From: Clostridia bacterium
GTDB lineage: Bacteria; Bacillota; Clostridia; Oscillospirales; Acutalibacteraceae
NCBI GenBank assembly: GCA_017409265.1
Contig: JAFQSY010000005.1
Span: forward strand, 17,724 to 81,723
Direction: 5' to 3'
Length of the DNA: 64,000 nucleotides
In this document: one piece after another, positions 1-64,000 of the stretch
Layout of the letters: the number at the start of each line of letters is the position of its first letter
Position numbering within the stretch: the stretch's first letter is position 1
The notes under the pieces: generated by a model
The model's input: only the letters and a program-made list of their open reading frames with translations
Told to the model about the DNA's origin: nothing
Databases searched by the model: none
Translations under genes and position numbers: made by a program

Positions 1-1134
1 GGCAGCCTTGCCTGTTTCTTTGTCATAAAGACGGTAAACTCTTTTGTTGCCGGGTGTTGTGATTTTTGCAACGTTTTCGCTGAGTTTTATTTTCGGGATA
101 ATCTTTCCGTCTTTCTGAACTCCGCAAAGCTTATAAACTCCGCCGAGCATGGGGCTTGATGAAGAAGTGATAAGTCTCTCGCCGACGCCGAAAGAATCGA
201 CCTTTGCACCCTGCATGAGCATATCTCTGATGATATATTCGTCAAGTGAGTTTGATGCGACAATTGAGCAGTCGGGATAGCCCGCATCGTCAAGCATCTT
301 TCTTGCCTTGCGTGAGAGATAGGCGATATCGCCGCTGTCGATTCTGATGCCCTTCGGGCGTTTGCCCATGGGTGTGAGAATTTCATCAAAAACCTTTATT
401 GCATTGGGAACACCTGATTTGAGGGTGTTATATGTGTCAACAAGCAGAGTACAGCTGTCGGGATATTCCTTAGCATATGCCTTAAAAGCATCAAGCTCGC
501 TGTCAAAGAGCTGAACCCAGCTGTGAGCCATTGTTCCGAGAGCGGGAACGCCGAACATCTCGTCGGAAATCGTGCATGCCGTGCCTGCACAGCCGCCGAT
601 ATATGCCGCTCTTGCGCCGTAGATTGCGCCGTCTGCGCCCTGCGCACGTCTTGAGCCAAATTCCATAACTGCTTTTCCGTTTGCTGCACGGCAGATACGG
701 TTTGCCTTTGTTGCAATAAGGCTCTGATGGTTTATGCAGAGAAGCACCATTGTTTCAATAAATTGCGCCTGAATGACGGGACCCTTGACCTTGACTATCG
801 GCTCGCCCGGAAATATGGGAGTACCTTCGGGTATTGCCCATACGTCACAGCAGAATCTGAAGTTTGCAAGGTAATCAAGAAAATCCTCGCTGAAGCCTTT
901 GCTTCTTAAATATTCAATATCATCGCTGTCAAAGGTGAGGCTTGAAAGATAATCAACAAGCTGTTCAAGACCTGCCATGATAACAAATCCGCCGCCGTCG
1001 GGCACTTTTCTGAAAAACATGTCAAAATAAGCAATTGTGTCCTTGAAACCGTTTTTGAAATATCCGTTTGCCATGGTGATCTCATAAAAGTCGGTCAGCA
1101 TGGTGAGATTTCTTTGAGATTTAGTAAATTTCAT
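1..1134 (-). CDS. pncB: Nicotinate phosphoribosyltransferase (partial, C-terminus cut by window edge)
   Basis: Converts nicotinate and PRPP to nicotinate mononucleotide, the entry step of NAD salvage (cytosolic). The frame is open from the window edge up to 1134, 378 codons. Readable family segments are an N-terminal LTDFYEITMANGYF, then YFDMFFRKVPDGGGF, MEFGSRRAQG near the middle and IRIDSGDIAYLSRKAR, VASNSLDE and SFGVGERL towards the end. This is the Gram-positive type enzyme with the usual phosphate/PRPP-site order. Two in-frame ATGs exist (1134 and 1143). The AAGG at 1145-1150 lies 12 and 3 nt upstream of them respectively, so the start is uncertain by three residues; 1134 is preferred because it begins MKFTKSQRNLTM. 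It is a single gene under its own promoter. The C-terminal part lies outside the window. Confidence 0.93.
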   Translation of the reverse strand, partial: MKFTKSQRNLTMLTDFYEITMANGYFKNGFKDTIAYFDMFFRKVPDGGGFVIMAGLEQLVDYLSSLTFDSDDIEYLRSKGFSEDFLDYLANFRFCCDVWAIPEGTPIFPGEPIVKVKGPVIQAQFIETMVLLCINHQSLIATKANRICRAANGKAVMEFGSRRAQGADGAIYGARAAYIGGCAGTACTISDEMFGVPALGTMAHSWVQLFDSELDAFKAYAKEYPDSCTLLVDTYNTLKSGVPNAIKVFDEILTPMGKRPKGIRIDSGDIAYLSRKARKMLDDAGYPDCSIVASNSLDEYIIRDMLMQGAKVDSFGVGERLITSSSSPMLGGVYKLCGVQKDGKIIPKIKLSENVAKITTPGNKRVYRLYDKETGKAA

Positions 1135-1188
1135 GAAAAACATCTGCCTTTTTCAAAATTATTCGGCAAAGAGCCGTCATTAAATGAT

Positions 1189-1217
1189 ATTATGCAGCAT
1201 AATTCAAAATTTTACAA
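1189..1217 (-). promoter_or_regulatory. Promoter of pncB
   Basis: On the minus strand TTGTAA (1217-1212) and CATAAT (1194-1189) are 17 bp apart, about 50 nt before the start codon. A 10-bp inverted repeat (ATTCAAAATT 1202-1211 / AATTTTGAAT 1233-1242) flanks the -35 box, and TATGC-A-GCATA (1191-1201) overlaps the -10, so repressor binding is possible. The 371-base gap 1135-1505 otherwise holds only the leader of the next gene; the 68-residue reading frame in it has no ribosome binding site or coding character. Confidence 0.5.
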
Positions 1218-1437
1218 TATAAAAAAACGAATAATTTTGAATATTTTTGCAGTTATGCAGAATATATGCTCCGTAACATGACCGGGAAATTGCTCAATCG
1301 GAAAAATTATAAAAATGTAAACATTTTGTTTATGTTTCGTTTAAATTTTAAAAAACAGTTGCAATTTTGCTTTTTGTGTGTTAAAATGACTGCCGATGAC
1401 GCAAACAGTGTCAATTTCTGCGCTTCAGGAGAAGTGC

Positions 1438-1456
1438 ATTATACAAAATGTATAAT
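1438..1456 (+). promoter_or_regulatory. Palindrome overlapping a -10 box, upstream of the XRE gene
   Basis: ATTATACA-AAA-TGTATAAT is a perfect 8-3-8 inverted repeat. Its right arm contains TATAAT (1451-1456), a good -10 hexamer preceded by TG. No convincing -35 is visible. It lies 50 nt upstream of a small HTH gene, the usual place for an autoregulatory operator. The operator role is inference. Confidence 0.5.
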
Positions 1457-1505
1457 TTTGAAAACAAAATAACCTGACGTAAATATTCTTAGGAGGATTC
1501 AAAAC

Positions 1506-1754
1506 ATGAGAATCAGAAAGCAGGCACTTGGTGAAAGAAACATCGTAGGTGCAAGAATCGAAGCAAGACGCAAGGCAATCAACATGAAGCAGAAGGATTT
1601 GCTCACACAGCTCCAGATTAAAGGCATTGACCTTAATGCATCAGGTCTTTCAAAGCTTGAGGGTCAGCTTCGTTATGTTACCGATTTTGAGCTCAAGGCT
1701 CTTTCGGAGGTTCTCGGCATGACTGTTAATGAGCTTCTCGGAATCGACGAATAA
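1506..1754 (+). CDS. Small XRE-family helix-turn-helix regulator (82 aa)
   Basis: A compact DNA-binding protein that is essentially one Cro/CI-type HTH domain: RIEARRKAINMKQKDLLTQL forms helices 1-2, GIDLNASGLSKLEGQLRYV the recognition helix region, and LKALSEVLGMTVNELLG the closing helices ending in the typical family phrase. There is no sensor or oligomerisation extension, so it probably binds as a dimer through the HTH itself. AGGAGG (1492-1497) sits 8 nt before the ATG. It is monocistronic, with a 10-bp terminator hairpin just after it. The palindrome over its -10 box suggests self-repression. Target genes are unknown; short XRE proteins can come from mobile elements, but nothing else phage-like is nearby. 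Confidence 0.8.
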   Translation: MRIRKQALGERNIVGARIEARRKAINMKQKDLLTQLQIKGIDLNASGLSKLEGQLRYVTDFELKALSEVLGMTVNELLGIDE

Positions 1755-1794
1755 TTTCAACAACTTCTCACCCTCTTATATACAACTCCTCAAT

Positions 1795-1824
1795 GAAGCC
1801 GCAGTTTTAACCGACTGCGGCTTC
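1795..1824 (+). terminator. Terminator hairpin after XRE gene
   Basis: GAAGCCGCAG (1795-1804) pairs perfectly with CTGCGGCTTC (1815-1824) across a 10-nt loop. It is followed by GCCCCTTTTAAT, a weak U tract. Confidence 0.75.
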
Positions 1825-1859
1825 GCCCCTTTTAATCTCGTTTTAACTTTTTCCTAACA

Positions 1860-1899
1860 AATCTCCGTTATATTGAATGACGGAGATTTTTATTTTTTG
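1860..1899 (+). terminator. Second terminator-like hairpin before uxaC promoter
   Basis: AATCTCCGT (1860-1868) pairs with ACGGAGATT (1880-1888) over an 11-nt loop and is followed by TTTATTTTTT. It insulates the uxaC operon from upstream transcription. Confidence 0.65.
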
Positions 1900-1900
1900 C

Positions 1901-1928
1901 TTGCAAATCCTTCGATATATGGTAAAAT
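1901..1928 (+). promoter_or_regulatory. Promoter of the uxaC-glpK-malic enzyme operon
   Basis: TTGCAA (1901-1906), 16-bp spacer, extended -10 TGG-TAAAAT (1923-1928). It starts right after the upstream terminator tail and lies 35 nt before the GTG start of uxaC. Confidence 0.6.
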
Positions 1929-1963
1929 TAAAATGTATTATTATAATCGGGAGGAATGTCACC

Positions 1964-3364
1964 GTGATAAAAGAATTTATGGGCAGGGATTTCCTGCTTG
2001 ATAATGAGCCTGCAATAAAAATGTATGAGGCAGCAGAAAAGATGCCGATTTTTGATTGGCACTGCCATCTTTCCCCCAAGGAGATTTACGAAAACAAGCA
2101 GCCTGAAGATATTGCATGGCTCTGGCTCGCAGGCGACCATTATAAATGGCGTGCGATGCGTTCCTGCGGTGTTGATGAAAAATATATAACAGGCGATGCA
2201 AGCGGATACGAAAAGTTCAAGGCTTTCGCAGAGATTATGCCGAATCTTATCGGCAATCCCATGTATCATTGGTGCCATCTTGAACTGAGAAGATACTTCG
2301 GAATAAACGATATTCTCAATGCCGAAAATGCAGACAGCATCTGGGAAAGAGCAAATGCAGCCATTAAGGCAGGCGGATTTACTCCGAGAGAGCTTATCGA
2401 AAAGTCAAACGTTTCGTACCTTTGCACAACCGATGACCCTGCCGATACTCTTGAATATCACAAGCTTATCGCCGCAACGGATTTCAAGTGCAAGGTGCTT
2501 CCTGCGTTCAGACCCGACAAAGCGTTAAGCATCGACCTGCCTTCATGGAGACCCTGGCTTGCAGATATGGAAAAGGCGGCCGGCAGAGAAATCGGCGGCT
2601 TTGCAGAGCTTTGCAAAGCGCTTGAAGAAAGAATTGATTTCTTTGCATCAATGGGCTGCCGTGCAAGCGACCATGCATTTTCATATGTTCCTTGTGAAGA
2701 AGCAAGTGCAGAGGAGCTTGAAGAAATCTTTGCAAAGGTCAAAAACGGCGGAAATGCTGATGTTCTTGAAACCGATAAATTCAAAACCGCTCTTCTCGCA
2801 TTCCTTGCGGCGGAATATGCAAAGAGAGATTGGGGTATGGAGCTTCATATAGGTCCCATGAGAAACAATAACACACTTATGTTTAAGAAAATCGGACCCG
2901 ATGCAGGCTTTGATTCAATTGATGACAGAGAAATTGCAGGCAAGCTTTCCCGCTTCCTTGACAGCCTTGCAGTCAAAGAACAGCTCCCGAGAACAATTCT
3001 TTTCACACTGAATCCCAAGGACAATTATGTGCTCGGTACAATGCTCGGCAACTTCCAGAGCAGCGAGGCGGAGAGCAAGATTCAGTTCGGATCGGCATGG
3101 TGGTTCAACGATAATATTGACGGCATGAGAGAGCAGATGAAGGCTCTTGCTAATCTCGGCGCAATAGGTAAATTTGTCGGAATGGTAACGGATTCACGTT
3201 CATTCCTTTCATATCCCAGACACGAATATTTCCGCAGAATCATGTGCGGGCTTCTCGGCGATATGGTTGCTGACGGACTTTATCCCTATGACGAAAAAGC
3301 AATCTGCAAAATCGCAGAGGATATTTCATATAACAACGCCATCAAATATTTCGGCGTAAAATAA
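1964..3364 (+). CDS. uxaC: Glucuronate (uronate) isomerase
   Basis: Isomerises D-glucuronate to D-fructuronate and D-galacturonate to D-tagaturonate, the first step of hexuronate catabolism. The 466-residue product matches the ~470-residue family. It carries the N-terminal metal motif FDWHCHLSPKEIY of the amidohydrolase-type barrel, LCTTDDPADTLEYH, MELHIGPMRNNN, a terminal TDSRSFLSYPRHEYFRR block and the C-terminal NAIKYFG. The GTG at 1964 is chosen over an ATG at 1877: GGGAGGA (1949-1955) lies 8 nt before it and the protein then begins IKEFMGRDFLLDNEPA as in homologues, whereas the longer form would add a hydrophobic, non-conserved stretch across the promoter. It heads an operon with glpK 14 nt downstream. 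Uronate transport and kinase genes are not in the window. Confidence 0.93.
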   Translation: MIKEFMGRDFLLDNEPAIKMYEAAEKMPIFDWHCHLSPKEIYENKQPEDIAWLWLAGDHYKWRAMRSCGVDEKYITGDASGYEKFKAFAEIMPNLIGNPMYHWCHLELRRYFGINDILNAENADSIWERANAAIKAGGFTPRELIEKSNVSYLCTTDDPADTLEYHKLIAATDFKCKVLPAFRPDKALSIDLPSWRPWLADMEKAAGREIGGFAELCKALEERIDFFASMGCRASDHAFSYVPCEEASAEELEEIFAKVKNGGNADVLETDKFKTALLAFLAAEYAKRDWGMELHIGPMRNNNTLMFKKIGPDAGFDSIDDREIAGKLSRFLDSLAVKEQLPRTILFTLNPKDNYVLGTMLGNFQSSEAESKIQFGSAWWFNDNIDGMREQMKALANLGAIGKFVGMVTDSRSFLSYPRHEYFRRIMCGLLGDMVADGLYPYDEKAICKIAEDISYNNAIKYFGVK

Positions 3365-3378
3365 AAGGAGGATATATT

Positions 3379-4881
3379 ATGGCAAAATATGTTCTTGCAC
3401 TCGACCAGGGCACAACAAGCTCAAGAGCAATTATCTTTGACAAAAAAGGCAATATCGTCAGCAAAGCACAGAATGAGTTTGAACAGATTTATCCTCAGGC
3501 AGGCTGGGTTGAGCATGACCCGCTCTCAATTCTTTACAGCCAGTTTCAGGCGGTTTCATCGTGTATCATCAGCGGAGGAATCAATACTGCCGATATCGCA
3601 GGTATCGGTATAACTAACCAGAGAGAAACAACAATTCTCTGGGACAGACAGACGGGTAAACCTGTTTATAACGCAATCGTATGGCAGTGCCGCAGAACAG
3701 CGGATATCTGCGAAGAGCTTAAGGCGCAGGGTCTTGAAGAATATATAAAAGATAAAACCGGACTTCTCATAGATGCCTATTTTTCGGGTACTAAAATCAA
3801 GTGGATTCTCGACAATGTACCCGAGGCGAGAAAGCTTGCCGATGAAGGCAGACTACTTTTCGGTACGGTTGAAACGTGGATAATATGGAATCTTACGGGC
3901 GGCAGCGTTCATGTTACCGACTATTCAAACGCATCAAGAACAATGCTGTTTGACGTTGATAATCTTTGCTGGGATAAGTTCCTTTGCGAAAAGCTCGGAA
4001 TCCCTATGTCGATTCTTCCCGAGCCCGTTCCGTCGAGCAAGGTTTATGGCAGAGTTTCAAAAGGCATTCTCGGCCTCGAATCGCTGGAGGGTATTCCCAT
4101 CTGCGGTGCTATCGGCGATCAGCCTGCGGCTCTTTTCGGTCAGGGTTGTTTTGAACCAGGTCAGGCAAAGAATACCTACGGCACGGGTTGCTTTTTGCTG
4201 ATGAACACAGGCGAAACAAGAGTTAAGTCAAAGAACAATCTTCTTACGGGTGTTGCATGGGGTATAGGTAACAAGGTTGAATATGCAATCGAAGGCTCGG
4301 CTTTCAATGCGGGCTCAGTTATAAAGTGGCTGCGTGATGAGCTTCATATGATAGACAGCGCAAAGAGATGCGATGAGCTTGCGGAAAGTGTTCCGGATTC
4401 AAACGGAATCTATTTTGTGCCTGCGTTTACGGGCCTCGGTGCACCGTATTGGGATATGTATGCAAGAGGAACTCTTGTCGGAATAACAAGAGGTGTCAAC
4501 AGAGCTCATATCGCAAGAAGTGTGCTTGAAGCCATTACATATCAGATGACGGATTTGCTTGAAGCGATGAAGTCCGATTCGGGAATTGACTTTACGGAGC
4601 TTCGTGTTGACGGCGGCGCAAGCGTAAGCGATATCATGCTTCAGATTCAGGCTGACATGATAAGATGCAGTGTCAACCGTCCGAAAAATGTTGAAACTAC
4701 CGCTCTCGGTGCAGCATATCTTGCAGGTCTTGCAGTCGGTCTTTGGGAGAGCACGGAAGAAATTCAGAACAACCGTGAGGTTGAAAAGGTTTTCACTCCC
4801 AAAATGGATGAAGCAAAGCGCAACGAGCTTTATGCAGGTTGGAAGAGAGCTGTTGAATGCTCAAAAGGCTGGGCAAAATAA
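3379..4881 (+). CDS. glpK: Glycerol kinase
   Basis: Phosphorylates glycerol to sn-glycerol-3-phosphate with ATP. The 500-residue FGGY kinase has the diagnostic start LALDQGTTSSRAIIFD, QIYPQAGWVEHDP, WQCRRTADICEEL, KDKTGLLIDAYFSGTKIKWILDN, YGTGCFLLMNTGE and the C-terminal RVDGGASVSDIMLQIQADM. These are GlpK-specific rather than xylulose- or gluconate-kinase-like. AAAGGAGG precedes the ATG closely. The spacing (14 nt after uxaC, 16 nt before the malic enzyme) indicates one transcript. No glpF or glpD is adjacent, so why a glycerol kinase sits with a uronate isomerase is not explained by the sequence; glycerol may be fed in from another locus. Confidence 0.95.
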   Translation: MAKYVLALDQGTTSSRAIIFDKKGNIVSKAQNEFEQIYPQAGWVEHDPLSILYSQFQAVSSCIISGGINTADIAGIGITNQRETTILWDRQTGKPVYNAIVWQCRRTADICEELKAQGLEEYIKDKTGLLIDAYFSGTKIKWILDNVPEARKLADEGRLLFGTVETWIIWNLTGGSVHVTDYSNASRTMLFDVDNLCWDKFLCEKLGIPMSILPEPVPSSKVYGRVSKGILGLESLEGIPICGAIGDQPAALFGQGCFEPGQAKNTYGTGCFLLMNTGETRVKSKNNLLTGVAWGIGNKVEYAIEGSAFNAGSVIKWLRDELHMIDSAKRCDELAESVPDSNGIYFVPAFTGLGAPYWDMYARGTLVGITRGVNRAHIARSVLEAITYQMTDLLEAMKSDSGIDFTELRVDGGASVSDIMLQIQADMIRCSVNRPKNVETTALGAAYLAGLAVGLWESTEEIQNNREVEKVFTPKMDEAKRNELYAGWKRAVECSKGWAK

Positions 4882-4897
4882 TTAGGAGATGCAGAAA

Positions 4898-6067
4898 ATG
4901 GATTATTTGAAGGAGTCATTAAGACTCCATTATGAATGGAAGGGCAAGCTTGAAACAAAAGCGAGAGCGAGTGCAAACAGTAAGCAGGATTTGTCTCTTG
5001 CATATACTCCCGGTGTTGCCGCTCCTTGCCTTGAAATTCAGAAAGATATAAACAAAAGCTATGAGCTGACAAGAAGATGGAACACCGTTGCCGTTGTAAC
5101 AGACGGAACGGCGGTTCTCGGTCTGGGCGATATCGGTCCCGAGGCAGGTATGCCCGTTATGGAGGGAAAGTGCCTTCTCTTCAAATCCTTTGCGGATATT
5201 GATGCGATTCCTCTTTGCATCCGCTCGAAAGATACCGATGAAATCGTGAATGCCGTTTCTCTTTTTGCGGGAAGCTTCGGCGGCATTAATCTTGAAGATA
5301 TTGCAGCTCCGAGATGCTTTGAAATTGAAAGAAAGCTCAAGGAAAAATGTGATATCCCCGTTTTTCACGATGACCAGCATGGCACGGCGGTTGTTGTTCT
5401 TGCGGCGGTGCTCAATGCACTGCGCTGTGTCGGAAAAAAGCTTGAGGATTGCACCGTTGCAATGAGCGGTGCAGGCTCGGCAGGCTCGGCGATTGCAAGG
5501 CTTCTCCATGCGTGCGGAGCAGGCAATATCATAATTAGCGATAAGCAGGGAATCATCTGCAAGGGGCAGGAGCTTTCTCCTGCTTTTGAAGAGCTTGCGG
5601 AGTTCACAAATAAAAACCGTATAACAGGCACTCTTGCCGACGCAATGAAGGGCGCAGATGTTTTTGTCGGCGTTTCTGCAGGCGGAATAGTCAGCAGAGA
5701 AATGGTTGCATCAATGGCAGAAAGTGCTGTAGTTATGGCAATGGCAAATCCGACCCCCGAAATTATGCCCGATGAAGCGCTTGCGGCAGGCGCTGCGGTT
5801 GTCGGCACGGGCAGAAGCGATTATCCAAACCAAATAAACAATGTTCTTGCGTTTCCCGGAATTTTCAGAGGCGCGCTCAATGTAAGAGCTTCTGATATAA
5901 ACGAAGAAATGAAGCTTGCGGCGGCGCATGCGATAGCAGACCTTGTTTCACAAGACAGTCTCCGCTCTGATTACATTCTTCCCGAAGCTTTCGACGAAAG
6001 AGTGGGTCCTGCGGTTGCGGCGGCGGTCGCAAAGGCAGCTCGTGATTGTGGAATTGCACGAATTTGA
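4898..6067 (+). CDS. NAD(P)-dependent malic enzyme
   Basis: Oxidatively decarboxylates malate to pyruvate. The 389-residue bacterial short form starts with the malic N-domain (SLAYTPGVAAPCLEI, TDGTAVLGLGDIGPEAGMPVMEGK, LFKSFADIDAIPLCI) followed by metal-site FHDDQHGTAVV and a Rossmann domain with GAGSAGSAIARLL and NPTPEIMPDEA, ending with the LNVRASDINEEMKLAAAHAIADLV block. The ATG at 4898 is chosen because AGGAG (4884-4888) directly abuts the earlier ATG at 4889 but is 9 nt from 4898. It is the last gene of the uxaC-glpK operon and would deliver pyruvate. Cofactor preference (NAD or NADP) cannot be read with certainty. Confidence 0.92.
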   Translation: MDYLKESLRLHYEWKGKLETKARASANSKQDLSLAYTPGVAAPCLEIQKDINKSYELTRRWNTVAVVTDGTAVLGLGDIGPEAGMPVMEGKCLLFKSFADIDAIPLCIRSKDTDEIVNAVSLFAGSFGGINLEDIAAPRCFEIERKLKEKCDIPVFHDDQHGTAVVVLAAVLNALRCVGKKLEDCTVAMSGAGSAGSAIARLLHACGAGNIIISDKQGIICKGQELSPAFEELAEFTNKNRITGTLADAMKGADVFVGVSAGGIVSREMVASMAESAVVMAMANPTPEIMPDEALAAGAAVVGTGRSDYPNQINNVLAFPGIFRGALNVRASDINEEMKLAAAHAIADLVSQDSLRSDYILPEAFDERVGPAVAAAVAKAARDCGIARI

Positions 6068-6132
6068 CGATTGATGTTTGTTGGTAATTCACAAAAAGTT
6101 AAAAGAATTTTTTAAATCTTGCAACTTTCTAT

Positions 6133-6218
6133 TGCTTTATTTTAATAGTTGTGTCATAATTACAAAGCATATTGGAGCAGAATGCGGTTTAGCATTCTCT
6201 CTTGTTGGGGATTACCCC
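6133..6218 (+). promoter_or_regulatory. Promoter and folded leader of the InlB-repeat protein gene
   Basis: TTGCTT (6133-6138) and CATAAT (6155-6160) are 16 bp apart. The roughly 85-nt leader holds two hairpins: AGAATGC/GCATTCT (6179-6185/6192-6198) and GGGG-ATTA-CCCC (6207-6218), before the AAAGGAGGA ribosome binding site. They could stabilise the mRNA or regulate it. Confidence 0.45.
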
Positions 6219-6250
6219 GGACTTTAGAAAATTTTAAAGGAGGAAAATCT

Positions 6251-9200
6251 ATGTCCACATTCAAAAAGGTCATCAGCTTGGTGCTTTGCGTAGCAATGCT
6301 CGCAGGTTCCTTTGTTTTTGTTGGTGATCTCGCTGCTCCCGAAGCCTCGGCAGCAGAAACAACAGCAGGAATTGATTCCTACGCAGACCTTGTAGCGAAA
6401 TACGGTCAGGGAGATGACGGTTTCATTTATGTCGGTACCGAATTTTACGAAGAAGACGGAAGACTCACCGACTATTATGTACAGCCCGGTGATAAGCTCA
6501 CGGTAAAGCAGTACATAAAGAGTAACATGTATACTGGTGAAGTAAAAATCATGACATTGTTTGATAAGACTTTCTTTGATGCAAAGATTGTTGCAAACGA
6601 TGCACCGACAGCATCAACAGGTTACACATCAAACTGTCAGACAGGTGTCAAAAACACAGATCACCCCATGATAGCCAGAAATAACCCCACACATACACTT
6701 ACCAGTGGTGCTATTCCTGATGTTGGCTGGATAAAAAATGTATGCGGTTTTTCACAGGATTATCTTGACAAGACCGACTACGTACAGTCAACAACAAAGT
6801 CAGATATCAACGCATCAACAGTAGCATATGAGCTGGAATCAGATCTTTGGCTTTTGTCATATTATGTAACAGTTCGGTCAGGACTTGCAGACGGAACAAA
6901 GGGTATAGCAGATTCACCTGATGACCTTTGGCCCGTTATGCTTACTAATAAAGGTAAACACGATACAAACAGACAGAACAACATGAAATGTCTGAACAAG
7001 GCTCTCGCAACCACAGTGCCCACAGTTACCAGTGGCCTTAAGACAATGGCAGCTCATCTTGACAGTGGCGATCTTGATTACTTCCTCAACGAGGATATGT
7101 ATCACGAGTTCACAATCGGTGAGCCTGCTGAAGCTGTTAAGTATAACGTATCGTTCTACGAAGCAGACGGCACAACACTTATCGGCGAAGTTGGAGAGTA
7201 TGAGGAAAAAGAGGTTGCTGAATTCCCTGAAATGATTGAGAATCAGATTGGTTGGGCTATTATCAAGGATGGTAACAACACACCCGGTACTCTTGTTGAA
7301 GCTGATGCAGACGGCAATTACAGCTACACAGTTGAAAAGAAAGACGCAGCATTTATGCGTGTTCTTTCAACAAGCACATATAATGTTGAAATTTCACTCG
7401 GAAACAACGTAACAGTTGATGAAAGCAAGCTTCCCGAAAATGTTACATACGATGCAGAAAAGAAGGCTCTTGTTATTGCTCTTCCTATTGGCGGATCATT
7501 TGATTTGAGCACAATTCCTGCAGATGCACTTTCAACAGAAGGCAAAACACTTTCAGGCTGGGATTTAACAGGTGTTGCAGCTCCTTCAACCGTTGAAGGT
7601 ACTGTCATTACTCTCGGAAACACCAATGGTGCAGCAAGCACAGCTATTACAGCAAAGGTTGTTGCTGAATGGAAAACAGGTGTTTATAAAGTAAGATATT
7701 TCCTCACAAAGGAAGATTACGAAAACGAAGAAGCTCCTGTTTATGAAACAGAGATTGAATACCGTGCATCTGCCAGCTACAAGCTTGAAACATCTTTTGA
7801 AGGCATGAAGTTTACAGGCTGGCACAGAGCCGATACAGACGAAATTGTTAACAACGGTAATGTTGCTGTCGGTAGTTACACCTATTCCAAGGATATGGAC
7901 TTCTATGCAAGCTGGTCACCCTATGTTAACACTGCAACATTCATGATCAGAGATTATGAAAACGGTGAAGGCTGGAAGGAAGTTTATACTCACTTTAACA
8001 AAAATGAACCTGTTGATGAAAGTAAGGTTACCTCAAACGAGATAAGCAAAGATGAGCTTACAGCTATCAAGGATGCAGCTTTTGCAGGTGCAGAAGTAAC
8101 ATTGAATGCTCTCCTTGATGTAAATCCCGATACACTTGAAGATGGTGATTCAACAGCTAATCATATCGTTTCTCAGGCACACAGCGGCAAGTTCCTTCAG
8201 AACATTGAATATACAGGTCATAAGGTTTATTATATCATTACAGCTGTTGATTACACAGTAACCTGGAAGATTCCCGCTTTTGATGAAGCAACAGGCGAAT
8301 TTGACAGTGCAAACTGTGAAGAAAATGTTGAAAAGGTTTCAACTGCAGCATATCTTTCAAATACTCTTGATCCCTATTATGCAACATCAAAGCTTACAAA
8401 GGCTATCACAGTTCCCTTAGGCTATGAGCTTGTAGGTTGGATTGATGAAGCAACAGGTGAACCCGCAGAGCTTACAGCTGATGGCAGATATAAGATGAGC
8501 GGTCTTGAAGCAAGAAGGGCAAGCCTTATTGCTCAGTTCGATCTTATTGAGTATACTGTTGCTTTCAACATCAGAAACAGCGATAACCCCGATATCGTAA
8601 CAATGGTTGACACAGTTACACTCGGCGAAAGCATTGTTATTGACGGTGCAAAATTCACCTTTAAGGGTGAAGATTCAGCTATCCCTGCAGTCGGTCTTGA
8701 AAATTCAGAACAGGCTGACGGCGGCTATACTCTTCCCGACGGCTATAAATTTGCAGGCTGGACTTGCGGCTACGGCGCATATCTTACAGAAGCAAGCTTC
8801 CCCTTTGAAATAACTGAAGATGTTATCAGAAATTGTTATGTTAACGGTGCTATCACCTTTGACGGAAAATGGGAAGCAAAGGATTTCACACTTACCTTCT
8901 ACATCACAAACGCAAGCGGTGAAGAAGAAGTGTTCAAGAAGTATGATGCAGTTAAGGTTGGCAGCAATCTTGCAGAATACAAGAAAGTAACTGATGAAAT
9001 CAGAGATGCTATTAACGCAAAGGCTCCCGCAGGTCAGGTGTTCGGCGGCGTATGGATTGATAAGAGCACAGGTCAGTCGGATACTTTCACAAAGATGCCT
9101 GCTCGTAACATGGAATATACTGCATCATATGTTGCAGATTCCGTTAAGGTTTATGTTGACTATAACTTCCTTGAAGAGCAGGATCTCAGCCAGACAATGA

Positions 9201-9802
9201 AGGAATTTACTACTGTTACTCTTATCTACGGTCAGGACACAGCAGAGATTAAGAGCGAAGATCCCTACTTCGAGCGTTCGTTTGAAACTGTTGTAAAACG
9301 TACACCTATCAGCGATATTAACAAGCCTGTCGAACCTGCAGAGATTGTTGATTGGAATATTTATCACGTTGACTCAGGCGATGCATTTGATCCCAAGAAC
9401 TGGGAAGCAGGTATAAATGACAACGGTACAACAACTGCAACAACAACTCTTATCTTCCAGCCCGTATGGGTTGCTCATAAGGATATGCTTTTCAGAGTCT
9501 ATGATACAGATGACAAGATCTTCCTTGCTCTTGGAAAGAACCTCAAGCTCTACTACTGGAATTCAGGTAATATAGTTGACAGCATCTGCGATACACAGTA
9601 TAATACGAATCCCGAACTCAATGTTGTTCTCTTCTTTACAATAAAGATTGAAAACTGGAATTGGGATGAGTTCTTCAACATTGATATGTGGTCGAGCCTT
9701 ACCATCCGTTATGATGCATTCCCGATTCCCAAGTCAGTATTTACTATTGAGGGTATGATTGGTATCTTTGAGATGCTCAAGAATCTCATCGGCAGCCTTT
9801 AA
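6251..9802 (+). CDS. Large secreted InlB B-repeat-type surface protein (1183 aa)
   Basis: Not assigned a precise function. The ATG at 6251, behind AAAGGAGGA, gives a classical signal peptide (basic KK, hydrophobic core, SAAE cleavage region); the longer frame from 6149 lacks this. The mature protein is acidic and built from several InlB/Listeria-Bacteroides-like repeat units, recognisable by alternations of YxVxFxxxDG, a GYxxxGW turn and a xAxWxxxx end (for example around residues 300-350, 520-560, 700-770 and 870-930). The N-terminal ~280 residues have no repeat. The C-terminal ~110 residues (ARG/GKNLKLYYWN-like stretch, then an aromatic segment ending MLKNLIGSL) form a separate domain. No LPXTG or SLH motif is visible, so the anchor is unknown. 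Likely extracellular binding or adhesion. It is transcribed alone between a promoter and a strong terminator. Confidence 0.8.
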   Translation: MSTFKKVISLVLCVAMLAGSFVFVGDLAAPEASAAETTAGIDSYADLVAKYGQGDDGFIYVGTEFYEEDGRLTDYYVQPGDKLTVKQYIKSNMYTGEVKIMTLFDKTFFDAKIVANDAPTASTGYTSNCQTGVKNTDHPMIARNNPTHTLTSGAIPDVGWIKNVCGFSQDYLDKTDYVQSTTKSDINASTVAYELESDLWLLSYYVTVRSGLADGTKGIADSPDDLWPVMLTNKGKHDTNRQNNMKCLNKALATTVPTVTSGLKTMAAHLDSGDLDYFLNEDMYHEFTIGEPAEAVKYNVSFYEADGTTLIGEVGEYEEKEVAEFPEMIENQIGWAIIKDGNNTPGTLVEADADGNYSYTVEKKDAAFMRVLSTSTYNVEISLGNNVTVDESKLPENVTYDAEKKALVIALPIGGSFDLSTIPADALSTEGKTLSGWDLTGVAAPSTVEGTVITLGNTNGAASTAITAKVVAEWKTGVYKVRYFLTKEDYENEEAPVYETEIEYRASASYKLETSFEGMKFTGWHRADTDEIVNNGNVAVGSYTYSKDMDFYASWSPYVNTATFMIRDYENGEGWKEVYTHFNKNEPVDESKVTSNEISKDELTAIKDAAFAGAEVTLNALLDVNPDTLEDGDSTANHIVSQAHSGKFLQNIEYTGHKVYYIITAVDYTVTWKIPAFDEATGEFDSANCEENVEKVSTAAYLSNTLDPYYATSKLTKAITVPLGYELVGWIDEATGEPAELTADGRYKMSGLEARRASLIAQFDLIEYTVAFNIRNSDNPDIVTMVDTVTLGESIVIDGAKFTFKGEDSAIPAVGLENSEQADGGYTLPDGYKFAGWTCGYGAYLTEASFPFEITEDVIRNCYVNGAITFDGKWEAKDFTLTFYITNASGEEEVFKKYDAVKVGSNLAEYKKVTDEIRDAINAKAPAGQVFGGVWIDKSTGQSDTFTKMPARNMEYTASYVADSVKVYVDYNFLEEQDLSQTMKEFTTVTLIYGQDTAEIKSEDPYFERSFETVVKRTPISDINKPVEPAEIVDWNIYHVDSGDAFDPKNWEAGINDNGTTTATTTLIFQPVWVAHKDMLFRVYDTDDKIFLALGKNLKLYYWNSGNIVDSICDTQYNTNPELNVVLFFTIKIENWNWDEFFNIDMWSSLTIRYDAFPIPKSVFTIEGMIGIFEMLKNLIGSL

Positions 9803-9834
9803 TAATTAAGGGTAGCTGAAACAAAGCAATAATT

Positions 9835-9867
9835 AAGCCCCTGTGCTTCGGCACAGGGGCTTTTTTT
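9835..9867. terminator. Strong bidirectional terminator
   Basis: AAGCCCCTGTGC (9835-9846), a TTCG tetraloop, GCACAGGGGCTT (9851-9862), then TTTTT. It ends the InlB-type gene. The A-rich left flank is weaker as a U tract for the convergent minus-strand operon. Confidence 0.9.
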
Positions 9868-9902
9868 ATGAACTTTAACAGATAATTAAATTTGCTGTTT
9901 GG

Positions 9903-10973
9903 TTAAAGTATATCCTCAAACTCAACAACCTTGTTTGTTTTGCCTGATTCAAAAATTGCTTCAACAAGGCGCATGAGTCTGCGCTGCTGATCATGGGTAA
10001 CGATGATATCTGCTTTTCCGTTAAGATAAGCAAAGATATTTTTATAATATTCGCCCCAATCCGCTTTCTGAACAGGAAGAGGATAGGTTTCGATTGTACC
10101 ATCGGTTCTCGGAGCCATGGTTTTGGTTATGCCTGCACCAGCAACTATGGGAACGGCATCTCTGTTTTCCCAATCGGAAACCATAACGATTTTTCCGTTG
10201 CAATCCCAATCATTGACTACCGCGGTTCCGTTTTCACCAAGCATATACCAAAGCGGAAGCTCAATGAAATTGCTTGTTGTAACCTCAACATAGAAGGAAA
10301 GTCCGTCGTCAAAAATGAGGGTTGTGCGGAAACCGTCATCACAGTTTTCGTTGGTGACATTTGTAAGCTCCGCATAAACTGTTTTCAGCTTTCTGGGCAA
10401 AGTCATCATGAGCGCCTGGTCGAGAAGATGGATTCCCCAATCGAAAACCATTCCGCCGCCATGCTGCGGCTGATTTCGCCAATCACCGGGAACACCTCTT
10501 GAGCCCTGAACTCTTGATTCAATTCTGAAAACATTTCCAAGAGTGTTCTCATCAAGAACTTTCTTCATTGTGAGATAGTCTTCATCCCAGCGTCTGTTCT
10601 GATGGACAGTGAAAAGCTTTCCCGTTTCTTTTGCGCAGGCAATCATCTCTTCAAGGTCTGCTGTGCAGAGGGTAACAGGCTTTTCGCTGATGACATTCTT
10701 GCCGTGACGCATCGCATCAATTGCGATTTCCTTATGAACATCATTGGGAGTTGCAATAGTTACAAGGTCAATACGGTCATCGGAAAGAAGCTCTTCCCTT
10801 GATGAAAAGAAATAAAAGCCTTTTTCATCTGCAACTTTTTTTCTGTCGGGGTTTATGTCGAAAACGCCGACAACCTCGGCATATTCGCCCATTTCCTCTT
10901 TGATTTTGCGGGCATGCCAGCCGCCCATTCCGCCGTAACCGATAACGGCACAGCCGATTTTATTGTTAATCAT
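9903..10973 (-). CDS. Gfo/Idh/MocA-family NAD(P)-dependent oxidoreductase (operon gene 4)
   Basis: A sugar or polyol dehydrogenase of 356 residues: an N-terminal Rossmann domain with GYGGMGGWHARK and an acidic strand end (GVFDIN), the family motif SEKPVTL (EKP lysine), HQNRRWDEDY, and a C-terminal beta-sheet domain with GGGMVFDWGIHLLDQ giving the catalytic-site Asp and His. The ATG at 10973 is chosen because AAGGAAG (10987-10981) lies 7 nt upstream; the upstream ATG at 11000 has no such site. It is the last gene of a four-gene minus-strand operon with two sugar-isomerase-like proteins and a second dehydrogenase, so it probably oxidises a glycoside or cyclitol, or re-reduces a keto intermediate. 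The substrate cannot be read. Confidence 0.88.
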   Translation of the reverse strand: MINNKIGCAVIGYGGMGGWHARKIKEEMGEYAEVVGVFDINPDRKKVADEKGFYFFSSREELLSDDRIDLVTIATPNDVHKEIAIDAMRHGKNVISEKPVTLCTADLEEMIACAKETGKLFTVHQNRRWDEDYLTMKKVLDENTLGNVFRIESRVQGSRGVPGDWRNQPQHGGGMVFDWGIHLLDQALMMTLPRKLKTVYAELTNVTNENCDDGFRTTLIFDDGLSFYVEVTTSNFIELPLWYMLGENGTAVVNDWDCNGKIVMVSDWENRDAVPIVAGAGITKTMAPRTDGTIETYPLPVQKADWGEYYKNIFAYLNGKADIIVTHDQQRRLMRLVEAIFESGKTNKVVEFEDIL

Positions 10974-11037
10974 GGTATCGCTTCCTTTTATTATTAACAC
11001 GCCGAAGTCGTATATCGCTGTTTTGTTTCGCTGAAAC

Positions 11038-12003
11038 TCATACCCACCACATCTCGCCAGTGGATTCGGTAAGAATAATGTTTTTAAGGAATGAAACAGC
11101 CTTTGAAAGACCTTCGTTCTGACTCATAAGAGAATCTTCATGCTCAATGCTTATTGCGTAGTCATAGCCGACCATACGAAGATTTGAAATAATCTCTTTC
11201 CAGTATGCGTTGTCATTTCCGTAGCCGATTGTGCGGAATATCCATGAGCGGTTGATTTCGTCACCGTAGGGTTTGTTGTCGAGCACACCGTTGACAGCTG
11301 TGTTATATTTGTCAATCTTTGTATCCTTTGCGTGGAAGTGGAAGATTGCATCACCGAGCTTGCGGATACAAGCAACGGGGTCCATGCCCTGCCAAATAAG
11401 ATGGCTGGGGTCAAAGTTTGCGCCGATTTCTGGGCCTACCGCTTCACGCAGACGGAGAAGCGATTCGGTGTTATAAACACAGAATCCGGGATGAAGTTCG
11501 AGAGCAATTTTATTAACGCCGTGAGCCTTTGCAAACTCAACAAGGTTTTTCCAATAGGGAATAAGAACCTCATTCCACTGCCATTCAAGGATTTCACCGA
11601 AATCGTTGGGCCAGGGGCAGGTTACCCAGTTGGGATATTTTGCTGTTTCGCAGTCACCCGGGCAGCCCGAGAAGGTGTTAATCTGATGAAGTCCGAGCTT
11701 TTCGGCAAGAAGAATAGTGTTTCTGATGGTCTTATCGTAATCAGCTGCAATTTCCTTGTTGGGGTGCACGGGGTTGCCGTGGCACGAAAGTGCACTGATT
11801 TCAACATCATATTTTTTAATGAGAGCCTTGAACTCTTCAAGCTTTGCATCGTCATTGAGAAGCTCTTCGGGATTTGCATGAGCATTGCCGGGATAGCCGC
11901 CACAGCCGATTTCAACCATCTCAATGCCGAGTGATTTGAAATATTTGAGCGCCTCTTCAAGGGAGAGGTTTGAAAGTAAGGTTGTAAATACTCCGAGTTT
12001 CAT
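11038..12003 (-). CDS. Sugar phosphate isomerase/epimerase-like TIM barrel (operon gene 3)
   Basis: A 321-residue xylose-isomerase-like (AP endonuclease family 2) TIM barrel. Candidate metal ligands are placed as in the family: Glu in IALELHPGF, Asp/His in ANFDPSHLIWQG, His in FHFHAKD and Glu in AISIEHED. The ATG at 12003 follows TAAGGAG. Members in this context act as epimerases, isomerases, 3-keto-glycoside lyases/hydrolases or 2-keto-inositol dehydratases; the sequence alone does not decide. The residues between the first and second barrel strands (SCHGNPVHPN) and the W-rich loop NWVTCPWPNDFGEILEWQW look like a specific substrate pocket. It is 62 nt downstream of the preceding operon gene, across a hairpin. 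Confidence 0.85.
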   Translation of the reverse strand: MKLGVFTTLLSNLSLEEALKYFKSLGIEMVEIGCGGYPGNAHANPEELLNDDAKLEEFKALIKKYDVEISALSCHGNPVHPNKEIAADYDKTIRNTILLAEKLGLHQINTFSGCPGDCETAKYPNWVTCPWPNDFGEILEWQWNEVLIPYWKNLVEFAKAHGVNKIALELHPGFCVYNTESLLRLREAVGPEIGANFDPSHLIWQGMDPVACIRKLGDAIFHFHAKDTKIDKYNTAVNGVLDNKPYGDEINRSWIFRTIGYGNDNAYWKEIISNLRMVGYDYAISIEHEDSLMSQNEGLSKAVSFLKNIILTESTGEMWWV

Positions 12004-12034
12004 TTGAGTTCTCCTTAATCTAAAATGAATTGTA

Positions 12035-12058
12035 GGGCGGCTTTAAGCACAGCCGCCC
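12035..12058. repeat. REP-like hairpin inside the operon
   Basis: GGGCGGCT (12035-12042) and AGCCGCCC (12051-12058) form an 8-bp GC stem over 8 nt in the only sizeable gap of the operon. Reading on the minus strand it ends CGCCCTACA, as does a similar hairpin at 18431-18456, suggesting a small repeat family. It could also stabilise the upstream mRNA or weakly attenuate the operon. Confidence 0.55.
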
Positions 12059-12065
12059 TGAATTG

Positions 12066-12791
12066 TTAAATTATGCTCTTAAGATATTTGATGCTTCTGG
12101 CAATATCCTCAAGTCCTGTGGGCACCGGGTCATCGTTTTCAACAATAAGCCATTCCATACCGACATCCTTTGCGGCCTTAACAACCGTTGCGAGGTCGTT
12201 GTTGCCTTCTCCGAGAGCCTTGGGTTTGCCGTCGATGCCGTCCTTAACGTGAAGAAGAACAATGTTATCCTTCTTTTCAGTGATAAGCTTATAGTTATCC
12301 ATGCCTGCATGGAAGCTCCAGTATGTATCAATTTCAAGCGAGCATCTCTCACCGATAACATCAATGGGATAAAGTCCGTTTTCAAGAGCAACGAACTCCT
12401 CACAATGATTATGATAGTAAATTTTTATGCCGTATTTATTCATAGCATATTTTTCTGCCGCACCGAGAACATCACCTGTGTTGACAGCTTCTTCCATTGT
12501 TGAATGGGGTGCGCCGCCTACACCGACAGCCTTTGCGCCGAGAGTGTTTACAAATTCGATTGTTTCGGCAAGCTTATCTTCTTTAAAATCGTCAAGACCC
12601 ATGTGCGCACCTACGCATACAAGACCTACCTCATCGAGCTTTGCCTTGATTGTTGCAGCATCGGTATTGAAATATCCTGCAAACTCAACGCCGTCATAAC
12701 CGATTTTCTTGATTTCTTCAAGGGCTTTGAGAAGCGTTTCTGAATCATTTATATGGTCTCTGACAGAATAAACCTGAACAGCAATTTTCAT
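12066..12791 (-). CDS. Sugar phosphate isomerase/epimerase-like protein (operon gene 2)
   Basis: A shorter (241-residue) xylose-isomerase-like TIM barrel: QVYSVRDHI start, YDGVEFAGYF, CVGAHMGLDDF, a probable metal Glu/His pair in IYYHNHCEEF, SLEIDTYW as third ligand strand and HVKDGIDG. The ATG at 12791 is used because TAAGGAG lies 10 nt upstream and the family starts MKIAVQVYS; the longer frame overlaps the previous gene. It lies 13 nt behind the first dehydrogenase gene, so the two are co-expressed. This shape fits 3-keto-glycoside cleaving enzymes and inosose-type enzymes alike; it and the following TIM barrel are not close copies, so two different reactions are likely. Confidence 0.85.
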   Translation of the reverse strand: MKIAVQVYSVRDHINDSETLLKALEEIKKIGYDGVEFAGYFNTDAATIKAKLDEVGLVCVGAHMGLDDFKEDKLAETIEFVNTLGAKAVGVGGAPHSTMEEAVNTGDVLGAAEKYAMNKYGIKIYYHNHCEEFVALENGLYPIDVIGERCSLEIDTYWSFHAGMDNYKLITEKKDNIVLLHVKDGIDGKPKALGEGNNDLATVVKAAKDVGMEWLIVENDDPVPTGLEDIARSIKYLKSII

Positions 12792-12804
12792 TTGGTTTTT
12801 CTCC

Positions 12805-13896
12805 TTAATCGTTGTTGATATATACGGGCTTGCCTGTCTTTGCAGACTCATAAATAGCTTCGAGAATCTGTGTAACTACCATTGCCTGTTCGGGCTTTGT
12901 GCGAAGCTCTGCACCGTTAAGCACTGCATCATAAAACGCACGGCATTCAAGCTCTTCGGGTCTGTCGCTTGCACCGTCATAGAAAGCAACGCCGCCTGCA
13001 TCGAAATTGGGCGTTTCAATAACCTGTCTGCCGTTTTTTACATAGTTGACACGAAGGTCGTCACCGAGCATATCAGCGCCGCCCTTAACGCCTGCGATAA
13101 GAGTGGAAGCCTCGCAGGGGTCTGCAATGTTGAGCGCCCATGCGGATTCAACGCTGATTGTTGCGCCGTTTTCCATAACAACAAAGCCGAAAGCCGAATC
13201 TTCAACAGTATACTTTTCGGGATCCCAGTCACCCCATGCGTTTGCTGTTCTCTTCTGATCGCCGAGCTTCTTATATGTTGTGCCGACTACCATTTTGGGC
13301 TTGTAGTTGTTCATCATCCAGAGGGTGAGGTCGAGAGCGTGTGTTCCGATATCAATAAGCGGACCGCCGCCCTGCTCTTCTTCATTGAGGAATACGCCCC
13401 ATGTGGGAACGGCTCTTCTGCGAAGAGCAAGAGCTCTTGCATAATAGATTTCACCAAACTCGTCGTTTTCGCAGCATTCCTTAAGATAGAGCGAATCGCC
13501 TCTCCAACGTGACTGATAACCGATTGAGAGAACCTTGCCGGTTCTTACCGATGCTTCATACATTGCCTTTGCTTCTGCATATGTTTTTGCCATGGGCTTT
13601 TCGCAGAGAACATGCTTGCCTGCCTCAAGTGCATCAATTGTTATAAAGCTGTGGGATTTGTTGGGAGTACAGACATGAACGGCAACAATGCTCTCATCCT
13701 TGAGAAGTTCTTTATAGTCTGTGTAAATTTTTGCGTTCTCGCCGCCGTATTTTTTAGCGGTTTCAATTGCTCTTTCTTCAATAATATCGCAGAATGCAAC
13801 GGGCTCAAGAAAATCAATGCTTGAAATAGCGCGGAGATGCTTTCCGTTTGCGATGCCGCCGCATCCGATTATACCGATTTTAACTTTTTCTGCCAT
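12805..13896 (-). CDS. Gfo/Idh/MocA-family oxidoreductase (operon gene 1)
   Basis: A 363-residue NAD(P)-dependent dehydrogenase: GIIGCGGIANGKHL dinucleotide loop, CTPNKSHSF, the family lysine motif CEKPMAKTYAEA, SIGYQSRWR, and GGGPLIDIGTHALDLTLW with the catalytic Asp/His. The C-terminal domain is a typical open sheet, ending with ILEAIYESAKTGKPVYI. AAGGAG lies close to the ATG. It is the first gene of the operon, directly behind the promoter. With a second dehydrogenase and two TIM-barrel enzymes downstream it fits oxidation of a sugar C3 hydroxyl before elimination or hydrolysis of the glycosidic bond; this pathway assignment is inference. Confidence 0.88.
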   Translation of the reverse strand: MAEKVKIGIIGCGGIANGKHLRAISSIDFLEPVAFCDIIEERAIETAKKYGGENAKIYTDYKELLKDESIVAVHVCTPNKSHSFITIDALEAGKHVLCEKPMAKTYAEAKAMYEASVRTGKVLSIGYQSRWRGDSLYLKECCENDEFGEIYYARALALRRRAVPTWGVFLNEEEQGGGPLIDIGTHALDLTLWMMNNYKPKMVVGTTYKKLGDQKRTANAWGDWDPEKYTVEDSAFGFVVMENGATISVESAWALNIADPCEASTLIAGVKGGADMLGDDLRVNYVKNGRQVIETPNFDAGGVAFYDGASDRPEELECRAFYDAVLNGAELRTKPEQAMVVTQILEAIYESAKTGKPVYINND

Positions 13897-13945
13897 TTTT
13901 TAAATCTCCTTAAAACAGATTGAGGATATTTCCTCTTTTAACTCC

Positions 13946-13973
13946 ATTATACTGTTTTATTTAACTATTTCAA
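13946..13973 (-). promoter_or_regulatory. Promoter of the four-gene dehydrogenase/isomerase operon
   Basis: On the minus strand TTGAAA (13973-13968), 16-bp spacer, TATAAT (13951-13946). A small GAGGA-TATT-TCCTC hairpin (13922-13935) lies in the leader. Confidence 0.6.
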
Positions 13974-14051
13974 GAAAAAATAATTTTATGGGATGTAAAT
14001 TTTAAGGCCAAAAAATTGTTGATTTTTAACAAAAATATTTATATAGCTTAC

Positions 14052-14080
14052 TTGACGGATTTTGCACAGATTGATATAAT
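14052..14080 (+). promoter_or_regulatory. Promoter of cysK
   Basis: TTGACG (14052-14057), 17-bp spacer, TATAAT (14075-14080), 30 nt before the TTG start. The leader is too short for a riboswitch or T-box. Confidence 0.75.
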
Positions 14081-14110
14081 CAAAATACATTTAAAAATGA
14101 GGCGATAACT

Positions 14111-15037
14111 TTGAAAATTTATAATAATGCAGCCGAAGTAATCGGCAACACACCTCTCATACGCTTTTCCTCATATGCAAAAAACGCAGGCGTTTCCGCT
14201 GAAATTCTCGCAAAAGCGGAATATCTCAACCCTGCTGGAAGCGCAAAAGACAGAGTTGGCTATGAGATGCTGCGCTCTGCTATGGAAAGCGGGAAAATAA
14301 CGAAAAATTCTGTTATAATTGAGCCTACAAGCGGTAACACGGGTATCGGGATTGCATCGGTTGCGGCGCAGATGGGACTTAAGGTCATCATCACTATGCC
14401 TGAAACAATGAGCATCGAGCGAAGAAAGCTGCTCGCCGCTTACGGTGCAGAGCTTGTTCTTACCGACGGCTCAAAGGGTATGGCAGGTGCAATCGCAAAG
14501 GCAAATGAGCTTGCAAAAGAAATTGAGGGAAGCTTTATTCCCGCGCAGTTTGACAATTCGTCAAACCCCGATGCACACTACAAAACGACGGGCCCCGAAA
14601 TCTGGAACGACACTGACGGTAAGGTTGATATCTTCGTTGCGGGTGTCGGCACGGGCGGAACGATAACAGGAGTCGGCAGATACCTTAAGGAAAAAAATCC
14701 CGACATAAGAATTATTGCCGTTGAGCCCGAGGATTCGCCTTTTCTTTCAAAAGGAACAGCAGGTGCTCACGGCTTGCAGGGCATCGGTGCCGGATTTGTC
14801 CCGTCAATACTCGACACAAAAATATATGACGAAATAATAACCGTCACAACAGAGCAGGCATATGAAGCCGCACGTTTGACTGTTAAAACGGAAGGTATTC
14901 TTATCGGAATCTCTTCGGGTGCGGCGCTTCATGCGGCAACTGCTGTTGCTTCGCGCCACGAAAACGCAGGCAAAAAGATTGTTGTTCTGCTCCCCGACGG
15001 TGGCGAAAGATATCTTTCAACACCGATGTTCAATTAA
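14111..15037 (+). CDS. cysK: Cysteine synthase (O-acetylserine sulfhydrylase)
   Basis: PLP enzyme making cysteine from O-acetylserine and sulfide. The 308-residue product has the fold-type II signatures: IGNTPLIRF, NPAGSAKDR with PLP lysine K46, EPTSGNTGIGIA for substrate binding, GVGTGGTITGVGRYLK as phosphate-binding loop and IGISSGAALHAA. The start is TTG at 14111, with GAGG 8 nt upstream; no ATG fits. The loop reads NPAGSAKDR, a small variation on the common NPxxSVKDR, still compatible with activity. rlmD follows at 15 nt and a transporter overlaps rlmD, so this is a three-gene operon. A cystathionine beta-synthase-like activity cannot be excluded, but length and motifs favour CysK. Confidence 0.93.
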   Translation: MKIYNNAAEVIGNTPLIRFSSYAKNAGVSAEILAKAEYLNPAGSAKDRVGYEMLRSAMESGKITKNSVIIEPTSGNTGIGIASVAAQMGLKVIITMPETMSIERRKLLAAYGAELVLTDGSKGMAGAIAKANELAKEIEGSFIPAQFDNSSNPDAHYKTTGPEIWNDTDGKVDIFVAGVGTGGTITGVGRYLKEKNPDIRIIAVEPEDSPFLSKGTAGAHGLQGIGAGFVPSILDTKIYDEIITVTTEQAYEAARLTVKTEGILIGISSGAALHAATAVASRHENAGKKIVVLLPDGGERYLSTPMFN

Positions 15038-15052
15038 GAAACGAGGAAAATT

Positions 15053-16240
15053 ATGTCACAAACCTCAAATATAAAAACCAATCCGAATGCCTGCCCGCTT
15101 GCAAAGAAATGCGGCGGCTGTCAGCTTCAAAATATGACCTATGACCGTCAACTCAAGTGGAAGCAGGCGAGGTGCGAGATTCTTCTCAAAAAATTCGGCA
15201 AGGTTGAAAAAATAATCGGAATGGAAAATCCGTATAATTACCGCAACAAGGTTCAGGCGGCATTCGGCAGAACAAAAAGCGGCAAAATCATCTCGGGTGT
15301 TTATCAGTCGGGCAGTCACAGAATCGTTTCGGTTGATAACTGTATGACCGAAGACATAATCGCAGATAAAATTATTGTTGATATCCGTGAAATGCTTCCT
15401 AAATTCAAAATTTGGACTTATGATGAGGACAAGGGAACGGGCTTCCTTCGCCACGTTCTCGTAAAAAGAGGCTTCACAAGCGGCGAGGTTATGGTTGTTC
15501 TGGTCGGAGCAAGCGGATATTTCCCTATGAAAAAGAAATTCACCGCGGCGCTTCTTGAAAAGCACCCCGAAATCACAACCGTTGTTCTCAACATCAACCC
15601 GAAAGATACAAATCTGGTTCTCGGCGACAGAGAAGAGGTTCTTTATGGCAACGGATATATTGAGGACACCCTCTGCGGATGTGTTTTCAGAATTTCTCCG
15701 AAATCGTTTTATCAGATTAACCCTGTTCAGACTGAAAAGCTTTACGGAAAGGCAATGGAGCTTGCTGAACTCAACGAAAACACAGGTGTTCTTGACGCAT
15801 ACTGCGGAATCGGAACAATCGGACTTGTTGCCGCAAAAACGGCAGGCAGGGTTATCGGCGTTGAGCTGAATCCCGATGCTGTTAAGGATGCGATTTCAAA
15901 CTGCAAGCGCAACGGAATGGATAACGCACGTTTTTATTGTGCCGATGCAGGAGATTTTATGCAGGAGCTTGCCGAAAACGGCGAAAGATTTGATGTTGTC
16001 TTTATGGACCCTCCCCGTTCCGGAAGCAGCAAAAAATTCATTGAATCTCTCGTTGCCTCTGCTCCGAAAAAGGTTGTTTATATATCCTGCAACCCCGAAA
16101 CACTCGCAAGAGATTTGAATTTGCTCACGCATAAAGGCTATAAAGTAAAAAAAATCTGCCCTGTGGACATGTTCCCTCATACAAATCATATAGAATGCGC
16201 CGTGCTTCTGGTGCGGCATAACGGAGGTTGTTCGTTATGA
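15053..16240 (+). CDS. rlmD: 23S rRNA (uracil-C5)-methyltransferase, RlmD/RlmCD type
   Basis: SAM-dependent m5U methyltransferase acting on 23S rRNA. The 395-residue protein begins with an iron-sulfur cysteine cluster (C14-x5-C20-x2-C23, then C41) rather than the N-terminal TRAM domain many homologues have. The C-terminal Rossmann domain contains DAYCGIGTIGLVA (SAM loop), GVELNPDAV, FMDPPRSGS and the nucleophile motif YISCNPETLARDL (C346), ending HTNHIECAVLL. ATG 15053 follows GAGGAAAA. The stop overlaps the next gene's start as ATGA (16237-16240), showing translational coupling. The exact uracil modified cannot be read, since RlmCD-type enzymes may hit two positions. Confidence 0.88.
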   Translation: MSQTSNIKTNPNACPLAKKCGGCQLQNMTYDRQLKWKQARCEILLKKFGKVEKIIGMENPYNYRNKVQAAFGRTKSGKIISGVYQSGSHRIVSVDNCMTEDIIADKIIVDIREMLPKFKIWTYDEDKGTGFLRHVLVKRGFTSGEVMVVLVGASGYFPMKKKFTAALLEKHPEITTVVLNINPKDTNLVLGDREEVLYGNGYIEDTLCGCVFRISPKSFYQINPVQTEKLYGKAMELAELNENTGVLDAYCGIGTIGLVAAKTAGRVIGVELNPDAVKDAISNCKRNGMDNARFYCADAGDFMQELAENGERFDVVFMDPPRSGSSKKFIESLVASAPKKVVYISCNPETLARDLNLLTHKGYKVKKICPVDMFPHTNHIECAVLLVRHNGGCSL

Positions 16241-17085
16241 TGTACGGACTTCTTACAGCTGCTGCGCTGCTGTTTGCAATGCAGTTTTTGTTTAATCAGC
16301 AATTCAGAAAGCTCAATGGCGACGGTGACGATTCAACAGTTATTTTCGCGGGCTATACCCACGGAATCAGCTTTCTCATTATGCTTGTTTTAAGCGGATT
16401 CAAGCTTGAAATAACATGGTTTTCGATTCTGATTGCCGCAATTTATGCAATTGTTGTGCTTGGATATAACTTTGCAAGCCTTAAATCGTTTGCAACTGCA
16501 AATCTCTCGGTATTCTCTATTTATGCGATGCTCGGCGGCATGCTTCTTCCACTTGCATACGGTGTCATTTTCTGCAATGAAAAGCTCAACATTTTTAAGG
16601 TTTTCTGCATAATTCTGATTGGCATTGCAACATCCCTGAGCTTTGAAAAAAGCACAACAAAGGGCAACAACCTTAAATATTATTTTGCGGTTTTCATACT
16701 TAACGGCATGGTCGGTGTGCTTTCAAAAATTCACCAGTCAAATTCGGAGCTTGCGGTTGACAGCAAGAGCTTCATGGCAACTGTCAACGCCTGTGTTTTT
16801 ATAATCTGCATTACATATCAGATCATCAAGAACAAAAAGCTTGCAAAGCTCTCATTGAAATCGCTCGGAAGTGTTTCGGGACATGCCTTCTGCAACGGAA
16901 TCGGCAATCTCTTCTGTCTTATTGCGCTTGTGTCGCTTCCTGCATCTGTTCAATTCCCGATAACAACAGGCGGTGTTATGGTTTTTTCAACGATAATCAG
17001 CCTTATAAGAAAAGAAAAGCCATCGGTTAAAACTCTCATTTCAACCGCAATCGCCTTTGTTTCGACGGTTTTGATGATGTTTTGA
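16237..17085 (+). CDS. DMT/EamA-like permease
   Basis: A hydrophobic 282-residue protein with about nine to ten membrane segments and short loops, the layout of drug/metabolite-type carriers (two five-helix halves). Segments such as FAGYTHGISFLIMLVLSG, SLKSFATANLSVFSIYAMLGGMLLPLAYG and SLPASVQFPITTGGVMVFSTIISL resemble the DMT second-half motif. The ATG at 16237 overlaps the rlmD stop (ATGA) and is 9 nt from GGAGG (16223-16227); the TTG at 16228 would sit on that site. Coupling to cysK-rlmD might suggest export of a metabolite such as a cysteine-pathway compound, but that is a guess. Substrate unknown. Confidence 0.75.
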   Translation: MMYGLLTAAALLFAMQFLFNQQFRKLNGDGDDSTVIFAGYTHGISFLIMLVLSGFKLEITWFSILIAAIYAIVVLGYNFASLKSFATANLSVFSIYAMLGGMLLPLAYGVIFCNEKLNIFKVFCIILIGIATSLSFEKSTTKGNNLKYYFAVFILNGMVGVLSKIHQSNSELAVDSKSFMATVNACVFIICITYQIIKNKKLAKLSLKSLGSVSGHAFCNGIGNLFCLIALVSLPASVQFPITTGGVMVFSTIISLIRKEKPSVKTLISTAIAFVSTVLMMF

Positions 17086-17150
17086 TTTTTGCTTTTTTTA
17101 AACCTATGTAATTACCTTTTAATAAAGTTTAAATAATGAAAAGCTGACGG

Positions 17151-17216
17151 GAAACTGCACAGGTCCGTTTTTAACGGACCTGTGCACTTTGATGTAAAAC
17201 AGTTTCTTTTTTATTT
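17151..17216 (+). terminator. Compound terminator after the cysK operon
   Basis: A 14-bp perfect hairpin (TGCACAGGTCCGTT 17156-17169 / 17173-17186) is nested in an outer stem GAAACTG (17151-17157) / CAGTTTC (17200-17206), followed by a long T/A-rich tract (TTTTTTATTTTATTT). Confidence 0.75.
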
Positions 17217-17222
17217 TATTTA

Positions 17223-17251
17223 TTGCCATATCCGTGCATATATGGTAAAAT
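17223..17251 (+). promoter_or_regulatory. Promoter of galM
   Basis: TTGCCA (17223-17228), 17-bp spacer, extended -10 TGG-TAAAAT (17246-17251). The GGAGG ribosome binding site of galM follows shortly after. Confidence 0.65.
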
Positions 17252-17279
17252 AATATAAATACACATCGGAGGTTAAACC

Positions 17280-18311
17280 ATGATAGTTAAAAATGTTTTC
17301 GGAACAACTGCAGACGGAAGAGCAGTTGACTGTTATACTCTTAAAAATACGTCGGGAATGGCGGTTGATATCATTACCTACGGCGCAACGGTAAACAGCA
17401 TTTATGCGTCCGATAAAAACGGCGTTTTTGCCGATGTTCTTGCGGGCTTTGATTCAATTGACGGCCACGAAAACTATTCCGATTATGAGGGAATGACTGT
17501 CGGCAGATATGCAAACCGAATTGCAAACGGCAAATTCAGCATTGACGGTGTTGAATATGAAGTTGAAAAGAATGAGAGGGGAATAACTTGCCTCCACGGC
17601 GGTGCAGAGCTCTCAACTGCTGTCTGGAAAGCGATTGTTATTGACGATAATTCGCTTGAAATGAATTACACGAGCCCCGACGGTGCGATGGGCTTTCCCG
17701 GCAAGGTCGATTTCAAGGTGACCTTCACTCTTCACGAAGATAACGCATTGAAAATTGATTATTATGCCGTAAGCGATAAAAAGACGGTTATTAACATGAC
17801 TAATCACGCTTATTTTAACCTTGCAGGTAAGGGCGATGTTCTCGGTCATGAGCTTATGATTAATGCCGATGCATATACTCCGATTGACGAAAACAGCATT
17901 CCTACGGGCGAAATCAGACCCGTTGAGGGCACACCTTTTGATTTCAGAGAGGCAAAGCCAATAGGCAGGGATATCGGCGCAGATGATGAGCAGATTAAAA
18001 TCGGCAGGGGATATGACCATAACTTCTGCCTTAATGACGGCGACGGCCCTGCGGCGGTTGCTTATGAACCCGAAAGCGGCAGATTGCTTGAGGTTTTCAC
18101 CGACCTTTGCGGCGTTCAGCTTTATACGGGTAACTTCCTTGACGGAACGATAACCGGCAAAAACGGTAATCCGCTCATTCAGCATGCGGGCTTCTGCCTT
18201 GAAACGCAGTATTATCCCAACACACCTAACATGCCTGAATTTCCGCAGTGCACCTTTGACGCAGGCGAAAAATTCAAATCCTGTACGGTTTTCAAGTTTA
18301 CGGTTAAATAA
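17280..18311 (+). CDS. galM: Aldose 1-epimerase (mutarotase)
   Basis: Interconverts the alpha and beta anomers of free aldoses such as glucose and galactose. The 343-residue beta-sandwich protein shows the standard series: ITYGATVNSIYA, DVLAGFDSIDGHENY, GRYANRIANGKF (sugar-binding Asn/Arg), CLHGG, NMTNHAYFNLAG with the catalytic His, and a C-terminal LETQYYPNTPNMPEFP carrying the catalytic Glu. Length is normal. GGAGG precedes the ATG by 8 nt. It stands alone with its own promoter, between the cysK operon and the two-component system; no gal operon is attached. Confidence 0.95.
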   Translation: MIVKNVFGTTADGRAVDCYTLKNTSGMAVDIITYGATVNSIYASDKNGVFADVLAGFDSIDGHENYSDYEGMTVGRYANRIANGKFSIDGVEYEVEKNERGITCLHGGAELSTAVWKAIVIDDNSLEMNYTSPDGAMGFPGKVDFKVTFTLHEDNALKIDYYAVSDKKTVINMTNHAYFNLAGKGDVLGHELMINADAYTPIDENSIPTGEIRPVEGTPFDFREAKPIGRDIGADDEQIKIGRGYDHNFCLNDGDGPAAVAYEPESGRLLEVFTDLCGVQLYTGNFLDGTITGKNGNPLIQHAGFCLETQYYPNTPNMPEFPQCTFDAGEKFKSCTVFKFTVK

Positions 18312-18354
18312 AATTATAAACTGTTTGTTATGACTGATGAGAAATGATGACGGA

Positions 18355-18468
18355 TGATGTTTTTTTGCTTGAAGGCGTATCGGCTATACGTCAAAAGTGA
18401 AAAAACATCAAATGAACATCGTATTATTAAGGGCGATTTACGAATCGCCCCTACATCGAAAAATGTTT
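18355..18468. repeat. Nested hairpins / REP- or MITE-like sequence
   Basis: The 306-base gap 18312-18617 holds no gene but two nested dyads. First, GATGTTTTTT/AAAAAACATC arms enclose CGTAT-CGGCT-ATACG (18376-18390). Second, GGGCGATT-TACG-AATCGCCC (18431-18450), followed by CTACA, lies between GAACAT and ATGTTC arms. The GGGCG...CGCCC(C)TACA pattern recurs at 12035-12058, and the CGTATCGGCTATACG hairpin resembles one at 49970-49984. Confidence 0.5.
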
Positions 18469-18575
18469 ATGTTCCGTCGCATTTATCACAGTCAGATTTA
18501 ATGATTTGTTCATTTTTGCGGCTTAAATGTAACAGATTATTATTTGCTAATTCATAAATTTGTTAAAAAATAGCG

Positions 18576-18581
18576 TATAAT
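18576..18581 (+). promoter_or_regulatory. -10 box of the regulator/kinase operon
   Basis: TATAAT at 18576-18581, 37 nt before the ATG of the response regulator. The -35 region is weak (nearest candidate TTCATA at 18551, 19 bp away), so activation by a regulator is possible. Confidence 0.45.
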
Positions 18582-18617
18582 TATAGATGTAGACAAAAAT
18601 AGGAGGGGGATATTATC

Positions 18618-19307
18618 ATGGCAGCAGAAAAAATTCTTGTTGTTGATGACGATACTAATATTTGTGAGCTTTTAAGACTCTATCTTGAAAAAGAGGGATA
18701 CGAAGTCGCTATTGCAAACAGCGGCTCAAGTGCCATTAAGATTTTTCAGGATTTTTCGCCCAGCCTTATGCTTCTTGATATAATGCTGCCCGTTCTTGAC
18801 GGCTGGCAGGTGTGCCGTGAAATCAGAAAGTTTTCGGACACACCCATTATCATGCTCACCGCAAAGGGCGAAACTTTTGATAAGGTGCTCGGCTTTGAGC
18901 TTGGCGCAGATGACTATGTTGTTAAGCCCTTTGATGCAAAAGAGGTTATGGCGAGAGTCAAGGCTGTTCTTCGCAGAAGCGGTTCGGCAGCACAGCCTGA
19001 TATCAAGGAAGTGCAGTATGATAAGCTCTCAATCAATCTCACAAACTATGAGCTGCGTGTTGACTCAAAGAAGGTTGACACTCCGCCCAAAGAGCTTGAG
19101 CTTATTTATCACCTTGCAAGCAATCCCAACAGAGTTTTCACAAGAGACCAGCTTCTTGATGAGGTATGGGGTTTTGATTATTACGGCGATTCAAGAACCG
19201 TTGACGTTCATGTTAAGCGTCTTCGCGAAAAGCTTGAGGGCGTTTCCGAAAAATGGGAGCTCAAAACCGTCTGGAGTGTCGGTTATAAGTTTGAAACCAA
19301 GGATTAA
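18618..19307 (+). CDS. OmpR/PhoB-family response regulator
   Basis: A 229-residue two-domain regulator. The receiver has the acidic pocket (VVDDD, residues 8-12), phospho-acceptor D54 in MLLDIMLP, the switch Thr in IIMLTAKG and Lys in VVKPF. The C-terminal winged helix carries LSINLTNYELRVD, TPPKELELIYHLASNPNRVFTRDQLLDEVWG and DSRTVDVHVKRLREKL ending VWSVGYKFE. AGGAGG is well placed before the ATG. The kinase gene follows 26 nt downstream and an HtrA protease gene after that, so the system may sense envelope or secretion stress, by analogy with CssRS-htrA of Bacillus; that is inference. Confidence 0.93.
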   Translation: MAAEKILVVDDDTNICELLRLYLEKEGYEVAIANSGSSAIKIFQDFSPSLMLLDIMLPVLDGWQVCREIRKFSDTPIIMLTAKGETFDKVLGFELGADDYVVKPFDAKEVMARVKAVLRRSGSAAQPDIKEVQYDKLSINLTNYELRVDSKKVDTPPKELELIYHLASNPNRVFTRDQLLDEVWGFDYYGDSRTVDVHVKRLREKLEGVSEKWELKTVWSVGYKFETKD

Positions 19308-19333
19308 TGCAGAGTTAACGGGAGTGTTTTAAG

Positions 19334-20830
19334 GTGGCAAAGAGAAAAAGCTCCGGTCTTTTCCGGAAATATTTTCTTGTTACAATTTCAATCATTCTTG
19401 CAAGCTTCGTCTTTTTGGGCGGAGCTCTCTTGCTTTTGGTATCAAAGCTCTGGATGGATGAAAAAAATGAGCTCCTGACCGAAAACAGTGTCAGCGTTGC
19501 GCAGAATACAAGCGATGTTCTCAAGTCTGATTATCTTACGAACAGCGGACGGGGCTCGGTTATCGTTATCTGTAACACTCTTCTTCAGATTTCAAATGCA
19601 ATTGAGGCGGATGTTTTTATAACTGACCTTGACGGCGATATTGTTTACTGCAAGGAAATACTTCAGTCAAACATGGCTCTTTATACGGGTAACTGCATTG
19701 TGCATAATCAATATAAAATCCCAAAAGATATTATGGATGCAGCTGTCAACGGAGTTCACAGGTCAACGGGAAATCTCGGCAATTCTTTGAGTGACATACA
19801 TTTTATCGTCAGCGCACCTATTGTCGTAAACGGTCAGACGGTGGCGGTTGTTTTCACAACCCAGCCGATTGTTGACGGTCTGACACCTTATATTATGGGA
19901 ATATTCAGAATGTTTTTCAGCGCGGTGCTGTTTGCGTTTGCGATAACATTCCTGCTTGTTTATCTTGTTTCTTACAGACTGACGAAGCCTTTGAGAGAAA
20001 TGTCGGCAGCGGCGAAGCAGTATGCAACGGGTGATTTTTCGAAGAGAATTACTATCAAGCACTCAAAAATCCGGATTTTCGGGCAGGACGAAACAGACGA
20101 GCTCATTCAGGCGTTCAACAGCATGGCGCAGGCGCTTGCGACCCTTGAAATGTCAAGAAGGAGCTTTGTTGCAAATGTTTCTCACGAGCTTAAAACTCCG
20201 ATGACAACCATCGGCGGCTTCATCGACGGAATCCTTGACGGAACGATAGAAAAGGAAAAAGAAGCGCAGTATCTGAAAATCGTATCGGATGAGGTCAAGC
20301 GACTTTCAAGACTTGTTACGGGAATGCTTAATATGAGCAAGTTTGAAGCGGGCGAGCTCGATTTGAAGCCCGTAAAGTTTGATATATCCGAAATGCTGTT
20401 CAGAACTCTTCTCGGCTTTGAGCAGCTTATAGATAAAAAGCATATCGAAATCAGAGGACTTGAAACTATGGCGGTCAACATTCTGACTGCCGATAAGGAT
20501 ATGATAAACCAGGTTATTTATAACCTTGTTGATAATGCCGTTAAATTTACTCCAGAGGGCGGATATATTGAGGTCAGCTCAAAATCCGATTCGGAAAAGG
20601 TTATTATTAAAATCCGCAACAGCGGAAAGGGCATTCCGAGCGAAGAAATCGACAAGATTTTTGAAAGATTCTATAAAATTGATAAGTCCCGAAGCTATGA
20701 TGTCAAGGGTGCGGGAATGGGTCTTTATCTTTGCAAAATGATTGTTGAGCTTCACGGCGGTCAGATAGCGGCGAGAAGCGAAATCGGAGAGTATGCGGAA
20801 TTTATCTTCCAATTACCGATTAACGGATAA
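19334..20830 (+). CDS. Sensor histidine kinase (HAMP-HisKA-HATPase)
   Basis: A 498-residue membrane kinase partnered with the regulator upstream. Transmembrane helix 1 spans about residues 14-37 and helix 2 about 187-213, enclosing a ~150-residue extracellular sensor domain. A HAMP linker follows (SYRLTKPLREMSAAAKQYATGDF), then the phospho-acceptor box NVSHELKTPMTTIGGF with H284, the N box (QVIYNLVDNAVKFT), G1 (IRNSGKGIPSEEIDKIFERFYK) and G2 (GAGMGLYLCKMIVELHGG). The start is GTG 19334 with GGGAG about ten bases upstream. The sensor region has no recognisable named domain. Co-location with htrA suggests an envelope-protein or cell-wall signal. Confidence 0.92.
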   Translation: MAKRKSSGLFRKYFLVTISIILASFVFLGGALLLLVSKLWMDEKNELLTENSVSVAQNTSDVLKSDYLTNSGRGSVIVICNTLLQISNAIEADVFITDLDGDIVYCKEILQSNMALYTGNCIVHNQYKIPKDIMDAAVNGVHRSTGNLGNSLSDIHFIVSAPIVVNGQTVAVVFTTQPIVDGLTPYIMGIFRMFFSAVLFAFAITFLLVYLVSYRLTKPLREMSAAAKQYATGDFSKRITIKHSKIRIFGQDETDELIQAFNSMAQALATLEMSRRSFVANVSHELKTPMTTIGGFIDGILDGTIEKEKEAQYLKIVSDEVKRLSRLVTGMLNMSKFEAGELDLKPVKFDISEMLFRTLLGFEQLIDKKHIEIRGLETMAVNILTADKDMINQVIYNLVDNAVKFTPEGGYIEVSSKSDSEKVIIKIRNSGKGIPSEEIDKIFERFYKIDKSRSYDVKGAGMGLYLCKMIVELHGGQIAARSEIGEYAEFIFQLPING

Positions 20831-20926
20831 TTTCAATATTTTTGAAATTATATTAAATCAATGTTCAAATCAGCGTAACAAACGCATGTTAAAATAAATC
20901 CATCAACAACATCGGAGGCAAAACTC

Positions 20927-22456
20927 ATGAACGAAGAATTTGAAAACAACATCGGTAAAGAGGAAGAGAATATTACCGAACAAGAAAACGAAATGATTCC
21001 CGAGACCGTCGAATCGGTTTCAGAAGCGGCAGAAGAAGAGATTCCGAGCGTTGAGGCACAGCAGGTCGAAGAGCCTGAACAGAAAGAGCCCCAACAGACA
21101 TATTACGGCTACACACAGAGCAGCTATAATCAGAGCTACGGCTCATATCAGCAGAATAATCCCCGACCGAATTATTATTCATATCCGCAGACGCAGCCCG
21201 ACAACTCGTCAAACACCAAAAAAGATAAGAAGGGACTTAAGGTGTTTGTCGCATCAATCGCTTTGATTCTGGTTTTTGCTCTTGGCTTCGGAGTTGCATC
21301 AATAAATAAATACTCCGATAACGATAAATCAATAGTTTCATCGGATAAAAAAGAAAAAGGCGACGGACCCGAGCTTAAAATCAACGAATCTCCCGTAACA
21401 CCAACAAAGGTTTCTCTTGGCGGAGTGCTTACTCCTGCCCAGATTCATGCAAAGCTCAGCAAGAGCAACGTCGGTATTGTTGTTTACACTCAAAACTCAA
21501 ATTCCTCGGCAGGCGAAGGCTCGGGAATTATTATGGGTGAGGATTCAACGGGAACTTATACCTATATCATCACCTGTGCCCATGTTATCAACGATGCAGG
21601 TGTCAGCGTCAGAGTGCAGACGGAAAACGGCATAACCTATGATGCTGAAATCGTAGGCTTTGATACAAGAACAGACCTTGGTGTTCTCAAAATCAAGGCA
21701 AAGGGACTTCCTGCAGCAGAGTTCGGCGACTCAAGCTCTCTTGTTGTCGGCGACCCTGTTTATGCAATAGGCAACCCCGGCGGAATTGAATTTTTCGGTT
21801 CTCTCACGGGCGGTTTCATCTCTGCGATTGACAGACCCGTCAGCAGTGAAATCGGATATACCATGAAGTGCGTGCAGCACAGTGCGGCAATCAATCCCGG
21901 CAACTCGGGCGGTATGCTTGTCAATGCTTACGGTCAGGTTATCGGTATTAACTCGCAGAAAATCGCTGCAACCGATTACGAGGGTATGGGCTTTGCGATT
22001 CCCATCACCTCTGCAAAATCAATAATTGAGGATTTGATAAATTACGGCTATGTTCCCAACAGACCCAAGCTCGGAATAACCTATTATCCCGTCAGCGCAA
22101 GTGCGCAGTACAGCATGATTGCGCAGATTAAGGGTCTTCCCGCAGGCACACTTATCATCAACGATATCAGCAGCGACGGTTCGCTTGCAAACACCGAGGC
22201 AAGAAAGTATGACATGATTACAGCGGTTGACGGCAAGCCTCTCACAACTGCCGATGTTCTTCTTGAAAAGATTGACAACGGCAAGGTCGGTGATAAGATG
22301 ACCCTTACTCTTTGCAGAGTCAACAGCAACTATTCGATTGATGAATTTGATGTTGAGGTTACTCTTGTTGAGGATAAGGGCGGCTCGGAGCCCGTAACAA
22401 CAACCCAGGCATATTATATCGACCCGTTTGAATATTTCAATCAGTTCGGATTTTAA
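20927..22456 (+). CDS. HtrA/DegP-like membrane-anchored serine protease with PDZ domain
   Basis: A quality-control protease of the cell surface. The 509-residue chain has an acidic, Gln/Tyr-rich cytoplasmic N-terminus (residues 1-100), one membrane helix (about 104-126), then a trypsin-like domain with catalytic H219 (ITCAHV), D250 (DTRTDLGVLKI) and S327 (NPGNSGGM), and a C-terminal PDZ domain (about 385-480: KLGITYYPVS, GTLIINDISSDGSLAN, YDMITAVDGKPL). ATCGGAGG precedes the ATG. The gene is 96 nt behind the histidine kinase with no terminator between, so it may be co-transcribed or controlled by that system. The long low-complexity N-terminus is typical of Clostridia HtrA proteins. Confidence 0.93.
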   Translation: MNEEFENNIGKEEENITEQENEMIPETVESVSEAAEEEIPSVEAQQVEEPEQKEPQQTYYGYTQSSYNQSYGSYQQNNPRPNYYSYPQTQPDNSSNTKKDKKGLKVFVASIALILVFALGFGVASINKYSDNDKSIVSSDKKEKGDGPELKINESPVTPTKVSLGGVLTPAQIHAKLSKSNVGIVVYTQNSNSSAGEGSGIIMGEDSTGTYTYIITCAHVINDAGVSVRVQTENGITYDAEIVGFDTRTDLGVLKIKAKGLPAAEFGDSSSLVVGDPVYAIGNPGGIEFFGSLTGGFISAIDRPVSSEIGYTMKCVQHSAAINPGNSGGMLVNAYGQVIGINSQKIAATDYEGMGFAIPITSAKSIIEDLINYGYVPNRPKLGITYYPVSASAQYSMIAQIKGLPAGTLIINDISSDGSLANTEARKYDMITAVDGKPLTTADVLLEKIDNGKVGDKMTLTLCRVNSNYSIDEFDVEVTLVEDKGGSEPVTTTQAYYIDPFEYFNQFGF

Positions 22457-22464
22457 TTAAACAA

Positions 22465-22585
22465 ACAAAAAACGCCGCCCGGAAGAGCGGCGTTTTTTGT
22501 GAAAAATGTTATGAAGAGTTAATTGGCAACTCCTTTTTAGGAGGAAGAACTTAATATGTTTATGCGGTTAGCTTTAACTAACTGC
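22465..22585 (-). ncRNA. Candidate small regulatory RNA (~120 nt)
   Basis: On the minus strand a consensus promoter (22592-22620) is followed after ~120 nt by a strong terminator (22467-22498, U tract on this strand too). Predicted transcript: a 5' hairpin GUUAG-UUAAAG-CUAAC, then a linear stretch with UUCUUCCUCC, a perfect anti-Shine-Dalgarno sequence partly held in CUCC-UAAAAA-GGAG, then ~35 unpaired bases and the GC terminator. No convincing protein frame is on this strand. This is the standard layout of a trans-acting sRNA that masks ribosome binding sites. It is isolated from both neighbours by terminators. No Rfam family is recognised by eye. Confidence 0.6.
22467..22498. terminator. 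Bidirectional terminator between htrA and the candidate sRNA
   Basis: AAAAAACGCCGC (22467-22478) pairs with GCGGCGTTTTTT (22487-22498) over CCGGAAGA. Both strands have a U tract, so it ends htrA on the plus strand and the sRNA on the minus strand. Confidence 0.92.
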
Positions 22586-22591
22586 ATAAAC

Positions 22592-22620
22592 ATAATAACA
22601 TACAGTTAAGGTTTTGTCAA
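22592..22620 (-). promoter_or_regulatory. Consensus promoter of the candidate sRNA, with dyad at the start site
   Basis: Minus strand: TTGACA (22620-22615), 17-bp spacer ending TGT, TATTAT (22597-22592), an extended -10. A 15-bp inverted repeat with one mismatch (22557-22571 / 22578-22592) begins at the -10 edge and covers +1, so it may be an operator as well as the 5' hairpin of the RNA. Confidence 0.75.
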
Positions 22621-22633
22621 CACTTATTTTCAA

Positions 22634-22667
22634 AAAATTAACGGACGTAAAAACGTCCGTTAATTTT
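22634..22667. terminator. Terminator of the CPBP protease gene
   Basis: A 15-bp perfect stem AAAATTAACGGACGT (22634-22648) / ACGTCCGTTAATTTT (22653-22667) around AAAA, overlapping the stop codon of the minus-strand gene. On that strand it is followed by a short T/A tract. Confidence 0.8.
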
Positions 22668-23685
22668 ATCCGAATGAAACAAAATTTGATGTTATGCTTA
22701 TCATCATAAGCAAAGCGATTATCATGGGAAGGGTAAAGATGAATGTGCGTATTTTTTTCTTTTCCGTCATTGCCGTGAATGAAGGCATAAGCTTTCTGCG
22801 GCGTTTGAGAATAACAAAGACAACCGAGCCGAGAATGGTAATTGCATAAATCGCCGCCGTGATTGCAAGATAAACATTGTCAACGGTCTGAACATCGCTT
22901 ATATCTGCCACGATAAACTCAATAATAACCGAGTAAAGATTATTGCAGAAGTGAATAAGAACGCCGGTCCAGATGCTATTGGTTATGCAAACTGCGTAGC
23001 CGATGCCGATGCCCGCAATAAGAGCAAAGGGCGCCTGAATGAGATTGCCGTGCATGACGGCAAATATCAGAGCGGATGCGAGAATTGCAAATTTATCGCC
23101 GTATTTTCTCAAAGGCTGAAGAATTACGCCTCTAACCGCAAATTCCTCAACAAGGGCAGGCACAACAGCAATCGAAATCGCATAAATTATTCTGCCGGGA
23201 ATATCGGAGGGAGGAGAATATTCGGGAGCAGTAAGCGTAACTCCGCCCGATTCCATCATGCTGACGAAAATGCTTGTAACATAATTTCCTGCAAGGCAGA
23301 TAAAGAATCCGAGGCAGGATGCCGAAAGCATCAGCGAAATGCTGACGGGTCTGTCAAAGCTGACCGCAGGTTTGTTTGTCTTTTTTGAGAGAAAATATCC
23401 GCCGATTCCGAAGGGAACAAGTATTCCGAGAACAGAAAGAAAAACGGTAACAACGCTTTGCATCGTCAAATCATTCTGATAAATTTCGCCAAGCGGAGAA
23501 AGATAGATAATGATTGACAGAATGTTCTGAACAAGCACATATGCGATAACGCTCAATCCTGCAGTAATGCTTATTCTTTTTATCTCTTTTTTCTCGTTTT
23601 CCTGCTGAACGTATAATGATGCCTGCGGGTCATAAAAATCGTACAAATCATCACCGACTTTGTTGGTTTTTTGCAATTCAACCAA
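22666..23685 (-). CDS. CPBP-family intramembrane metalloprotease
   Basis: A multi-pass protease of the CaaX-prenyl-protease/bacteriocin-processing (ABI) type. Of 339 residues about eight segments are membrane-spanning. The family motifs are intact: motif 1 VEEFAVRGV (E180, E181, R185), motif 2 FAVMHGN (H212) and motif 3 VLIHFCNN (H245, N249). The predicted start is TTG at 23685, only ~5 nt behind the expected transcription start and without a ribosome binding site, so the true start may be elsewhere in the first ~20 codons; nothing conserved is lost either way. In Gram-positives such proteins process signalling peptides or give self-immunity to bacteriocins; no precursor peptide is adjacent, so the substrate is unknown. 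Confidence 0.85.
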   Translation of the reverse strand: MVELQKTNKVGDDLYDFYDPQASLYVQQENEKKEIKRISITAGLSVIAYVLVQNILSIIIYLSPLGEIYQNDLTMQSVVTVFLSVLGILVPFGIGGYFLSKKTNKPAVSFDRPVSISLMLSASCLGFFICLAGNYVTSIFVSMMESGGVTLTAPEYSPPSDIPGRIIYAISIAVVPALVEEFAVRGVILQPLRKYGDKFAILASALIFAVMHGNLIQAPFALIAGIGIGYAVCITNSIWTGVLIHFCNNLYSVIIEFIVADISDVQTVDNVYLAITAAIYAITILGSVVFVILKRRRKLMPSFTAMTEKKKIRTFIFTLPMIIALLMMISITSNFVSFG

Positions 23686-23696
23686 AATTTTTTATT

Positions 23697-23725
23697 ATTA
23701 TACCGCAATTTTCTAACTCTTACAA
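23697..23725 (-). promoter_or_regulatory. Promoter of the CPBP protease gene
   Basis: Minus strand TTGTAA (23725-23720), 17-bp spacer, TATAAT (23702-23697). The expected +1 falls near 23690, giving almost no untranslated leader before the TTG start at 23685. Confidence 0.7.
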
Positions 23726-23757
23726 GCATTTTAAATTAATGAACTGTTAAAAATTTG

Positions 23758-23786
23758 TTGTAATAAATTAATTTTTAGTGTAAAAT
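23758..23786 (+). promoter_or_regulatory. Promoter of glgP
   Basis: TTGTAA (23758-23763), 17-bp spacer, TAAAAT (23781-23786), then a 45-nt leader ending in an AGGAGG ribosome binding site. Confidence 0.65.
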
Positions 23787-23830
23787 TATAAAGTATAGTT
23801 TTTATAGGTAATTATAGGAGGATGAAATAA

Positions 23831-26248
23831 ATGGCAATTACCAAAAAACAACTCGAAGAAATGATTTCTTCAAAGCTTTCGCATTTCTTCGGCGTCAGCC
23901 CCAAGGATGCTACCAATGAGCAGTTTTACAGAGCTCTTTCTATGATAGCAAGAGATATGGTCAGGGATTCGCGCAGAGAGTTTGATAAGCTGTCGCTCGA
24001 AAAGGGTCAGAAGAAGGTTTATTATCTTTGCATGGAGTTTCTTATGGGCAGAACCCTTAAGAACACTCTCTATAATCTTAACCTTACTTCAACTGCGGAA
24101 AAGGCTCTTTCAAGCTTCGGCATAAAGCTCGAAAAGCTCTATGACTGCGAGCCCGATGCGGGTCTGGGCAACGGCGGTCTGGGCAGACTTGCAGCCTGCT
24201 ACCTTGATGCTCTTGCAAATCAGGGCTACAGAGGCATGGGTTACTCAATTCTTTATGAATATGGTATTTTCAAACAGAAAATTATTGACGGCTGGCAGAC
24301 CGAGATGCCCGATTTCTGGCTCCCCGGCGGAGAGGTATGGCTTGTCCCCAGAGAGGATAAGACCGTTGATGTCAAGTTCGAGGGAGAGGTTGTTGACAGC
24401 TGGGAAGGTCCCTTCCATCAGGTAGAGCTTGTCAACTGCAAAACGGTCAAGGCTGTTCCCTATGACATGATGGTTGCAGGCAAAGACGGCAAGGGCGCAG
24501 CGGTGCTTCGCCTCTGGTCGGCAAAGGTTGACGGTCTTGACATGACGATGTTCAATCAGGGCGATTACATGAGAGCCATGGAAGAAAAGGCTATGGCGGA
24601 GGTTATCAGCAAGGTGCTTTATCCTGCTGACAACCATCCCGAGGGCAAGAGCCTTCGTCTGCGCCAGCAGTATTTCCTTGTTTCCGCATCCGTTCAGGAT
24701 ATCGTTCAGCGCCATTTAAGAGATTACGGCTCGCTTGAAAACTTTGCGGAGAAAAATGCAATACACATAAATGACACTCACCCCACAATGGCGATTCCCG
24801 AGCTTATGAGAATTATGCTTGACGAATGCGGCTACGGCTGGGATGATGCATACAGAATCGTTGAGGAATGCTGTGCATACACTAACCACACGGTTATGGC
24901 TGAAGCTCTCGAATGTTGGGGAGAGGACCTCTTCAAGCGCCTTCTTCCCAGAATCTATCAGATTGTCAAGGAAATTGACAACCGATTCAGAAAGAAAATC
25001 TGGGATGCAACAGGCGATGCAGGCAGGGTTGAAAGAATGGCGGTTATCTCAAACGGTGCAGTCAGAATGGCAAACCTCTGTGTTGCTGTTTGTCACAAGG
25101 TCAACGGCGTTTCAGCTCTTCACAGCCAGATTCTCAAGGATACTATTTTCAATGAGTTCTATACTCTTGAACCCGATAAATTTACCAATGTCACAAACGG
25201 CATCGCTCACCGCCGCTGGCTCTGTCAGGCAAACCCCGGTCTTACCGATATGCTGACAGGTCTTATCGGCAAGGATTTTGTTTATGACGCATCAAAGCTT
25301 ATTAAGCTTCGCAATTATGCAGATGATGCATCGGTTCTTGAAGAGCTCCGTAATATTAAGCTTGCAAACAAAGAGAATTTTGCAAAAATCGTTAAGAGCA
25401 AAACAGGTATCAGCCTTGACCCGACCTCGATTTTCGATGTCCAGGTCAAGCGTCTTCATGAGTATAAGCGTCAGCATCTCAATGCTTTCAATATTCTTGC
25501 AAAGTATCTTGAAATCAAGGCAAATCCGGGCGGAAATTATACTCCGCACACATATATTTTCGGCGCAAAGGCAGCTTCGGGCTACTTCATGGCAAAGAAA
25601 ATTATCGAATTTATCTGCGCACTTGCAAATCTTATCAACAACGACCCCGATGTAAAGGACCTTCTCAAGGTTGTTTACATGGAGGATTACAACGTAACAA
25701 TGGCAGAGGCTCTTATGCCAGCAGCCGATATCAGCGAACAGATTTCGCTTGCAGGAACGGAAGCAAGCGGTACGGGCAATATGAAGCTCATGATTAACGG
25801 CGCTGTTACCGTAGGCACAATGGACGGTGCAAACGTTGAGATTTATGATGCAGTCGGTGCTGAAAACATTCTTATCTTCGGCATGAGCACTCCCGAAGTC
25901 AATGAGCTTAAGAGAAGCGGCTACAATCCGCAGAATTATTATAATAATAATGTCGAGCTCAATAACCTTATCAACTTTATCAATAAGGGCATCGGAGGAA
26001 AGATGTTCGGCGAAATCGGTGGCACAATCACTCATCATGATCCCTATATGGTGCTTGCGGATTTTGCTGATTACAGAAACATTCAGAAGCAGGCAGAGGA
26101 AATCTGGGCGGATAAGGACAGATGGACAAAGATGTCACTTATGAACATTTCCGGCGCAGGTGTTTTTGCAGCTGACCGTTCAATCAACGACTATGCAAGA
26201 GATATCTGGCACGTTGAAAAAATCGACCTCCGAGGCAAAAAGAAATAA
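23831..26248 (+). CDS. glgP: Glycogen/maltodextrin phosphorylase
   Basis: Releases glucose-1-phosphate from alpha-1,4-glucans. The 805-residue GT35 enzyme is full length. Characteristic blocks are YYLCMEFLMGRTLKNTLYNL, DAGLGNGGLGRLAACYLDALA, GYGIRYEYG-type segment GYSILYEYGIFKQ, INDTHPTMAIPELMRI, VTNGIAHRRWL and the PLP-binding C-terminal EASGTGNMKLMINGAVTVG with DGANVE. AGGAGG precedes the ATG by 6 nt. It is monocistronic with its own promoter; glycogen synthesis genes are elsewhere. The allosteric N-terminal extension of animal enzymes is absent, as usual in bacteria. Confidence 0.96.
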   Translation: MAITKKQLEEMISSKLSHFFGVSPKDATNEQFYRALSMIARDMVRDSRREFDKLSLEKGQKKVYYLCMEFLMGRTLKNTLYNLNLTSTAEKALSSFGIKLEKLYDCEPDAGLGNGGLGRLAACYLDALANQGYRGMGYSILYEYGIFKQKIIDGWQTEMPDFWLPGGEVWLVPREDKTVDVKFEGEVVDSWEGPFHQVELVNCKTVKAVPYDMMVAGKDGKGAAVLRLWSAKVDGLDMTMFNQGDYMRAMEEKAMAEVISKVLYPADNHPEGKSLRLRQQYFLVSASVQDIVQRHLRDYGSLENFAEKNAIHINDTHPTMAIPELMRIMLDECGYGWDDAYRIVEECCAYTNHTVMAEALECWGEDLFKRLLPRIYQIVKEIDNRFRKKIWDATGDAGRVERMAVISNGAVRMANLCVAVCHKVNGVSALHSQILKDTIFNEFYTLEPDKFTNVTNGIAHRRWLCQANPGLTDMLTGLIGKDFVYDASKLIKLRNYADDASVLEELRNIKLANKENFAKIVKSKTGISLDPTSIFDVQVKRLHEYKRQHLNAFNILAKYLEIKANPGGNYTPHTYIFGAKAASGYFMAKKIIEFICALANLINNDPDVKDLLKVVYMEDYNVTMAEALMPAADISEQISLAGTEASGTGNMKLMINGAVTVGTMDGANVEIYDAVGAENILIFGMSTPEVNELKRSGYNPQNYYNNNVELNNLINFINKGIGGKMFGEIGGTITHHDPYMVLADFADYRNIQKQAEEIWADKDRWTKMSLMNISGAGVFAADRSINDYARDIWHVEKIDLRGKKK

Positions 26249-26308
26249 TTATTCACAGGCGGCTCAATCGGGTCGCCTTGTTGATTTGAACAGAATCAAG
26301 GTGATTTT

Positions 26309-26776
26309 ATGACCGATACATATTTCATGAATCTTGCAATTGAACAGGCAAAAATCGCTGCAGGTGAGCTTGAGGTGCCCGTCGGCGCGGTTATTGTGCG
26401 TAACGGCGAGGTTGTTTCCGTCGGCAGAAACCGACGTGAATACGGCAAAAATGCTCTTGCACATGCTGAAATCGAGGCAATTGACCTTGCATGCAAAAAG
26501 CTCGGCGGCTGGCGTCTGTGGGAATGTGAGATGTATGTCACCCTCGAGCCTTGCCCGATGTGCACGGGTGCGATAATCAATTCAAGAATCCGACGCCTTG
26601 TTTACGGTGCATCGGATTTAAAGGCAGGCTCGTGCGGTTCGGTTGTAAATCTTTTTGACTTGCCCTATAATCACAAGCCTGAGGTTGTGCCGAGCTTTAT
26701 GGCAGAGGAGTGCGCGGCGCTTCTTTCGGATTTTTTTACAGATTTGAGAAAAAGGAGAAAAGCCGATGAATGTTGA
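26309..26776 (+). CDS. tadA: tRNA-specific adenosine deaminase
   Basis: Converts A34 to inosine in tRNA-Arg(ACG). The 155-residue zinc deaminase has HAEIEAID (H52 ligand, E54 proton shuttle) and the PCPMC ligands (C82, C85), plus VPVGAVIVRNGEV and the N-terminal YFMNLAIEQAKIA of TadA. The C-terminal RRLVYGASDLKAGSCGSVVNLF is TadA-like rather than guanine- or cytidine-deaminase-like. It ends inside the next gene (11-nt overlap), so the two are translated together. It starts ~60 nt after glgP with a plausible AAGGTG site. Confidence 0.93.
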   Translation: MTDTYFMNLAIEQAKIAAGELEVPVGAVIVRNGEVVSVGRNRREYGKNALAHAEIEAIDLACKKLGGWRLWECEMYVTLEPCPMCTGAIINSRIRRLVYGASDLKAGSCGSVVNLFDLPYNHKPEVVPSFMAEECAALLSDFFTDLRKRRKADEC

Positions 26777-27422
26777 AAAAATATTTTTTGCCATCGAGTT
26801 AATCGGAACTGTTGCGTTTGCGATAACGGGCGTTATAACCGCAATTGAGAAGAAATTCGATGTTTTCGGCGCCCTTGTTCTCGGAACGGTGACGGCAGTC
26901 GGCGGCGGTATTGTGCGTGACCTTATTCTCGGTTACACTCCGCCCATGGCGTTCCGCAAATCGGTATATGCGATAACTGCAGTCTTAACTTCACTTGCCG
27001 TGTTTATCATTGCGTATTTTTTCGGGAAAAAGATTCAGAAGCATTTTGATGTTTATTCGCAGGTTATAAATATTTTTGACTCTATAGGACTTTCGGTTTT
27101 TGTTGTCGGCGGTGTCAACAGTGCAATTGCGTGCGGATTTGAAGAGAATATGTTTCTCTCGATTTTTGTTGCTACCTTAACGGGCATCGGCGGCGGTGTT
27201 ATGCGTGATATCATGGCAGGCAGAGTTCCGAAAATTCTGCGCAAAAGGGTCTATGCTCTTGCGGCGATAGTCGGCTCGGTGATTTATTATCTGCTTATTC
27301 ATTATCAGCTCTGCTCATCGACGTTGGCAATCATTCTCGGCGCAGGTTCAGTTCTTGTTATCAGAATCCTTGCTACGATATTCCATTGGAATCTGCCGAC
27401 AGTTAAAAATTTGGATGAATAA
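26766..27422 (+). CDS. TRIC/UPF0126-family membrane protein
   Basis: A 218-residue integral membrane protein of the bacterial TRIC (trimeric intracellular cation channel-like, YadS/UPF0126) family. The internal duplication is clear: GGGIVRDLILGYTPPMAFRKSVYA in the first half and GGGVMRDIMAGRVPKILRKRVYA in the second, each with a central GGG kink, with about seven helices in all. AAGGAG is placed before the ATG at 26766 inside the end of tadA. Family members conduct or transport monovalent cations or small solutes such as glycine; the substrate here is unknown. Confidence 0.88.
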   Translation: MNVEKIFFAIELIGTVAFAITGVITAIEKKFDVFGALVLGTVTAVGGGIVRDLILGYTPPMAFRKSVYAITAVLTSLAVFIIAYFFGKKIQKHFDVYSQVINIFDSIGLSVFVVGGVNSAIACGFEENMFLSIFVATLTGIGGGVMRDIMAGRVPKILRKRVYALAAIVGSVIYYLLIHYQLCSSTLAIILGAGSVLVIRILATIFHWNLPTVKNLDE

Positions 27423-27467
27423 AAAAACAAGGCTTGTATGGAATCCCATACAAGCCTTGTTTTTTTA
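27421..27467. terminator. Bidirectional terminator between convergent genes
   Basis: AACAAGGCTTGTATGG (27426-27441) pairs perfectly with CCATACAAGCCTTGTT (27446-27461) around AATC, flanked by A-run and T-run on opposite sides so that both directions terminate. Confidence 0.95.
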
Positions 27468-28850
27468 CTGCTTTTCACTTACGGATTCAAGAACTTCTTT
27501 CTTGAAATCGCCGAAAATCTTATATTTCTTTGAGAAAATTATGAGAGATGCAATCATCATTGTGGGCGGAACGATAAACATAAGGAATGATATTGCACTT
27601 TTTGCCTGCGCGGTCTGAACAACAGCTTCGCCGTCGTAGCCTGTAACGGTAAAGGTGGCGTACATGATAATTGCCTGAACGGTGTACGCCATCTTCTGAA
27701 GGAAGCCCTTCATTGAGAATATTAGGCTTTGGTTACGGCTGCCTGTTTTATATTCGCCGTAGTCAACGCAGTCGGCAAGCATAACCGTCTGGTTAACGAA
27801 CATGCTGCCCGTGCCGAGAGAGGTAAGAATGTAGAAAATTCCGAGTGCTGTAACATTGCCGCCGAAAAGATATCCGATAACAGCCATGCCGATATAGCCT
27901 GCTGCCGCCATGCTCAAGGAAAGCTTATAAATTGAGCGGTTGTTCATGAATTTTGAGAATACGGGAACAACAAGGATTGAAAGCACGGAGCCGATTGTTC
28001 CCATAAGATTGAATTTCGACTGAAGGGTAAGGTCGCCGAGAACAGAGGTGAAATAATAGCTGCTGATTCCCGAGGTCATGTAGAAGCCTGCGTTTGAAAT
28101 CATTGCAAAGAGCATGAAAACAAGAAGCTGGTCATTGCTCTTGATAACATTAATCGCTGCTCTGAATGAGAACTTTTCTTTATTGACGATAATGCGTCTT
28201 TCCTTTGTTGAAAGAACGCTGATAAGTGCAAACAGAATAAGACCGCCTGCCATAATCAATGACCATTTTCCGAAGCCTTTGCTTAATGTGTCAGAGGTCA
28301 TTGCATCAAGCTTGCTGCCTGCAACGCCGCCGAAGAATGCAACCGCCATGGGAGTGAAGATTGAAACGATTCCCTGACCCAGACCCGAAAAAGCTCTTGC
28401 GATGGTCGAAACAAGGTTTCTGTCCTTTTCTTCGGTTGCGAATGAAGGCACCATTGACCAGAAGGGGATATCCGCGAGGGTGTTTGTCATGCCCCAGAAA
28501 ACATAGAGAACTGCGGCATAAACGTAAAGTCCCGTTGAACCCGATGCAAAGCCGGGATTGTTGAACAGCAGGCAGAGAACAACGGCATTCATCAAAGCGC
28601 CCATCAGTATCCATGGTCGGTATTTGCCCATTTTGGTTTGAGTTTTGTCAACAATCATTCCCATCATCGGGTCGTTGAAGCCGTCCCATAGTCTTGCAAG
28701 CGGAGTGATGATAAGAAGGAATGCGGGGCTGATACCGAGTGCGTTTGTAAGATAAATTGAGAGATAGGAATAGAACATTCCGTAGCTTAAATCAAGACCT
28801 ACGGCGCCCACACCGTAGCCGAGCTTTTCGCCGAAAGAAATTTTTTTCAT
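27465..28850 (-). CDS. GPH-family sugar:cation symporter (MelB/XynB-like MFS)
   Basis: A 461-residue major-facilitator transporter with about twelve helices of the glycoside-pentoside-hexuronide type. The diagnostic early motif is PLARLWDGFNDPMMGMIVDKTQTKMGKYRPWI (Asp residues for cation coupling), then NTLADIPFWSMVPSFATEEKDR. It imports a mono-, di- or uronic saccharide with Na+ or H+. It is 17 nt downstream of the EFR1 gene on the same strand and shares its promoter. The pairing with a redox protein is unusual and gives no hint of substrate; uxaC is far away (1.9 kb) but uronate uptake is possible. Confidence 0.9.
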   Translation of the reverse strand: MKKISFGEKLGYGVGAVGLDLSYGMFYSYLSIYLTNALGISPAFLLIITPLARLWDGFNDPMMGMIVDKTQTKMGKYRPWILMGALMNAVVLCLLFNNPGFASGSTGLYVYAAVLYVFWGMTNTLADIPFWSMVPSFATEEKDRNLVSTIARAFSGLGQGIVSIFTPMAVAFFGGVAGSKLDAMTSDTLSKGFGKWSLIMAGGLILFALISVLSTKERRIIVNKEKFSFRAAINVIKSNDQLLVFMLFAMISNAGFYMTSGISSYYFTSVLGDLTLQSKFNLMGTIGSVLSILVVPVFSKFMNNRSIYKLSLSMAAAGYIGMAVIGYLFGGNVTALGIFYILTSLGTGSMFVNQTVMLADCVDYGEYKTGSRNQSLIFSMKGFLQKMAYTVQAIIMYATFTVTGYDGEAVVQTAQAKSAISFLMFIVPPTMMIASLIIFSKKYKIFGDFKKEVLESVSEKQ

Positions 28851-28867
28851 TGCTTCACATCCTGAAA

Positions 28868-29614
28868 TTATTTGTTGACGGTTTTATCGTAGCTGTATCT
28901 TCTTCTGCTTTCCGTGCCATTGCCGTACTGAATTGCTTCGGTAGGGCAGCAGTTGATGCATGCCGTGCAATGCTGACACTTGGATTTTATCCAGACAGGT
29001 TTGCCGTTTTTTATTTCAATTGCGCTGTCGGGGCAGTTTTTTGCGCAAATGCCGCATGAAACGCATTTATCGTTTGCGTAAAAATTCTTTGTGCTTCTGA
29101 ATGCGTTGTAAAGCTTTGAGATAAAAATGCTTTTAACTTTTCCCTTTGTGCTGCCTGCGCGCTTTTTTGCGGAGGCATTTATGTCTGCACAAACTGTTTC
29201 AAGCTCCTTATCTGCATGGGCGAGAAACTTCTGTGCCTTTTCTTTGGGACTCGGGTCGTACATGACAACATAGTTATCGGGCATTCTTAAAGAAAAACTG
29301 TAATCAAGCTTTCTGCCGAGCGATTTTGCGAGCATTTTGTCGGCCGAGCCCGTTGTTGCGCCGCAGGTGATGACGCAGTAAACATAATCTCCGAGAGAAT
29401 TTTTAACCTCGGGCATTGATGAAAACCGCTTGATTATTTCGGGCAGCCCCCAGAAATAAACGGGAAAAACAAAGCCTGTTTTTTCACTTTTTTCGTTGAT
29501 TTGGGTTTTCCCTTTGATAATGTCAACAATGCTGACTGCTGTATCACCTGTTTTTTCGGCAATGACCTGCGCGGCGTGTTTTGAGTTGCCTGTTGCGGAA
29601 AAATAATAAATCAT
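28868..29614 (-). CDS. EFR1-family flavodoxin-ferredoxin protein
   Basis: A 248-residue electron-transfer protein. The N-terminal half is a flavodoxin-like FMN domain beginning IYYFSATGNSKHAAQV, with VFPVYFWGLPEIIKRF and VITCGATTGSADKML as further FMN loops. The C-terminal half is a double-cluster ferredoxin: CVSCGICAKNCP and CQHCTACINCCP, each a CxxCxxCxxxCP motif for [4Fe-4S]. AAAGGTG precedes the ATG. It is the first gene of a two-gene operon with a sugar symporter. Physiological partner unknown; such proteins are common in anaerobic Clostridia. Confidence 0.92.
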   Translation of the reverse strand: MIYYFSATGNSKHAAQVIAEKTGDTAVSIVDIIKGKTQINEKSEKTGFVFPVYFWGLPEIIKRFSSMPEVKNSLGDYVYCVITCGATTGSADKMLAKSLGRKLDYSFSLRMPDNYVVMYDPSPKEKAQKFLAHADKELETVCADINASAKKRAGSTKGKVKSIFISKLYNAFRSTKNFYANDKCVSCGICAKNCPDSAIEIKNGKPVWIKSKCQHCTACINCCPTEAIQYGNGTESRRRYSYDKTVNK

Positions 29615-29643
29615 AAAAACACCTTTATTTTATCATTACAGAA

Positions 29644-29672
29644 ATTGTATCATCACAAAAAATTTTTGTCAA
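29644..29672 (-). promoter_or_regulatory. Promoter of the EFR1-symporter operon
   Basis: Minus strand TTGACA (29672-29667), 17-bp spacer ending TGA, TACAAT (29649-29644), an extended -10. The ribosome binding site follows about 20 nt later. Confidence 0.8.
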
Positions 29673-29752
29673 TAAATAATGAGGGTCTATTTGTGCATAA
29701 TAATGATGAACCGTGAGTTCAAAAACAATTCATTAAAGAGAGGAACCTCGAA

Positions 29753-29872
29753 ATGGAAAACAATAACAGACAGAATAATCAGCAGAACAATAATCAGAAT
29801 AACAACCAGAACAACAATCAGCAGAACAAGAACCAGCAGAACAAGAAGAACAACAACAGAGAAAACTTCTAA
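29753..29872 (+). CDS. 39-residue Asn/Gln-rich peptide
   Basis: A short frame absent from ordinary ORF lists. It opens with ATG behind GAGAGG and encodes 39 residues, of which roughly three quarters are Asn or Gln, with Arg/Lys concentrated near the C-terminus (NKNQQNKKNNNRENF). There are no hydrophobic residues except the terminal Phe, so it is cytosolic and disordered. A GC-rich hairpin follows directly after the stop. The codons mix AAC/AAT and CAG consistently, unlike a simple nucleotide repeat, supporting translation. Function unknown. A small spore-type or RNA/DNA-binding peptide is one possibility: CATAATA at 29696-29702 resembles a forespore sigma -10, but the -35 match is poor. Confidence 0.6.
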   Translation: MENNNRQNNQQNNNQNNNQNNNQQNKNQQNKKNNNRENF

Positions 29873-29881
29873 AAACGAATC

Positions 29882-29906
29882 GGGCGGTATAATTGCAATA
29901 CCGCCC
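29882..29906. terminator. Hairpin after the Asn/Gln-rich peptide
   Basis: GGGCGGTAT (29882-29890) pairs with ATACCGCCC (29898-29906) over 7 nt, then AATCTTTAT. It lies between convergent genes and probably serves both. Confidence 0.75.
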
Positions 29907-29911
29907 AATCT

Positions 29912-30637
29912 TTATGCCTTTACATATTCAATTAAAATCAAAATATAATGATAAATGACAGGTAAAATCAATGCGGGAATCATGTTGAGGGTTTTGAATT
30001 TCTTTTCAAGCAGGAAATTAAGACCGATTGCCATGATTATTGCATAGCCGACCATGCAGACCTGCTCAAGCAGCTCGCCCTGAAGGATTCCGTTGAGCGT
30101 TCCTGCGAGAAGGGAAATTCCACCCTGATAAATCAGCATCGGAATGCATGTGAAGATAACGCCGAAGCCAAGAGTTGCGCCGAAAATAACGGCGTTGACC
30201 GCATCAAGCGCGCTTTTAACGAAAAGAATTGAGCTGTCGCCGGTAAGACCGTCGTTGATTGAGCCGATAATTGACATTGCGCCTACGCAGAAAAGAACCG
30301 TTCCGTTGATAAAGCCCGAAGCAAAGCCCTTTGCCTGAAATTTATTCTCAATTTTATTGCAGAATCTGCCGAATCTGTCATCGAGTTTAAGAAGCTCGCC
30401 GATAAGTGTGCCGATGACGAGAAAAACAACCAGCAAAAGCTCGCCGTTGCTTGAAATTTTTTCATTTTCAACCGTAAACATATTTGCAATAACGCCGTTC
30501 ATGCCGATGATGAATACGGCAAGCCCGAGAGCTCTGTTTATTGAATCGGCATACGCAGGTTTTATTCCTTTTTTGAAAAGCAGCCCGATTAAGCCGCCGA
30601 TTATGACTGCGGCGCAGTTGACCAATGTTCCCGTCAT
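29912..30637 (-). CDS. DUF554-family membrane protein
   Basis: A 241-residue hydrophobic protein with about seven helices, recognised as DUF554 (YdfK/YqgA) from the start TLVNCAAVIIGGLIGLLFKKGI and the segments LGLAVFIIGMNGV, LVVFLVIGTLIGELLKLDDR, NGTVLFCVGAMSIIGSINDGLTGD and KSALDAVNAVIFGATLG. GGAGG precedes the ATG. It has its own promoter, whose -35 overlaps the end of feoB. The family is a putative transporter of unknown substrate. Confidence 0.88.
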   Translation of the reverse strand: MTGTLVNCAAVIIGGLIGLLFKKGIKPAYADSINRALGLAVFIIGMNGVIANMFTVENEKISSNGELLLVVFLVIGTLIGELLKLDDRFGRFCNKIENKFQAKGFASGFINGTVLFCVGAMSIIGSINDGLTGDSSILFVKSALDAVNAVIFGATLGFGVIFTCIPMLIYQGGISLLAGTLNGILQGELLEQVCMVGYAIIMAIGLNFLLEKKFKTLNMIPALILPVIYHYILILIEYVKA

Positions 30638-30669
30638 TTCTGTTTCCTCCGAAAACTTTTATATCCTGC

Positions 30670-30698
30670 ATTTTAATACTTTACAACGCAAAAGTCAA
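30670..30698 (-). promoter_or_regulatory. Promoter of the DUF554 gene
   Basis: Minus strand TTGACT (30698-30693), 17-bp spacer, TAAAAT (30675-30670). The -35 box lies in the last codons of feoB, so read-through from feoB also remains possible. Confidence 0.65.
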
Positions 30699-32824
30699 CA
30701 AAAACCTGTAACTCTGCAAAATTCCGCCGTAATCATGCAGGCAATAACGCCCATTAAAGTCGGTAAAGCAGCGGCAAGGAGGGTATATTTTATGCTGCCT
30801 GTTTCTTTTTTTACCGTTATAAGAGTGGTTGAGCAAGGCCAATGCATGAGCGAAAAAAGAATCATGCAGAGAGCCGTGGCTTTGGTCCAGCCGTTTTCAA
30901 TCAGCAGAGCGCCGATTTCGGCAGAGGTACCGAGGTCGGGCAGAGAGCCGAGCGAAAAATAAGCCATGAGCATTATGGGAATAACTATTTCGTTAGCAGG
31001 AAAGCCGAGAATGAATGCTATAAGGATAACTCCGTCAAGACCCATAAGCCTTGCAAAAGGGTCAAGAAAATCTGAAAGAATCCCGAGAATGTTTGAATCA
31101 CCTGTGCTTATGTTTGCAAGCAGCCAGATTATCAGACCTGCAGGTGCGGCGACTGCGGCGGCTCTGCCGAGAACGAAAAGAGCTCTGTCAAATATCGAAC
31201 GTACGAGAGTTTCGGCAATTTTCGGCTTACGGTATGGCGGCAGCTCAAGCGTGAACGATGACGGAACACCCTTGAGAACCGTTTCGGACAGCAGCTTTGT
31301 TGCTGCGAAGGTCATAAGAACTCCGAGAACGATAACTGCAGTAAGCGCTGCGGCGGAAGCAACGGATGAAAATAAGCCTGAAGAAGTACCAATAAAAAAA
31401 ACGGTTATTATTGTTATCAGCGTCGGAAATTTGCCGTTGCACGGAACAAGGCTATTGGTGAGTATTGCAAGCAGGCGCTCACGGGGCGAGTCGATTATCC
31501 GGCAGCCGACAACTCCCGCCGCGTTGCAGCCGAAGCCCATGCACATAGTCAGCGCCTGCTTTCCGCAGGCATTGCACAGTCTGAACGGCTTATCAAGGTT
31601 GTATGCAACTCTCGGCAGATATCCCGAATCCTCGAGCAGAGAAAAAAGTGGAAAGAAAATTGCCATCGGCGGAAGCATGACGGATATCACCCATGCCAAC
31701 ACACGGTAAACTCCGAGAACAAGGCAGTCATGCAGCCATTGAGGTGAATTTAAGGCGTAAAACAATTCGGAAAGCTTATCCTGAATGCCGAAAAGAAAAT
31801 CGGAGAGAAGCTGTGACGGATAGTTTGCGCCCGTGACAGTCAGCCAGAAAATCATAATGAGCATCAGAATCATTACGGGGTAACCCGTTAATCTGCTTGT
31901 CAGAATTTTATCAAACCTGCGGTCTGTTTTGCTGTAAGACTCTTTAATTTCAACCGCACCCGAGCAGATTTCATGCGCTTTCGAGAGAAGGCTTGAGGCA
32001 ACGGCATCGCAGACCTTTTCGGGATAAAAACCGGATTTATCAAGTATGGCTTTTGCTTTTGAAACAGCAAGGCAAAGCTCTGCGTTTTCTGCAAATCCGC
32101 CTGAATGCTTATCTATTTCCGATTCGAGTGATAAATCGGAATCAATCAGTCTCAGGCTCATCCATCGGGGATTTATTTTTTTCTTTACCTCTTCGGGAAT
32201 ATTTTTTTCTATTATATTTACTGCTTTTTCTACCGGTTCGGGATAGTCAATTTTATAATAATTGCCGCTTTCAAGGTTATCCAATGCCGACAAAAGAACA
32301 GAAAGGCTTTTCTTTTTACTTGCGGTTACTCCGATAACGGATACCCCGAGCCTCTGTGAAAGCATGCCGATATTGATTTTTATTCCCTTTCGGTTTGCTT
32401 CGTCCATGAGGTTGATGCAGACGATGACGTTTTTTGATATTTCCATTGTTTGTAAAACAAGATTCATGTTGCGCTCAAGGCATGTCGCATCGCAGACCAC
32501 AACAACCGCATCAGGTGAACCGAAACAGATATAATTTCTTGCAATTTCTTCTTCTGCGGAATGTGCCATGAGCGAGTATGTTCCGGGAATATCAACAAAC
32601 ATATATGAGCGTTTTTTGGTTGAACAGTATCCTACGGCGTTTGAAACGGTTTTGCCGGGCCAGTTGCCGGTGTGTTGATTCATGCCGGTAAGTGCATTGA
32701 AAACCGTGCTTTTGCCGACGTTCGGATTGCCTGCAAGGGCAACGGTGAATGTTTTTTCGTCAGTCTTTTTTATTTCAAATCCCGAAGCGGCTTTTTTGCC
32801 GACGGAGCTGTTGGTTATGCCCAT
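30695..32824 (-). CDS. feoB: Ferrous iron transporter B
   Basis: GTP-driven Fe(II) importer of the cytoplasmic membrane. The 709-residue protein has an N-terminal G domain (G1 GNPNVGKST at residues 32-40, G3 DIPGTYSL, G4 region NLMDEA) and a C-terminal membrane domain with two Gate regions: GCNAAGVVGCRIIDSPRERLLAIL and GFPANEIVIPIMLMAYF. The ATG at 32824 (MGITNSSV) is used; the longer frame would run through feoA. The gap to feoA is 4 nt, so the pair is co-translated. A ~20-residue N-terminal extension precedes the G domain. No FeoC is present. Confidence 0.95.
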   Translation of the reverse strand: MGITNSSVGKKAASGFEIKKTDEKTFTVALAGNPNVGKSTVFNALTGMNQHTGNWPGKTVSNAVGYCSTKKRSYMFVDIPGTYSLMAHSAEEEIARNYICFGSPDAVVVVCDATCLERNMNLVLQTMEISKNVIVCINLMDEANRKGIKINIGMLSQRLGVSVIGVTASKKKSLSVLLSALDNLESGNYYKIDYPEPVEKAVNIIEKNIPEEVKKKINPRWMSLRLIDSDLSLESEIDKHSGGFAENAELCLAVSKAKAILDKSGFYPEKVCDAVASSLLSKAHEICSGAVEIKESYSKTDRRFDKILTSRLTGYPVMILMLIMIFWLTVTGANYPSQLLSDFLFGIQDKLSELFYALNSPQWLHDCLVLGVYRVLAWVISVMLPPMAIFFPLFSLLEDSGYLPRVAYNLDKPFRLCNACGKQALTMCMGFGCNAAGVVGCRIIDSPRERLLAILTNSLVPCNGKFPTLITIITVFFIGTSSGLFSSVASAAALTAVIVLGVLMTFAATKLLSETVLKGVPSSFTLELPPYRKPKIAETLVRSIFDRALFVLGRAAAVAAPAGLIIWLLANISTGDSNILGILSDFLDPFARLMGLDGVILIAFILGFPANEIVIPIMLMAYFSLGSLPDLGTSAEIGALLIENGWTKATALCMILFSLMHWPCSTTLITVKKETGSIKYTLLAAALPTLMGVIACMITAEFCRVTGFC

Positions 32825-32828
32825 TTTA

Positions 32829-33062
32829 TCACACTTCAACGTAAATTTTGCTGCAATCCGATTTCCTGATTGCAACAACCGCACCGCAGATGAGATATGC
32901 AGACGGGTCTCCCATAGGACTTCTGCCGACGCATTCTATCTGTGAATTTTCTGCAAGGCCTATATCCATAAGCCTGCGGCGTATGCTTCCGCAGGTTTCA
33001 ATTCTTCTGACAGTTGCTTTTTCATTTGGTTTTATTTTATCCATGCTTATCAGCTTTTTCAT
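32829..33062 (-). CDS. feoA: Ferrous iron transport protein A
   Basis: A 77-residue SH3-like FeoA: KPNEKATVRRIETCGSIRRRLMDIGLAENSQIECVGRSPMGDP with the RRLMDIGL motif, then AYLICGAVVAIRKSDCSKIYVE. It binds FeoB and assists Fe(II) uptake. TTGGAGG is well placed before the ATG. It is the first gene of the feoAB operon. The short upstream region (33063-33133) has no clear Fur or DtxR box that I can identify. Confidence 0.93.
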   Translation of the reverse strand: MKKLISMDKIKPNEKATVRRIETCGSIRRRLMDIGLAENSQIECVGRSPMGDPSAYLICGAVVAIRKSDCSKIYVEV

Positions 33063-33133
33063 GGTTTATCCTCCAATCACGTGATGCACTTTTCTATGGT
33101 TATGATATTCATATGGAATAAAATAGGTTAAAA

Positions 33134-33165
33134 AAAACAGACCGAAAAAATTTTCGGTCTGTTTT
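33134..33165 (-). terminator. Terminator of the deacetylase operon
   Basis: AAAACAGACCGAAAA (33134-33148) and TTTTCGGTCTGTTTT (33151-33165) form a 15-bp near-continuous palindrome, which on the minus strand ends in a T-rich tract just upstream of feoA. Confidence 0.85.
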
Positions 33166-33178
33166 AAGAAAAGTCGAA

Positions 33179-34063
33179 TTATCCGCGGACTGTTCCGCCC
33201 TTCATCTTGATAAGTTCTCGGTAGCTGATAAGCTCAACGCCGTGGTCCTTGAGATATTTGTGAGTATATGGGTCTTTCATGAGTTGATATTCCCAGACTC
33301 TGTCCTGCCATCTGGCGGTGATGCCTTTAAGCTCATCGCTCTCAACCGAGGGATGAACGAAGGTTTCGGTTACGCCGTCGGGGATATCTGTCCAGATTTT
33401 AAGGATTGTTTCTCTGTATGTTTCGTAGTCCTTGCGCATTGCGTCGTTCCAATCGGGGAAAAGAAGATAGTCGGGGATGACAACGTTGTATTTCTTACCC
33501 CAATGCTTTGAAAGAAGAGTAACGGCGGCATATGCGATATAGGGTGTGCCTCTCGGGCAGATGCGCTTGTCATGAGCGGTATAAAGTCTGTAAGCATAGC
33601 CGTAATCACCGCAGACACGGAGAGTCATCTTTGAAAGACCGAGTCTGCCTGTGTAATGACCGTAGAGCGAGCCCATGTGATTGTCAACATGCGAAGGCTT
33701 CATGCCCATGCTGTGAGCAAGGTCAATCTGTGCGCGGATTTCAGCCTCAAGATCCTCATAGGAAGCATTTTTTTCAACCTGGTCGCTCTCATGCCACATA
33801 TAACCCTCTTCATCAATAAGGGTCTTGCCGTTTGTGAGGGGCTTCCAGCGGTATTTGCCCCATTCGCTTGTCATTGTAAGGTGAATACCGATTGCATACT
33901 CGGGGTGGTCGTTTGAAAATTTAACTGCATCTGCAGCTGTGGGGCAGGGCATCATGATGGTTGCCGATTTGAGAAAACCGCCCTCAAAAAGCTCTGCAAC
34001 AGCCTGGTTTGCAGCATTGCACATGCCGTAATCGTCTGCATTAACAATAAGATATTTAGCCAT
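33179..34063 (-). CDS. YdjC/ChbG-family carbohydrate deacetylase
   Basis: A 294-residue metal-dependent deacetylase that in characterised members removes an acetyl group from chito-oligosaccharides or their phosphates. Conserved pieces are LIVNADDYGMC with the catalytic Asp pair (D10, D11), GIHLTMTSEWG giving a metal His, and SHVDNHMGSLYG with the second His group. A family-typical HPSVESDEL appears near the end. It is the last gene of a three-gene operon with a sugar O-acetyltransferase and a phosphoesterase, so acetyl groups on sugars are both added and removed in this unit. Substrate not readable. Confidence 0.88.
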   Translation of the reverse strand: MAKYLIVNADDYGMCNAANQAVAELFEGGFLKSATIMMPCPTAADAVKFSNDHPEYAIGIHLTMTSEWGKYRWKPLTNGKTLIDEEGYMWHESDQVEKNASYEDLEAEIRAQIDLAHSMGMKPSHVDNHMGSLYGHYTGRLGLSKMTLRVCGDYGYAYRLYTAHDKRICPRGTPYIAYAAVTLLSKHWGKKYNVVIPDYLLFPDWNDAMRKDYETYRETILKIWTDIPDGVTETFVHPSVESDELKGITARWQDRVWEYQLMKDPYTHKYLKDHGVELISYRELIKMKGGTVRG

Positions 34064-34131
34064 AATTCGTTTCCCTTTCGGATTGATTTTTACAGGATAA
34101 TTATAACATATGTATAACCGATAATCAATCT

Positions 34132-34734
34132 TTATAAATTTATTTTTCTATCCTTGAAATAATATTCTTTATCGTGCTCACCGACCTCACGCAGAACCCT
34201 GCACGGATTGCCGACTGCAACAACATTTGAAGGAATATCCTTTGTAACGATGCTGCCTGCGCCGATAACAACATTATCGCCGATTGTTATCCCCGGGGTG
34301 ATAACCGCGCCCGCACCTATCCAGCAGTTTCTGCCGATATGTATGGGCATATTATACTGATAAGCCTGCTCGCGGAGCTCGGGGTCGATGGGGTGTCCTG
34401 CGGTTGCAACGGTTACGTTCGGACCGAACATTGTGTAATCGCCCACATAGATGTCAGTATCATCGACCATTGTAAGATTGAAGTTTGCATAAACATTTTT
34501 GCCGAAATGAACATGCTTTCCGCCCCAATTGGCATGGAAGGGAGGCTCGATATAGCAGTTTTCGCCGATTTCGGCAAACATTTCTTTAAGCATCTGTGCG
34601 CGTTTTTCCTGCTCCGTGGGTCGGGTCATATTGAAATCATAAAGCTTTTCAAGGCATTGAAACTGCTCGTTCATGATTTCATCGCCGTTGGGCAGGTATA
34701 AATCTCCACTGTGCATTTTTTCTTTTTCTGTCAT
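34132..34734 (-). CDS. Maltose/galactoside O-acetyltransferase (left-handed beta-helix)
   Basis: A 200-residue hexapeptide-repeat acetyltransferase of the Maa/LacA type, acting with acetyl-CoA on a sugar hydroxyl. The N-terminal helical part holds LYDFNMTRPTEQEKRAQMLKEMF. The beta-helix contains repeated I-G-x4 units, the catalytic His in VATAGHPIDPELR, and WIGAGAVITPGITIGDNVVIGAGSIVTKDIP at the CoA site. It lies 10 nt behind the phosphoesterase gene and 68 nt before the deacetylase gene. Such enzymes may detoxify non-metabolisable sugars. Confidence 0.92.
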   Translation of the reverse strand: MTEKEKMHSGDLYLPNGDEIMNEQFQCLEKLYDFNMTRPTEQEKRAQMLKEMFAEIGENCYIEPPFHANWGGKHVHFGKNVYANFNLTMVDDTDIYVGDYTMFGPNVTVATAGHPIDPELREQAYQYNMPIHIGRNCWIGAGAVITPGITIGDNVVIGAGSIVTKDIPSNVVAVGNPCRVLREVGEHDKEYYFKDRKINL

Positions 34735-34744
34735 AATTTACCTC

Positions 34745-35899
34745 TTACAGAAATATTCTGCTGTATCTCGGCTTAATGTCAAGCGAACCGTCACCTTTGA
34801 GCGTTGTTACGGTAACGCCGAGTACCCATTCGCTTTCGGGTAAGCCGAAATTGGTGCCGTGATGGTAAAGGTAACCTCCGGGAAGGTTATACACAAAATA
34901 AACTCCCTTGTATATTGCGCACCAGTCATTAACGTGGTCGTGACCAACGAATATTGCTTTAGTGGTGCCTTTTTCTTCAATTGCAGCAAACATTCCGCTG
35001 TTATAGGGAGAACAGCCTACGCTTTCCCACTGCTCACCGTAGAGGACTTCATATTCTCCCGTAGGCTCATATCTTCCGCCCTCAACCTCTTTGAAAACAT
35101 CTGCAAACTCGGGAATTGCAATATGCATATACATCATTGAATCGGCATGACCGTATTTCTTCATAAGAGCATCGGTTTCTTTTTTGTAGAAATCAATCTG
35201 TTCTTTTTTGAGGAAGTCGTAACCTTTGATGTCGGCAGGGAGCCCGTATGCGGCCTTGTCTCTGTCAAGAATATCTCTGCCCGAATCAAAGAGGAACAGA
35301 GTCTGTCTGTGCCTGCCGCCCTTGCCGAGAATATTTATTGTATAGTTACCGTAGCCGAAAAGCTCTTCGGGACCGAATTTACAAAGGCAGTGGTCATAGT
35401 CGGTGAAGCTTTTCATGAGAAGCCATTTATAAAAGCCTCTGTCCTCTCTTGTTTCGTGATTTCCGAAAACGGCAGCCCAGTAAACTCCGATTTCCTCCAT
35501 CATCTGAGCGAATTGAATCGCTTCAATCTGCTGAAATTTGCCGAGAATAACATCGCCTGTAAGAATAACAAGGTCGGGCTTTACCTCTTTGATGTGTCTG
35601 GTGAAGTATTCAACGACTTTTCTGTTTTGTGCGTTGTCATCGCTGAAATGGAGGTCTGTACTTGTCACGATAACAAAATCGTCATCTGTCGGTTTTCCGT
35701 TTTTGTCAACCTTGGCGATAGTGGTTGAATAATCATTCTGAGATAAAATTTTAACATCTGAACCGATTTTGTGTGATTCATCACACTTGCAGTAGAGTAA
35801 ATCAGGTTTTTTACCGCCCGTTATGCCGTAAACTGCATTTGCACCTGCAAGATAAACCTTTATTGCACTTTGTCTGACAAAGCCCCAAGCCTTATACAT
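34745..35899 (-). CDS. Calcineurin-like metallophosphoesterase
   Basis: A 384-residue dinuclear-metal phosphoesterase: TSTDLHFSDDN (Asp/His), LTGDVILGKF (bridging Asp), AVFGNHETREDRG (Asn/His) and FVGHDHVND (terminal His pair) give the full metal set. The ATG at 35899 is used because GGTGG (AAGGTGGTAACAG) precedes it; the upstream extension would cover the promoter. It has an N-terminal hydrophobic patch but no clear signal peptide. It heads the operon with the acetyltransferase and deacetylase. The substrate could be a nucleotide, phospho-sugar or cell-wall phosphodiester. Confidence 0.88.
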   Translation of the reverse strand: MYKAWGFVRQSAIKVYLAGANAVYGITGGKKPDLLYCKCDESHKIGSDVKILSQNDYSTTIAKVDKNGKPTDDDFVIVTSTDLHFSDDNAQNRKVVEYFTRHIKEVKPDLVILTGDVILGKFQQIEAIQFAQMMEEIGVYWAAVFGNHETREDRGFYKWLLMKSFTDYDHCLCKFGPEELFGYGNYTINILGKGGRHRQTLFLFDSGRDILDRDKAAYGLPADIKGYDFLKKEQIDFYKKETDALMKKYGHADSMMYMHIAIPEFADVFKEVEGGRYEPTGEYEVLYGEQWESVGCSPYNSGMFAAIEEKGTTKAIFVGHDHVNDWCAIYKGVYFVYNLPGGYLYHHGTNFGLPESEWVLGVTVTTLKGDGSLDIKPRYSRIFL

Positions 35900-35930
35900 T
35901 CTGTTACCACCTTTGATTTTACTTGGCTTA

Positions 35931-35959
35931 ATTATATTGCTAACCCTTCTTTTTGTCAA
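35931..35959 (-). promoter_or_regulatory. Promoter of the phosphoesterase-acetyltransferase-deacetylase operon
   Basis: Minus strand TTGACA (35959-35954), 17-bp spacer, TATAAT (35936-35931): a full consensus promoter about 30 nt before the start codon. Confidence 0.88.
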
Positions 35960-36186
35960 TGATTAGGAATAATATTGCATCGGCATGAATAATTTTAAAA
36001 GGGAGTTTTATTGGACACATGATGGTGTACAATACACTCATAAGGTCAGATGACACCTGATATTTTGATTTTGTGAGGTGCTGAAATGAAATTGCAAAAA
36101 TTCAAAAACGGATTGTAAATTTGAAATAAAAAGATTTTAAAAAAATCGTAAATTATGTCGGATGCCACAAATTGCGGTCGGCTTGC

Positions 36187-36215
36187 TTGACAGTACATAT
36201 ATATTGTGGTAAAAT
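36187..36215 (+). promoter_or_regulatory. Distal promoter (P1) of the small membrane protein gene
   Basis: TTGACA (36187-36192), 17-bp spacer, TGG-TAAAAT (36210-36215). Its transcript would include the hairpin 36239-36262. The gap 35960-36344 holds no convincing gene: a 10-codon frame at 36086-36118 has a GAGGTG site but nothing else. Confidence 0.65.
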
Positions 36216-36238
36216 ATGGTTACAAAAGAAAAGTAAAA

Positions 36239-36316
36239 AAATGTTCGAAAAATCGAACATTTGTCTTGACAAACGAACGTTCGTTTGCTATAATAAACTC
36301 ACAGAACAAATGTTTC
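36239..36316 (+). promoter_or_regulatory. Proximal promoter (P2) with LexA/SOS-like boxes
   Basis: TTGACA (36266-36271) and TATAAT (36289-36294), 17 bp apart. The spacer is an 18-bp perfect palindrome CAAACGAACGTTCGTTTG (36270-36287). Read as CAAACGAACGTTCG it matches the Bacillus SOS box CGAACRNRYGTTYC at 12 of 14 positions on either strand. AGAACAAATGTTTC (36303-36316), at +1, matches 13 of 14. Upstream, a 10-4-10 dyad (36239-36262) contains GTTCGA/TCGAAC. Repression by LexA is inferred; a TetR-type operator is the alternative. Confidence 0.6.
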
Positions 36317-36344
36317 ACATCTGTTCGCTAAAGGAGGATTTAAA

Positions 36345-36620
36345 ATGGCTTTTGCAGAAATAATAAAAACATTTTTTGAGTTGGCAGCAGTTATACTGCT
36401 TATAATAGGATTCGTTAATGAAAAGAAGGTTGTTGCTTTTGAAGTTAAGCTTGCGAGAGCAATAAGAATCCATCTTCGCAACCGCCGCATCCGTAAGCAG
36501 AGAGAGGCAGCAAGGGCTTACAGAGCAAAGGTGCAGATGAGAGCGCCCGAAGAGGTTTATTTTGAAGAGCCCGTGCTTACGGTTGTTTCGGATAATAAGA
36601 GTTCCTATTACGTTGCATGA
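36345..36620 (+). CDS. Small membrane protein with basic tail, candidate SOS-induced (91 aa)
   Basis: Not recognised as a named family. Residues ~5-24 form one membrane helix (EIIKTFFELAAVILLIIGFV), followed by a strongly basic amphipathic segment (RIHLRNRRIRKQREAARAYRAK, about residues 45-67) and an acidic-to-neutral tail. The orientation is probably a cytoplasmic tail. AAGGAGG (36331-36337) lies 7 nt before the ATG, so expression would be strong once derepressed. It is a single gene between two promoters and a terminator. LexA-regulated single-span proteins that block division (YneA, SosA, DivS, CidA) share size and topology but no obvious sequence; there is no LysM domain. The division-inhibitor role is a hypothesis. 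Confidence 0.7.
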   Translation: MAFAEIIKTFFELAAVILLIIGFVNEKKVVAFEVKLARAIRIHLRNRRIRKQREAARAYRAKVQMRAPEEVYFEEPVLTVVSDNKSSYYVA

Positions 36621-36650
36621 TTTTGTTTCAAATTTTATTGCAGATAGAGA

Positions 36651-36689
36651 AAAAACAGTGCAGTCCATTAACGGCTGCACTGTTTTTTT
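36651..36689 (+). terminator. Terminator of the small membrane protein gene
   Basis: AAAAACAGTGCAG (36651-36663) pairs with CTGCACTGTTTTT (36675-36687) over an 11-nt loop, ending in seven T. Confidence 0.9.
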
Positions 36690-36741
36690 CGTTAAAAAAT
36701 GTTATAATATTATCAGATAATACACGAAATGTAAAAAATGT

Positions 36742-36770
36742 TTGATTTTGGGATAATAATAGTATATAAT
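36742..36770 (+). promoter_or_regulatory. Promoter of the DUF4474-like gene
   Basis: TTGATT (36742-36747), 17-bp spacer, TATAAT (36765-36770), then a short leader with AAAGGAG. Confidence 0.75.
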
Positions 36771-36802
36771 GTATTAGTTAGTCATGTGAAAGGAGTTTTT
36801 CA

Positions 36803-37951
36803 ATGAAAAAAGTAATTTTATCATTGGTACTTGCAGTTTCAATTGTTTTGGCGTCGTGCCCGATATGCTTGGTAAGCGCTGAAGAAAAGACTTTGGAACC
36901 GAAAAACTTTGAGGAATATGCAGAAATTCTTGAAAGTGAAGGTTACACAATGCCGGAAAACGGCAAACAGGCAGAAAAAAGTGTCTTTTCGCGAAAGCAT
37001 TTCAATTTTGTTACTGATGATGTGATTGGCGAAATCTGCAGCTATATCAAAGAGGAATCAAGCCTTGATATTCTTGGATTGATAACATCCGTTCCCGAAA
37101 CAAATCAGGGAGTTGAGTTTGTCGTTGAAACATTTGATATTAATACGACAGTAATAAGAGATGCTCTTTATGAGTTGAGATATAAAATGGACGATCAAGG
37201 AAATCAGCCCATGGCGGTTTTGTTCTATTTTATGGGTCTGTATTTCAGCGTTATTGAAGAATGCAAGGCATACTGCGTTCCGCTCGAGGAAGAAAATGTT
37301 TATGAAATCGCTCTTGATATCAGACTTAAGGACGGAACGGTTGAAACGATAACAACCGGTGTTGTTTTCAACTCTGAAACAGGGCAGACTTACGGTAAGA
37401 GCGGAAACGGCATTCTCGGCACCGGATACGGATTCTCCATTCCCGAAGTGCTTCTTTATTCACAGGTGAACGCGTGGACAAGAGATTTCGGCTTCTGCCT
37501 TTTCTATGACATTTTTTCATACACAACACCGTTCTTTTTCTATAATACCCGCAGAATCAAGTTTGACTACGACGGACTTGAATGGATGATTCAGATATGG
37601 AAGGGTAATTATATTATTTCAAACGGTGCAGAAGTCGGAATATATTCAAGAGATGAAAGCAGATTCGGCACATATTATGATTGCGCAACCGATGAGCAGA
37701 TGATGGAAATGTCGATGGAGCTTTATCACGGCGATGATTTGATATTCTCACGTCCCAAGCAGCTTCATTGGTGGCTGACCGGTTTCAGAATCACCGATAA
37801 TCTTTATCCCGCCAAAACAATGACTCTCAAATTCTCGATTGATATGAAGGATGAAGAGATGCTGGATGCATTCTGCAATGCAATCGACAACCATTACAGA
37901 CGTGATATGTCGTATACCGTTGACGGCCTTACGGTAAATGTAATATGGTAA
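36803..37951 (+). CDS. Secreted DUF4474-like protein
   Basis: A 382-residue exported protein. The signal sequence has two possible ends: a lipobox LASC (C19), which would make it a lipoprotein, or a signal peptidase I site at VSA-EE (~26). The C-terminal half contains RIKFDYDGLEWMIQIWKGNYIISNGAEVGIYSR and the balance of a DUF4474-type domain (ATDEQMMEMSMELYHG, RPKQLHWWLTGFR), which is why the family is suggested. The N-terminal part (residues ~30-200) has no recognisable domain. It is monocistronic with its own promoter and terminator. Function unknown; the family is found in Clostridia and the W-rich strand pattern suggests a beta-sandwich. Confidence 0.7.
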   Translation: MKKVILSLVLAVSIVLASCPICLVSAEEKTLEPKNFEEYAEILESEGYTMPENGKQAEKSVFSRKHFNFVTDDVIGEICSYIKEESSLDILGLITSVPETNQGVEFVVETFDINTTVIRDALYELRYKMDDQGNQPMAVLFYFMGLYFSVIEECKAYCVPLEEENVYEIALDIRLKDGTVETITTGVVFNSETGQTYGKSGNGILGTGYGFSIPEVLLYSQVNAWTRDFGFCLFYDIFSYTTPFFFYNTRRIKFDYDGLEWMIQIWKGNYIISNGAEVGIYSRDESRFGTYYDCATDEQMMEMSMELYHGDDLIFSRPKQLHWWLTGFRITDNLYPAKTMTLKFSIDMKDEEMLDAFCNAIDNHYRRDMSYTVDGLTVNVIW

Positions 37952-37955
37952 ATTT

Positions 37956-37985
37956 AAAAGGGTGTCCGTGAGAGGACACCCTTTT
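37956..37985. terminator. Bidirectional terminator
   Basis: AAAAGGGTGTCC (37956-37967) pairs perfectly with GGACACCCTTTT (37974-37985) around GTGAGA, between convergent genes. Confidence 0.9.
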
Positions 37986-37991
37986 GATGTT

Positions 37992-38996
37992 TTAATATTT
38001 GAAATCAGAATAAGTTACTTTTGTTTCAAGATTTGCAGAAGCCTTGCCGACCTTGACGAAGGAATATTTGACGTTGTTGAGCACCGCTTTCATTTTTATG
38101 TTGTGTGAAAGTGAAATAAATCTGTTGTTTGCTGCGTTGATTTTTGCAGATATGGTTACGTTTGTTGTGTTGACGGTGAGCGATTCAACGCTTGCTCCGA
38201 CATCTGCAAGACCCGCCTTGATTTCGTCAATGTCTTTGTAGTCCTTTGTGAATCTGCCGAGAGCGCTGCTGCCTTTTTTGGGATTTTGTTCATTCTTCAC
38301 GGTGATATTAATGGTGTAATACTTGCCGTCGCTTGAAAGCTTGCAGGTTGCCGAGGTTACGTCGGAAGCCTTGAGGGTGCTTTTTACAAGTGAAGTTCCG
38401 TCAAATGAGCCTTTTTTGACAGTCGATGATGAACTGCCCTCGCCGAGGAAGCCTCCGACTGCATCACGCACAGCGCTTATGCTTGCAAGCGCACCCATAT
38501 CAAGATTGTTGAGGACGGTTGTTGTTGATTTTTGGTATCCGGGCTTTGATTTTGCGGCTGCTGCTGCGGCGGCATTATAAAGCTTAACGATATCCTCTTT
38601 GCTTGTGGGAGCAACAACTTTCTTTTTGGTGGTTGTCGGTTTTTTTGTTGTGTTTGCTGCTTTCTTGGTTGTTGTTACAGCCTTTTTGGTTGTGGTGATA
38701 ACCTTCTTTGTTGTGGTGGGAGCGGTGGTTATTGTTTCTATTTCTGTTGTTGTTTCCGCCTGCGTTGTTACCTCGGTTGTCGTTTCTGCTTGTGTTGTTG
38801 CTTCGGCGGTTGACCGTGCTGTTGTTTCAGCAACGGTTTCGGTGTAAAGGAGAATATCGGTTGTTTCTTCTTTTACAGTTTCTGTTTGAGTGGGAGCTGC
38901 CGTTGTTTCAGGCTGATTTTTGCCGTCACAGGCATTGAGTGCAAACAGGATTGATGATGCCGCAAGAACTGCGATGATTTTTTTCATTATATTCAT
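37992..38996 (-). CDS. Thr-rich lipoprotein with stalk
   Basis: A 334-residue putative lipoprotein. The signal peptide ends in the lipobox LNAC (C23), then residues ~25-130 are a low-complexity Thr/Lys/Ala stalk with repeated TTTKK and AETTTE units, likely a cell-wall-spanning linker. A ~200-residue globular domain follows (from SKEDIVKLYNAAAAAAAKS) with no family I can name; it ends in alternating strands (ISAKINAANNRFISLSHNIKMKAV). AAAGGAG precedes the ATG. The alpha/beta hydrolase gene lies 13 nt upstream on the same strand, so the two form an operon. Function unknown. Confidence 0.75.
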   Translation of the reverse strand: MNIMKKIIAVLAASSILFALNACDGKNQPETTAAPTQTETVKEETTDILLYTETVAETTARSTAEATTQAETTTEVTTQAETTTEIETITTAPTTTKKVITTTKKAVTTTKKAANTTKKPTTTKKKVVAPTSKEDIVKLYNAAAAAAAKSKPGYQKSTTTVLNNLDMGALASISAVRDAVGGFLGEGSSSSTVKKGSFDGTSLVKSTLKASDVTSATCKLSSDGKYYTINITVKNEQNPKKGSSALGRFTKDYKDIDEIKAGLADVGASVESLTVNTTNVTISAKINAANNRFISLSHNIKMKAVLNNVKYSFVKVGKASANLETKVTYSDFKY

Positions 38997-39009
38997 AAAT
39001 ATACTCCTT

Positions 39010-39945
39010 TTACATGTGTTTCTCGATAAATGCCTTTACTTTTGCGTCATATTCTTCCTTTGCGTCGTAATAGCTGTAAGCATGGACTGCGCCCGGAACA
39101 GTGAAAATTTCTTTCGGGGTCGGACAGGCGTCATAAAGCTTTTGGCACATATCAAACGGAACAAAGGTGTCATCTTCGCCGTGAATAAAGAGAATGGGAT
39201 TTTTTGCGTTTGCCATTGTGCCGATAGGAGTTGCATCCTTTTTCAAATCATATTTTGCAAAAGCTTTGCAGAGGATGTTTGTTGCAGCAGGGGTAATCCT
39301 GCTTTTAAATCCGAATATATCCGAAACAACTGCCCTGACCTCTTCGTATGCGTCGGTAAATCCGCAGTCCTCAACGATGAGCTTGACCTGCTCACGGGGA
39401 TTGTTGTTGTTAACAAGCATTGATGTTGCCGCGCCCATTGAAATTCCGTGAAGCATGATTTCGATATTCTCGCCGAAACGCTCGATAAGATAATCAATCC
39501 ATAGGTTAATATCTTTATAGTCAAGTGCGCCGAAGCCGATGAATTTTCCGTCGCTTCTGCCGTGACCTCTCAAATCTGGAAGCAAATAGTTGAAGCCCAT
39601 GTCATTATGATAAAATCCGAAAAGATGGCCGCATTCATCGGGGCCGTTGCAGTTGTGACCGTGAACGGCAATAACGAAACGTTTTGTATCTTTTTCGGCA
39701 GGTACATACCATGCCTTGAGGCGAAGTCCGTCGGGCGAAATTATTTCCAAATCCTCGGGTTTATGAGAAAACAGATAAGCATTATTTTTCTTTCTGATTT
39801 CCGTGCGGAGAAGTCTTTTGGGGTCGGTGGGCGGTTTTTTGTTGCGGTTTGCAACGCAAGCCATTTTAAATCCGCCTGCGCCGAGAGAGAAAAAGCCGAG
39901 TGCGCCTATAACTCCCGCACCTAAAGCGACATTGCGTTTTTTCAT
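39010..39945 (-). CDS. Membrane-anchored alpha/beta hydrolase
   Basis: A 311-residue serine hydrolase. A hydrophobic N-terminal helix (residues ~8-30) anchors it, then an alpha/beta fold with HGHNCNGPDE (oxyanion region), nucleophile Ser in LHGISMGAATSM, Asp in FIHGEDDTFVPFD and His in GAVHAYSYYD. This resembles the BAAT/acyl-transferase-like or dienelactone-type hydrolases of Firmicutes annotated as 'alpha/beta hydrolase'. The ATG at 39945 is used because AGGAG ends 9 nt upstream; the TTG at 39954 abuts it. It is the first gene of a two-gene operon with the Thr-rich lipoprotein. Substrate unknown. Confidence 0.88.
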   Translation of the reverse strand: MKKRNVALGAGVIGALGFFSLGAGGFKMACVANRNKKPPTDPKRLLRTEIRKKNNAYLFSHKPEDLEIISPDGLRLKAWYVPAEKDTKRFVIAVHGHNCNGPDECGHLFGFYHNDMGFNYLLPDLRGHGRSDGKFIGFGALDYKDINLWIDYLIERFGENIEIMLHGISMGAATSMLVNNNNPREQVKLIVEDCGFTDAYEEVRAVVSDIFGFKSRITPAATNILCKAFAKYDLKKDATPIGTMANAKNPILFIHGEDDTFVPFDMCQKLYDACPTPKEIFTVPGAVHAYSYYDAKEEYDAKVKAFIEKHM

Positions 39946-40062
39946 TGCAGTCAACTCCTAAAATCATTTATAATTTCATAATAACACAGAGCGAAGAATA
40001 ATGCAAGATTTGCATAGTTTTAACGGCTCTGAAAAAAACAATAAAAAATTTTTAAAAAAGTG

Positions 40063-40091
40063 TTGACAAAACTAAAATCTTATAATATAAT
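40063..40091 (+). promoter_or_regulatory. Promoter of the tRNA-Met/tRNA-Glu operon
   Basis: TTGACA (40063-40068), 17-bp spacer, TATAAT (40086-40091), 30 nt before the first tRNA. The -10 region contains a second TATAAT at 40081. Confidence 0.85.
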
Positions 40092-40121
40092 AAACAAGCT
40101 CTTTGGTGAGGGCAGTTAAAT

Positions 40122-40197
40122 GGCGGCATAGCTCAGAGGCTAGAGCAACCGGTTCATACCCGGTAGGTCGTGGGTTCAAATCCAACTGCCGCTACCA
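40122..40197 (+). tRNA. tRNA-Met (CAT)
   Basis: Full cloverleaf: acceptor GGCGGCA/TGCCGCT, U8-A9, D arm GCTC...GAGC, anticodon stem ACCGG-TTCATAC-CCGGT with anticodon CAT, T arm GTGGG-TTCAAAT-CCAAC, encoded CCA. G1 pairs with T72, so it is an elongator rather than an initiator Met tRNA (no C1-A72 mismatch). Confidence 0.95.
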
Positions 40198-40204
40198 ATT
40201 TTTT

Positions 40205-40279
40205 GGCCCGGTGGTCAAGCGGTTAAGACACCGCCCTTTCACGGCGGTAACACGGGTTCGATTCCCGTCCGGGTCACCA
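40205..40279 (+). tRNA. tRNA-Glu (TTC)
   Basis: Acceptor GGCCCGG/CCGGGTC, anticodon stem CCGCC-CTTTCAC-GGCGG with TTC, T arm CGGG-TTCGATT-CCCG, encoded CCA. It lies 7 nt after tRNA-Met. Its last nine bases (GGGTCACCA) start a 33-bp repeat found again at 50105, making it the likely integration target of the following island. Confidence 0.96.
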
Positions 40280-40303
40280 AACACTTGATATCCGAACTAA
40301 TCT
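40271..40303 (+). repeat. Left 33-bp direct repeat (attL-like) at the tRNA-Glu 3' end
   Basis: Positions 40271-40303 are identical to 50105-50137. The repeat covers the tRNA 3' end GGGTCACCA, a short linker ACACTTG and the left arm of the tRNA terminator (ATATCCGAACTAATCT). Flanking bases differ on both sides. Confidence 0.85.
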
Positions 40304-40335
40304 ATGAAGATGGTTTAGTTTGGGTATCTTTTTTT
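40287..40335 (+). terminator. Terminator of the tRNA operon (island version)
   Basis: GATATCCGAACTAA (40287-40300) pairs with TTAGTTTGGGTATC (40315-40328) using two G-U pairs, then seven T. The left arm belongs to the 33-bp repeat; the right arm is specific to this side. Confidence 0.85.
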
Positions 40336-40356
40336 CTTATCAATAAGTAAACAGTA

Positions 40357-40398
40357 AAAAAGACGGTAGTAACTTTGATTTGTTACTACCGTCTTTTT
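40357..40398. terminator. Second, orphan terminator hairpin
   Basis: AAAAAGACGGTAGTAAC (40357-40373) pairs perfectly over 17 bp with 40382-40398, ending in T5. No gene lies between it and the previous terminator. It may insulate the island from tRNA transcription. The rest of 40399-40499 shows nothing. Confidence 0.85.
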
Positions 40399-40499
40399 AT
40401 GTATGGTTATGAGATTTTAATCTTCAAGATATTTTATCCACATATCCAGCCACAAAGCGATTATTTCTTTCCGCAATGTTTACAGCTTTTCAAATGCAT

Positions 40500-40557
40500 A
40501 ATCTTACAAAATCGTAAGATTCTTTTTATTGAAAAAATCACAGTATGCCCGTATAAT
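40500..40557 (+). promoter_or_regulatory. Promoter and operator of the island two-component system
   Basis: The dyad AATCTTAC-AAAATC-GTAAGATT (40500-40521) stands 7 nt upstream of TTGAAA (40529-40534), 17-bp spacer, TATAAT (40552-40557). The same ATCTTAC-N6-GTAAG motif precedes the ABC operon, so it is probably the binding site of the encoded regulator. Confidence 0.75.
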
Positions 40558-40599
40558 AAAAATATATAATTAAAGCAATTCCCAAGGGATGATGAAATT

Positions 40600-41265
40600 A
40601 TGAAACAAAGAATATTGCTTGTTGAGGATGATTCGTTTCTGCGTGACGGACTTACCGAAGTTTTACAGGGCGAAGGTTATGAGGTTATCAGTTCGGACAA
40701 CTGTATGAAAGCCCGTGAACTGATAAAATTCTTCTCTTTCAATCTGATTATATTTGATGTTATGCTTCCAGACGGCAACGGTCTTGAACTTTGCACCGAG
40801 CTTCGTGTGGTGGGCAATAATGTTCCCGTTCTGTTTCTGACTGCCTGCGATGATGAAATTCAGATTGTGCGTGGTCTTGATGCGGGTGCGGATGATTATG
40901 TCACAAAACCGTTCAAGCTTCGTGAACTGCTTTCAAGAATCCGTGCATTGCTCCGCAGAACATCGGCTGTCACGGTTTACAACAGTGATGATATAACAAT
41001 CGACACACTCAATATGTCTGTGCGAAAAAACGGTGAAAATATCTTTGTTACCCCCACGGAATTTCAGATTCTTTCCGTGCTTATCCGCAACGGCGGGATT
41101 ATTGTCACCCGTTCACAGCTTCTGCAGAACATCTGGGACAGCGACGGAAACTACATTGACGATAACACGCTATCTGTTCACATGAGCCGTTTGCGTGATA
41201 AAATCGGAAGCGGTCATATTGCCACCGTAAGAGGTATCGGTTACAGATGGGAGGATTCAAAATGA
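40600..41265 (+). CDS. OmpR-family response regulator of the island
   Basis: A 221-residue regulator with receiver residues ED-D (9-11), phospho-acceptor D53 (IIFDVMLPDGNG), Thr in FLTACDD and Lys in VTKPFKLRELLSRI, then a winged helix (PTEFQILSVLIRNGGIIVTRSQLLQNIWD, DDNTLSVHMSRLRDKIG, TVRGIGYRWED). It resembles the regulators of ABC-transporter-linked antimicrobial-peptide systems. Its stop overlaps the kinase start (ATGA at 41262-41265). It should bind the ATCTTAC-N6-GTAAG dyads upstream of itself and of the ABC operon; the first suggests autoregulation. Confidence 0.93.
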   Translation: MKQRILLVEDDSFLRDGLTEVLQGEGYEVISSDNCMKARELIKFFSFNLIIFDVMLPDGNGLELCTELRVVGNNVPVLFLTACDDEIQIVRGLDAGADDYVTKPFKLRELLSRIRALLRRTSAVTVYNSDDITIDTLNMSVRKNGENIFVTPTEFQILSVLIRNGGIIVTRSQLLQNIWDSDGNYIDDNTLSVHMSRLRDKIGSGHIATVRGIGYRWEDSK

Positions 41266-42158
41266 TTCCTTTCTTGATTTGTATAACGGTTATTTCGATT
41301 GTTACAACAATTATTTTAATTATATCGGATGCAAGAAAAAACAGACAGATAAATAATCTCAAAGAAAGCATTGAAAGCTTCGTTGAAGGCGGAGAAAAGG
41401 CAGAATACAGTACTGCCGACAGTAATTTTGCACGCCTTCAGAATGCCGTTGCCGAGCTTGAAAATCTGTTACTCCTTGAAAAAAGCAACTCCGAAGCACA
41501 GGTAAAAAGCAACGCAGATTTTGTTGCAGATATTTCACATCAACTTAAAACTCCGCTCGCGGGACTACGGCTTTACTGCGAAATGGAGCAGAGCTCAACG
41601 CCGACCGCTTACACAGAAAAAGAGCTTCAGCTGATTGCGAAAATGGAGAGTCTTGTTTTCAATCTTTTAAGGCTTGAGAAAATTAAAAGCGATGCATACG
41701 AAATGAAATTTGTCGAGCAAAGTCTTGATGAAATCGTTGGTGAGGTTATCGGGAATTTCAAACCGTTGTTCCCTGAAAAAGAATTCATTATAAACGGCAC
41801 GGCGACTTTTCGTTGTGACAAGGAATGGATGATTGAGGCAATCGGAAATATTATCAAAAATGCGTGTGAACATACAGAAACTGACGGCAGAATTACTGTT
41901 TCTGTTTTACAAAATGAAAGCTCGGTTACATTTGTTATTGAAGATAACGGCGGCGGAGTGCCGAAAGAACAGATTCCGCTTTTGTTCAACCGTTTTTACC
42001 GTGCGGATAATGCCTCACCCGAAAGTGCAGGTATAGGTCTTGCGATTTCAAAGGCGATTTTTGAAAAACATCACGCAACCGTTACTGCCGAAAACGGTAA
42101 AGACGGCTTAAAAATTACTGTGTGTTTTCCGTTGATAAACGCAAATTTAAAAATGTAA
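41262..42158 (+). CDS. Short sensor histidine kinase without extracellular domain
   Basis: A 298-residue kinase with one clear N-terminal membrane helix (residues 2-22), a ~60-residue coiled linker, then HisKA (DFVADISHQLKTPLAGLRL, H93) and HATPase (IIKNACEHTETDG, IEDNGGGVPKEQIPLLFNRFYRAD, GIGLAISKAIFEKHHATV). The lack of a sensor loop suggests it reads the state of the membrane or of the co-encoded transporter rather than an external ligand. ATG 41262 is chosen because GGGAGG (41249-41254) precedes it and the ATGA overlap couples it to the regulator; the ATG at 41247 sits on that site. Confidence 0.92.
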   Translation: MIPFLICITVISIVTTIILIISDARKNRQINNLKESIESFVEGGEKAEYSTADSNFARLQNAVAELENLLLLEKSNSEAQVKSNADFVADISHQLKTPLAGLRLYCEMEQSSTPTAYTEKELQLIAKMESLVFNLLRLEKIKSDAYEMKFVEQSLDEIVGEVIGNFKPLFPEKEFIINGTATFRCDKEWMIEAIGNIIKNACEHTETDGRITVSVLQNESSVTFVIEDNGGGVPKEQIPLLFNRFYRADNASPESAGIGLAISKAIFEKHHATVTAENGKDGLKITVCFPLINANLKM

Positions 42159-42188
42159 AGTCCGAAGATTTTCTTCGGATTTTTTCTT

Positions 42189-42244
42189 ATCTTACGAAAT
42201 TGTAAGGTTATCGTCACCAATTTGAAAGAATAGGGGTTTATAAT
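42189..42244 (+). promoter_or_regulatory. Operator and activator-type promoter of the ABC operon
   Basis: ATCTTAC-GAAATT-GTAAG (42189-42206) repeats the operator of the regulator gene. TATAAT follows at 42239-42244; no -35 hexamer is present at 17 bp, but the operator centre lies about 41 bp before the -10, as it does at the regulator promoter. This arrangement fits activation by the phosphorylated regulator. Confidence 0.65.
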
Positions 42245-42275
42245 GAACTCAACAAAGATGCAAAGGAGCGATTTT

Positions 42276-42959
42276 ATGAATATCATCGAATGCGTAGACT
42301 TAAGAAAAGAATATTTAAGCGGTGAAAATATTGTAAATGCCGTTGACGGAATAACCGTTGCTTTTGAACAGGGCGAATTCTGTGCAATAACGGGACCGAG
42401 CGGCTCGGGTAAATCAACACTTCTCCATGTTCTGAGCAGCCTTGAAAATCCCACAAGCGGTGATGTTATCTATAACGGCAAAAAGCTTTCGGGCTATAAC
42501 GATAATCAGCTTTCTGTTCTTCGCCGCAGACGTTTCGGATTCGTATTTCAGGCATATAATCTTGTTCAGGAACTGACGGGATATGAAAACATAGTTCTGC
42601 CCGTTATGCTTGACAAGAAAAAGGTTGACGAAGCTTATATCAACAAGGTTATTGATGTTCTCGGAATCGGGGACAGACTTGAACATTTGCCGTCAGCACT
42701 TTCGGGCGGTCAGCAGCAGAGAATCGCTATTGCCCGTGCACTTGCGAACAAGCCGTCAATCCTTTTTGCCGATGAGCCTACGGGTAACCTTGACGGCAAA
42801 AGCGGACGTGAGGTTCTTTCACTTCTCAAATATGTAAGTAAAGAATTTGGAATTACCCTTATTCTTGTTACCCATGACCTCAATGTCGCAGAGCAAGCGG
42901 AGAGAATTATATCAATTGAAGACGGTAAAATCGTTCGTGACACAAAGGCGGGAGTTTAA
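42276..42959 (+). CDS. ABC transporter ATP-binding protein (MacB/LolD type)
   Basis: A 227-residue ATPase: Walker A GPSGSGKST, Q-loop FVFQAYNLVQELTGYENI, signature LSGGQQQRIAIARALA, Walker B ILFADEPTGNLD, H-loop VTHDLNVAEQ. The LDGKSG D-loop wording and small size match the LolD/MacB/FtsE class that powers mechanotransmission rather than transport through the membrane. ATG 42276 is chosen for AAGGAG (42263-42268); the earlier ATG at 42243 lies in the promoter. It is followed 3 nt later by the first permease. Confidence 0.96.
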   Translation: MNIIECVDLRKEYLSGENIVNAVDGITVAFEQGEFCAITGPSGSGKSTLLHVLSSLENPTSGDVIYNGKKLSGYNDNQLSVLRRRRFGFVFQAYNLVQELTGYENIVLPVMLDKKKVDEAYINKVIDVLGIGDRLEHLPSALSGGQQQRIAIARALANKPSILFADEPTGNLDGKSGREVLSLLKYVSKEFGITLILVTHDLNVAEQAERIISIEDGKIVRDTKAGV

Positions 42960-42962
42960 GCA

Positions 42963-45740
42963 ATGAACAAGAAAAAGCTCACCGTCAACCGCCTTGCAAT
43001 GGGTAACCTCAAAGCAAGAAAAAAGCAGTACACCTTAATGATAATCGGCATTGTTCTTGCGATGATTTTTTCGTCGGGAGTTATGTTTTTCGGATTTACA
43101 ATGCTTTCATCATTACAGGAGATAACAAATATATCTTACGGCACACAGAACATATTTCTTCACAATGCGGAGGAATTTGATTTTGATGCCGCAAAGAATA
43201 ATAAAGTGATATCCGAATACGGTATTGCAGCTTCAATCGGGTTCATTTACACAAATGATGACGAGGGCGGCGGCACACCGCTTGCAAAACTTGATGACAA
43301 GGCAAAAGAAATTTCATATCTCACCGTAAAAGAAGGAAAATATCCCGAAAACAGCGGTGAAATTGCCCTTGAAAAGGATGCACTTTTAAGATTGAAATTG
43401 CTCGGTGCAAAAGTCGGCGACGAAATAACCGTCACAATGAAAATTGCTGACGGCGAAGGTTATCTCCCCGAAACCGTTGAAAAAACATATAAGCTTGTCG
43501 GAATTCTTGCCGATAAAAGATGCAATCTTGAAGATGCGTATTCAGGAAATAACTATCCTGCCGCATTTGTCTGCGACAGCGAAAAAGTTGAACTTGGCGG
43601 AAAAGAAAATCTTTCTGCATATGTCAAGTTCTATTCGAAAACAAACGGTTATGATAAATTCAAGGATGAATTTATTAATCAGGGTTTTAAAAATGAATAT
43701 GGCAATGCCGATAATGATCTGTATTATTTTACATTTGCAAATCAGCACATTTTTTACTCTGGTACAGATGAAAAAAGCGATATTACTTTAACAATGATTT
43801 TTGCGCTTATTCTTGCAGGTGTACTGATGATCGCTTCCTGCACGGGAATTGTCAATGCGTTCAATTCAAATCTTCAGGAACGCAGAAAACAAATCGGTCT
43901 TATGCGTGCGGTCGGCGCAACAAGAAGACAGATAATAACCGTTTTCGGCAGAGAAGCTCTCATAATCAGTCTTATGACCGTGCCTTTGAGTCTTGTGGTT
44001 TCCTATTTTGCTTCAAAAGGCATTATCTCTCTTATGGGCGAAAACTTCATTTTTATTCCTAACTTTTTCGTTCTGATTGCGTGCGGAGCGTTCAGCGTTA
44101 TTTGTGTTATGGCTTCGGCAATGATTCCTCTGTTAAGGGCATCAAGAACACCGCCGATGCAGGCTATCCGCAACACAGACCTTTCAAGAAAAATGAAGAA
44201 CAAACAAATCTGTTCAAAGAAAAACTTCAATGCACCGAAGATTCTTGCAGGCAGAAATCTTATGTTCTACCGTTTCAAGCATGTCGGAGTAAGTGTTGTT
44301 CTTGCGGCAACAATCGTTGTATCATGCTTCGGTTTTCCCTGGATTACAAGTGAGCTTGAATGGTCGGAAAATTATATCAATGAGTCCGAGGATTATGAAA
44401 TTGTTTGTTCCGGCGGAGCAATGAATTCCAATCTTATTAACCTGAATTTCAATTATTTTACAAGCGGATTCAGTGAAAATGACAGACAAGAAATTCTTTC
44501 CCATCCTTACGTCGGCAATGTTGAGGGCGTAAAAAGATGCAATGCCAACCTGCTTGTTGACGAATATTCCGAATATATGACCGTGCTCGATTACGGCGGT
44601 TCCTCACGGTATGATGATTCAGTTGACCGTTTATCAATTCCCTTTGAAGAATATAAAGAAAAATACGATGATAATATTAGTCCCGAATACTCCGCTGTCA
44701 AAGAAAAACTCAGATACACTCAGGAGCTTTTTCCTGTTTCGATTCACGCATTGGATTGTAATGAAATTATATCCGAAATTGACAAAGACAAAATTGAAGG
44801 TGAAATAAATATTGATAAGCTCAATTCGGGTGAAGAAATAATTCTTTATGTCTGCGATGAAATCGGTTTCTTTATTGATACCGAACAAGGCAGCAGGGGT
44901 GGCGGCAGTATTGACGGCGATGAAACTGAAGAAAGACTTGCTGCTTTGAAAGCAAGAGCCAAAAATGAATATAAAGTCGGCGATACCGTAACCTTGAGCG
45001 TTCTCAGAAGCGGAATATCCGAAGATAATTATGTGCCGAATTCAGTTCCCGCTGATACAACAAGAAAGGATAAGGAATTCCGAATCGGCGCGATAATCAA
45101 AGAATCGCCTTCTTCGATACATCATAATGATTATCTGGATTTTTACACAACCGTTGAAGGCTTTTCTTCTTTTGTTGATAATTATCCTTATCTTGATCTG
45201 GACATCACCTTGAAAGAAGAATGCACATCTGAAATTGACGGTGAAATGATGCAATTCCTCAATCAGTATGTTTCAGGCTCAAATCATTATCTGCGTTCTC
45301 AATTTGAGCGCAATGAGGAAAACAAAAACACCTACAGAGGCTTACTTATCGCTCTTCTTTCGGTTGTTATCCTTTTCTTCTCAATCTGTGCAAGCGTTAT
45401 AAACAACTCATTGACCGCACAAATCCGTGAAAGCAAGAGAGAAATCGGTACTCTGCGTGCAGTTGGCGCAAGTGCAAGAGAGCTTACGCAGTCATATTTC
45501 AGACAGCTTCTTTCGATGTTTGGCTGGGGCTGCGGTGCAGGTTTCGGACTTTATAGTGTTATATGGATTATTATGTATTTTGCCGCAAAATCAACGGATA
45601 TGAGTTTTGATTACAAATATCAGATCTGGCAGGCGGCACTCATCTGCATTGCGCTGCTTGCGGTTTGTTTTGTTAATCTTTATTCCAAAGTCAAAAAACA
45701 AATGAAATACAGTATTGTTGAGAATATCAGAGAATTATAA
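42963..45740 (+). CDS. Large FtsX-type ABC permease 1 (925 aa)
   Basis: A fused two-unit MacB/FtsX permease. Each half has an N-terminal helix, a large extracellular domain and a three-helix FtsX core. The first core includes ERRKQIGLMRAVGATRRQIITVFGREAL, then a short RNTDLSRKMKNK cytoplasmic linker. The second core has RESKREIGTLRAVGASARELTQSYFRQLL and ends KQMKYSIVENIREL. Extracellular domains cover about residues 45-265 and 470-760. It begins with a positively charged GNLKARKKQYTLMIIG signature shared with the next gene. Together with the ATPase it probably drives extracellular or envelope work (peptide resistance, lipoprotein or toxin handling). GGGAG precedes the ATG. Confidence 0.92.
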   Translation: MNKKKLTVNRLAMGNLKARKKQYTLMIIGIVLAMIFSSGVMFFGFTMLSSLQEITNISYGTQNIFLHNAEEFDFDAAKNNKVISEYGIAASIGFIYTNDDEGGGTPLAKLDDKAKEISYLTVKEGKYPENSGEIALEKDALLRLKLLGAKVGDEITVTMKIADGEGYLPETVEKTYKLVGILADKRCNLEDAYSGNNYPAAFVCDSEKVELGGKENLSAYVKFYSKTNGYDKFKDEFINQGFKNEYGNADNDLYYFTFANQHIFYSGTDEKSDITLTMIFALILAGVLMIASCTGIVNAFNSNLQERRKQIGLMRAVGATRRQIITVFGREALIISLMTVPLSLVVSYFASKGIISLMGENFIFIPNFFVLIACGAFSVICVMASAMIPLLRASRTPPMQAIRNTDLSRKMKNKQICSKKNFNAPKILAGRNLMFYRFKHVGVSVVLAATIVVSCFGFPWITSELEWSENYINESEDYEIVCSGGAMNSNLINLNFNYFTSGFSENDRQEILSHPYVGNVEGVKRCNANLLVDEYSEYMTVLDYGGSSRYDDSVDRLSIPFEEYKEKYDDNISPEYSAVKEKLRYTQELFPVSIHALDCNEIISEIDKDKIEGEINIDKLNSGEEIILYVCDEIGFFIDTEQGSRGGGSIDGDETEERLAALKARAKNEYKVGDTVTLSVLRSGISEDNYVPNSVPADTTRKDKEFRIGAIIKESPSSIHHNDYLDFYTTVEGFSSFVDNYPYLDLDITLKEECTSEIDGEMMQFLNQYVSGSNHYLRSQFERNEENKNTYRGLLIALLSVVILFFSICASVINNSLTAQIRESKREIGTLRAVGASARELTQSYFRQLLSMFGWGCGAGFGLYSVIWIIMYFAAKSTDMSFDYKYQIWQAALICIALLAVCFVNLYSKVKKQMKYSIVENIREL

Positions 45741-45767
45741 TTTTTACTCCGATGAAAGGAGGATAAA

Positions 45768-48668
45768 ATGAAACACAAAAATTTAACCGTAAATAAATTA
45801 GCTTTCGGTAATTTAAAAGCAAGAAGAAAGCAATATACATTAATGATAATCGGCATAATTCTTGCGATGATTTTCACAAGTGCCGCAATGTTTTTTGCGG
45901 TATGCAACGAGGATTCAGCACAGCAGCTGAAATGGCGTTCGGTCGGCAAGCAAGATTATATCCTTCGAAGATGCGACGGCTTTGATATTGAACCCTTTGT
46001 GAAAGACGGTTCGGTCAGAAGCTATGCAACCTTTGAGGTTATTGCCTACGGTTATTCACCCGATGATGATTTTGATGACGGTATGGGTATAGCTGTTCAC
46101 AATGATAAATCAAGGGAAATGTCCTGCTTTTATTTCCTTGAGGGAAGATATCCCGAAACCGAAAATGAAATTGCAATTGAGAGCGATGCACTTTACAGAA
46201 TGAACATCACCGATGTAAAGGTCGGCGATGAAATAACGCTCAATCTCCGTACTGTAAGCGGTGACAGTTTTCTTGAAAAAGAAACGCAGAAAACCTATAT
46301 TCTTTCTGGTATACTCAAGGACAGACGCTATAACTACGAAGAATGGGCAGGTCTTGGGCTCGGGAAAGAATGCCCCGAATATCCTGCAGCCATTGTTTAT
46401 GACGGAGCAGAGGTTGAAGTCGGAGGCAAGCCCGAAATAATAGCTCTCGTTGACTTTAATCACGAAGAAAGAATAAAAATCGGTTTTCACGACACACACA
46501 GAAACAACATTAAATTCAATGATGCATATAAAGCATATCTTTATCAGAGCGGAATCAAGGCGCTTTCGCCCGATGTTACCATTGATATCGACGGTAAGCC
46601 TCTTGTTTTGGAAAATATAGATGCCGGATATTGGATAGGTACAAGAGGCAACTCATTTTCGGACAACTATGTATATTACGGACTCCAAAGCGTTACAACT
46701 CTCGGAACGGTTCTTGCAGTAGTGCTTGCAATTGCATCCTGCTTCGGAGTTATAAATTCATTCAACACCAATCTGCAGGAAAGAAGGAAGCAGATTGGTA
46801 TGCTCCGTGCAGTCGGTGCGACAAAGAGGCAGATAATCAAGGTTTTCGGCAGGGAGGCGCTTTTAATCAGTTTAATTTGTGCCCCGATAAGCGTTGCTGT
46901 CGCTTATTTGGGCTTGAAGCTTTTCTCGTATTTAATGGGTGAGGTTTTCATTTTTGACCCCGAGTGGTATTTGATAATCATCATTGGCATTCTCGGAATC
47001 CTTTTTGTTATGGTGGCGGCACTTATTCCTCTGTTCTATGCCGCAAGAGTAACTCCGATGCAGGCAATCAGAAACACCGAGCTCGGCAGAAAAATGAAGA
47101 ATAAAAAAATAAAGTCCGTAAAGGATTTCAACGCACAGAAGCTTATTTCAAAAAGAAGCCTTGTTTTCCACCGCTTCAGGCAGATAAGCGTAAGCATTAT
47201 TCTGATTGCAACCATTATCATCAGCTGCTTCTGCGTTTCGCTCCTTGAATATTCGGTCAATATTTATTCTTATGACTATGATTACAGAATATTTAAAGAT
47301 GAAGCGGACAACGGTCTCAGCACCGCCTTTGCAAATTTTTATTACGATTATGACGATATGCTCGATAACGGCGATATCGATACGATTGCCTCAAACCGTT
47401 ATGTTGGTACTGCAACGGGCAAAATGCAGCTCGCCGTCAATTGGCTTGTGGACGGTGACTACCCCGAGTATCTTAAGCTTGCGGAATTCAACAGAGCCGA
47501 AAATTATGACAAATATGAATATATGCTTGAAACGCACAAAGAAACTCCCGAAGAAATAATCGAAATCTATAACACTATGGATTATTCGGATGCATATAAG
47601 GAACTTATGGAAGTTGTTGGTTATGAAACTGAGCCGTTTGGCTCAAAAATCGAAACCGAGAGCGAAGAAAATATCAAATCGCTTGAAAAGCATCTGCTCG
47701 ACGGCAAAATCGACATCGAAAAGATAAATTCGGGCGAAGAAATAATCCTTGTGGCACCTGAAGAAATCGTTTATGAGATAGCATACAGCAAAGACGGGTA
47801 TCATATGAGCGCAGGACACCATCATATTAACAACGGACTGCGCGTTTATACAAGTGTAGGCGATTATGTTGAAATCTTCAGAGAAAAAATGCCGTTCAGG
47901 GCAGGAGATACGGTAAATCTAAGCATACTTATCTGCAATGAAAGAGAAAACACAAGGATTCCTGAATATCAAAAGGCATATGACTACAAATATTCCAGAT
48001 ATGACCGAGAGGTAAAAATCGGTGCAATTGTTTATCAGGGATATTTTGAACCTCAGATTATAAGCAATAGACCTTCATTCATAACAACCAACGAGGGTCT
48101 TTCTGAATTCGGCTGCCCGCTTCGCTATGAATTCATTGATGTTACCGCAAATCAGGAAATAACACCCGAAATTGAGGAGTCGTTTGGTGCCTTTTTCCGC
48201 GCAGCGGATTATGATACAGATTCGCAATACCGTCTTAATGAGTCAAATAAAACAGAATTAATTGCAACAGTTGCAGGTATAGCTTCAATCATTCTGCTTC
48301 TTTTCTGCATTGCGGCAAGCCTTGTCAATAATGCTCTGACGGCGAAAATCCGAGAAGGCAAGCGTGAAATCGGAACTCTGCGCGCCGTCGGTGCAAGCGC
48401 AAAAGAACTTACGATGGTTTATATTCATCAGCTGCTTTCAACATTCGGAATGGGTTGCGGTCTGGGATTCGGAATCTACACAGCAGTTTTCTTCTCGGCA
48501 AAGCTGATTTGTCTTTATTGTCTGCATATGGAGTTCCCGTTTGAATTCCGTATTCTTACAGCTGTGGTAATATGCCTTGTGCTGTTTGCGGTTTGTTCGC
48601 TCAACCTTTATTCAAAAATCAAAAAGCAGATGAAATACAGCATTGTTGAAAATATCAGGGAGTTATAA
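45768..48668 (+). CDS. Large FtsX-type ABC permease 2 (966 aa)
   Basis: A paralogue of the previous permease with the same layout: GNLKARRKQYTLMIIGIILAMIF at the N-terminus, ERRKQIGMLRAVGATKRQIIKVFGREALL in the first FtsX core, RNTELGRKMKNKK linker, REGKREIGTLRAVGASAKELTMVYIHQLL in the second and the same C-terminal KQMKYSIVENIREL. The membrane parts are closely alike but the extracellular domains differ clearly (for example the His-rich GHHHINNGL region near residue 680), so the pair likely forms a heterodimer that binds an asymmetric ligand. AAAGGAGG precedes the ATG. Confidence 0.92.
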   Translation: MKHKNLTVNKLAFGNLKARRKQYTLMIIGIILAMIFTSAAMFFAVCNEDSAQQLKWRSVGKQDYILRRCDGFDIEPFVKDGSVRSYATFEVIAYGYSPDDDFDDGMGIAVHNDKSREMSCFYFLEGRYPETENEIAIESDALYRMNITDVKVGDEITLNLRTVSGDSFLEKETQKTYILSGILKDRRYNYEEWAGLGLGKECPEYPAAIVYDGAEVEVGGKPEIIALVDFNHEERIKIGFHDTHRNNIKFNDAYKAYLYQSGIKALSPDVTIDIDGKPLVLENIDAGYWIGTRGNSFSDNYVYYGLQSVTTLGTVLAVVLAIASCFGVINSFNTNLQERRKQIGMLRAVGATKRQIIKVFGREALLISLICAPISVAVAYLGLKLFSYLMGEVFIFDPEWYLIIIIGILGILFVMVAALIPLFYAARVTPMQAIRNTELGRKMKNKKIKSVKDFNAQKLISKRSLVFHRFRQISVSIILIATIIISCFCVSLLEYSVNIYSYDYDYRIFKDEADNGLSTAFANFYYDYDDMLDNGDIDTIASNRYVGTATGKMQLAVNWLVDGDYPEYLKLAEFNRAENYDKYEYMLETHKETPEEIIEIYNTMDYSDAYKELMEVVGYETEPFGSKIETESEENIKSLEKHLLDGKIDIEKINSGEEIILVAPEEIVYEIAYSKDGYHMSAGHHHINNGLRVYTSVGDYVEIFREKMPFRAGDTVNLSILICNERENTRIPEYQKAYDYKYSRYDREVKIGAIVYQGYFEPQIISNRPSFITTNEGLSEFGCPLRYEFIDVTANQEITPEIEESFGAFFRAADYDTDSQYRLNESNKTELIATVAGIASIILLLFCIAASLVNNALTAKIREGKREIGTLRAVGASAKELTMVYIHQLLSTFGMGCGLGFGIYTAVFFSAKLICLYCLHMEFPFEFRILTAVVICLVLFAVCSLNLYSKIKKQMKYSIVENIREL

Positions 48669-48673
48669 TAACT

Positions 48674-49966
48674 ATGAAAAAAATATTCATTTTAATAATG
48701 TGTTTGCTGTTTTGCTTTGCACCGCTAACTACCGCTTTTGCCGAGGAAATACCCTCACAGCCGAAGGTTATGGTTACGGACTACAAAACCGAAGGTGAAC
48801 TCAAAGCAGGAAATACAGCAAAAATATCAGTCACCCTTACAAACAAAAGCAAAACCGAATATGTCAGAAATATGAAACTGACCTTTTCTGATTCAAGCGG
48901 CGACATCGTGCCCGTTGGAGTTGCATCGGGTTATGTTGACAGACTTAACGCAAAAAAATCCGTAACTTGGAATATTGATGTCCGAGTTTCGGATTCCGCT
49001 ACCGACGGCAACCATGCCGTTAACATAATATGCGAGTTTGAAAGTGAAGCAGGCAGCGGTTCATCATCCGATGTAATCAATCTTAATGTAATCGGCAAAA
49101 AAGAAGTTGAAACAACAACATCGAATGACACGTCTCAACCCCGTCTTATGGTTACGGAATACACAGTTGAAAACGGCAGTATTATTCCGGGCGAAAGCAG
49201 AAAAGTGTACATCACAATCAAAAACACAAGTCCGTCAAAGGCAGTAAGCAACATAAAACTCTCTCTTTCCGATGACAGCGGTGAACTCAAAACGGATGGT
49301 ATGGGTACCGCTTATGTAAAGAGCATTTCAGCAAACGGCACATACGTATGGACTGTCGGATTAACTGCCGTTCACACAGCAAAAACAGGTGAACACCCTC
49401 TGACTCTTTCAATGGAATATGAGGACTCAAATCATTCGGGATATTCTGCGAATGATACAATCAGAGTTAACATTAAACAGAGTGTTATGCTGAAATACGA
49501 TTCCGCGAGACTGCCTTCAAAATCAATTCAGGGAGAAACCGTAACCGTCAGCATAAATCTTATGAATACTGGTAAAAGCACAATTCATAATGCAATGATT
49601 GACGTTGATGTAAAAGGACTTGACAGCGGCGGCACGGTGCTTGTCGGCGAAATCCCGCAAGGTGAAAGCAAAACGGGAAGTGTAAATCTTCGTGTCAGTA
49701 ATGAAATTCTCGGTAAGGTTGAAGGTGCAATTACAATAAATTATGAGGATGACTTTGGCGAAACCTATACCGAAACAGTCGATGTTTCAACCGTTATCGA
49801 AGAAAAAGTTATCAAGACTGAAGCCGAAGAAGAGGAAGAAAAGAAAAATCCTCTCTGGTGGTTGTTTATGCTCATCGGTGCAATCATCGGCGGCTCTCTC
49901 GGCTTCGGAATACCTTATGCAATCCGTTCAAACAAACAACGCAAAGAAGATGAAAAGAGATTGTGA
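48674..49966 (+). CDS. Membrane-anchored Ig-like (CARDB-type) repeat protein
   Basis: A 430-residue exported protein: signal peptide (cleaved after AFA, ~23), then three Ig-like beta-sandwich repeats of ~110 residues. Each opens PKVMVTDY/PRLMVTEY/VMLKYDS and contains LKAGNTAKISVTLTNKS-type strands typical of CARDB/COG1361 domains. An acidic linker (EEEEEK) leads to a single C-terminal helix (WWLFMLIGAIIGGSLGFGIPYAI) and a short basic tail, so the repeats face outside. It starts 5 nt after the second permease and closes the operon. It probably acts as the extracellular partner or docking protein of the ABC system. Confidence 0.85.
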   Translation: MKKIFILIMCLLFCFAPLTTAFAEEIPSQPKVMVTDYKTEGELKAGNTAKISVTLTNKSKTEYVRNMKLTFSDSSGDIVPVGVASGYVDRLNAKKSVTWNIDVRVSDSATDGNHAVNIICEFESEAGSGSSSDVINLNVIGKKEVETTTSNDTSQPRLMVTEYTVENGSIIPGESRKVYITIKNTSPSKAVSNIKLSLSDDSGELKTDGMGTAYVKSISANGTYVWTVGLTAVHTAKTGEHPLTLSMEYEDSNHSGYSANDTIRVNIKQSVMLKYDSARLPSKSIQGETVTVSINLMNTGKSTIHNAMIDVDVKGLDSGGTVLVGEIPQGESKTGSVNLRVSNEILGKVEGAITINYEDDFGETYTETVDVSTVIEEKVIKTEAEEEEEKKNPLWWLFMLIGAIIGGSLGFGIPYAIRSNKQRKEDEKRL

Positions 49967-49969
49967 TTG

Positions 49970-49984
49970 GTATATCGGTTATAC
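49970..49984. repeat. Short GTATA-TCGGT-TATAC hairpin
   Basis: The perfect 5-5-5 dyad sits 3 nt after the stop of the island's last gene and resembles CGTAT-CGGCT-ATACG at 18376-18390. A weak terminator or a small repeat. The rest of 49985-50104 contains only an 8-bp dyad AAAATCAG/CTGATTTT and a weak TTGACA (50074). Confidence 0.4.
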
Positions 49985-50104
49985 GCATTTCTGCCTTTTG
50001 AAAATCAGATCCATTATGTAATAAAAAAACAGAGAAGCCATACGACTGATTTTAATAATGCCAATTTGTTGCATTGACAAAAGTTTATGTGTTTTGTGAA
50101 ATTA

Positions 50105-50137
50105 GGGTCACCAAACACTTGATATCCGAACTAATCT
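50105..50137 (+). repeat. Right 33-bp direct repeat (attR-like)
   Basis: Identical to 40271-40303: last nine bases of tRNA-Glu, linker, and the left arm of the tRNA terminator. The rest of the tRNA is missing here. Confidence 0.85.
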
Positions 50138-50161
50138 GATGATTGGTTCGGATATTTTTTG
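50122..50161 (+). terminator. Probable original tRNA-Glu terminator
   Basis: ATATCCGAACTAATC (50122-50136) pairs with GATTGGTTCGGATAT (50141-50155) over a TGAT loop with one G-U pair, then TTTTTG. It is a better hairpin than the copy beside the tRNA, suggesting it is the ancestral one. Confidence 0.85.
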
Positions 50162-50228
50162 TTTGTATATTGTCTATTTTGGTTTTATCTGTTAAACTGA
50201 AAATTATAATCCGTGGGAGGTATAGACA

Positions 50229-51464
50229 ATGATAAAAATAGGTATATTCGGCGCAGGCAGAGGAGTTGACATTGCAAAGAATTTAATGCTCCTTGATTGC
50301 GAAATAGTTGCTCTTTGCGATTTTAACGAAAAACGAAGAAATGAAGGTCTTGAAAAGCTCGGCATTGACGTTGCTGTTTTTGAGAATTTTGATGATTTTA
50401 TCGAGCAGGAAATGGATGCGGTTGTTCTTGCGAATTATTTCCATGAGCATACACCTTATGCCATAAAATGTTTTGAAAAGGGAATACATGTTTTCTGTGA
50501 ATGCATCAGCAACGGTACAATGGCAGAGGGTGTTGAGCTTATCCGTGCATATGAAAAGAGCAATTCAATTTATATGCTCGCAGAGAACTATCCCCAGATG
50601 ATATTTAACCGTGAGATGAAAAGAGTATGCGACGGCGGAAGTCTCGGAAAAATTCTTTATGCGGAAGGCGAATATAATCATCCCGTTCAGCCTGATGACC
50701 ATGAGTTCAACAAAGCTGCCGTTTATTTTACCGACCATTGGAGAAATTTCTTACCCCGTTCATATTATTTAACTCATTCGCTTGCTCCGCTTATGTGGTC
50801 AACGGGAGCAACTCCGAAAAGAGTAAGTGCAACGCCTGTTTATGCACCTTTCAAGGAAAACGTAACCGCAAGACGTGTAGGGGACAGAGCCGCAATTATA
50901 ACCACCGTAAATGATGATGACTCCGTTTTCAGAGTGACAGGTTGTGCTGCTTTTGGCGCTCACCACAATGCTTACCGCATTTGCGGCGAAAAAGGACAGA
51001 TTGAAAATCTCCGTGGCATGGGAGATAAGATAATGCTCCGTTATAATGACTGGCATATTCCCGAAGGAAAAGAAGAGATTAACCTTTATGAACCCAAGTG
51101 GAACGATAATGATGAAGAATTTATTGAGAAGAGCGGTCACGGCGGCGGTGATTATATAATTGCAAGAATGTTCCTTGACTGCATCAGAAAAGGCGGTGAG
51201 CCGGAGCATCCGTACGACATATATTCTGCGGTTGCGATGGCATCAACGGCAATTCTTGCGCACCGTTCGATTCTTAACGGCGGAATGCCCTACGATATTC
51301 CTGATTTCAGACTTGAGGAATGCCGCAAGGAATATGAAAATGACAGGCAGACTCCGTTCTGCGGCACAGACGGCAGCAAGCCCAACATTCCCTGTTGCTC
51401 AAACCCCGATTATTCTCCTACCGAAGAGCAGATAAGGAAGATGGCTGAAATTTTGGAAAGTTGA
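50229..51464 (+). CDS. Gfo/Idh/MocA-family oxidoreductase
   Basis: A 411-residue dehydrogenase: GIFGAGRGVDIAKNLM at the dinucleotide site, ALCDFN acidic strand end, FHEHTPYAIKCFEKGIHVFCECISNGTMAEG where the usual EKP lysine motif reads ECISN, MLAENYPQMIFNREMKR and a C-terminal sheet. Loss of the EKP lysine makes a true dehydrogenase role less certain; some members act as hydrolases or sensors. GGGAGG precedes the ATG at 9 nt. A weak promoter TTGTCT-17-TAAACT (50170-50198) is possible. It lies directly outside the island. Substrate unknown. Confidence 0.82.
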   Translation: MIKIGIFGAGRGVDIAKNLMLLDCEIVALCDFNEKRRNEGLEKLGIDVAVFENFDDFIEQEMDAVVLANYFHEHTPYAIKCFEKGIHVFCECISNGTMAEGVELIRAYEKSNSIYMLAENYPQMIFNREMKRVCDGGSLGKILYAEGEYNHPVQPDDHEFNKAAVYFTDHWRNFLPRSYYLTHSLAPLMWSTGATPKRVSATPVYAPFKENVTARRVGDRAAIITTVNDDDSVFRVTGCAAFGAHHNAYRICGEKGQIENLRGMGDKIMLRYNDWHIPEGKEEINLYEPKWNDNDEEFIEKSGHGGGDYIIARMFLDCIRKGGEPEHPYDIYSAVAMASTAILAHRSILNGGMPYDIPDFRLEECRKEYENDRQTPFCGTDGSKPNIPCCSNPDYSPTEEQIRKMAEILES

Positions 51465-51470
51465 CATAAC

Positions 51471-51500
51471 AAAAAAGCACACCTGTCGGTGTGCTTTTTT
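51471..51500. terminator. Bidirectional terminator between the dehydrogenase gene and the tRNA cluster
   Basis: AAAAAAGCACACC (51471-51483) pairs with GGTGTGCTTTTTT (51488-51500) over TGTC. On the minus strand it directly follows tRNA-Gln. Confidence 0.93.
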
Positions 51501-51502
51501 TC

Positions 51503-51577
51503 TGGCTGGGACGGCTGGATTTGAACCAGCGAGTGCGGGAGTCAAAGTCCCGTGCCTTACCGCTTGGCGACGCCCCA
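51503..51577 (-). tRNA. tRNA-Gln (TTG)
   Basis: Minus strand: acceptor TGGGGCG/CGTCCCA, anticodon stem CGGGA-CTTTGAC-TCCCG with TTG, T arm GCTGG-TTCAAAT-CCAGC, encoded CCA. It is the last gene of the four-tRNA cluster, three bases from the terminator. A CGCAAAGC/GCTTTGCG hairpin (51601-51621) lies between it and tRNA-His. Confidence 0.94.
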
Positions 51578-51636
51578 ATATTATTTTTAATATTAAAATA
51601 CGCAAAGCATCAAGCTTTGCGTAACTTCAAACTAAA

Positions 51637-51714
51637 TGGGGTGGCTGATGAGATTCGAACTCACGACCTCCAGGGCCACAACCTGGCACTCTAACCAACT
51701 GAGCTACAGCCACC
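51637..51714 (-). tRNA. tRNA-His (GTG)
   Basis: Minus strand: acceptor GTGGCTG/CAGCCAC with the extra G-1 opposite C73 that marks His tRNA, anticodon stem CCAGG-TTGTGGC-CCTGG with GTG, encoded CCA. Confidence 0.95.
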
Positions 51715-51744
51715 ATTTGAAAGCTGCGAAATGATTCGCAGCTT

Positions 51745-51821
<77 letters not shown>

Positions 51822-51827
51822 ATAAAA

Positions 51828-51901
51828 TGGAGCGGGTGATGGGAATCGAACCCACACAACCAGCTTGGAAGGCTGGGATTCTACCATTGAACTACACCCG
51901 C
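51828..51901 (-). tRNA. tRNA-Gly (TCC)
   Basis: Minus strand: acceptor GCGGGTG/CACCCGC, anticodon stem with loop CTTCCAA and anticodon TCC, T arm GTGGG-TTCGATT-CCCAT, encoded CCA. First gene of the cluster, 19 nt behind the -10 box. Confidence 0.95.
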
Positions 51902-51919
51902 ATATTTGGAACGAAAGCT

Positions 51920-51948
51920 ATTTTATCATAAGACTTTTAAAATGTCAA
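51920..51948 (-). promoter_or_regulatory. Promoter of the tRNA cluster
   Basis: Minus strand TTGACA (51948-51943), 17-bp spacer ending TGA, TAAAAT (51925-51920), extended -10. Confidence 0.85.
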
Positions 51949-52003
51949 TAGCAATTTAATTTTATTTCCAAAATTATTTTATGCCGCTAATGTTTATTGA
52001 TGC

Positions 52004-52032
52004 TTGACAAGAAAATTAAAATGTGATATTAT
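52004..52032 (+). promoter_or_regulatory. Promoter of the T-box/trpB unit
   Basis: TTGACA (52004-52009), 17-bp spacer ending TGA, TATTAT (52027-52032), extended -10. Confidence 0.85.
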
Positions 52033-52039
52033 CAAGAAA

Positions 52040-52325
52040 AATCAATAAAGATAAACCGTTGATGCGGAGATAACGGCAATCATGCCTTCACAGAGAGCCT
52101 GCGATGCTGAAAATCAGGCAAGAAACAAGTTGTCAAATGGGCCGCGGAGGGTGCAGTCAAATGAACGCAGTTTCAGAGTATCTGCAACGTGATGGCATAC
52201 GTTAGTTGCCGGGGATATGTCAGTATTCCGCAAAGTGTGCGGCGTTTTGCCGCAAATCAAGGTGGCACCACGGATTTTTATTCGTCCTTGACAGAATAGC
52301 TTCTGTCGGGGGCGTTTTATTTTTG
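52040..52325 (+). ncRNA. T-box leader (tRNA-Trp-sensing)
   Basis: A ~285-nt leader with the T-box consensus AAGGTGGCACCACGG (52259-52273), the AGAGAG distal loop element (52092-52097) in stem I, and a terminator stem CGTCC...GACAGAA / TTCTGTC...GGGCG (52283-52313) followed by TTTTATTTTT. TGG at 52138-52140 lies where the specifier codon is expected in the 3' side of stem I, which fits Trp and the trpB gene downstream. Uncharged tRNA-Trp would bind and favour the antiterminator formed with the T-box sequence. Confidence 0.85.
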
Positions 52326-52340
52326 GAAGAAGGATTTTAA

Positions 52341-52430
52341 ATGGTACTGTTAACAAAACGATGGCGATGCATGAAACAAACTTTACAATCGCTAATTAGT
52401 ATTCTTATTTTACGGAGGAAATTACAATGA
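52341..52430 (+). CDS. Small ORF (29 aa) between T-box and trpB, coupled to trpB
   Basis: ATG 52341 is preceded by AGAAGGA and the frame ends in TGA at 52428-52430, which overlaps the trpB ATG (52427-52429) as ATGA. The 29-residue product is basic with one Trp codon (KRWRC) and a hydrophobic middle (SLISILIL). The trpB ribosome binding site CGGAGG lies within its last codons, so translation of the ORF could open or couple trpB initiation. Whether it is translated is not shown by the sequence; conservation in relatives would decide. Confidence 0.45.
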
Positions 52431-53647
52431 AATTCAACAATGTAGATTTTGACACATATTTTAACAATTATCCCGATGCAAACGGATATTTCGGAAAATA
52501 CGGCGGAGTTTTTATTGATGATAAGCTCAAGGCAGCTATGGCTGAAATAACAGAGGCTTATTATTCGATCTGTCAGTCAAGAAAGTTCATTGCGGAGCTT
52601 CGCAGAATCAGAAAAGAGTTTCAGGGCAGACCCACTCCCGTAACTCATCTTGAAAGACTCTCGGATGCACTCGGCGGCAAGGTTCAGCTTTATGCAAAGC
52701 GCGAGGATCTGAACCATTCGGGTGCTCATAAGCTCAACCACTGCATGGGCGAAGCTCTTCTTGCAAAATATATGGGTAAAAAGAAGGTTATCGCCGAAAC
52801 AGGCGCAGGCCAGCACGGTGTTGCTCTTGCAACAGCAGCTGCATATTTCGGTCTTGAGTGTGATATTTATATGGGCTCTGTTGATATCAAAAAGCAGGCG
52901 CCCAACGTCGCAAGAATGAAGATTCTCGGCGCAAATGTTGTTGAGGTTACTCACGGACTTCAGACTCTCAAAGAAGCTGTTGATGCAGCTTTTGATGCTT
53001 ACAGCAAGGAGTATAAGGATTCGATTTACTGCATCGGCTCTGTTCTCGGTCCTCATCCCTTCCCGATGATGGTTCGTGATTTCCAGAGCATTGTCGGCAT
53101 CGAAGCAAGAGACCAGTTCATTGAAATGACGGGTCATCTTCCCAGTGCAATCGTTGCATGCGTAGGCGGCGGCTCAAATGCGGCAGGTCTTTTTGCAGGC
53201 TTCCTCAATGACCCCGTTGATGTCTATGGAATTGAGCCTCTCGGCAGAGGCCCCAAGCTCGGCGACCACGCAGCAAGCCTTAAGTACGGTACAGAGGGTG
53301 TTATGCACGGCTTCAACAGCATCATGCTCAAGGATGAAAATGGCGACCCCGCACCCGTTTATTCGGTTGCAAGCGGACTTGATTATCCCTCATCGGGTCC
53401 CGAGCATGCTTTCCTTCAGGAAATCGGCAGAGTAAAGTATGATGTAATTGATGACGAAGAAACCATTGATGCATTCTATAAGCTTTCACGCCTTGAGGGC
53501 ATCATTCCCGCAATCGAAAGCTCACACGCGGTTGCATTCGGCATGAAGCTTGCAAAGACTATGGACCACGGCTCAATCCTAATTAATCTCTCAGGCAGGG
53601 GTGATAAGGATATGGACTATGTAATTGAAAATTACGGAATCAGATAA
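52427..53647 (+). CDS. trpB: Tryptophan synthase beta chain
   Basis: PLP enzyme joining indole and serine to tryptophan. The 406-residue chain has [10 protein letters not shown] near the N-terminus, [28 protein letters not shown] with PLP lysine K102, [32 protein letters not shown] for the phosphate, [16 protein letters not shown] and [13 protein letters not shown]. The PLP loop reads HSGAHKLNH rather than the usual HTGAHKIN, a conservative variation. CGGAGG precedes the ATG. It stands alone under a Trp-type T-box, with no trpA nearby, so it may salvage free indole, a metabolite common in the gut; that use is inference. Confidence 0.95.
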
Positions 53648-53658
53648 GTTTGCTTTTT

Positions 53659-53694
53659 ATGGTGCAACTCCGACGGAGCTGCACCATATTTTTT
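53659..53694 (+). terminator. Terminator of trpB
   Basis: ATGGTGCAACTCC (53659-53671) pairs with GGAGCTGCACCAT (53675-53687) with one mismatch, then ATTTTTT. Confidence 0.85.
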
Positions 53695-53702
53695 AAACAG
53701 CA

Positions 53703-53731
53703 TTGCAAAAAATGGCATAATGTTGTAAAAT
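53703..53731 (+). promoter_or_regulatory. Promoter of the Na/Pi cotransporter gene
   Basis: TTGCAA (53703-53708), 17-bp spacer, TAAAAT (53726-53731), about 31 nt before the ATG. Confidence 0.65.
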
Positions 53732-53762
53732 ATGATTAAAGTATGTTCAAAAAGGTGATTTC

Positions 53763-55445
53763 ATGTTATCATCCAATGATATCATGCAGCTTGTAGGCAG
53801 CCTTATTTGGCTTCTTGCAGGCGTCGGTGTTTTTATTGTCGGCATGAATTTTATGGGCGATGCTCTTGAAAAAACTGCGGGCGGCGGAATGAAAAAGCTG
53901 CTTGAAAAGATAAGCAACAATCCTTTTTCGGGAGTAGGTATCGGTGCAGGCGTGACGGCTATTATCCAGAGCTCGTCAGCTACATCGGTTATGGTAATCG
54001 GTCTGGTAAACGCGGGTGTTATGACGCTTATGCAGGCAACCCCGATTATAATGGGTGCAAACATAGGTACGACGATTACCGGTGTGCTGGTTGCGCTGAA
54101 AAACGATTATTTCAATATGGCGATGTATCTTCTCGCATTTGCGGGAGTGATGATGGGTTTTTTAAAAAAAGAAAAGATAAAGCTTGCAGGTAGTCTTTGC
54201 TGCGGTTTGGGTCTTATTTTTGTCGGACTTAATGTTATGAGCAGTGAGCAGGCATTCGGAAATCCGCTTGTTGAGAGTCTGTTTACAGGAATTTTCAAAG
54301 CTATTGATCATCCTTTGCTTCTTGTTTTTGTCGGCGTTATTTTCACCGCACTCATTCAAAGCTCATCGGCATCTACGGGCGTTGTTATTACAATGGTCGG
54401 CGCAGGAGTACTTCCGCTTGATTTGGCGCTGTTTATTATTCTCGGTGCAAATATAGGAACATGCGTGACCGCATTGCTTGCTTCTGTCGGTGCGAACGCA
54501 AATTCCAAGAGGGTTGCTCTTATACATTTCACCTTCAATGTAGTTGGAACGGCATTTTTTGCTGTTCTCATCTGGATTTTCAGAGAGCCTGCTGTAAATC
54601 TTCTCGTTTCGCTGTTCCCGGGTGATGACCCGATGTCGCTCCAGATGAGAGTTTCTGCCTTCCACGTTATATTCAACGTGACCACAACCGTCTTGCTGCT
54701 TCCGTTTGTAAAGCTGCTGGTGAAGTATTCATGCACGATTATCAAGGATAAGCAGGAAGCAAAAGAAAGCCTTTCGCTCCGATTTGTTGACGAAAGACTG
54801 CTTTCAACACCTCCCGTTGCTCTTATGCAGGTAAAGAAAGAGATGGACTATATGCTCGGTCTTGTTGAAGAAAATATTGCTCTTTCGTTTACAGCTATGG
54901 ATACGGGCTCGGCAGAGCATGGCGAAAAAATCAGAAAAAATGAAGAGATTATTGACTTTACCAACAGTGAATTAACAAAATTCCTGATTAATCTGTCTGT
55001 CAATATGGAACAGAGTAACGAGAAAATTGTCGGTTCATATTTTCATGTGCTGAATGATCTTGAGCGTATCGGTGACCATGCTGAGAACTTCCATGAAATC
55101 GGCATTGAAATGATTAAAAAAGAGATTTCATTTTCCCAAAATGCACGTGGCGAAATCGGTGCCATGCGTGACAGCGTGATGCAGATGTTTGACATTTCCA
55201 AAGATGCGTTTGAGAATCTGAACAAGCAGCAGCTTCCTGATTTGACTGCTTTGGAAGAGAGCGTGGACGTCAAGAAAAACGAACTTATTGCGAGCCATTT
55301 TGCAAGACTTGCAGACGGAAACTGTAATGTTGACGTAAGCCCTTATTATTCATCGGTTGTATTGGGACTTGAACGTGTTGCCGACCACCTTGTAAATGTC
55401 GGATACAGTATTCTGAATCCCACAGGCTCTCAAAAGGAAAGCTGA
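53763..55445 (+). CDS. Na+/phosphate cotransporter with PhoU-like domain
   Basis: A 560-residue NptA/PNaS-type protein: two inverted repeats each with the QSSSAT/QSSSAS signature (AIIQSSSATSVMVIGLVNAG and ALIQSSSASTGVVITMVGAG), GANIGTTITGVLVAL and GANIGTCVTALLASVG, about eight to nine helices in residues 1-325. The C-terminal ~220 residues are a PhoU-like helical domain (NDLERIGDHAENFHEI and GLERVADHLVNVGYS, both metal-cluster motifs). It imports phosphate with Na+, or by some reports regulates phosphate in other ways. AAAGGTG precedes the ATG. Single gene with own promoter and terminator. Confidence 0.93.
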   Translation: MLSSNDIMQLVGSLIWLLAGVGVFIVGMNFMGDALEKTAGGGMKKLLEKISNNPFSGVGIGAGVTAIIQSSSATSVMVIGLVNAGVMTLMQATPIIMGANIGTTITGVLVALKNDYFNMAMYLLAFAGVMMGFLKKEKIKLAGSLCCGLGLIFVGLNVMSSEQAFGNPLVESLFTGIFKAIDHPLLLVFVGVIFTALIQSSSASTGVVITMVGAGVLPLDLALFIILGANIGTCVTALLASVGANANSKRVALIHFTFNVVGTAFFAVLIWIFREPAVNLLVSLFPGDDPMSLQMRVSAFHVIFNVTTTVLLLPFVKLLVKYSCTIIKDKQEAKESLSLRFVDERLLSTPPVALMQVKKEMDYMLGLVEENIALSFTAMDTGSAEHGEKIRKNEEIIDFTNSELTKFLINLSVNMEQSNEKIVGSYFHVLNDLERIGDHAENFHEIGIEMIKKEISFSQNARGEIGAMRDSVMQMFDISKDAFENLNKQQLPDLTALEESVDVKKNELIASHFARLADGNCNVDVSPYYSSVVLGLERVADHLVNVGYSILNPTGSQKES

Positions 55446-55462
55446 CGGTATAATAAAACAAG

Positions 55463-55497
55463 AAAAAATCCTGTCATACATATGGCAGGATTTTTTT
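55463..55497 (+). terminator. Terminator of the cotransporter gene
   Basis: AAAAAATCCTGTCATA (55463-55478) pairs with TATGGCAGGATTTTTT (55481-55496) with one G-U pair, then T. Confidence 0.88.
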
Positions 55498-55584
55498 GAA
55501 AGTTTACAATATGTTAACCGATTACGTGAAAATATAATATAAAATAATATACAGAAAAATGCGGATTTGTGCGGAGGTCAGGGC

Positions 55585-56481
55585 GTGCTCGGATATGTAA
55601 AGGCTTTCAAGCCCGAAATGAAAATAAAGGATTATGAGCTTTACAGGGGCATTTATTGCTCGCTCTGCCGTGCACTCGGGCGCAATTATTCGCCGATTGC
55701 CCAGCTTTTTCTGAGCTATGATTTTGCGTTTGCGGCTGTTTTAAGACTTGCGGTTTCACAGGACTGCTGTTCGTTTACTCAAAAAAGATGCCCCTATAAT
55801 CCTGCAAAAAAATGCATGATTTGCGGCAGCAGGGAAGAGCTTGATTTCTGTTCGCATGCGGTTATCATAACCGTTTTTTATAAAGTGCTTGATAATCTTC
55901 ACGATAAAGGATTGAAATCAAAGCTTGTTGCAATGCTGATATATCCTGTTGTTTGGCTGATGCATAAAAAGGCAGTCCGCCTTGCGCCTGATGCCGAAAA
56001 AATCGTTGCGGAGTCAATGAAAATGCAGTCGGAAGCCGAAAATAAAAGCGGCGCAGGAATTGATGAGGCAGCTCATCCGAGTGCAGACGCTCTCGGTAAA
56101 ATTATATCGCTCGGTTTTGAGGGCGAGAAGAAAAAATCGCTTTATTCCCTCGGTTATATGGTCGGCAGATTTGTTTATATTCTTGATGCTGCCGATGACT
56201 TTGAGGATGACATTAAAAGCGGCAATTTTAATCCTTTTAAAGAGAGTTTCGGCGATATTGAAAATTCTGAATGCAGAAAAGCATTTGCTCAAAAAATCCG
56301 TGAGATGCTGAATCTCACTCACAGCAATGCGCTTGATGCTCTTGACGAAACAGAGAAAAACAGATTTGAAGATATACTTGAAAATATTGTTTTTGACGGA
56401 CTTGTTCACAGCTCAAATGCTGTTTTGAGCAAGTACACGGGAAAGACGGGAGAGAGGTGCAATAATGAGAAATCCGTATGA
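55585..56481 (+). CDS. DUF5685-family protein
   Basis: A 298-residue soluble helical protein recognised as DUF5685 by its start LGYVKAFKPEMKIKDYELYRGIYCSLCRALGRNY, followed by SYDFAFAAVLRLA, the Cys-rich RCPYNPAKKCMICGS segment and YKVLDNLHDKG. Toward the C-terminus is FVYILDAADDFEDDIKSGNFNPF, an acidic motif recalling isoprenoid/terpene-synthase-like DDxxD helices. The start is GTG 55585 with GGAGG (55573-55577) 7 nt upstream, not the TTG at 55567. Cys residues suggest Zn or FeS. It overlaps the next gene by 17 nt, implying a joint function. Function unknown. Confidence 0.82.
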   Translation: MLGYVKAFKPEMKIKDYELYRGIYCSLCRALGRNYSPIAQLFLSYDFAFAAVLRLAVSQDCCSFTQKRCPYNPAKKCMICGSREELDFCSHAVIITVFYKVLDNLHDKGLKSKLVAMLIYPVVWLMHKKAVRLAPDAEKIVAESMKMQSEAENKSGAGIDEAAHPSADALGKIISLGFEGEKKKSLYSLGYMVGRFVYILDAADDFEDDIKSGNFNPFKESFGDIENSECRKAFAQKIREMLNLTHSNALDALDETEKNRFEDILENIVFDGLVHSSNAVLSKYTGKTGERCNNEKSV

Positions 56482-57040
56482 CGTTCTGGGTGTTCCGCAG
56501 GGAGCATCACAGGATCAGATTAATGCGGCATACAGAGAGCTTATGCGCAGATACCAGGACAGCGGCGACAGCCGTAAAATCGACGAGCTTAACAGCGCGT
56601 ATGATGCCGTTATTATGGGCGCGGGAAGCAGCTCCGGAGGATACAACGGTTACGGCCGCTCTGCGCCCGATTATTCAGATATAAGAGCAAAAATAAATTC
56701 CGGCAGACTTGACGATGCGCAGATTCTGCTTGACGGAATGCAGGAAACTTCGAGAGATGCTCAATGGTATTATCTTAAAGGCACAATTCAGCAGAAGAGG
56801 GGATGGCTTGAAGAGGCTGCAAAGAATTTTGCAACCGCAAGCAACCTTGACCCCTCAAATAACACCTACAAAATGGCTTATAACAAGGTTAATAACGCAC
56901 GTTCGGGCGGTTACAGAACCGAAAGACGCCGTTCCGACGGTGACAAATCGGGTTGCTCGGGCTGCGATATGTGTACGGGTCTGCTCTGCGCCGATTGCTG
57001 CTGCGAGTGTTTCGGCGGTGATTTGATACCTTGTTGTTAA
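56465..57040 (+). CDS. J-domain-like protein lacking HPD, with Cys-rich C-terminus
   Basis: A 191-residue protein. Residues 4-50 look like a DnaJ J domain (NPYDVLGVPQGASQDQINAAYRELMRRY, then IDELNSAYDAV), but the HPD tripeptide that stimulates Hsp70 is replaced by QDSGD, so it should not act as a normal DnaJ. The middle (residues ~70-145) is a TPR-like pair of helices (INSGRLDDAQILLDGM, WLEEAAKNFATASNLDPSN). The last 30 residues hold eleven or so Cys (CSGCDMCTGLLCADCCCECF ... CC), a probable metal-binding or lipid-modified tail. It overlaps DUF5685 and precedes a membrane protein by 12 nt, a set that is likely a complex. Confidence 0.8.
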   Translation: MRNPYDVLGVPQGASQDQINAAYRELMRRYQDSGDSRKIDELNSAYDAVIMGAGSSSGGYNGYGRSAPDYSDIRAKINSGRLDDAQILLDGMQETSRDAQWYYLKGTIQQKRGWLEEAAKNFATASNLDPSNNTYKMAYNKVNNARSGGYRTERRRSDGDKSGCSGCDMCTGLLCADCCCECFGGDLIPCC

Positions 57041-57052
57041 AGGAGAACGGTT

Positions 57053-57586
57053 TTGAAACAAAGTTCTAAATGTGCGATTGGCGGCATTGTTGCCGCACTG
57101 TCGCTTGTTATGATGATTTCGGTTGCCGTTATTCCGTTTTTGACCTATGCCTTGCCTGCGGCGGCAGGTATGCTGATAGTTTTTATGGTTGTTGAAACGG
57201 ATAAAAAGTGGGCATTCGGTGTTTATTGCACCGTTGCGATTCTCGGCATGCTGCTTGTGCCCGACAAAGAGGTTTCGGTTATGTACCTTGCCTTTTTCGG
57301 ATATTACCCGATAATAAAGGCAGTATTTGAAGCAAAGCTCAATAATGTTATCGGTTGGATTTTAAAAGTTTTCACTTTTATTGCAACAATGGTTGTGTCA
57401 TATGCGCTGATGATGAGGTTCATGGGTGTCACGATTGACGAAACCGAAGAATTTGGTGTGATGGCAATTCCAATCCTTCTCGGCACGGGAACGCTTGCTT
57501 TCATTATGTATGACATAGCGATGACGAAAATGATAACTCTTTACATGATACGTTGGCAAAAACATTTTAAAAGATATTTTAAATAA
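57053..57586 (+). CDS. Integral membrane protein (177 aa)
   Basis: A small protein with about five helices: residues ~10-30, 33-48, 55-72, 105-122 and 140-160, ending in a basic cytoplasmic tail (RWQKHFKRYFK). It does not match a family I can name, although the pattern AIGGIVAALSLVMM ... GFGVYCTVAILGMLL is reminiscent of ECF-type S components and other small scaffold proteins. The start is TTG 57053, with AAAGGAG 8 nt upstream. It is the third gene of the DUF5685-J-domain cluster and its stop is only 2 nt from the next promoter. Function unknown. Confidence 0.7.
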   Translation: MKQSSKCAIGGIVAALSLVMMISVAVIPFLTYALPAAAGMLIVFMVVETDKKWAFGVYCTVAILGMLLVPDKEVSVMYLAFFGYYPIIKAVFEAKLNNVIGWILKVFTFIATMVVSYALMMRFMGVTIDETEEFGVMAIPILLGTGTLAFIMYDIAMTKMITLYMIRWQKHFKRYFK

Positions 57587-57588
57587 TA

Positions 57589-57644
57589 TTGCGTTTTTTA
57601 TTAATATGTTTTATAATATAACCGCTGAAATTTTCGGCGGTTAT
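57589..57644 (+). promoter_or_regulatory. Promoter and 27-bp palindromic operator of the glycosidase operon
   Basis: TTGCGT (57589-57594), 17-bp spacer, TATAAT (57612-57617). Directly behind, ATAACCGCTGAAA (57618-57630), centre T, TTTCGGCGGTTAT (57632-57644) is a 27-bp palindrome with one mismatch, lying over the expected +1. A repressor binding here would block initiation. As RNA it could also form a terminator-like hairpin with TTTTG, but transcription would start inside it. Confidence 0.7.
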
Positions 57645-57669
57645 TTTGTTTTATTATAGTGAGGTAGCT

Positions 57670-58920
57670 ATGAAAGAATTTGTTAATATCGGTATTATCG
57701 GTTTGAGTGGCAGAGGCTCGGGTATGCTCGGCGAGCTTCTTGACTGTGAGGGCGTAAGAGTGCCCGCAGTCTGTGACAAATATGAGGACAGAGCACAGCA
57801 CGGCGCAGAAATTGTTAAAGAAAAAACAGGCACGGAGCCGCAGGTTTACCTTGATTATAAAGAGCTTCTCGCAAGAGATGATATAGATGCGATTTACTGC
57901 GCAACAACATGGATTACCCATTCGAGAATTGCAATTGACGCAATGAAGGCAGGTAAACATGTTGCAATGGAAGTCGGCGGTGCAGCAAGCATCGAGGAAT
58001 GCTGGCAGCTTGTACGCACAAGCGAAGAAACAGGCAAGTTCTGTATGCTTCTTGAAAACTGCTGCTATGACAGAAACGAAATGGCAATTTTTAATATGGT
58101 AAAGCAGGGCCTTTTCGGCGAAATCATTCATATGCAGGGTGGATATCAGCATGACCTGCGCGATGAAATTTCACTCGGCAGAGAGAACAGACACGGCAGA
58201 CTCTTTAATTTCCAGCACAGAAACGGCGAACTTTATCCCACTCATCAGCTTGGTCCTATCACAAAGGTTCTCGGTATCAACAGAGGCAACCGCTTTGTTT
58301 CTCTTGTTTCTATGGCAAGCAAGGCGAGAGGTCTTAACGAGTGGATTAAGAAGAATAAAGGCGAGGATTATGACCTTGCAAACTATAATTTCAATGAGGG
58401 CGATATTGTAACAACAATGCTCAAGACCGCAAACGGCGAAACCGTTGTTCTTACACATGACTGCTCACTTCCCAGAAACTATTCAAGAGCTTACAGAGTA
58501 CAGGGTACAAAGGGTCTTTATATGGAAGACGGTGACTCAATTTATATTGAGGACAGAACAAAGAATGAGGACGGAAGCTGGATGCATCCCTCCGAGGACT
58601 TTGAGCCTTACCGTGATGAATATGAGCATCCCCTTTGGAAAAAATATCAGACCGAAGGTGTTCACGGCGGTCACGGCGGTATGGACTTCCTTGTTTTGAG
58701 CGCATTTGTTGAGAGCGTAAGGCTTGATGCCGCACCTCCCATTGATGTTTATGACACAGCGGTTATGATGGCTGTTACCTGCCTTTCAGAGCAGTCAATC
58801 GCTCTCGGAAGCGCACCCGTTGCATTCCCCGATTTCACAAACGGTATGTGGATTGACAGAGAGCCTTACAGACGCGGCATTTTCTGCCTCGATGAGGTTT
58901 GTAACGATTTCTTTGAATAA
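57670..58920 (+). CDS. GH109-like Gfo/Idh/MocA enzyme (candidate NAD-dependent N-acetylgalactosaminidase)
   Basis: A 416-residue member of the dehydrogenase fold. N-terminal GIIGLSGRGSGMLGELL binds NAD; ATTWITHSRIAIDAMKAGKHVAMEVGGAASIEE replaces the EKP motif with EVGGA; LLENCCYDRNEM; and a C-terminal HGGHGGMDFLVLSAFVESV, DVYDTAVMMAVTCLSEQSIALGSAPVAFPDFT stretch, which reads like glycoside hydrolase family 109. Members of that family use NAD to cleave alpha-GalNAc by transient oxidation. The ATG at 57670 with GAGG upstream is chosen. It is followed by a sugar kinase and a GH4 enzyme, so the operon probably handles an amino sugar or host glycan. Specificity is inference. Confidence 0.8.
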   Translation: MKEFVNIGIIGLSGRGSGMLGELLDCEGVRVPAVCDKYEDRAQHGAEIVKEKTGTEPQVYLDYKELLARDDIDAIYCATTWITHSRIAIDAMKAGKHVAMEVGGAASIEECWQLVRTSEETGKFCMLLENCCYDRNEMAIFNMVKQGLFGEIIHMQGGYQHDLRDEISLGRENRHGRLFNFQHRNGELYPTHQLGPITKVLGINRGNRFVSLVSMASKARGLNEWIKKNKGEDYDLANYNFNEGDIVTTMLKTANGETVVLTHDCSLPRNYSRAYRVQGTKGLYMEDGDSIYIEDRTKNEDGSWMHPSEDFEPYRDEYEHPLWKKYQTEGVHGGHGGMDFLVLSAFVESVRLDAAPPIDVYDTAVMMAVTCLSEQSIALGSAPVAFPDFTNGMWIDREPYRRGIFCLDEVCNDFFE

Positions 58921-58931
58921 GGAGAATAAAA

Positions 58932-59873
58932 ATGAAATATTACATAGGTGTTGACGGCGGCGGTACAAAAACCGCATTTGCGCTGTTTGATGAAAACAAA
59001 AAAATGCTTGCATCCGTAACTGGTGCAGGCAGCAATCATGAAAATATCGAAACTGCTTTCGAGGGCGCAAGTGACATTATTATCAAGGGTCTTAACGACC
59101 TTTGCGAAAAAGCAGGGATTTCTCTTGCTGATGTCAGCTTCACTCTTATGGGTCTTGCAGGTATTGACCATCAGTATCAGTATGAAATCATGTGCGAGAT
59201 GCTCAAAAAGAAGGGACTTGCAAACTTTGAAGTTTTCAATGACGGATTTATTGTTGTAAAAGCAGGTGCAAGCGGCAAGAGCGCAATCGGCTATAACTGC
59301 GGTACAGGCGTTTGCTGCAATGGTATTGACCTTGACGGCAAGAGGCTTCAGCTTGCAGGTCTCGGCGATTTTTCAGGCGATATTTCGGGCGGCGGCAACA
59401 TTGTTATCGAAGCCTTCAGACTTGTTTATAACGAGCTTTTCCTCGGCCTTGAAAAGACACTTATCACCGAAATGGTAAACAAAGAATTTGGCTTCACTTC
59501 AAGAGAAGAGGTTCTCGGTCTTATCGAAAAGATTGAGGGCGAAAACGGTGATGAATATATCCGTAAGATGGTTGCTTTCTTCTTTGAGGCTGTCAAGCAG
59601 GGCGATAAGCCCGCAACCGAATATTGCGAGAGAATGGCAACAAGAGGCGCACAGCTCATTTCCGCACTCGCAAATCAGATGAATTTCGGTGACGGTGAGG
59701 TTGAAGTTGTTCTTTCGGGTTCAATCAACGTTAAGCTTGATAACAAGCTTTATCTTGATATGCTTCTTTCAAAGGCAGAGGTGATGAGCGGCAAAAAGCT
59801 AAAATTCATTAAGCTTGAAGCAATGCCCGTAACAGGCTGTATCAACTGGATTATGCAGGATTATGCAAACTGA
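58932..59873 (+). CDS. BadF/BadG-type sugar kinase (N-acetylglucosamine kinase-like)
   Basis: A 313-residue ATPase of the actin-like fold: phosphate-1 motif IGVDGGGTKTAFALFD, VFNDGFIVVKAGASG, GYNCGTGVCCNGID, the phosphate-2 region SGDISGGGNI and a late VEVVLSGSINV. In this family these motifs belong to N-acetylglucosamine or glucosamine kinases and BcrAD-type activators; with no Cys-cluster motif, a sugar kinase is favoured. It lies 11 nt after the GH109-like gene and 21 nt before GH4, so it may phosphorylate the sugar released by the former or feed the phospho-sugar used by the latter. GGAG precedes the ATG. Confidence 0.88.
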   Translation: MKYYIGVDGGGTKTAFALFDENKKMLASVTGAGSNHENIETAFEGASDIIIKGLNDLCEKAGISLADVSFTLMGLAGIDHQYQYEIMCEMLKKKGLANFEVFNDGFIVVKAGASGKSAIGYNCGTGVCCNGIDLDGKRLQLAGLGDFSGDISGGGNIVIEAFRLVYNELFLGLEKTLITEMVNKEFGFTSREEVLGLIEKIEGENGDEYIRKMVAFFFEAVKQGDKPATEYCERMATRGAQLISALANQMNFGDGEVEVVLSGSINVKLDNKLYLDMLLSKAEVMSGKKLKFIKLEAMPVTGCINWIMQDYAN

Positions 59874-59894
59874 TTGCAGAAGGGATAGATTAAA

Positions 59895-61178
59895 ATGAAA
59901 GAAATTAATGTAGCAGTAATAGGTTCCGGCAGCACATATTGCCCCGAGCTTGTTGACGGTTTCCTTAAGGCAAAGGACAGCCTTAAGCTCAAGAAAATAT
60001 CATTCATGGATATCGACGAAAGAAAAAGAACAATCGTCGGTGACCTTTGCGTAAGAATGCTCAAAAATGTCGGCGATGACTGCGAGGTTGTGTTTACAGA
60101 CGACCTTGACACCGCTCTTCAGGGTGCAGATTTTGTTGTTACACAGATTCGTGTCGGCAAGCTTCCCTGCCGCCATCTTGATGAGAGCATTCCCAAGAAA
60201 TATAACCTCATTGGTCAAGAAACAACAGGTATCGGCGGTTTCTTCAAGGCACAGAGAACAATTCCCGTTATCAAGAATATCTGCGACAGAATTGAAGCTA
60301 TCTGCCCCGATGCATGGCTTATCAACTTCACAAATCCTTCGGGTATTATCACCGAGTTCATTCTTAACCACACAAACGTCAAAAATATCGGTCTTTGCAA
60401 TGTTCCCATTGATATGCTTGACGATGTTAAGGAAATCACAGGCGAGGACAGCGAAATTACATATGTAGGTCTTAACCATTTGAGCTGGATTACCTCTGTC
60501 AAGAAAAACGGAGAAGAGCTTCTTCCCGGTCTTATTGAAAGCGGATTTTCACCAAAGGTTATGGCAAACATCAAGGATGACGGCTTCTCAATTGACTGCC
60601 TTAAGACAGTTCAGGGTCTGCCCTCCTCATATCTTCAGTATTACTATTGCCGTGAAGCAAAGCTTGCTCATCAGAGAGAGGATGACAAGACAAGAGCTGA
60701 AGTCTGCATGGAAATTGAAGAGCAGCTTCTTGAAATGTATCAGAACCAGGAAATCGTTACAAAGCCCGCGCTTCTCGATAAGAGAGGCGGCCATAAGTAT
60801 TCGCTTGCAGCGGTTTCACTCATTGATTCAATCGCAAACGATAAGAAAGATGTTCACGTTGTCAACATCAAGAATAACGGAACTCTTCCTTTTATGGCGG
60901 ATGATGATATCGTTGAAATTGCAGCGGTTATCGGTGCTGACGGCGCAACACCTGTTCCCGTAACAGAGAAGATTAACGACCATATCGTAGGTCTTATGAG
61001 AGTTGTAAAGACTTATGAAAAGTATGCGGTTAAGGCTGCAATCACAGGCGATGACGATTATGCAATCAAGGGCCTTCTTGTGCATCCGCTTGTCGGCGAC
61101 TATGAGAAGACAGTTAAGTGCTTCAACGAGCTTAAAGAGGCTCATAAGGAATTTCTTCCTCAATATTTCAACAAGTAA
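59895..61178 (+). CDS. GH4-family 6-phospho-beta-glucosidase-like enzyme
   Basis: A 427-residue GH4 hydrolase that needs NAD and Mn2+ and hydrolyses 6-phospho-glycosides by a redox-assisted elimination. Readable features: NAD loop VIGSGSTYCPELV, TQIRVGKLPCRHLDE, NLIGQETTGIGGFFKAQRTIPV, NFTNPSGIITEF, the metal ligands Cys in GLCNVP and His in GLNHLSW, and the C-terminal MPFMADDDIV-like segment FMADDDIVEIAAVIG. GLCNVP is typical of phospho-beta-glucosidases rather than phospho-alpha-glucosidases. It is the last gene of the operon; no PTS transporter is adjacent, so the upstream kinase could supply the phosphate. Confidence 0.92.
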   Translation: MKEINVAVIGSGSTYCPELVDGFLKAKDSLKLKKISFMDIDERKRTIVGDLCVRMLKNVGDDCEVVFTDDLDTALQGADFVVTQIRVGKLPCRHLDESIPKKYNLIGQETTGIGGFFKAQRTIPVIKNICDRIEAICPDAWLINFTNPSGIITEFILNHTNVKNIGLCNVPIDMLDDVKEITGEDSEITYVGLNHLSWITSVKKNGEELLPGLIESGFSPKVMANIKDDGFSIDCLKTVQGLPSSYLQYYYCREAKLAHQREDDKTRAEVCMEIEEQLLEMYQNQEIVTKPALLDKRGGHKYSLAAVSLIDSIANDKKDVHVVNIKNNGTLPFMADDDIVEIAAVIGADGATPVPVTEKINDHIVGLMRVVKTYEKYAVKAAITGDDDYAIKGLLVHPLVGDYEKTVKCFNELKEAHKEFLPQYFNK

Positions 61179-61194
61179 AGATTTAAGGGTCGCA

Positions 61195-61226
61195 TTGGGG
61201 TACCCTCCATAAGGAAGTTACCCCAA
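61195..61226. repeat. Hairpin after the GH4 gene
   Basis: TTGGGGTA (61195-61202) pairs with TACCCCAA (61219-61226) over 16 nt. It is not followed by a T run and may be the edge of the recombinase-containing remnant. Confidence 0.45.
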
Positions 61227-61264
61227 GGTGGCTCTTGCAGTAAAACTAAATAATGTTTTTTTAG

Positions 61265-61294
61265 AACGGTATAGCTTCGGCTATGCCGTTTTTG
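61265..61294. terminator. Terminator between GH4 and the recombinase remnant
   Basis: AACGGTATAGC (61265-61275), TTCG loop, GCTATGCCGTT (61280-61290) with one G-U pair, then TTTG. It includes the stop codon of the minus-strand remnant. Confidence 0.75.
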
Positions 61295-61863
61295 CTTTAT
61301 GTTGTTGGTACGCTTCTTCCATTTCTTCAGAAGAGAGCATTTTAATTATCCCGGCACCATGATAGTAGATGTCTATTGTCTGATGCCGTTTACCGTCAAT
61401 CTTCTCGGGTGCAGAAACAACTATTTTCTCAATGAACTCGTGAACTAATTCAGGTGTCAGCTCTGTCAGACGGGTTATTCTTTTAGCTCGTTCAATGAAA
61501 TGCTGTAAGCCTTCACATTTGATTTCCGTTTCTTCCAAAAAAGTTTCAATGTCAGGAACTTTGTTTTTTAACTCCCGTTGTTCATCTTCCAAAGATTCAG
61601 AAAGTGTCGCAAATCGTTCATCGGATATTTTACCTTTTGTGTTATCTTCATACAGAGTCTGAATGATACGGTCGATTTCTGCAATTCGCTTCTTTGCTTT
61701 TTCAAGTTCCTTGCGTTTGAGTTTCAAATCTTTTTGATGATTCAAATCCAATTCTTCAATCTGCTTGTTTGCAAAATCTTCTTCAAAGCATTGCACATAC
61801 CATAACACCCTCTGCATATTCTCAAGAACAAGATTGTAGATTACTTTCTCACGGATATGATTT
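61281..61863 (-). pseudogene. C-terminal remnant of a large serine recombinase
   Basis: The minus-strand frame encodes the typical C-terminus of transposon/ICE serine recombinases: a coiled coil (QKDLKLKRKELEKAKKRIAEIDRIIQTLYEDNTKGKISDERFATL), then LTELTPELVHEFIEKIVVSAPEKIDGKRHQTIDIYYHGAG (DUF4368-like end). Conserved coding continues upstream of the only ATG (NHIREKVIYNLVLENMQRVLWYVQ), showing that the N-terminal catalytic and zinc-ribbon parts have been lost rather than that a short gene begins here. The break is near 61863. No complete resolvase domain is nearby. It marks a former integrative element at this site. Confidence 0.8.
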
Positions 61864-62069
61864 CGGAAGAATACTAATATGACGTAAACCTCCTTTCTAA
61901 AAAATATTTTTCAAAAGGCGGCTTTTTTGAATGATTTTTCATAGGTGAACAACTGTGAAAAAAGAGTTTCATCTGACAGGAATTTTTGAAACGATGCAAC
62001 TATAAATCAAACTCTCTCCAATTTGATTTCTGCATTTTTTACAGTCCTTAAGTAAATTTGAGCAAAACA

Positions 62070-62335
62070 AAAAAGCCGTCACACAGAAAGCATCAATCGG
62101 CGGGAGCATTTGTTCTCGCTTTTACAAATGATGTCTTATGTAACGGCTTTGAAATTTTAAAATAATCTCAAAGGCATACTGTTTTCTAATCCCGCATCAC
62201 CTGAAGCATTCGCCACGTACAGTATCAACAAAGGTGAGGAGTGCGATAATTTTCGCTTAGCATATCGCCGGCTTTAGGCGGACTCATATCCGCAATCAAT
62301 CACATCGTTATTCAATTGTCAAATTTAAATTTAAC
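62070..62335 (-). other. Structured, gene-free transcript candidate ending in a branched terminator
   Basis: The stretch 61864-62407 has no gene. On the minus strand CTGACA (62367-62362), 18-bp spacer and TATAGT (62343-62338) form a possible promoter. The following ~260 nt contain several GC hairpins (GCGGA...TCCGC; CGATA...TATCG) and end in AAAGCCGT...ACGGCTTT (62150-62143 / 62079-62072) enclosing CATTTGT/ACAAATG, then TTTTTTGTTTTG. It may be a non-coding RNA or attenuator left from the recombinase-bearing element. No family recognised. Confidence 0.4.
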
Positions 62336-62407
62336 TTACTATACCACACGGAGCATTTGTTTGTCAGAACTTTATGAAAATATAGTTCTCGTAATAAATA
62401 CCTTACA

Positions 62408-63379
62408 TTAATTTTGTACGGAATATTCTTTTGCTTTTTCAAAAAGCTCTGCTCTGTTTGCAGTTTCGAGCTTGCGGTATATTGCTGCCGTATGTTTTTT
62501 GATTGTGCTTTCGGTTACGAACAGCGTTTCTGCAATAACCTTGCGTTTTTTGTTTTCGAGCAGGAAGCGCAGCACCTCTTTTTCTCTTTGCGAAAGAGTG
62601 TTAACCGCATTCCAATTTTTCATTATGCTTTCAATCTGTTCGCCTGTGAACGATTTGATTGCTTCAACCGTTTCTGCGTGCTGTTCGGTTACCGCAACAG
62701 CCTCCTTGGGCGTGTCGGTTATTCCGTAATCCTGCAAAATCGAATAGAGGAAAAGTATCATTCCTTCGGTTACGATATATGAAATTGAAAGGAATTCAAA
62801 GCTTGAATGAATCATATTTTCAACAAGCCATATTGCGATATTGCCGATAACAACAAACGCAAGAAACACGGTGTGTTTGCTTGAAACAACGGTTTTCTTG
62901 ACTGCGGTATGAGCAATTACAGCAACCATTGCAACGAAATACGCAAAAAGGAAAACCTTATAAACAGGGTGAAATGGACCGTATTCTTTAATCAGCACGG
63001 GATAGCCGTCGACAAAGCCAAGCGACACATCTTTATAATATATTGGCAGAAAGCCTCCGCTTGCGGCAATCAAAAACATAGCTGAGTTTACTGCGACAAG
63101 AACTTTCGGTAACCATTTAGGATAAGTAAATCGTGACAGAGTCATTATCATCATCAGAAGCGAAAACGGAAGAAAGACATTGCCGAGATATGCAATTCTG
63201 TTTGACCAGAGTGCCGCATCGAGCGTTTTTGAAAGGGATAACAAGAAATAGCCAAAGTCACAAACTGCAACGGAAACAAACAACAAAAGCAGCCACTTGT
63301 CGTGTTTACGGTCAACGTAATAATAAACGCCGATCATAAGAAGCGAAACCGCCATTGCTAAACCGTAAATGCTTGACAT
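62408..63379 (-). CDS. Membrane-bound LuxR-type regulator (7TM + HTH)
   Basis: A 323-residue protein that joins a seven-helix membrane sensor to a DNA-binding domain. Residues 1-225 have about seven hydrophobic segments (AMAVSLLMIGVYYY, LLLLFVSVAVCDFGYFLLS, LPFSLLMMIMTLS and others), resembling histidine-kinase N-terminal 7TM regions. Residues ~260-320 are a LuxR/GerE HTH: LSQREKEVLRFLLENKKRKVIAETLFVTESTIKKHTAAIYRKLETANRAEL. There is no kinase or receiver domain, so it would signal in one step from membrane to DNA. AAAGGAGG precedes the ATG. Ligand and targets are unknown. It is next to the recombinase remnant and could be cargo of it. Confidence 0.88.
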   Translation of the reverse strand: MSSIYGLAMAVSLLMIGVYYYVDRKHDKWLLLLFVSVAVCDFGYFLLSLSKTLDAALWSNRIAYLGNVFLPFSLLMMIMTLSRFTYPKWLPKVLVAVNSAMFLIAASGGFLPIYYKDVSLGFVDGYPVLIKEYGPFHPVYKVFLFAYFVAMVAVIAHTAVKKTVVSSKHTVFLAFVVIGNIAIWLVENMIHSSFEFLSISYIVTEGMILFLYSILQDYGITDTPKEAVAVTEQHAETVEAIKSFTGEQIESIMKNWNAVNTLSQREKEVLRFLLENKKRKVIAETLFVTESTIKKHTAAIYRKLETANRAELFEKAKEYSVQN

Positions 63380-63499
63380 ATTATCCCTCCTTTATTCTGA
63401 TTATTTATTATTTTATCATATTATGTCAATAGTGTCAAACAACGGAACACAAGGATGTTTTTGTAATTTTGCACAAATTTAAAATGCTGTTTTTGACAC

Positions 63500-63558
63500 G
63501 GTAGCCCTAAAGGTAGCCCTTTTTTTAAGGAAGTAGCCTTTGGGGCTACTTATTTTTA
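63500..63558 (+). promoter_or_regulatory. Competing-hairpin leader: three GTAGCC copies and one GGGGCTAC
   Basis: GGTAGCCCT occurs twice (63500-63508, 63512-63520), then AAGTAGCC (63531-63538) pairs with GGCTACTT (63544-63551) followed by TATTTTT, a terminator. The GGGGCTAC arm can alternatively pair with either upstream GTAGCCC, which would disrupt the terminator. This suggests an attenuator before the SPFH-type gene, or simply a terminator built from repeats. No clear promoter is seen in 63380-63499. Confidence 0.4.
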
Positions 63559-63628
63559 AATATAAAAGAAAATACAATAAAATTACACATACACAGTATA
63601 AATTTAAATCCGAAAGGAGAAATATGAT

Positions 63629-64000
63629 ATGGGACTTATTAAAGCAGGCATAGGCGCACTCGGCGGAGTATTGGCTGACCAGTGGAAAGAATTTTTCTAT
63701 TGCGATTCACTTGAGAATGATGTCCTTATGACAAAGGGTCAGAAGCGAATCAGCGGCAGAAGCTCCAACACCAAGGGCAGCGATAATATCATTTCCAACG
63801 GTTCAGGTATTGCCGTTGCAGACGGTCAGTGTATGATTATTGTCGAACAAGGCAAGATTGTTGAAGTTTGTGCAGAGCCCGGTGAATTTACTTACGATTC
63901 ATCAACAGAGCCGAGTATTTTCTCGGGCAAGCTTGGTGACAGCATCAAAGAAACATTCAAATTGGTTGGAAAAAGATTTACATATGGCGGCGACACGGGC
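63629..64000 (+). CDS. SPFH-domain / virion-core-like protein (YdjI type), partial at right edge
   Basis: The first 124 residues are visible; the frame is open at the window end. It starts GLIKAGIGALGGVLADQWKEFFYCDSLENDVLMTKGQKR, then GSDNIISNGSGIAVADGQCMIIVEQGKIVEVCAEPGEFTYDSSTEPS, wording characteristic of the SPFH/band-7-like 'virion core protein (lumpy skin disease virus)' family YdjI found in Firmicutes, including the poly-Gly-rich N-terminus and the EPGEFTYD motif. AAAGGAG (63613-63619) lies 9 nt before the ATG at 63629; an ATG at 63624 is in another frame. YdjI-type proteins are membrane-associated and often linked to phage-shock-like systems. The C-terminal part cannot be judged. Confidence 0.85.
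   Translation, partial: MGLIKAGIGALGGVLADQWKEFFYCDSLENDVLMTKGQKRISGRSSNTKGSDNIISNGSGIAVADGQCMIIVEQGKIVEVCAEPGEFTYDSSTEPSIFSGKLGDSIKETFKLVGKRFTYGGDTG

Follow-up and report, generated by a model that had tools for sequence, protein, structure and literature searches.

Tyrosine integrases are described in surveys, as far as the parts considered here go, at the 3′ ends of tRNA genes, and most serine integrases inside protein-coding genes. Among the closest described serine-recombinase systems, the ICEs and dICEs integrated at rumA in streptococci have their att site inside the integrase gene, and integration swaps its 3′ parts (Ambroset et al., 2016, PMC4701971). A recombination site within the integrase gene is also reported for one streptococcal serine IME, and the IME literature deals with relaxases of the MobV type as well (Coluzzi et al., 2017, PMC5357655; Guedon et al., 2017, PMC5704250). 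In Dehalococcoides, islands with the serine recombinase DsiB are found at the 3′ end of the tmRNA gene (ssrA) and have ~20-bp repeats (PMC3146451). For LI integrase, the zinc-domain positions are 16–24 in attP and 11–19 in attB (Rutherford et al., 2013, PMC3783163). Serine-type integrases are seldom reported at tRNA genes; relatives of the island analysed here place one at the ends of tRNA-Glu and tRNA-Lys. We consider it very probable that the island is a fossil of an integrative, probably mobilizable element which entered the 3′ end of tRNA-Glu by means of a large serine recombinase (LSR). The evidence, comparative throughout, consists of the element ends, an unoccupied site, an LSR next to the core and the cargo in relatives, a promoter scar and the spacing of motifs.

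The island and its insertion site

The window, that is, the whole 64,000-nucleotide stretch analysed, lies on contig C65 of the draft genome G000 (2.5 Mb in 91 contigs, 80% complete). It was compared with 45 genomes of the same genus, those of the relatives being MAG assemblies. Positions 40271–40303 and 50105–50137 are identical over 33 bp, exactly as the earlier note had it, and lie 9834 bp apart; by our own arithmetic, a 64-kb sequence would contain an exact repeat like this by chance with a probability of ~3e-11. As also recognized there, the left copy opens with the final nine bases of tRNA-Glu, the sole tRNA-Glu of the window according to ARAGORN (40205–40279), and each copy starts a terminator-like hairpin when folding is compared with that of 200 shuffled sequences. 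The left hairpin (−21.6 kcal/mol, z −5.5) was equalled by one of the 200 shuffles and the right one (−28.1, z −9.0) by none. In the 45 genomes, a pattern made from the initial 32 repeat bases (beginning with GGR, three mismatches at most) located seven places in five genomes; six are 3′ ends of tRNA-Glu or tRNA-Lys and the seventh is the right copy in the window, whereas the reversed control pattern gave no matches in the same genomes. The features of the locus are as follows.

40122–40197, + strand: tRNA-Met, left flank
40205–40279, + strand: tRNA-Glu (ARAGORN), proposed integration target; T-loop GTTCGATT ends 10 nt 5′ of the TC core
40271–40303, + strand: left repeat copy, attL core plus element arm
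40271–40472, + strand: left end also present downstream of tRNA-Lys in G009 (96%) and G021 (95%), followed there by a MobV gene
40287–40328, + strand: terminator-like hairpin in a stretch without stop codons in the frame of the LSR (proposed LSR tail)
40290–40297, + strand: mirror motif ATCCGAAC, 14 nt past the TC core; proposed P′ arm, a putative role
40357–40398, no strand assigned: second hairpin of the element left end
40600–41265, + strand: response regulator, OmpR type
41247–42158, + strand: histidine kinase
42243–42959, + strand: ABC ATPase
42963–45740, + strand: FtsX-domain permease 1, 925 aa
45768–48668, + strand: FtsX-domain permease 2, 966 aa
48674–49966, + strand: CARDB/Ig-like protein
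50052–50104, + strand: remnant of the LSR upstream region, 53 columns aligned with G021 without gaps, up to the −10-like region
50105–50137, + strand: right repeat copy; core GGGTCACCA immediately 3′ of the promoter remnant
50121–50156, + strand: right terminator-like hairpin
50124–50131: mirror motif in the right repeat copy, spacing 14
50229–51464, + strand: Gfo/Idh/MocA-type dehydrogenase, right flank

Insertion at the 3′ end of tRNA-Glu, as proposed in the earlier note, is corroborated by the unoccupied arrangement in G026, in which the counterparts of window positions 40033–40301 (94%) and 50105–51452 (78%) adjoin, giving the order tRNA-Met, tRNA-Glu, terminator and dehydrogenase. Nor do all relatives carry the same genes at this place; in several of them, the operon lies elsewhere. 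The next gene on the left (39010–39954) is found beside tRNA-Met/Glu in G019 and was not found within the stretch fetched from G026. The composition of the island is less telling: its GC content is indeed lower (0.404 for 40304–50104 versus a mean of 0.430, sd 0.012, for sliding 9.8-kb windows), but the difference is mild, with two of 108 windows equally low or lower, and the GC3 of the island genes (0.37–0.45) overlaps that of the flank genes (0.41–0.53). Composition was therefore dropped as a mark of the island.

The DNA from 40271 onwards recurs downstream of tRNA-Glu in G019 (90% over 126 nt) and downstream of tRNA-Lys in G009 (96% over 202 nt), G021 (95% over 202 nt) and G020 (97% over 134 nt). 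In G009 and G021, this left end is followed by a MobV/Pre relaxase gene truncated by the contig end; the NCBIfam MobV model, which was run on the G021 fragment only, scored above its cut-off. No MobV relaxase is present among the six main ORFs of the window. The contigs with MobV and those with the LSR would represent parts of one element. On contig C86 of the same genome as the window, the DNA past tRNA-Lys matches the left end as well (84% over 105 nt). This locus (L085:9946-10764) comprises tRNA-Lys, the related left end, inverted-repeat DNA that we read as IS-like, and the remaining 3′ portion of a CARDB gene (94%), and is a second decayed element with the same cargo.

The surroundings of the site vary among the relatives. 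The dehydrogenase follows tRNA-Lys in G018 (L088) and G003 (L092) and tRNA-Glu in G026 (L087), and exchange between two target sites of the integrase could explain this difference. A block of tRNA-Gln/His/Arg/Gly, together with DNA near 55.5 kb (51472–55973 versus L081:4576-6436), is inverted in G019 and located upstream of tRNA-Met/Glu, a rearrangement around the integration site. Further to the right in the window, a T-box leader scoring above the gathering threshold (52050–52292) precedes a PALP-family gene at 52427, probably trpB.

Cargo

Pfam searches of the six main ORFs confirmed the contents given in the earlier note, namely, a two-component system, an ABC ATPase, two FtsX permeases and an Ig-like protein, and none of the six matched an integrase model, again in agreement with that note. 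A permease at least 68% identical to permease 2 is encoded in seven of the 44 other genomes. Among the operon copies compared with that of the window, the regulator (95–100%) and the ATPase (97–100%) are nearly constant, and the first and second permeases range from 53 to 97% and from 41 to 90% identity, respectively. Permease 1 is 97% identical to that of G004; permease 2 is 70% identical to that of G004 and 88% to that of G013. G025 encodes a single permease which combines a permease-1-like start with a permease-2-like body. As judged from these comparisons, the permease variation (42963–48668; L132-L137, L091) looks like module swapping.

The cargo may be a peptide sensing and export module of the BceAB/PsdAB type: a two-component system, an ABC ATPase and FtsX-type permeases are all encoded, although the two large permeases differ from such modules. 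The best PDB match of permease 2 is the lantibiotic permease PsdB, a weak match (E 4e-5) restricted to the FtsX domain, and the match of the kinase to BceS (E 2e-5) ranks far below its other matches. Peptide sensing, detoxification or export would be the likeliest role of the cargo. The defence/resistance role suggested in the earlier note drew little support: in a PADLOC scan of the four cargo proteins other than the regulator and kinase, the only matches were those of the ATPase to mad3 (E 2e-33), likely an ABC cross-match, and of permease 2 (E 3e-5), neither of them convincing. In G009, two defence-like genes lie between the CARDB and LSR genes (L086:10065-14194). One encodes a relative of the anti-phage dCTP deaminase (PADLOC dCTPase, E 9e-117; NCBIfam 350 bits, below the cut-off of 400) and the other a PD-Lambda-1-like T5orf172 protein (PADLOC, E 1.5e-81). 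We rejected the notion that the cargo always travels with the LSR, given that, within the sequence retrieved from G012, G018 and G004, the operon is not near any LSR of this clade.

The serine recombinase of related elements and its remnant in the window

In G009, the permease 2 and CARDB genes (4060 positions at 87% nucleotide identity) precede two further genes and then that of a 556-aa serine recombinase, the reading frame of which runs through GATAGGGTCACCA into a terminator, with the same dehydrogenase as in the window beyond. This protein (P0001) has the domains of an LSR, with Pfam matches to Resolvase (E 3e-25), Recombinase (E 2e-11) and zinc ribbon (E 4e-10). G021 displays the order FtsX, CARDB, recombinase (93–95% identical to the G009 LSR), core and a terminator resembling that of the G018 tRNA-Lys. 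A second regulator-kinase-ATPase set lies directly 3′ of this LSR core and tRNA-Lys-type terminator (L127:5237-7494), and because it follows the LSR core, the operon may have sat beside tRNA-Lys before the element arrived. In G019, only the C-terminal part of the LSR is present, adjoining the core and the dehydrogenase.

Overall, nine of the 45 genomes contain an LSR match of at least 56% identity, the next matches among those listed being at most 43% identical. The genome of the window (80% complete) lacks an LSR of this clade, its best match reaching 29%. A genome-contig search returned nine loci, seven at 59% or more, and at least six of the nine come from genomes already in the comparison; a family search across 398 genomes at E 1e-120 gave one match, G015, with at least seven genomes of this genus among the entries shown. 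Viral contigs yielded 35 LSR relatives, all at most 41% identical apart from one 49% fragment. An integrase of its own, as expected of an IME, is present in the relatives' elements and missing from the six window ORFs.

A related whole element on one contig, 11.3 kb from core to core, was found in G027, in the order tRNA-Glu, left end, two large surface-type proteins, recombinase, core and another terminator. Five ORFs of at least 100 aa are listed for this element, including that of the LSR, which has an in-frame TAA; the two giant cargo ORFs matched no integrase model. G015 encodes an uninterrupted LSR of the clade ~35 kb past tRNA-Glu, with another recombinase (33% identical) in between, and this stretch may comprise more than one element. 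Past this LSR core comes another left end, which matches the first at 86% over 1296 nt (L126:18725-20000), a case of tandem accretion. The LSR cores of G035 and G044 are likewise followed by DNA of the left-end type.

The window retains a scar of this gene. Immediately before the right repeat copy, 42 of 53 columns are identical to the LSR upstream region of G021, and none of 2000 shuffles reached the score; this remnant contains a −35-like TTGACA at 50074. The same holds for the LSR promoter of G009, with 36 matching columns and one gap (0/2000 shuffles). The region directly 3′ of the G009 CARDB gene contains no promoter match (237 of 2000 shuffles were equally good), as would be expected should other genes lie in between. 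The base after the promoter remnant is that of the core GGGTCACCA; since the core directly abuts the remnant, the LSR gene is missing between a point just past its promoter and the core, a loss for which deletion at a 2-bp TA match would suffice. The attL is complete, whereas the window attR has no element arm, so that the island does not have the two intact att sites of a CIME. Because the deletion took this arm, excision by a related recombinase is unlikely, as is present-day mobility of the island, which is probably a fossil; the suggestion in the earlier note that it might be cis-mobilizable is hence disfavoured.

Attachment sites and the proposed route of integration

At the tRNA-Lys sites, the sequence of attL is GGATCACCA and that of the proposed attR is GGGTCACCA, pointing to exchange within TCACCA; the 33-bp length of the repeat thus overstates the exchange core. 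The two ends lie on different contigs, and their pairing as attL and attR in G009 and G021 is presumptive. In 8/8 LSR ends examined (that of G008, the ninth, was left out), an 8-nt GTTCG motif stops 15 nt short of TC, and the T-loop supplies this motif 10 nt before TC in 4/4 tRNAs. Compared with attB, the motif expected to contact the zinc domain is accordingly displaced outwards by 5 bp in attP, a shift known for LSRs. GTTCG occurs just once or twice per LSR gene.

On the other side of the core, a mirror motif was surveyed. A locus search matched 37 of the 45 genomes and gave loci for 30 rows; these, together with five tRNA-Lys loci (L085, L088, L092, L093, L135), make up the 35 tRNA-Glu/Lys sites. 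The pattern was composed after viewing left ends and loosened to admit G016. The mirror motif is at spacing 14 in 16 of the 35 sites. Two sites show a spacing of 15, one a spacing of 11, and one combines 3 with 14; in 16 sites, there is none within the stretch scanned. Among the rows compared for motif spacing, which had been labelled by hand beforehand, G036 was entered as a left end and is without the motif, and the spacing is 11 at the G026 site and 15 at that of G040. Counted from the centre of TC, the attP motif occupies positions 17–24, the mirror motif 16–23 and the tRNA motif 12–19. These spacings are facts of the sequence; the part they would play in recombination is our interpretation.

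The core lies inside the LSR reading frame, and integration would therefore change the C-terminus of the enzyme. In G009, G021 and G019, the LSRs use the GTC-ACC frame, which stays open through the left ends of these genomes, and the remaining frames soon close there. In G027 and G015, the LSR frame is TCA-CCA and is likewise open in the left end, although another frame is open longer; G035 and G044 have two additional open frames. Despite the different core frames, the tail words YE(D/N)GLVWVSFF are shared by the G000-type left ends and G027, and a looser form occurs in G008, G035, G044 and G036; they are absent from the G015, G016 and G028 left-end types. Because this DNA is also constrained by the hairpin, these data are moderate evidence that the C-terminus changes in this way and that former LSR tail DNA becomes the terminator of the tRNA. 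A reading for the whole family would then be that the T-loop, widely conserved among tRNAs, serves as the zinc-domain motif of attB, exchange takes place at the acceptor end, attP lies in the integrase gene, the tail is swapped for host-coded residues, the tail DNA left behind forms the new terminator, and loss of the tail might switch the stability or direction of the integrase. Given that the frames are ambiguous, the tail words are missing in some types and the motif is post hoc, we regard this reading as evenly poised between right and wrong.

For the island itself, we propose the following scenario. The LSR would exchange strands inside TCACCA, probably at TC (tRNA positions 71–72). The zinc-domain motif of attB would be the T-loop GTTCGA(T/A)T, 10 nt from TC; attP would carry this motif 15 nt from TC in the 3′ end of the LSR gene, with the mirror motif 14 nt away on the other side. 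Integration would keep the tRNA whole and provide it with the left end of the element, at once the severed tail-coding end of the LSR gene and a terminator hairpin, and the LSR gene would gain a new tail from the old terminator of the target. In the window, the LSR gene between a point just past its promoter and the core would then have been lost in one deletion and the relaxase side in another, in whichever order, fixing the sensor/ABC/FtsX cargo in place.

The origin of the right copy can be read in two ways, both compatible with this scenario. It may be the native terminator and the source of the left end of the element. With about the same chance of being true as not, it is instead the left end of an older, lost tandem element and no native terminator: the 24 bp past the core are identical to the element left end with the element-type spacing of 14 kept, a tandem arrangement is seen past the LSR core in G015 (the 86% stretch of 1296 nt), and left-end-type DNA past those of G035 and G044, but the hairpin is near perfect and the DNA beyond resembles the unoccupied site of G026. 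Improbable, in our estimate, is homologous recombination between the tRNA-Lys and tRNA-Glu regions through common terminator-like DNA, producing the repeat and bringing the cargo without integration. The operon located 2.2 kb past tRNA-Lys in G012 without an LSR, the CARDB remnant past tRNA-Lys in the window's own genome and the alternative positions of the dehydrogenase in G018 and G026 would fit such a process, which, however, would not be expected to leave a promoter scar at the right edge of the island or an LSR at the corresponding edge in G009, G019 and G021. The classical tyrosine-recombinase island with a lost integrase, to which the earlier note attributed the repeat, is very improbable: tyrosine integrases typically leave a long direct repeat that begins in the 3′ end of a tRNA (PMC4383910, as far as the part considered here goes), but scans of the six window ORFs and of ORFs from the G027 element revealed no tyrosine integrase, it is an LSR that occupies the core of the relatives' elements, including that of G027 with its two giant cargo ORFs devoid of integrase matches, the window keeps an LSR promoter, and the spacings obey the 5-bp rule of LSRs.

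Long repeats at tRNA genes thus need not imply a tyrosine recombinase. The arrangement offers a search rule, namely, that the GTTCG motif precedes TC by 10 nt in the tRNA and flanks it in the element at 15 nt upstream and 14 nt downstream, and a working LSR of this group could be a useful insertion tool. Within a partial literature search, mostly of titles and the beginnings of abstracts, we found neither a serine integrase at a tRNA end using a T-loop motif nor an integrase tail turned into a terminator. What appears new is a serine integrase acting at a tRNA end with the att site in its own gene; tail swapping and a serine recombinase at tmRNA were already known.

In the portions of the published descriptions considered here, the LI/A118 integrase likewise has its zinc-domain motif 5 bp nearer the core in attB (PMC3783163), and the LI positions of 11–19 in attB and 16–24 in attP correspond to about 12–19 and 16–24 in the sites of the relatives' LSRs. 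Unlike in LI/A118, the attB motif here is the T-loop of a tRNA, and no conserved right arm of attB was seen. As in the rumA elements, the C-terminus of the enzyme would change upon integration; those elements, however, target a protein gene, and the part of that report considered tells of no terminator role (PMC4701971), whereas the target here is a tRNA end. The 16 serine IMEs of the streptococcal survey similarly reside in rumA, in ICE genes or in intergenic regions, with none in a tRNA gene in the parts considered (PMC5357655, PMC5704250). The Dehalococcoides islands resemble the present elements in the use of an RNA-gene 3′ end, a serine recombinase, tandem islands and decayed members, but differ, according to the portion of the report considered, in having a CcrB-like module with a second recombinase and an insertion point placed in the T-loop (PMC3146451), rather than at the acceptor end as proposed here.
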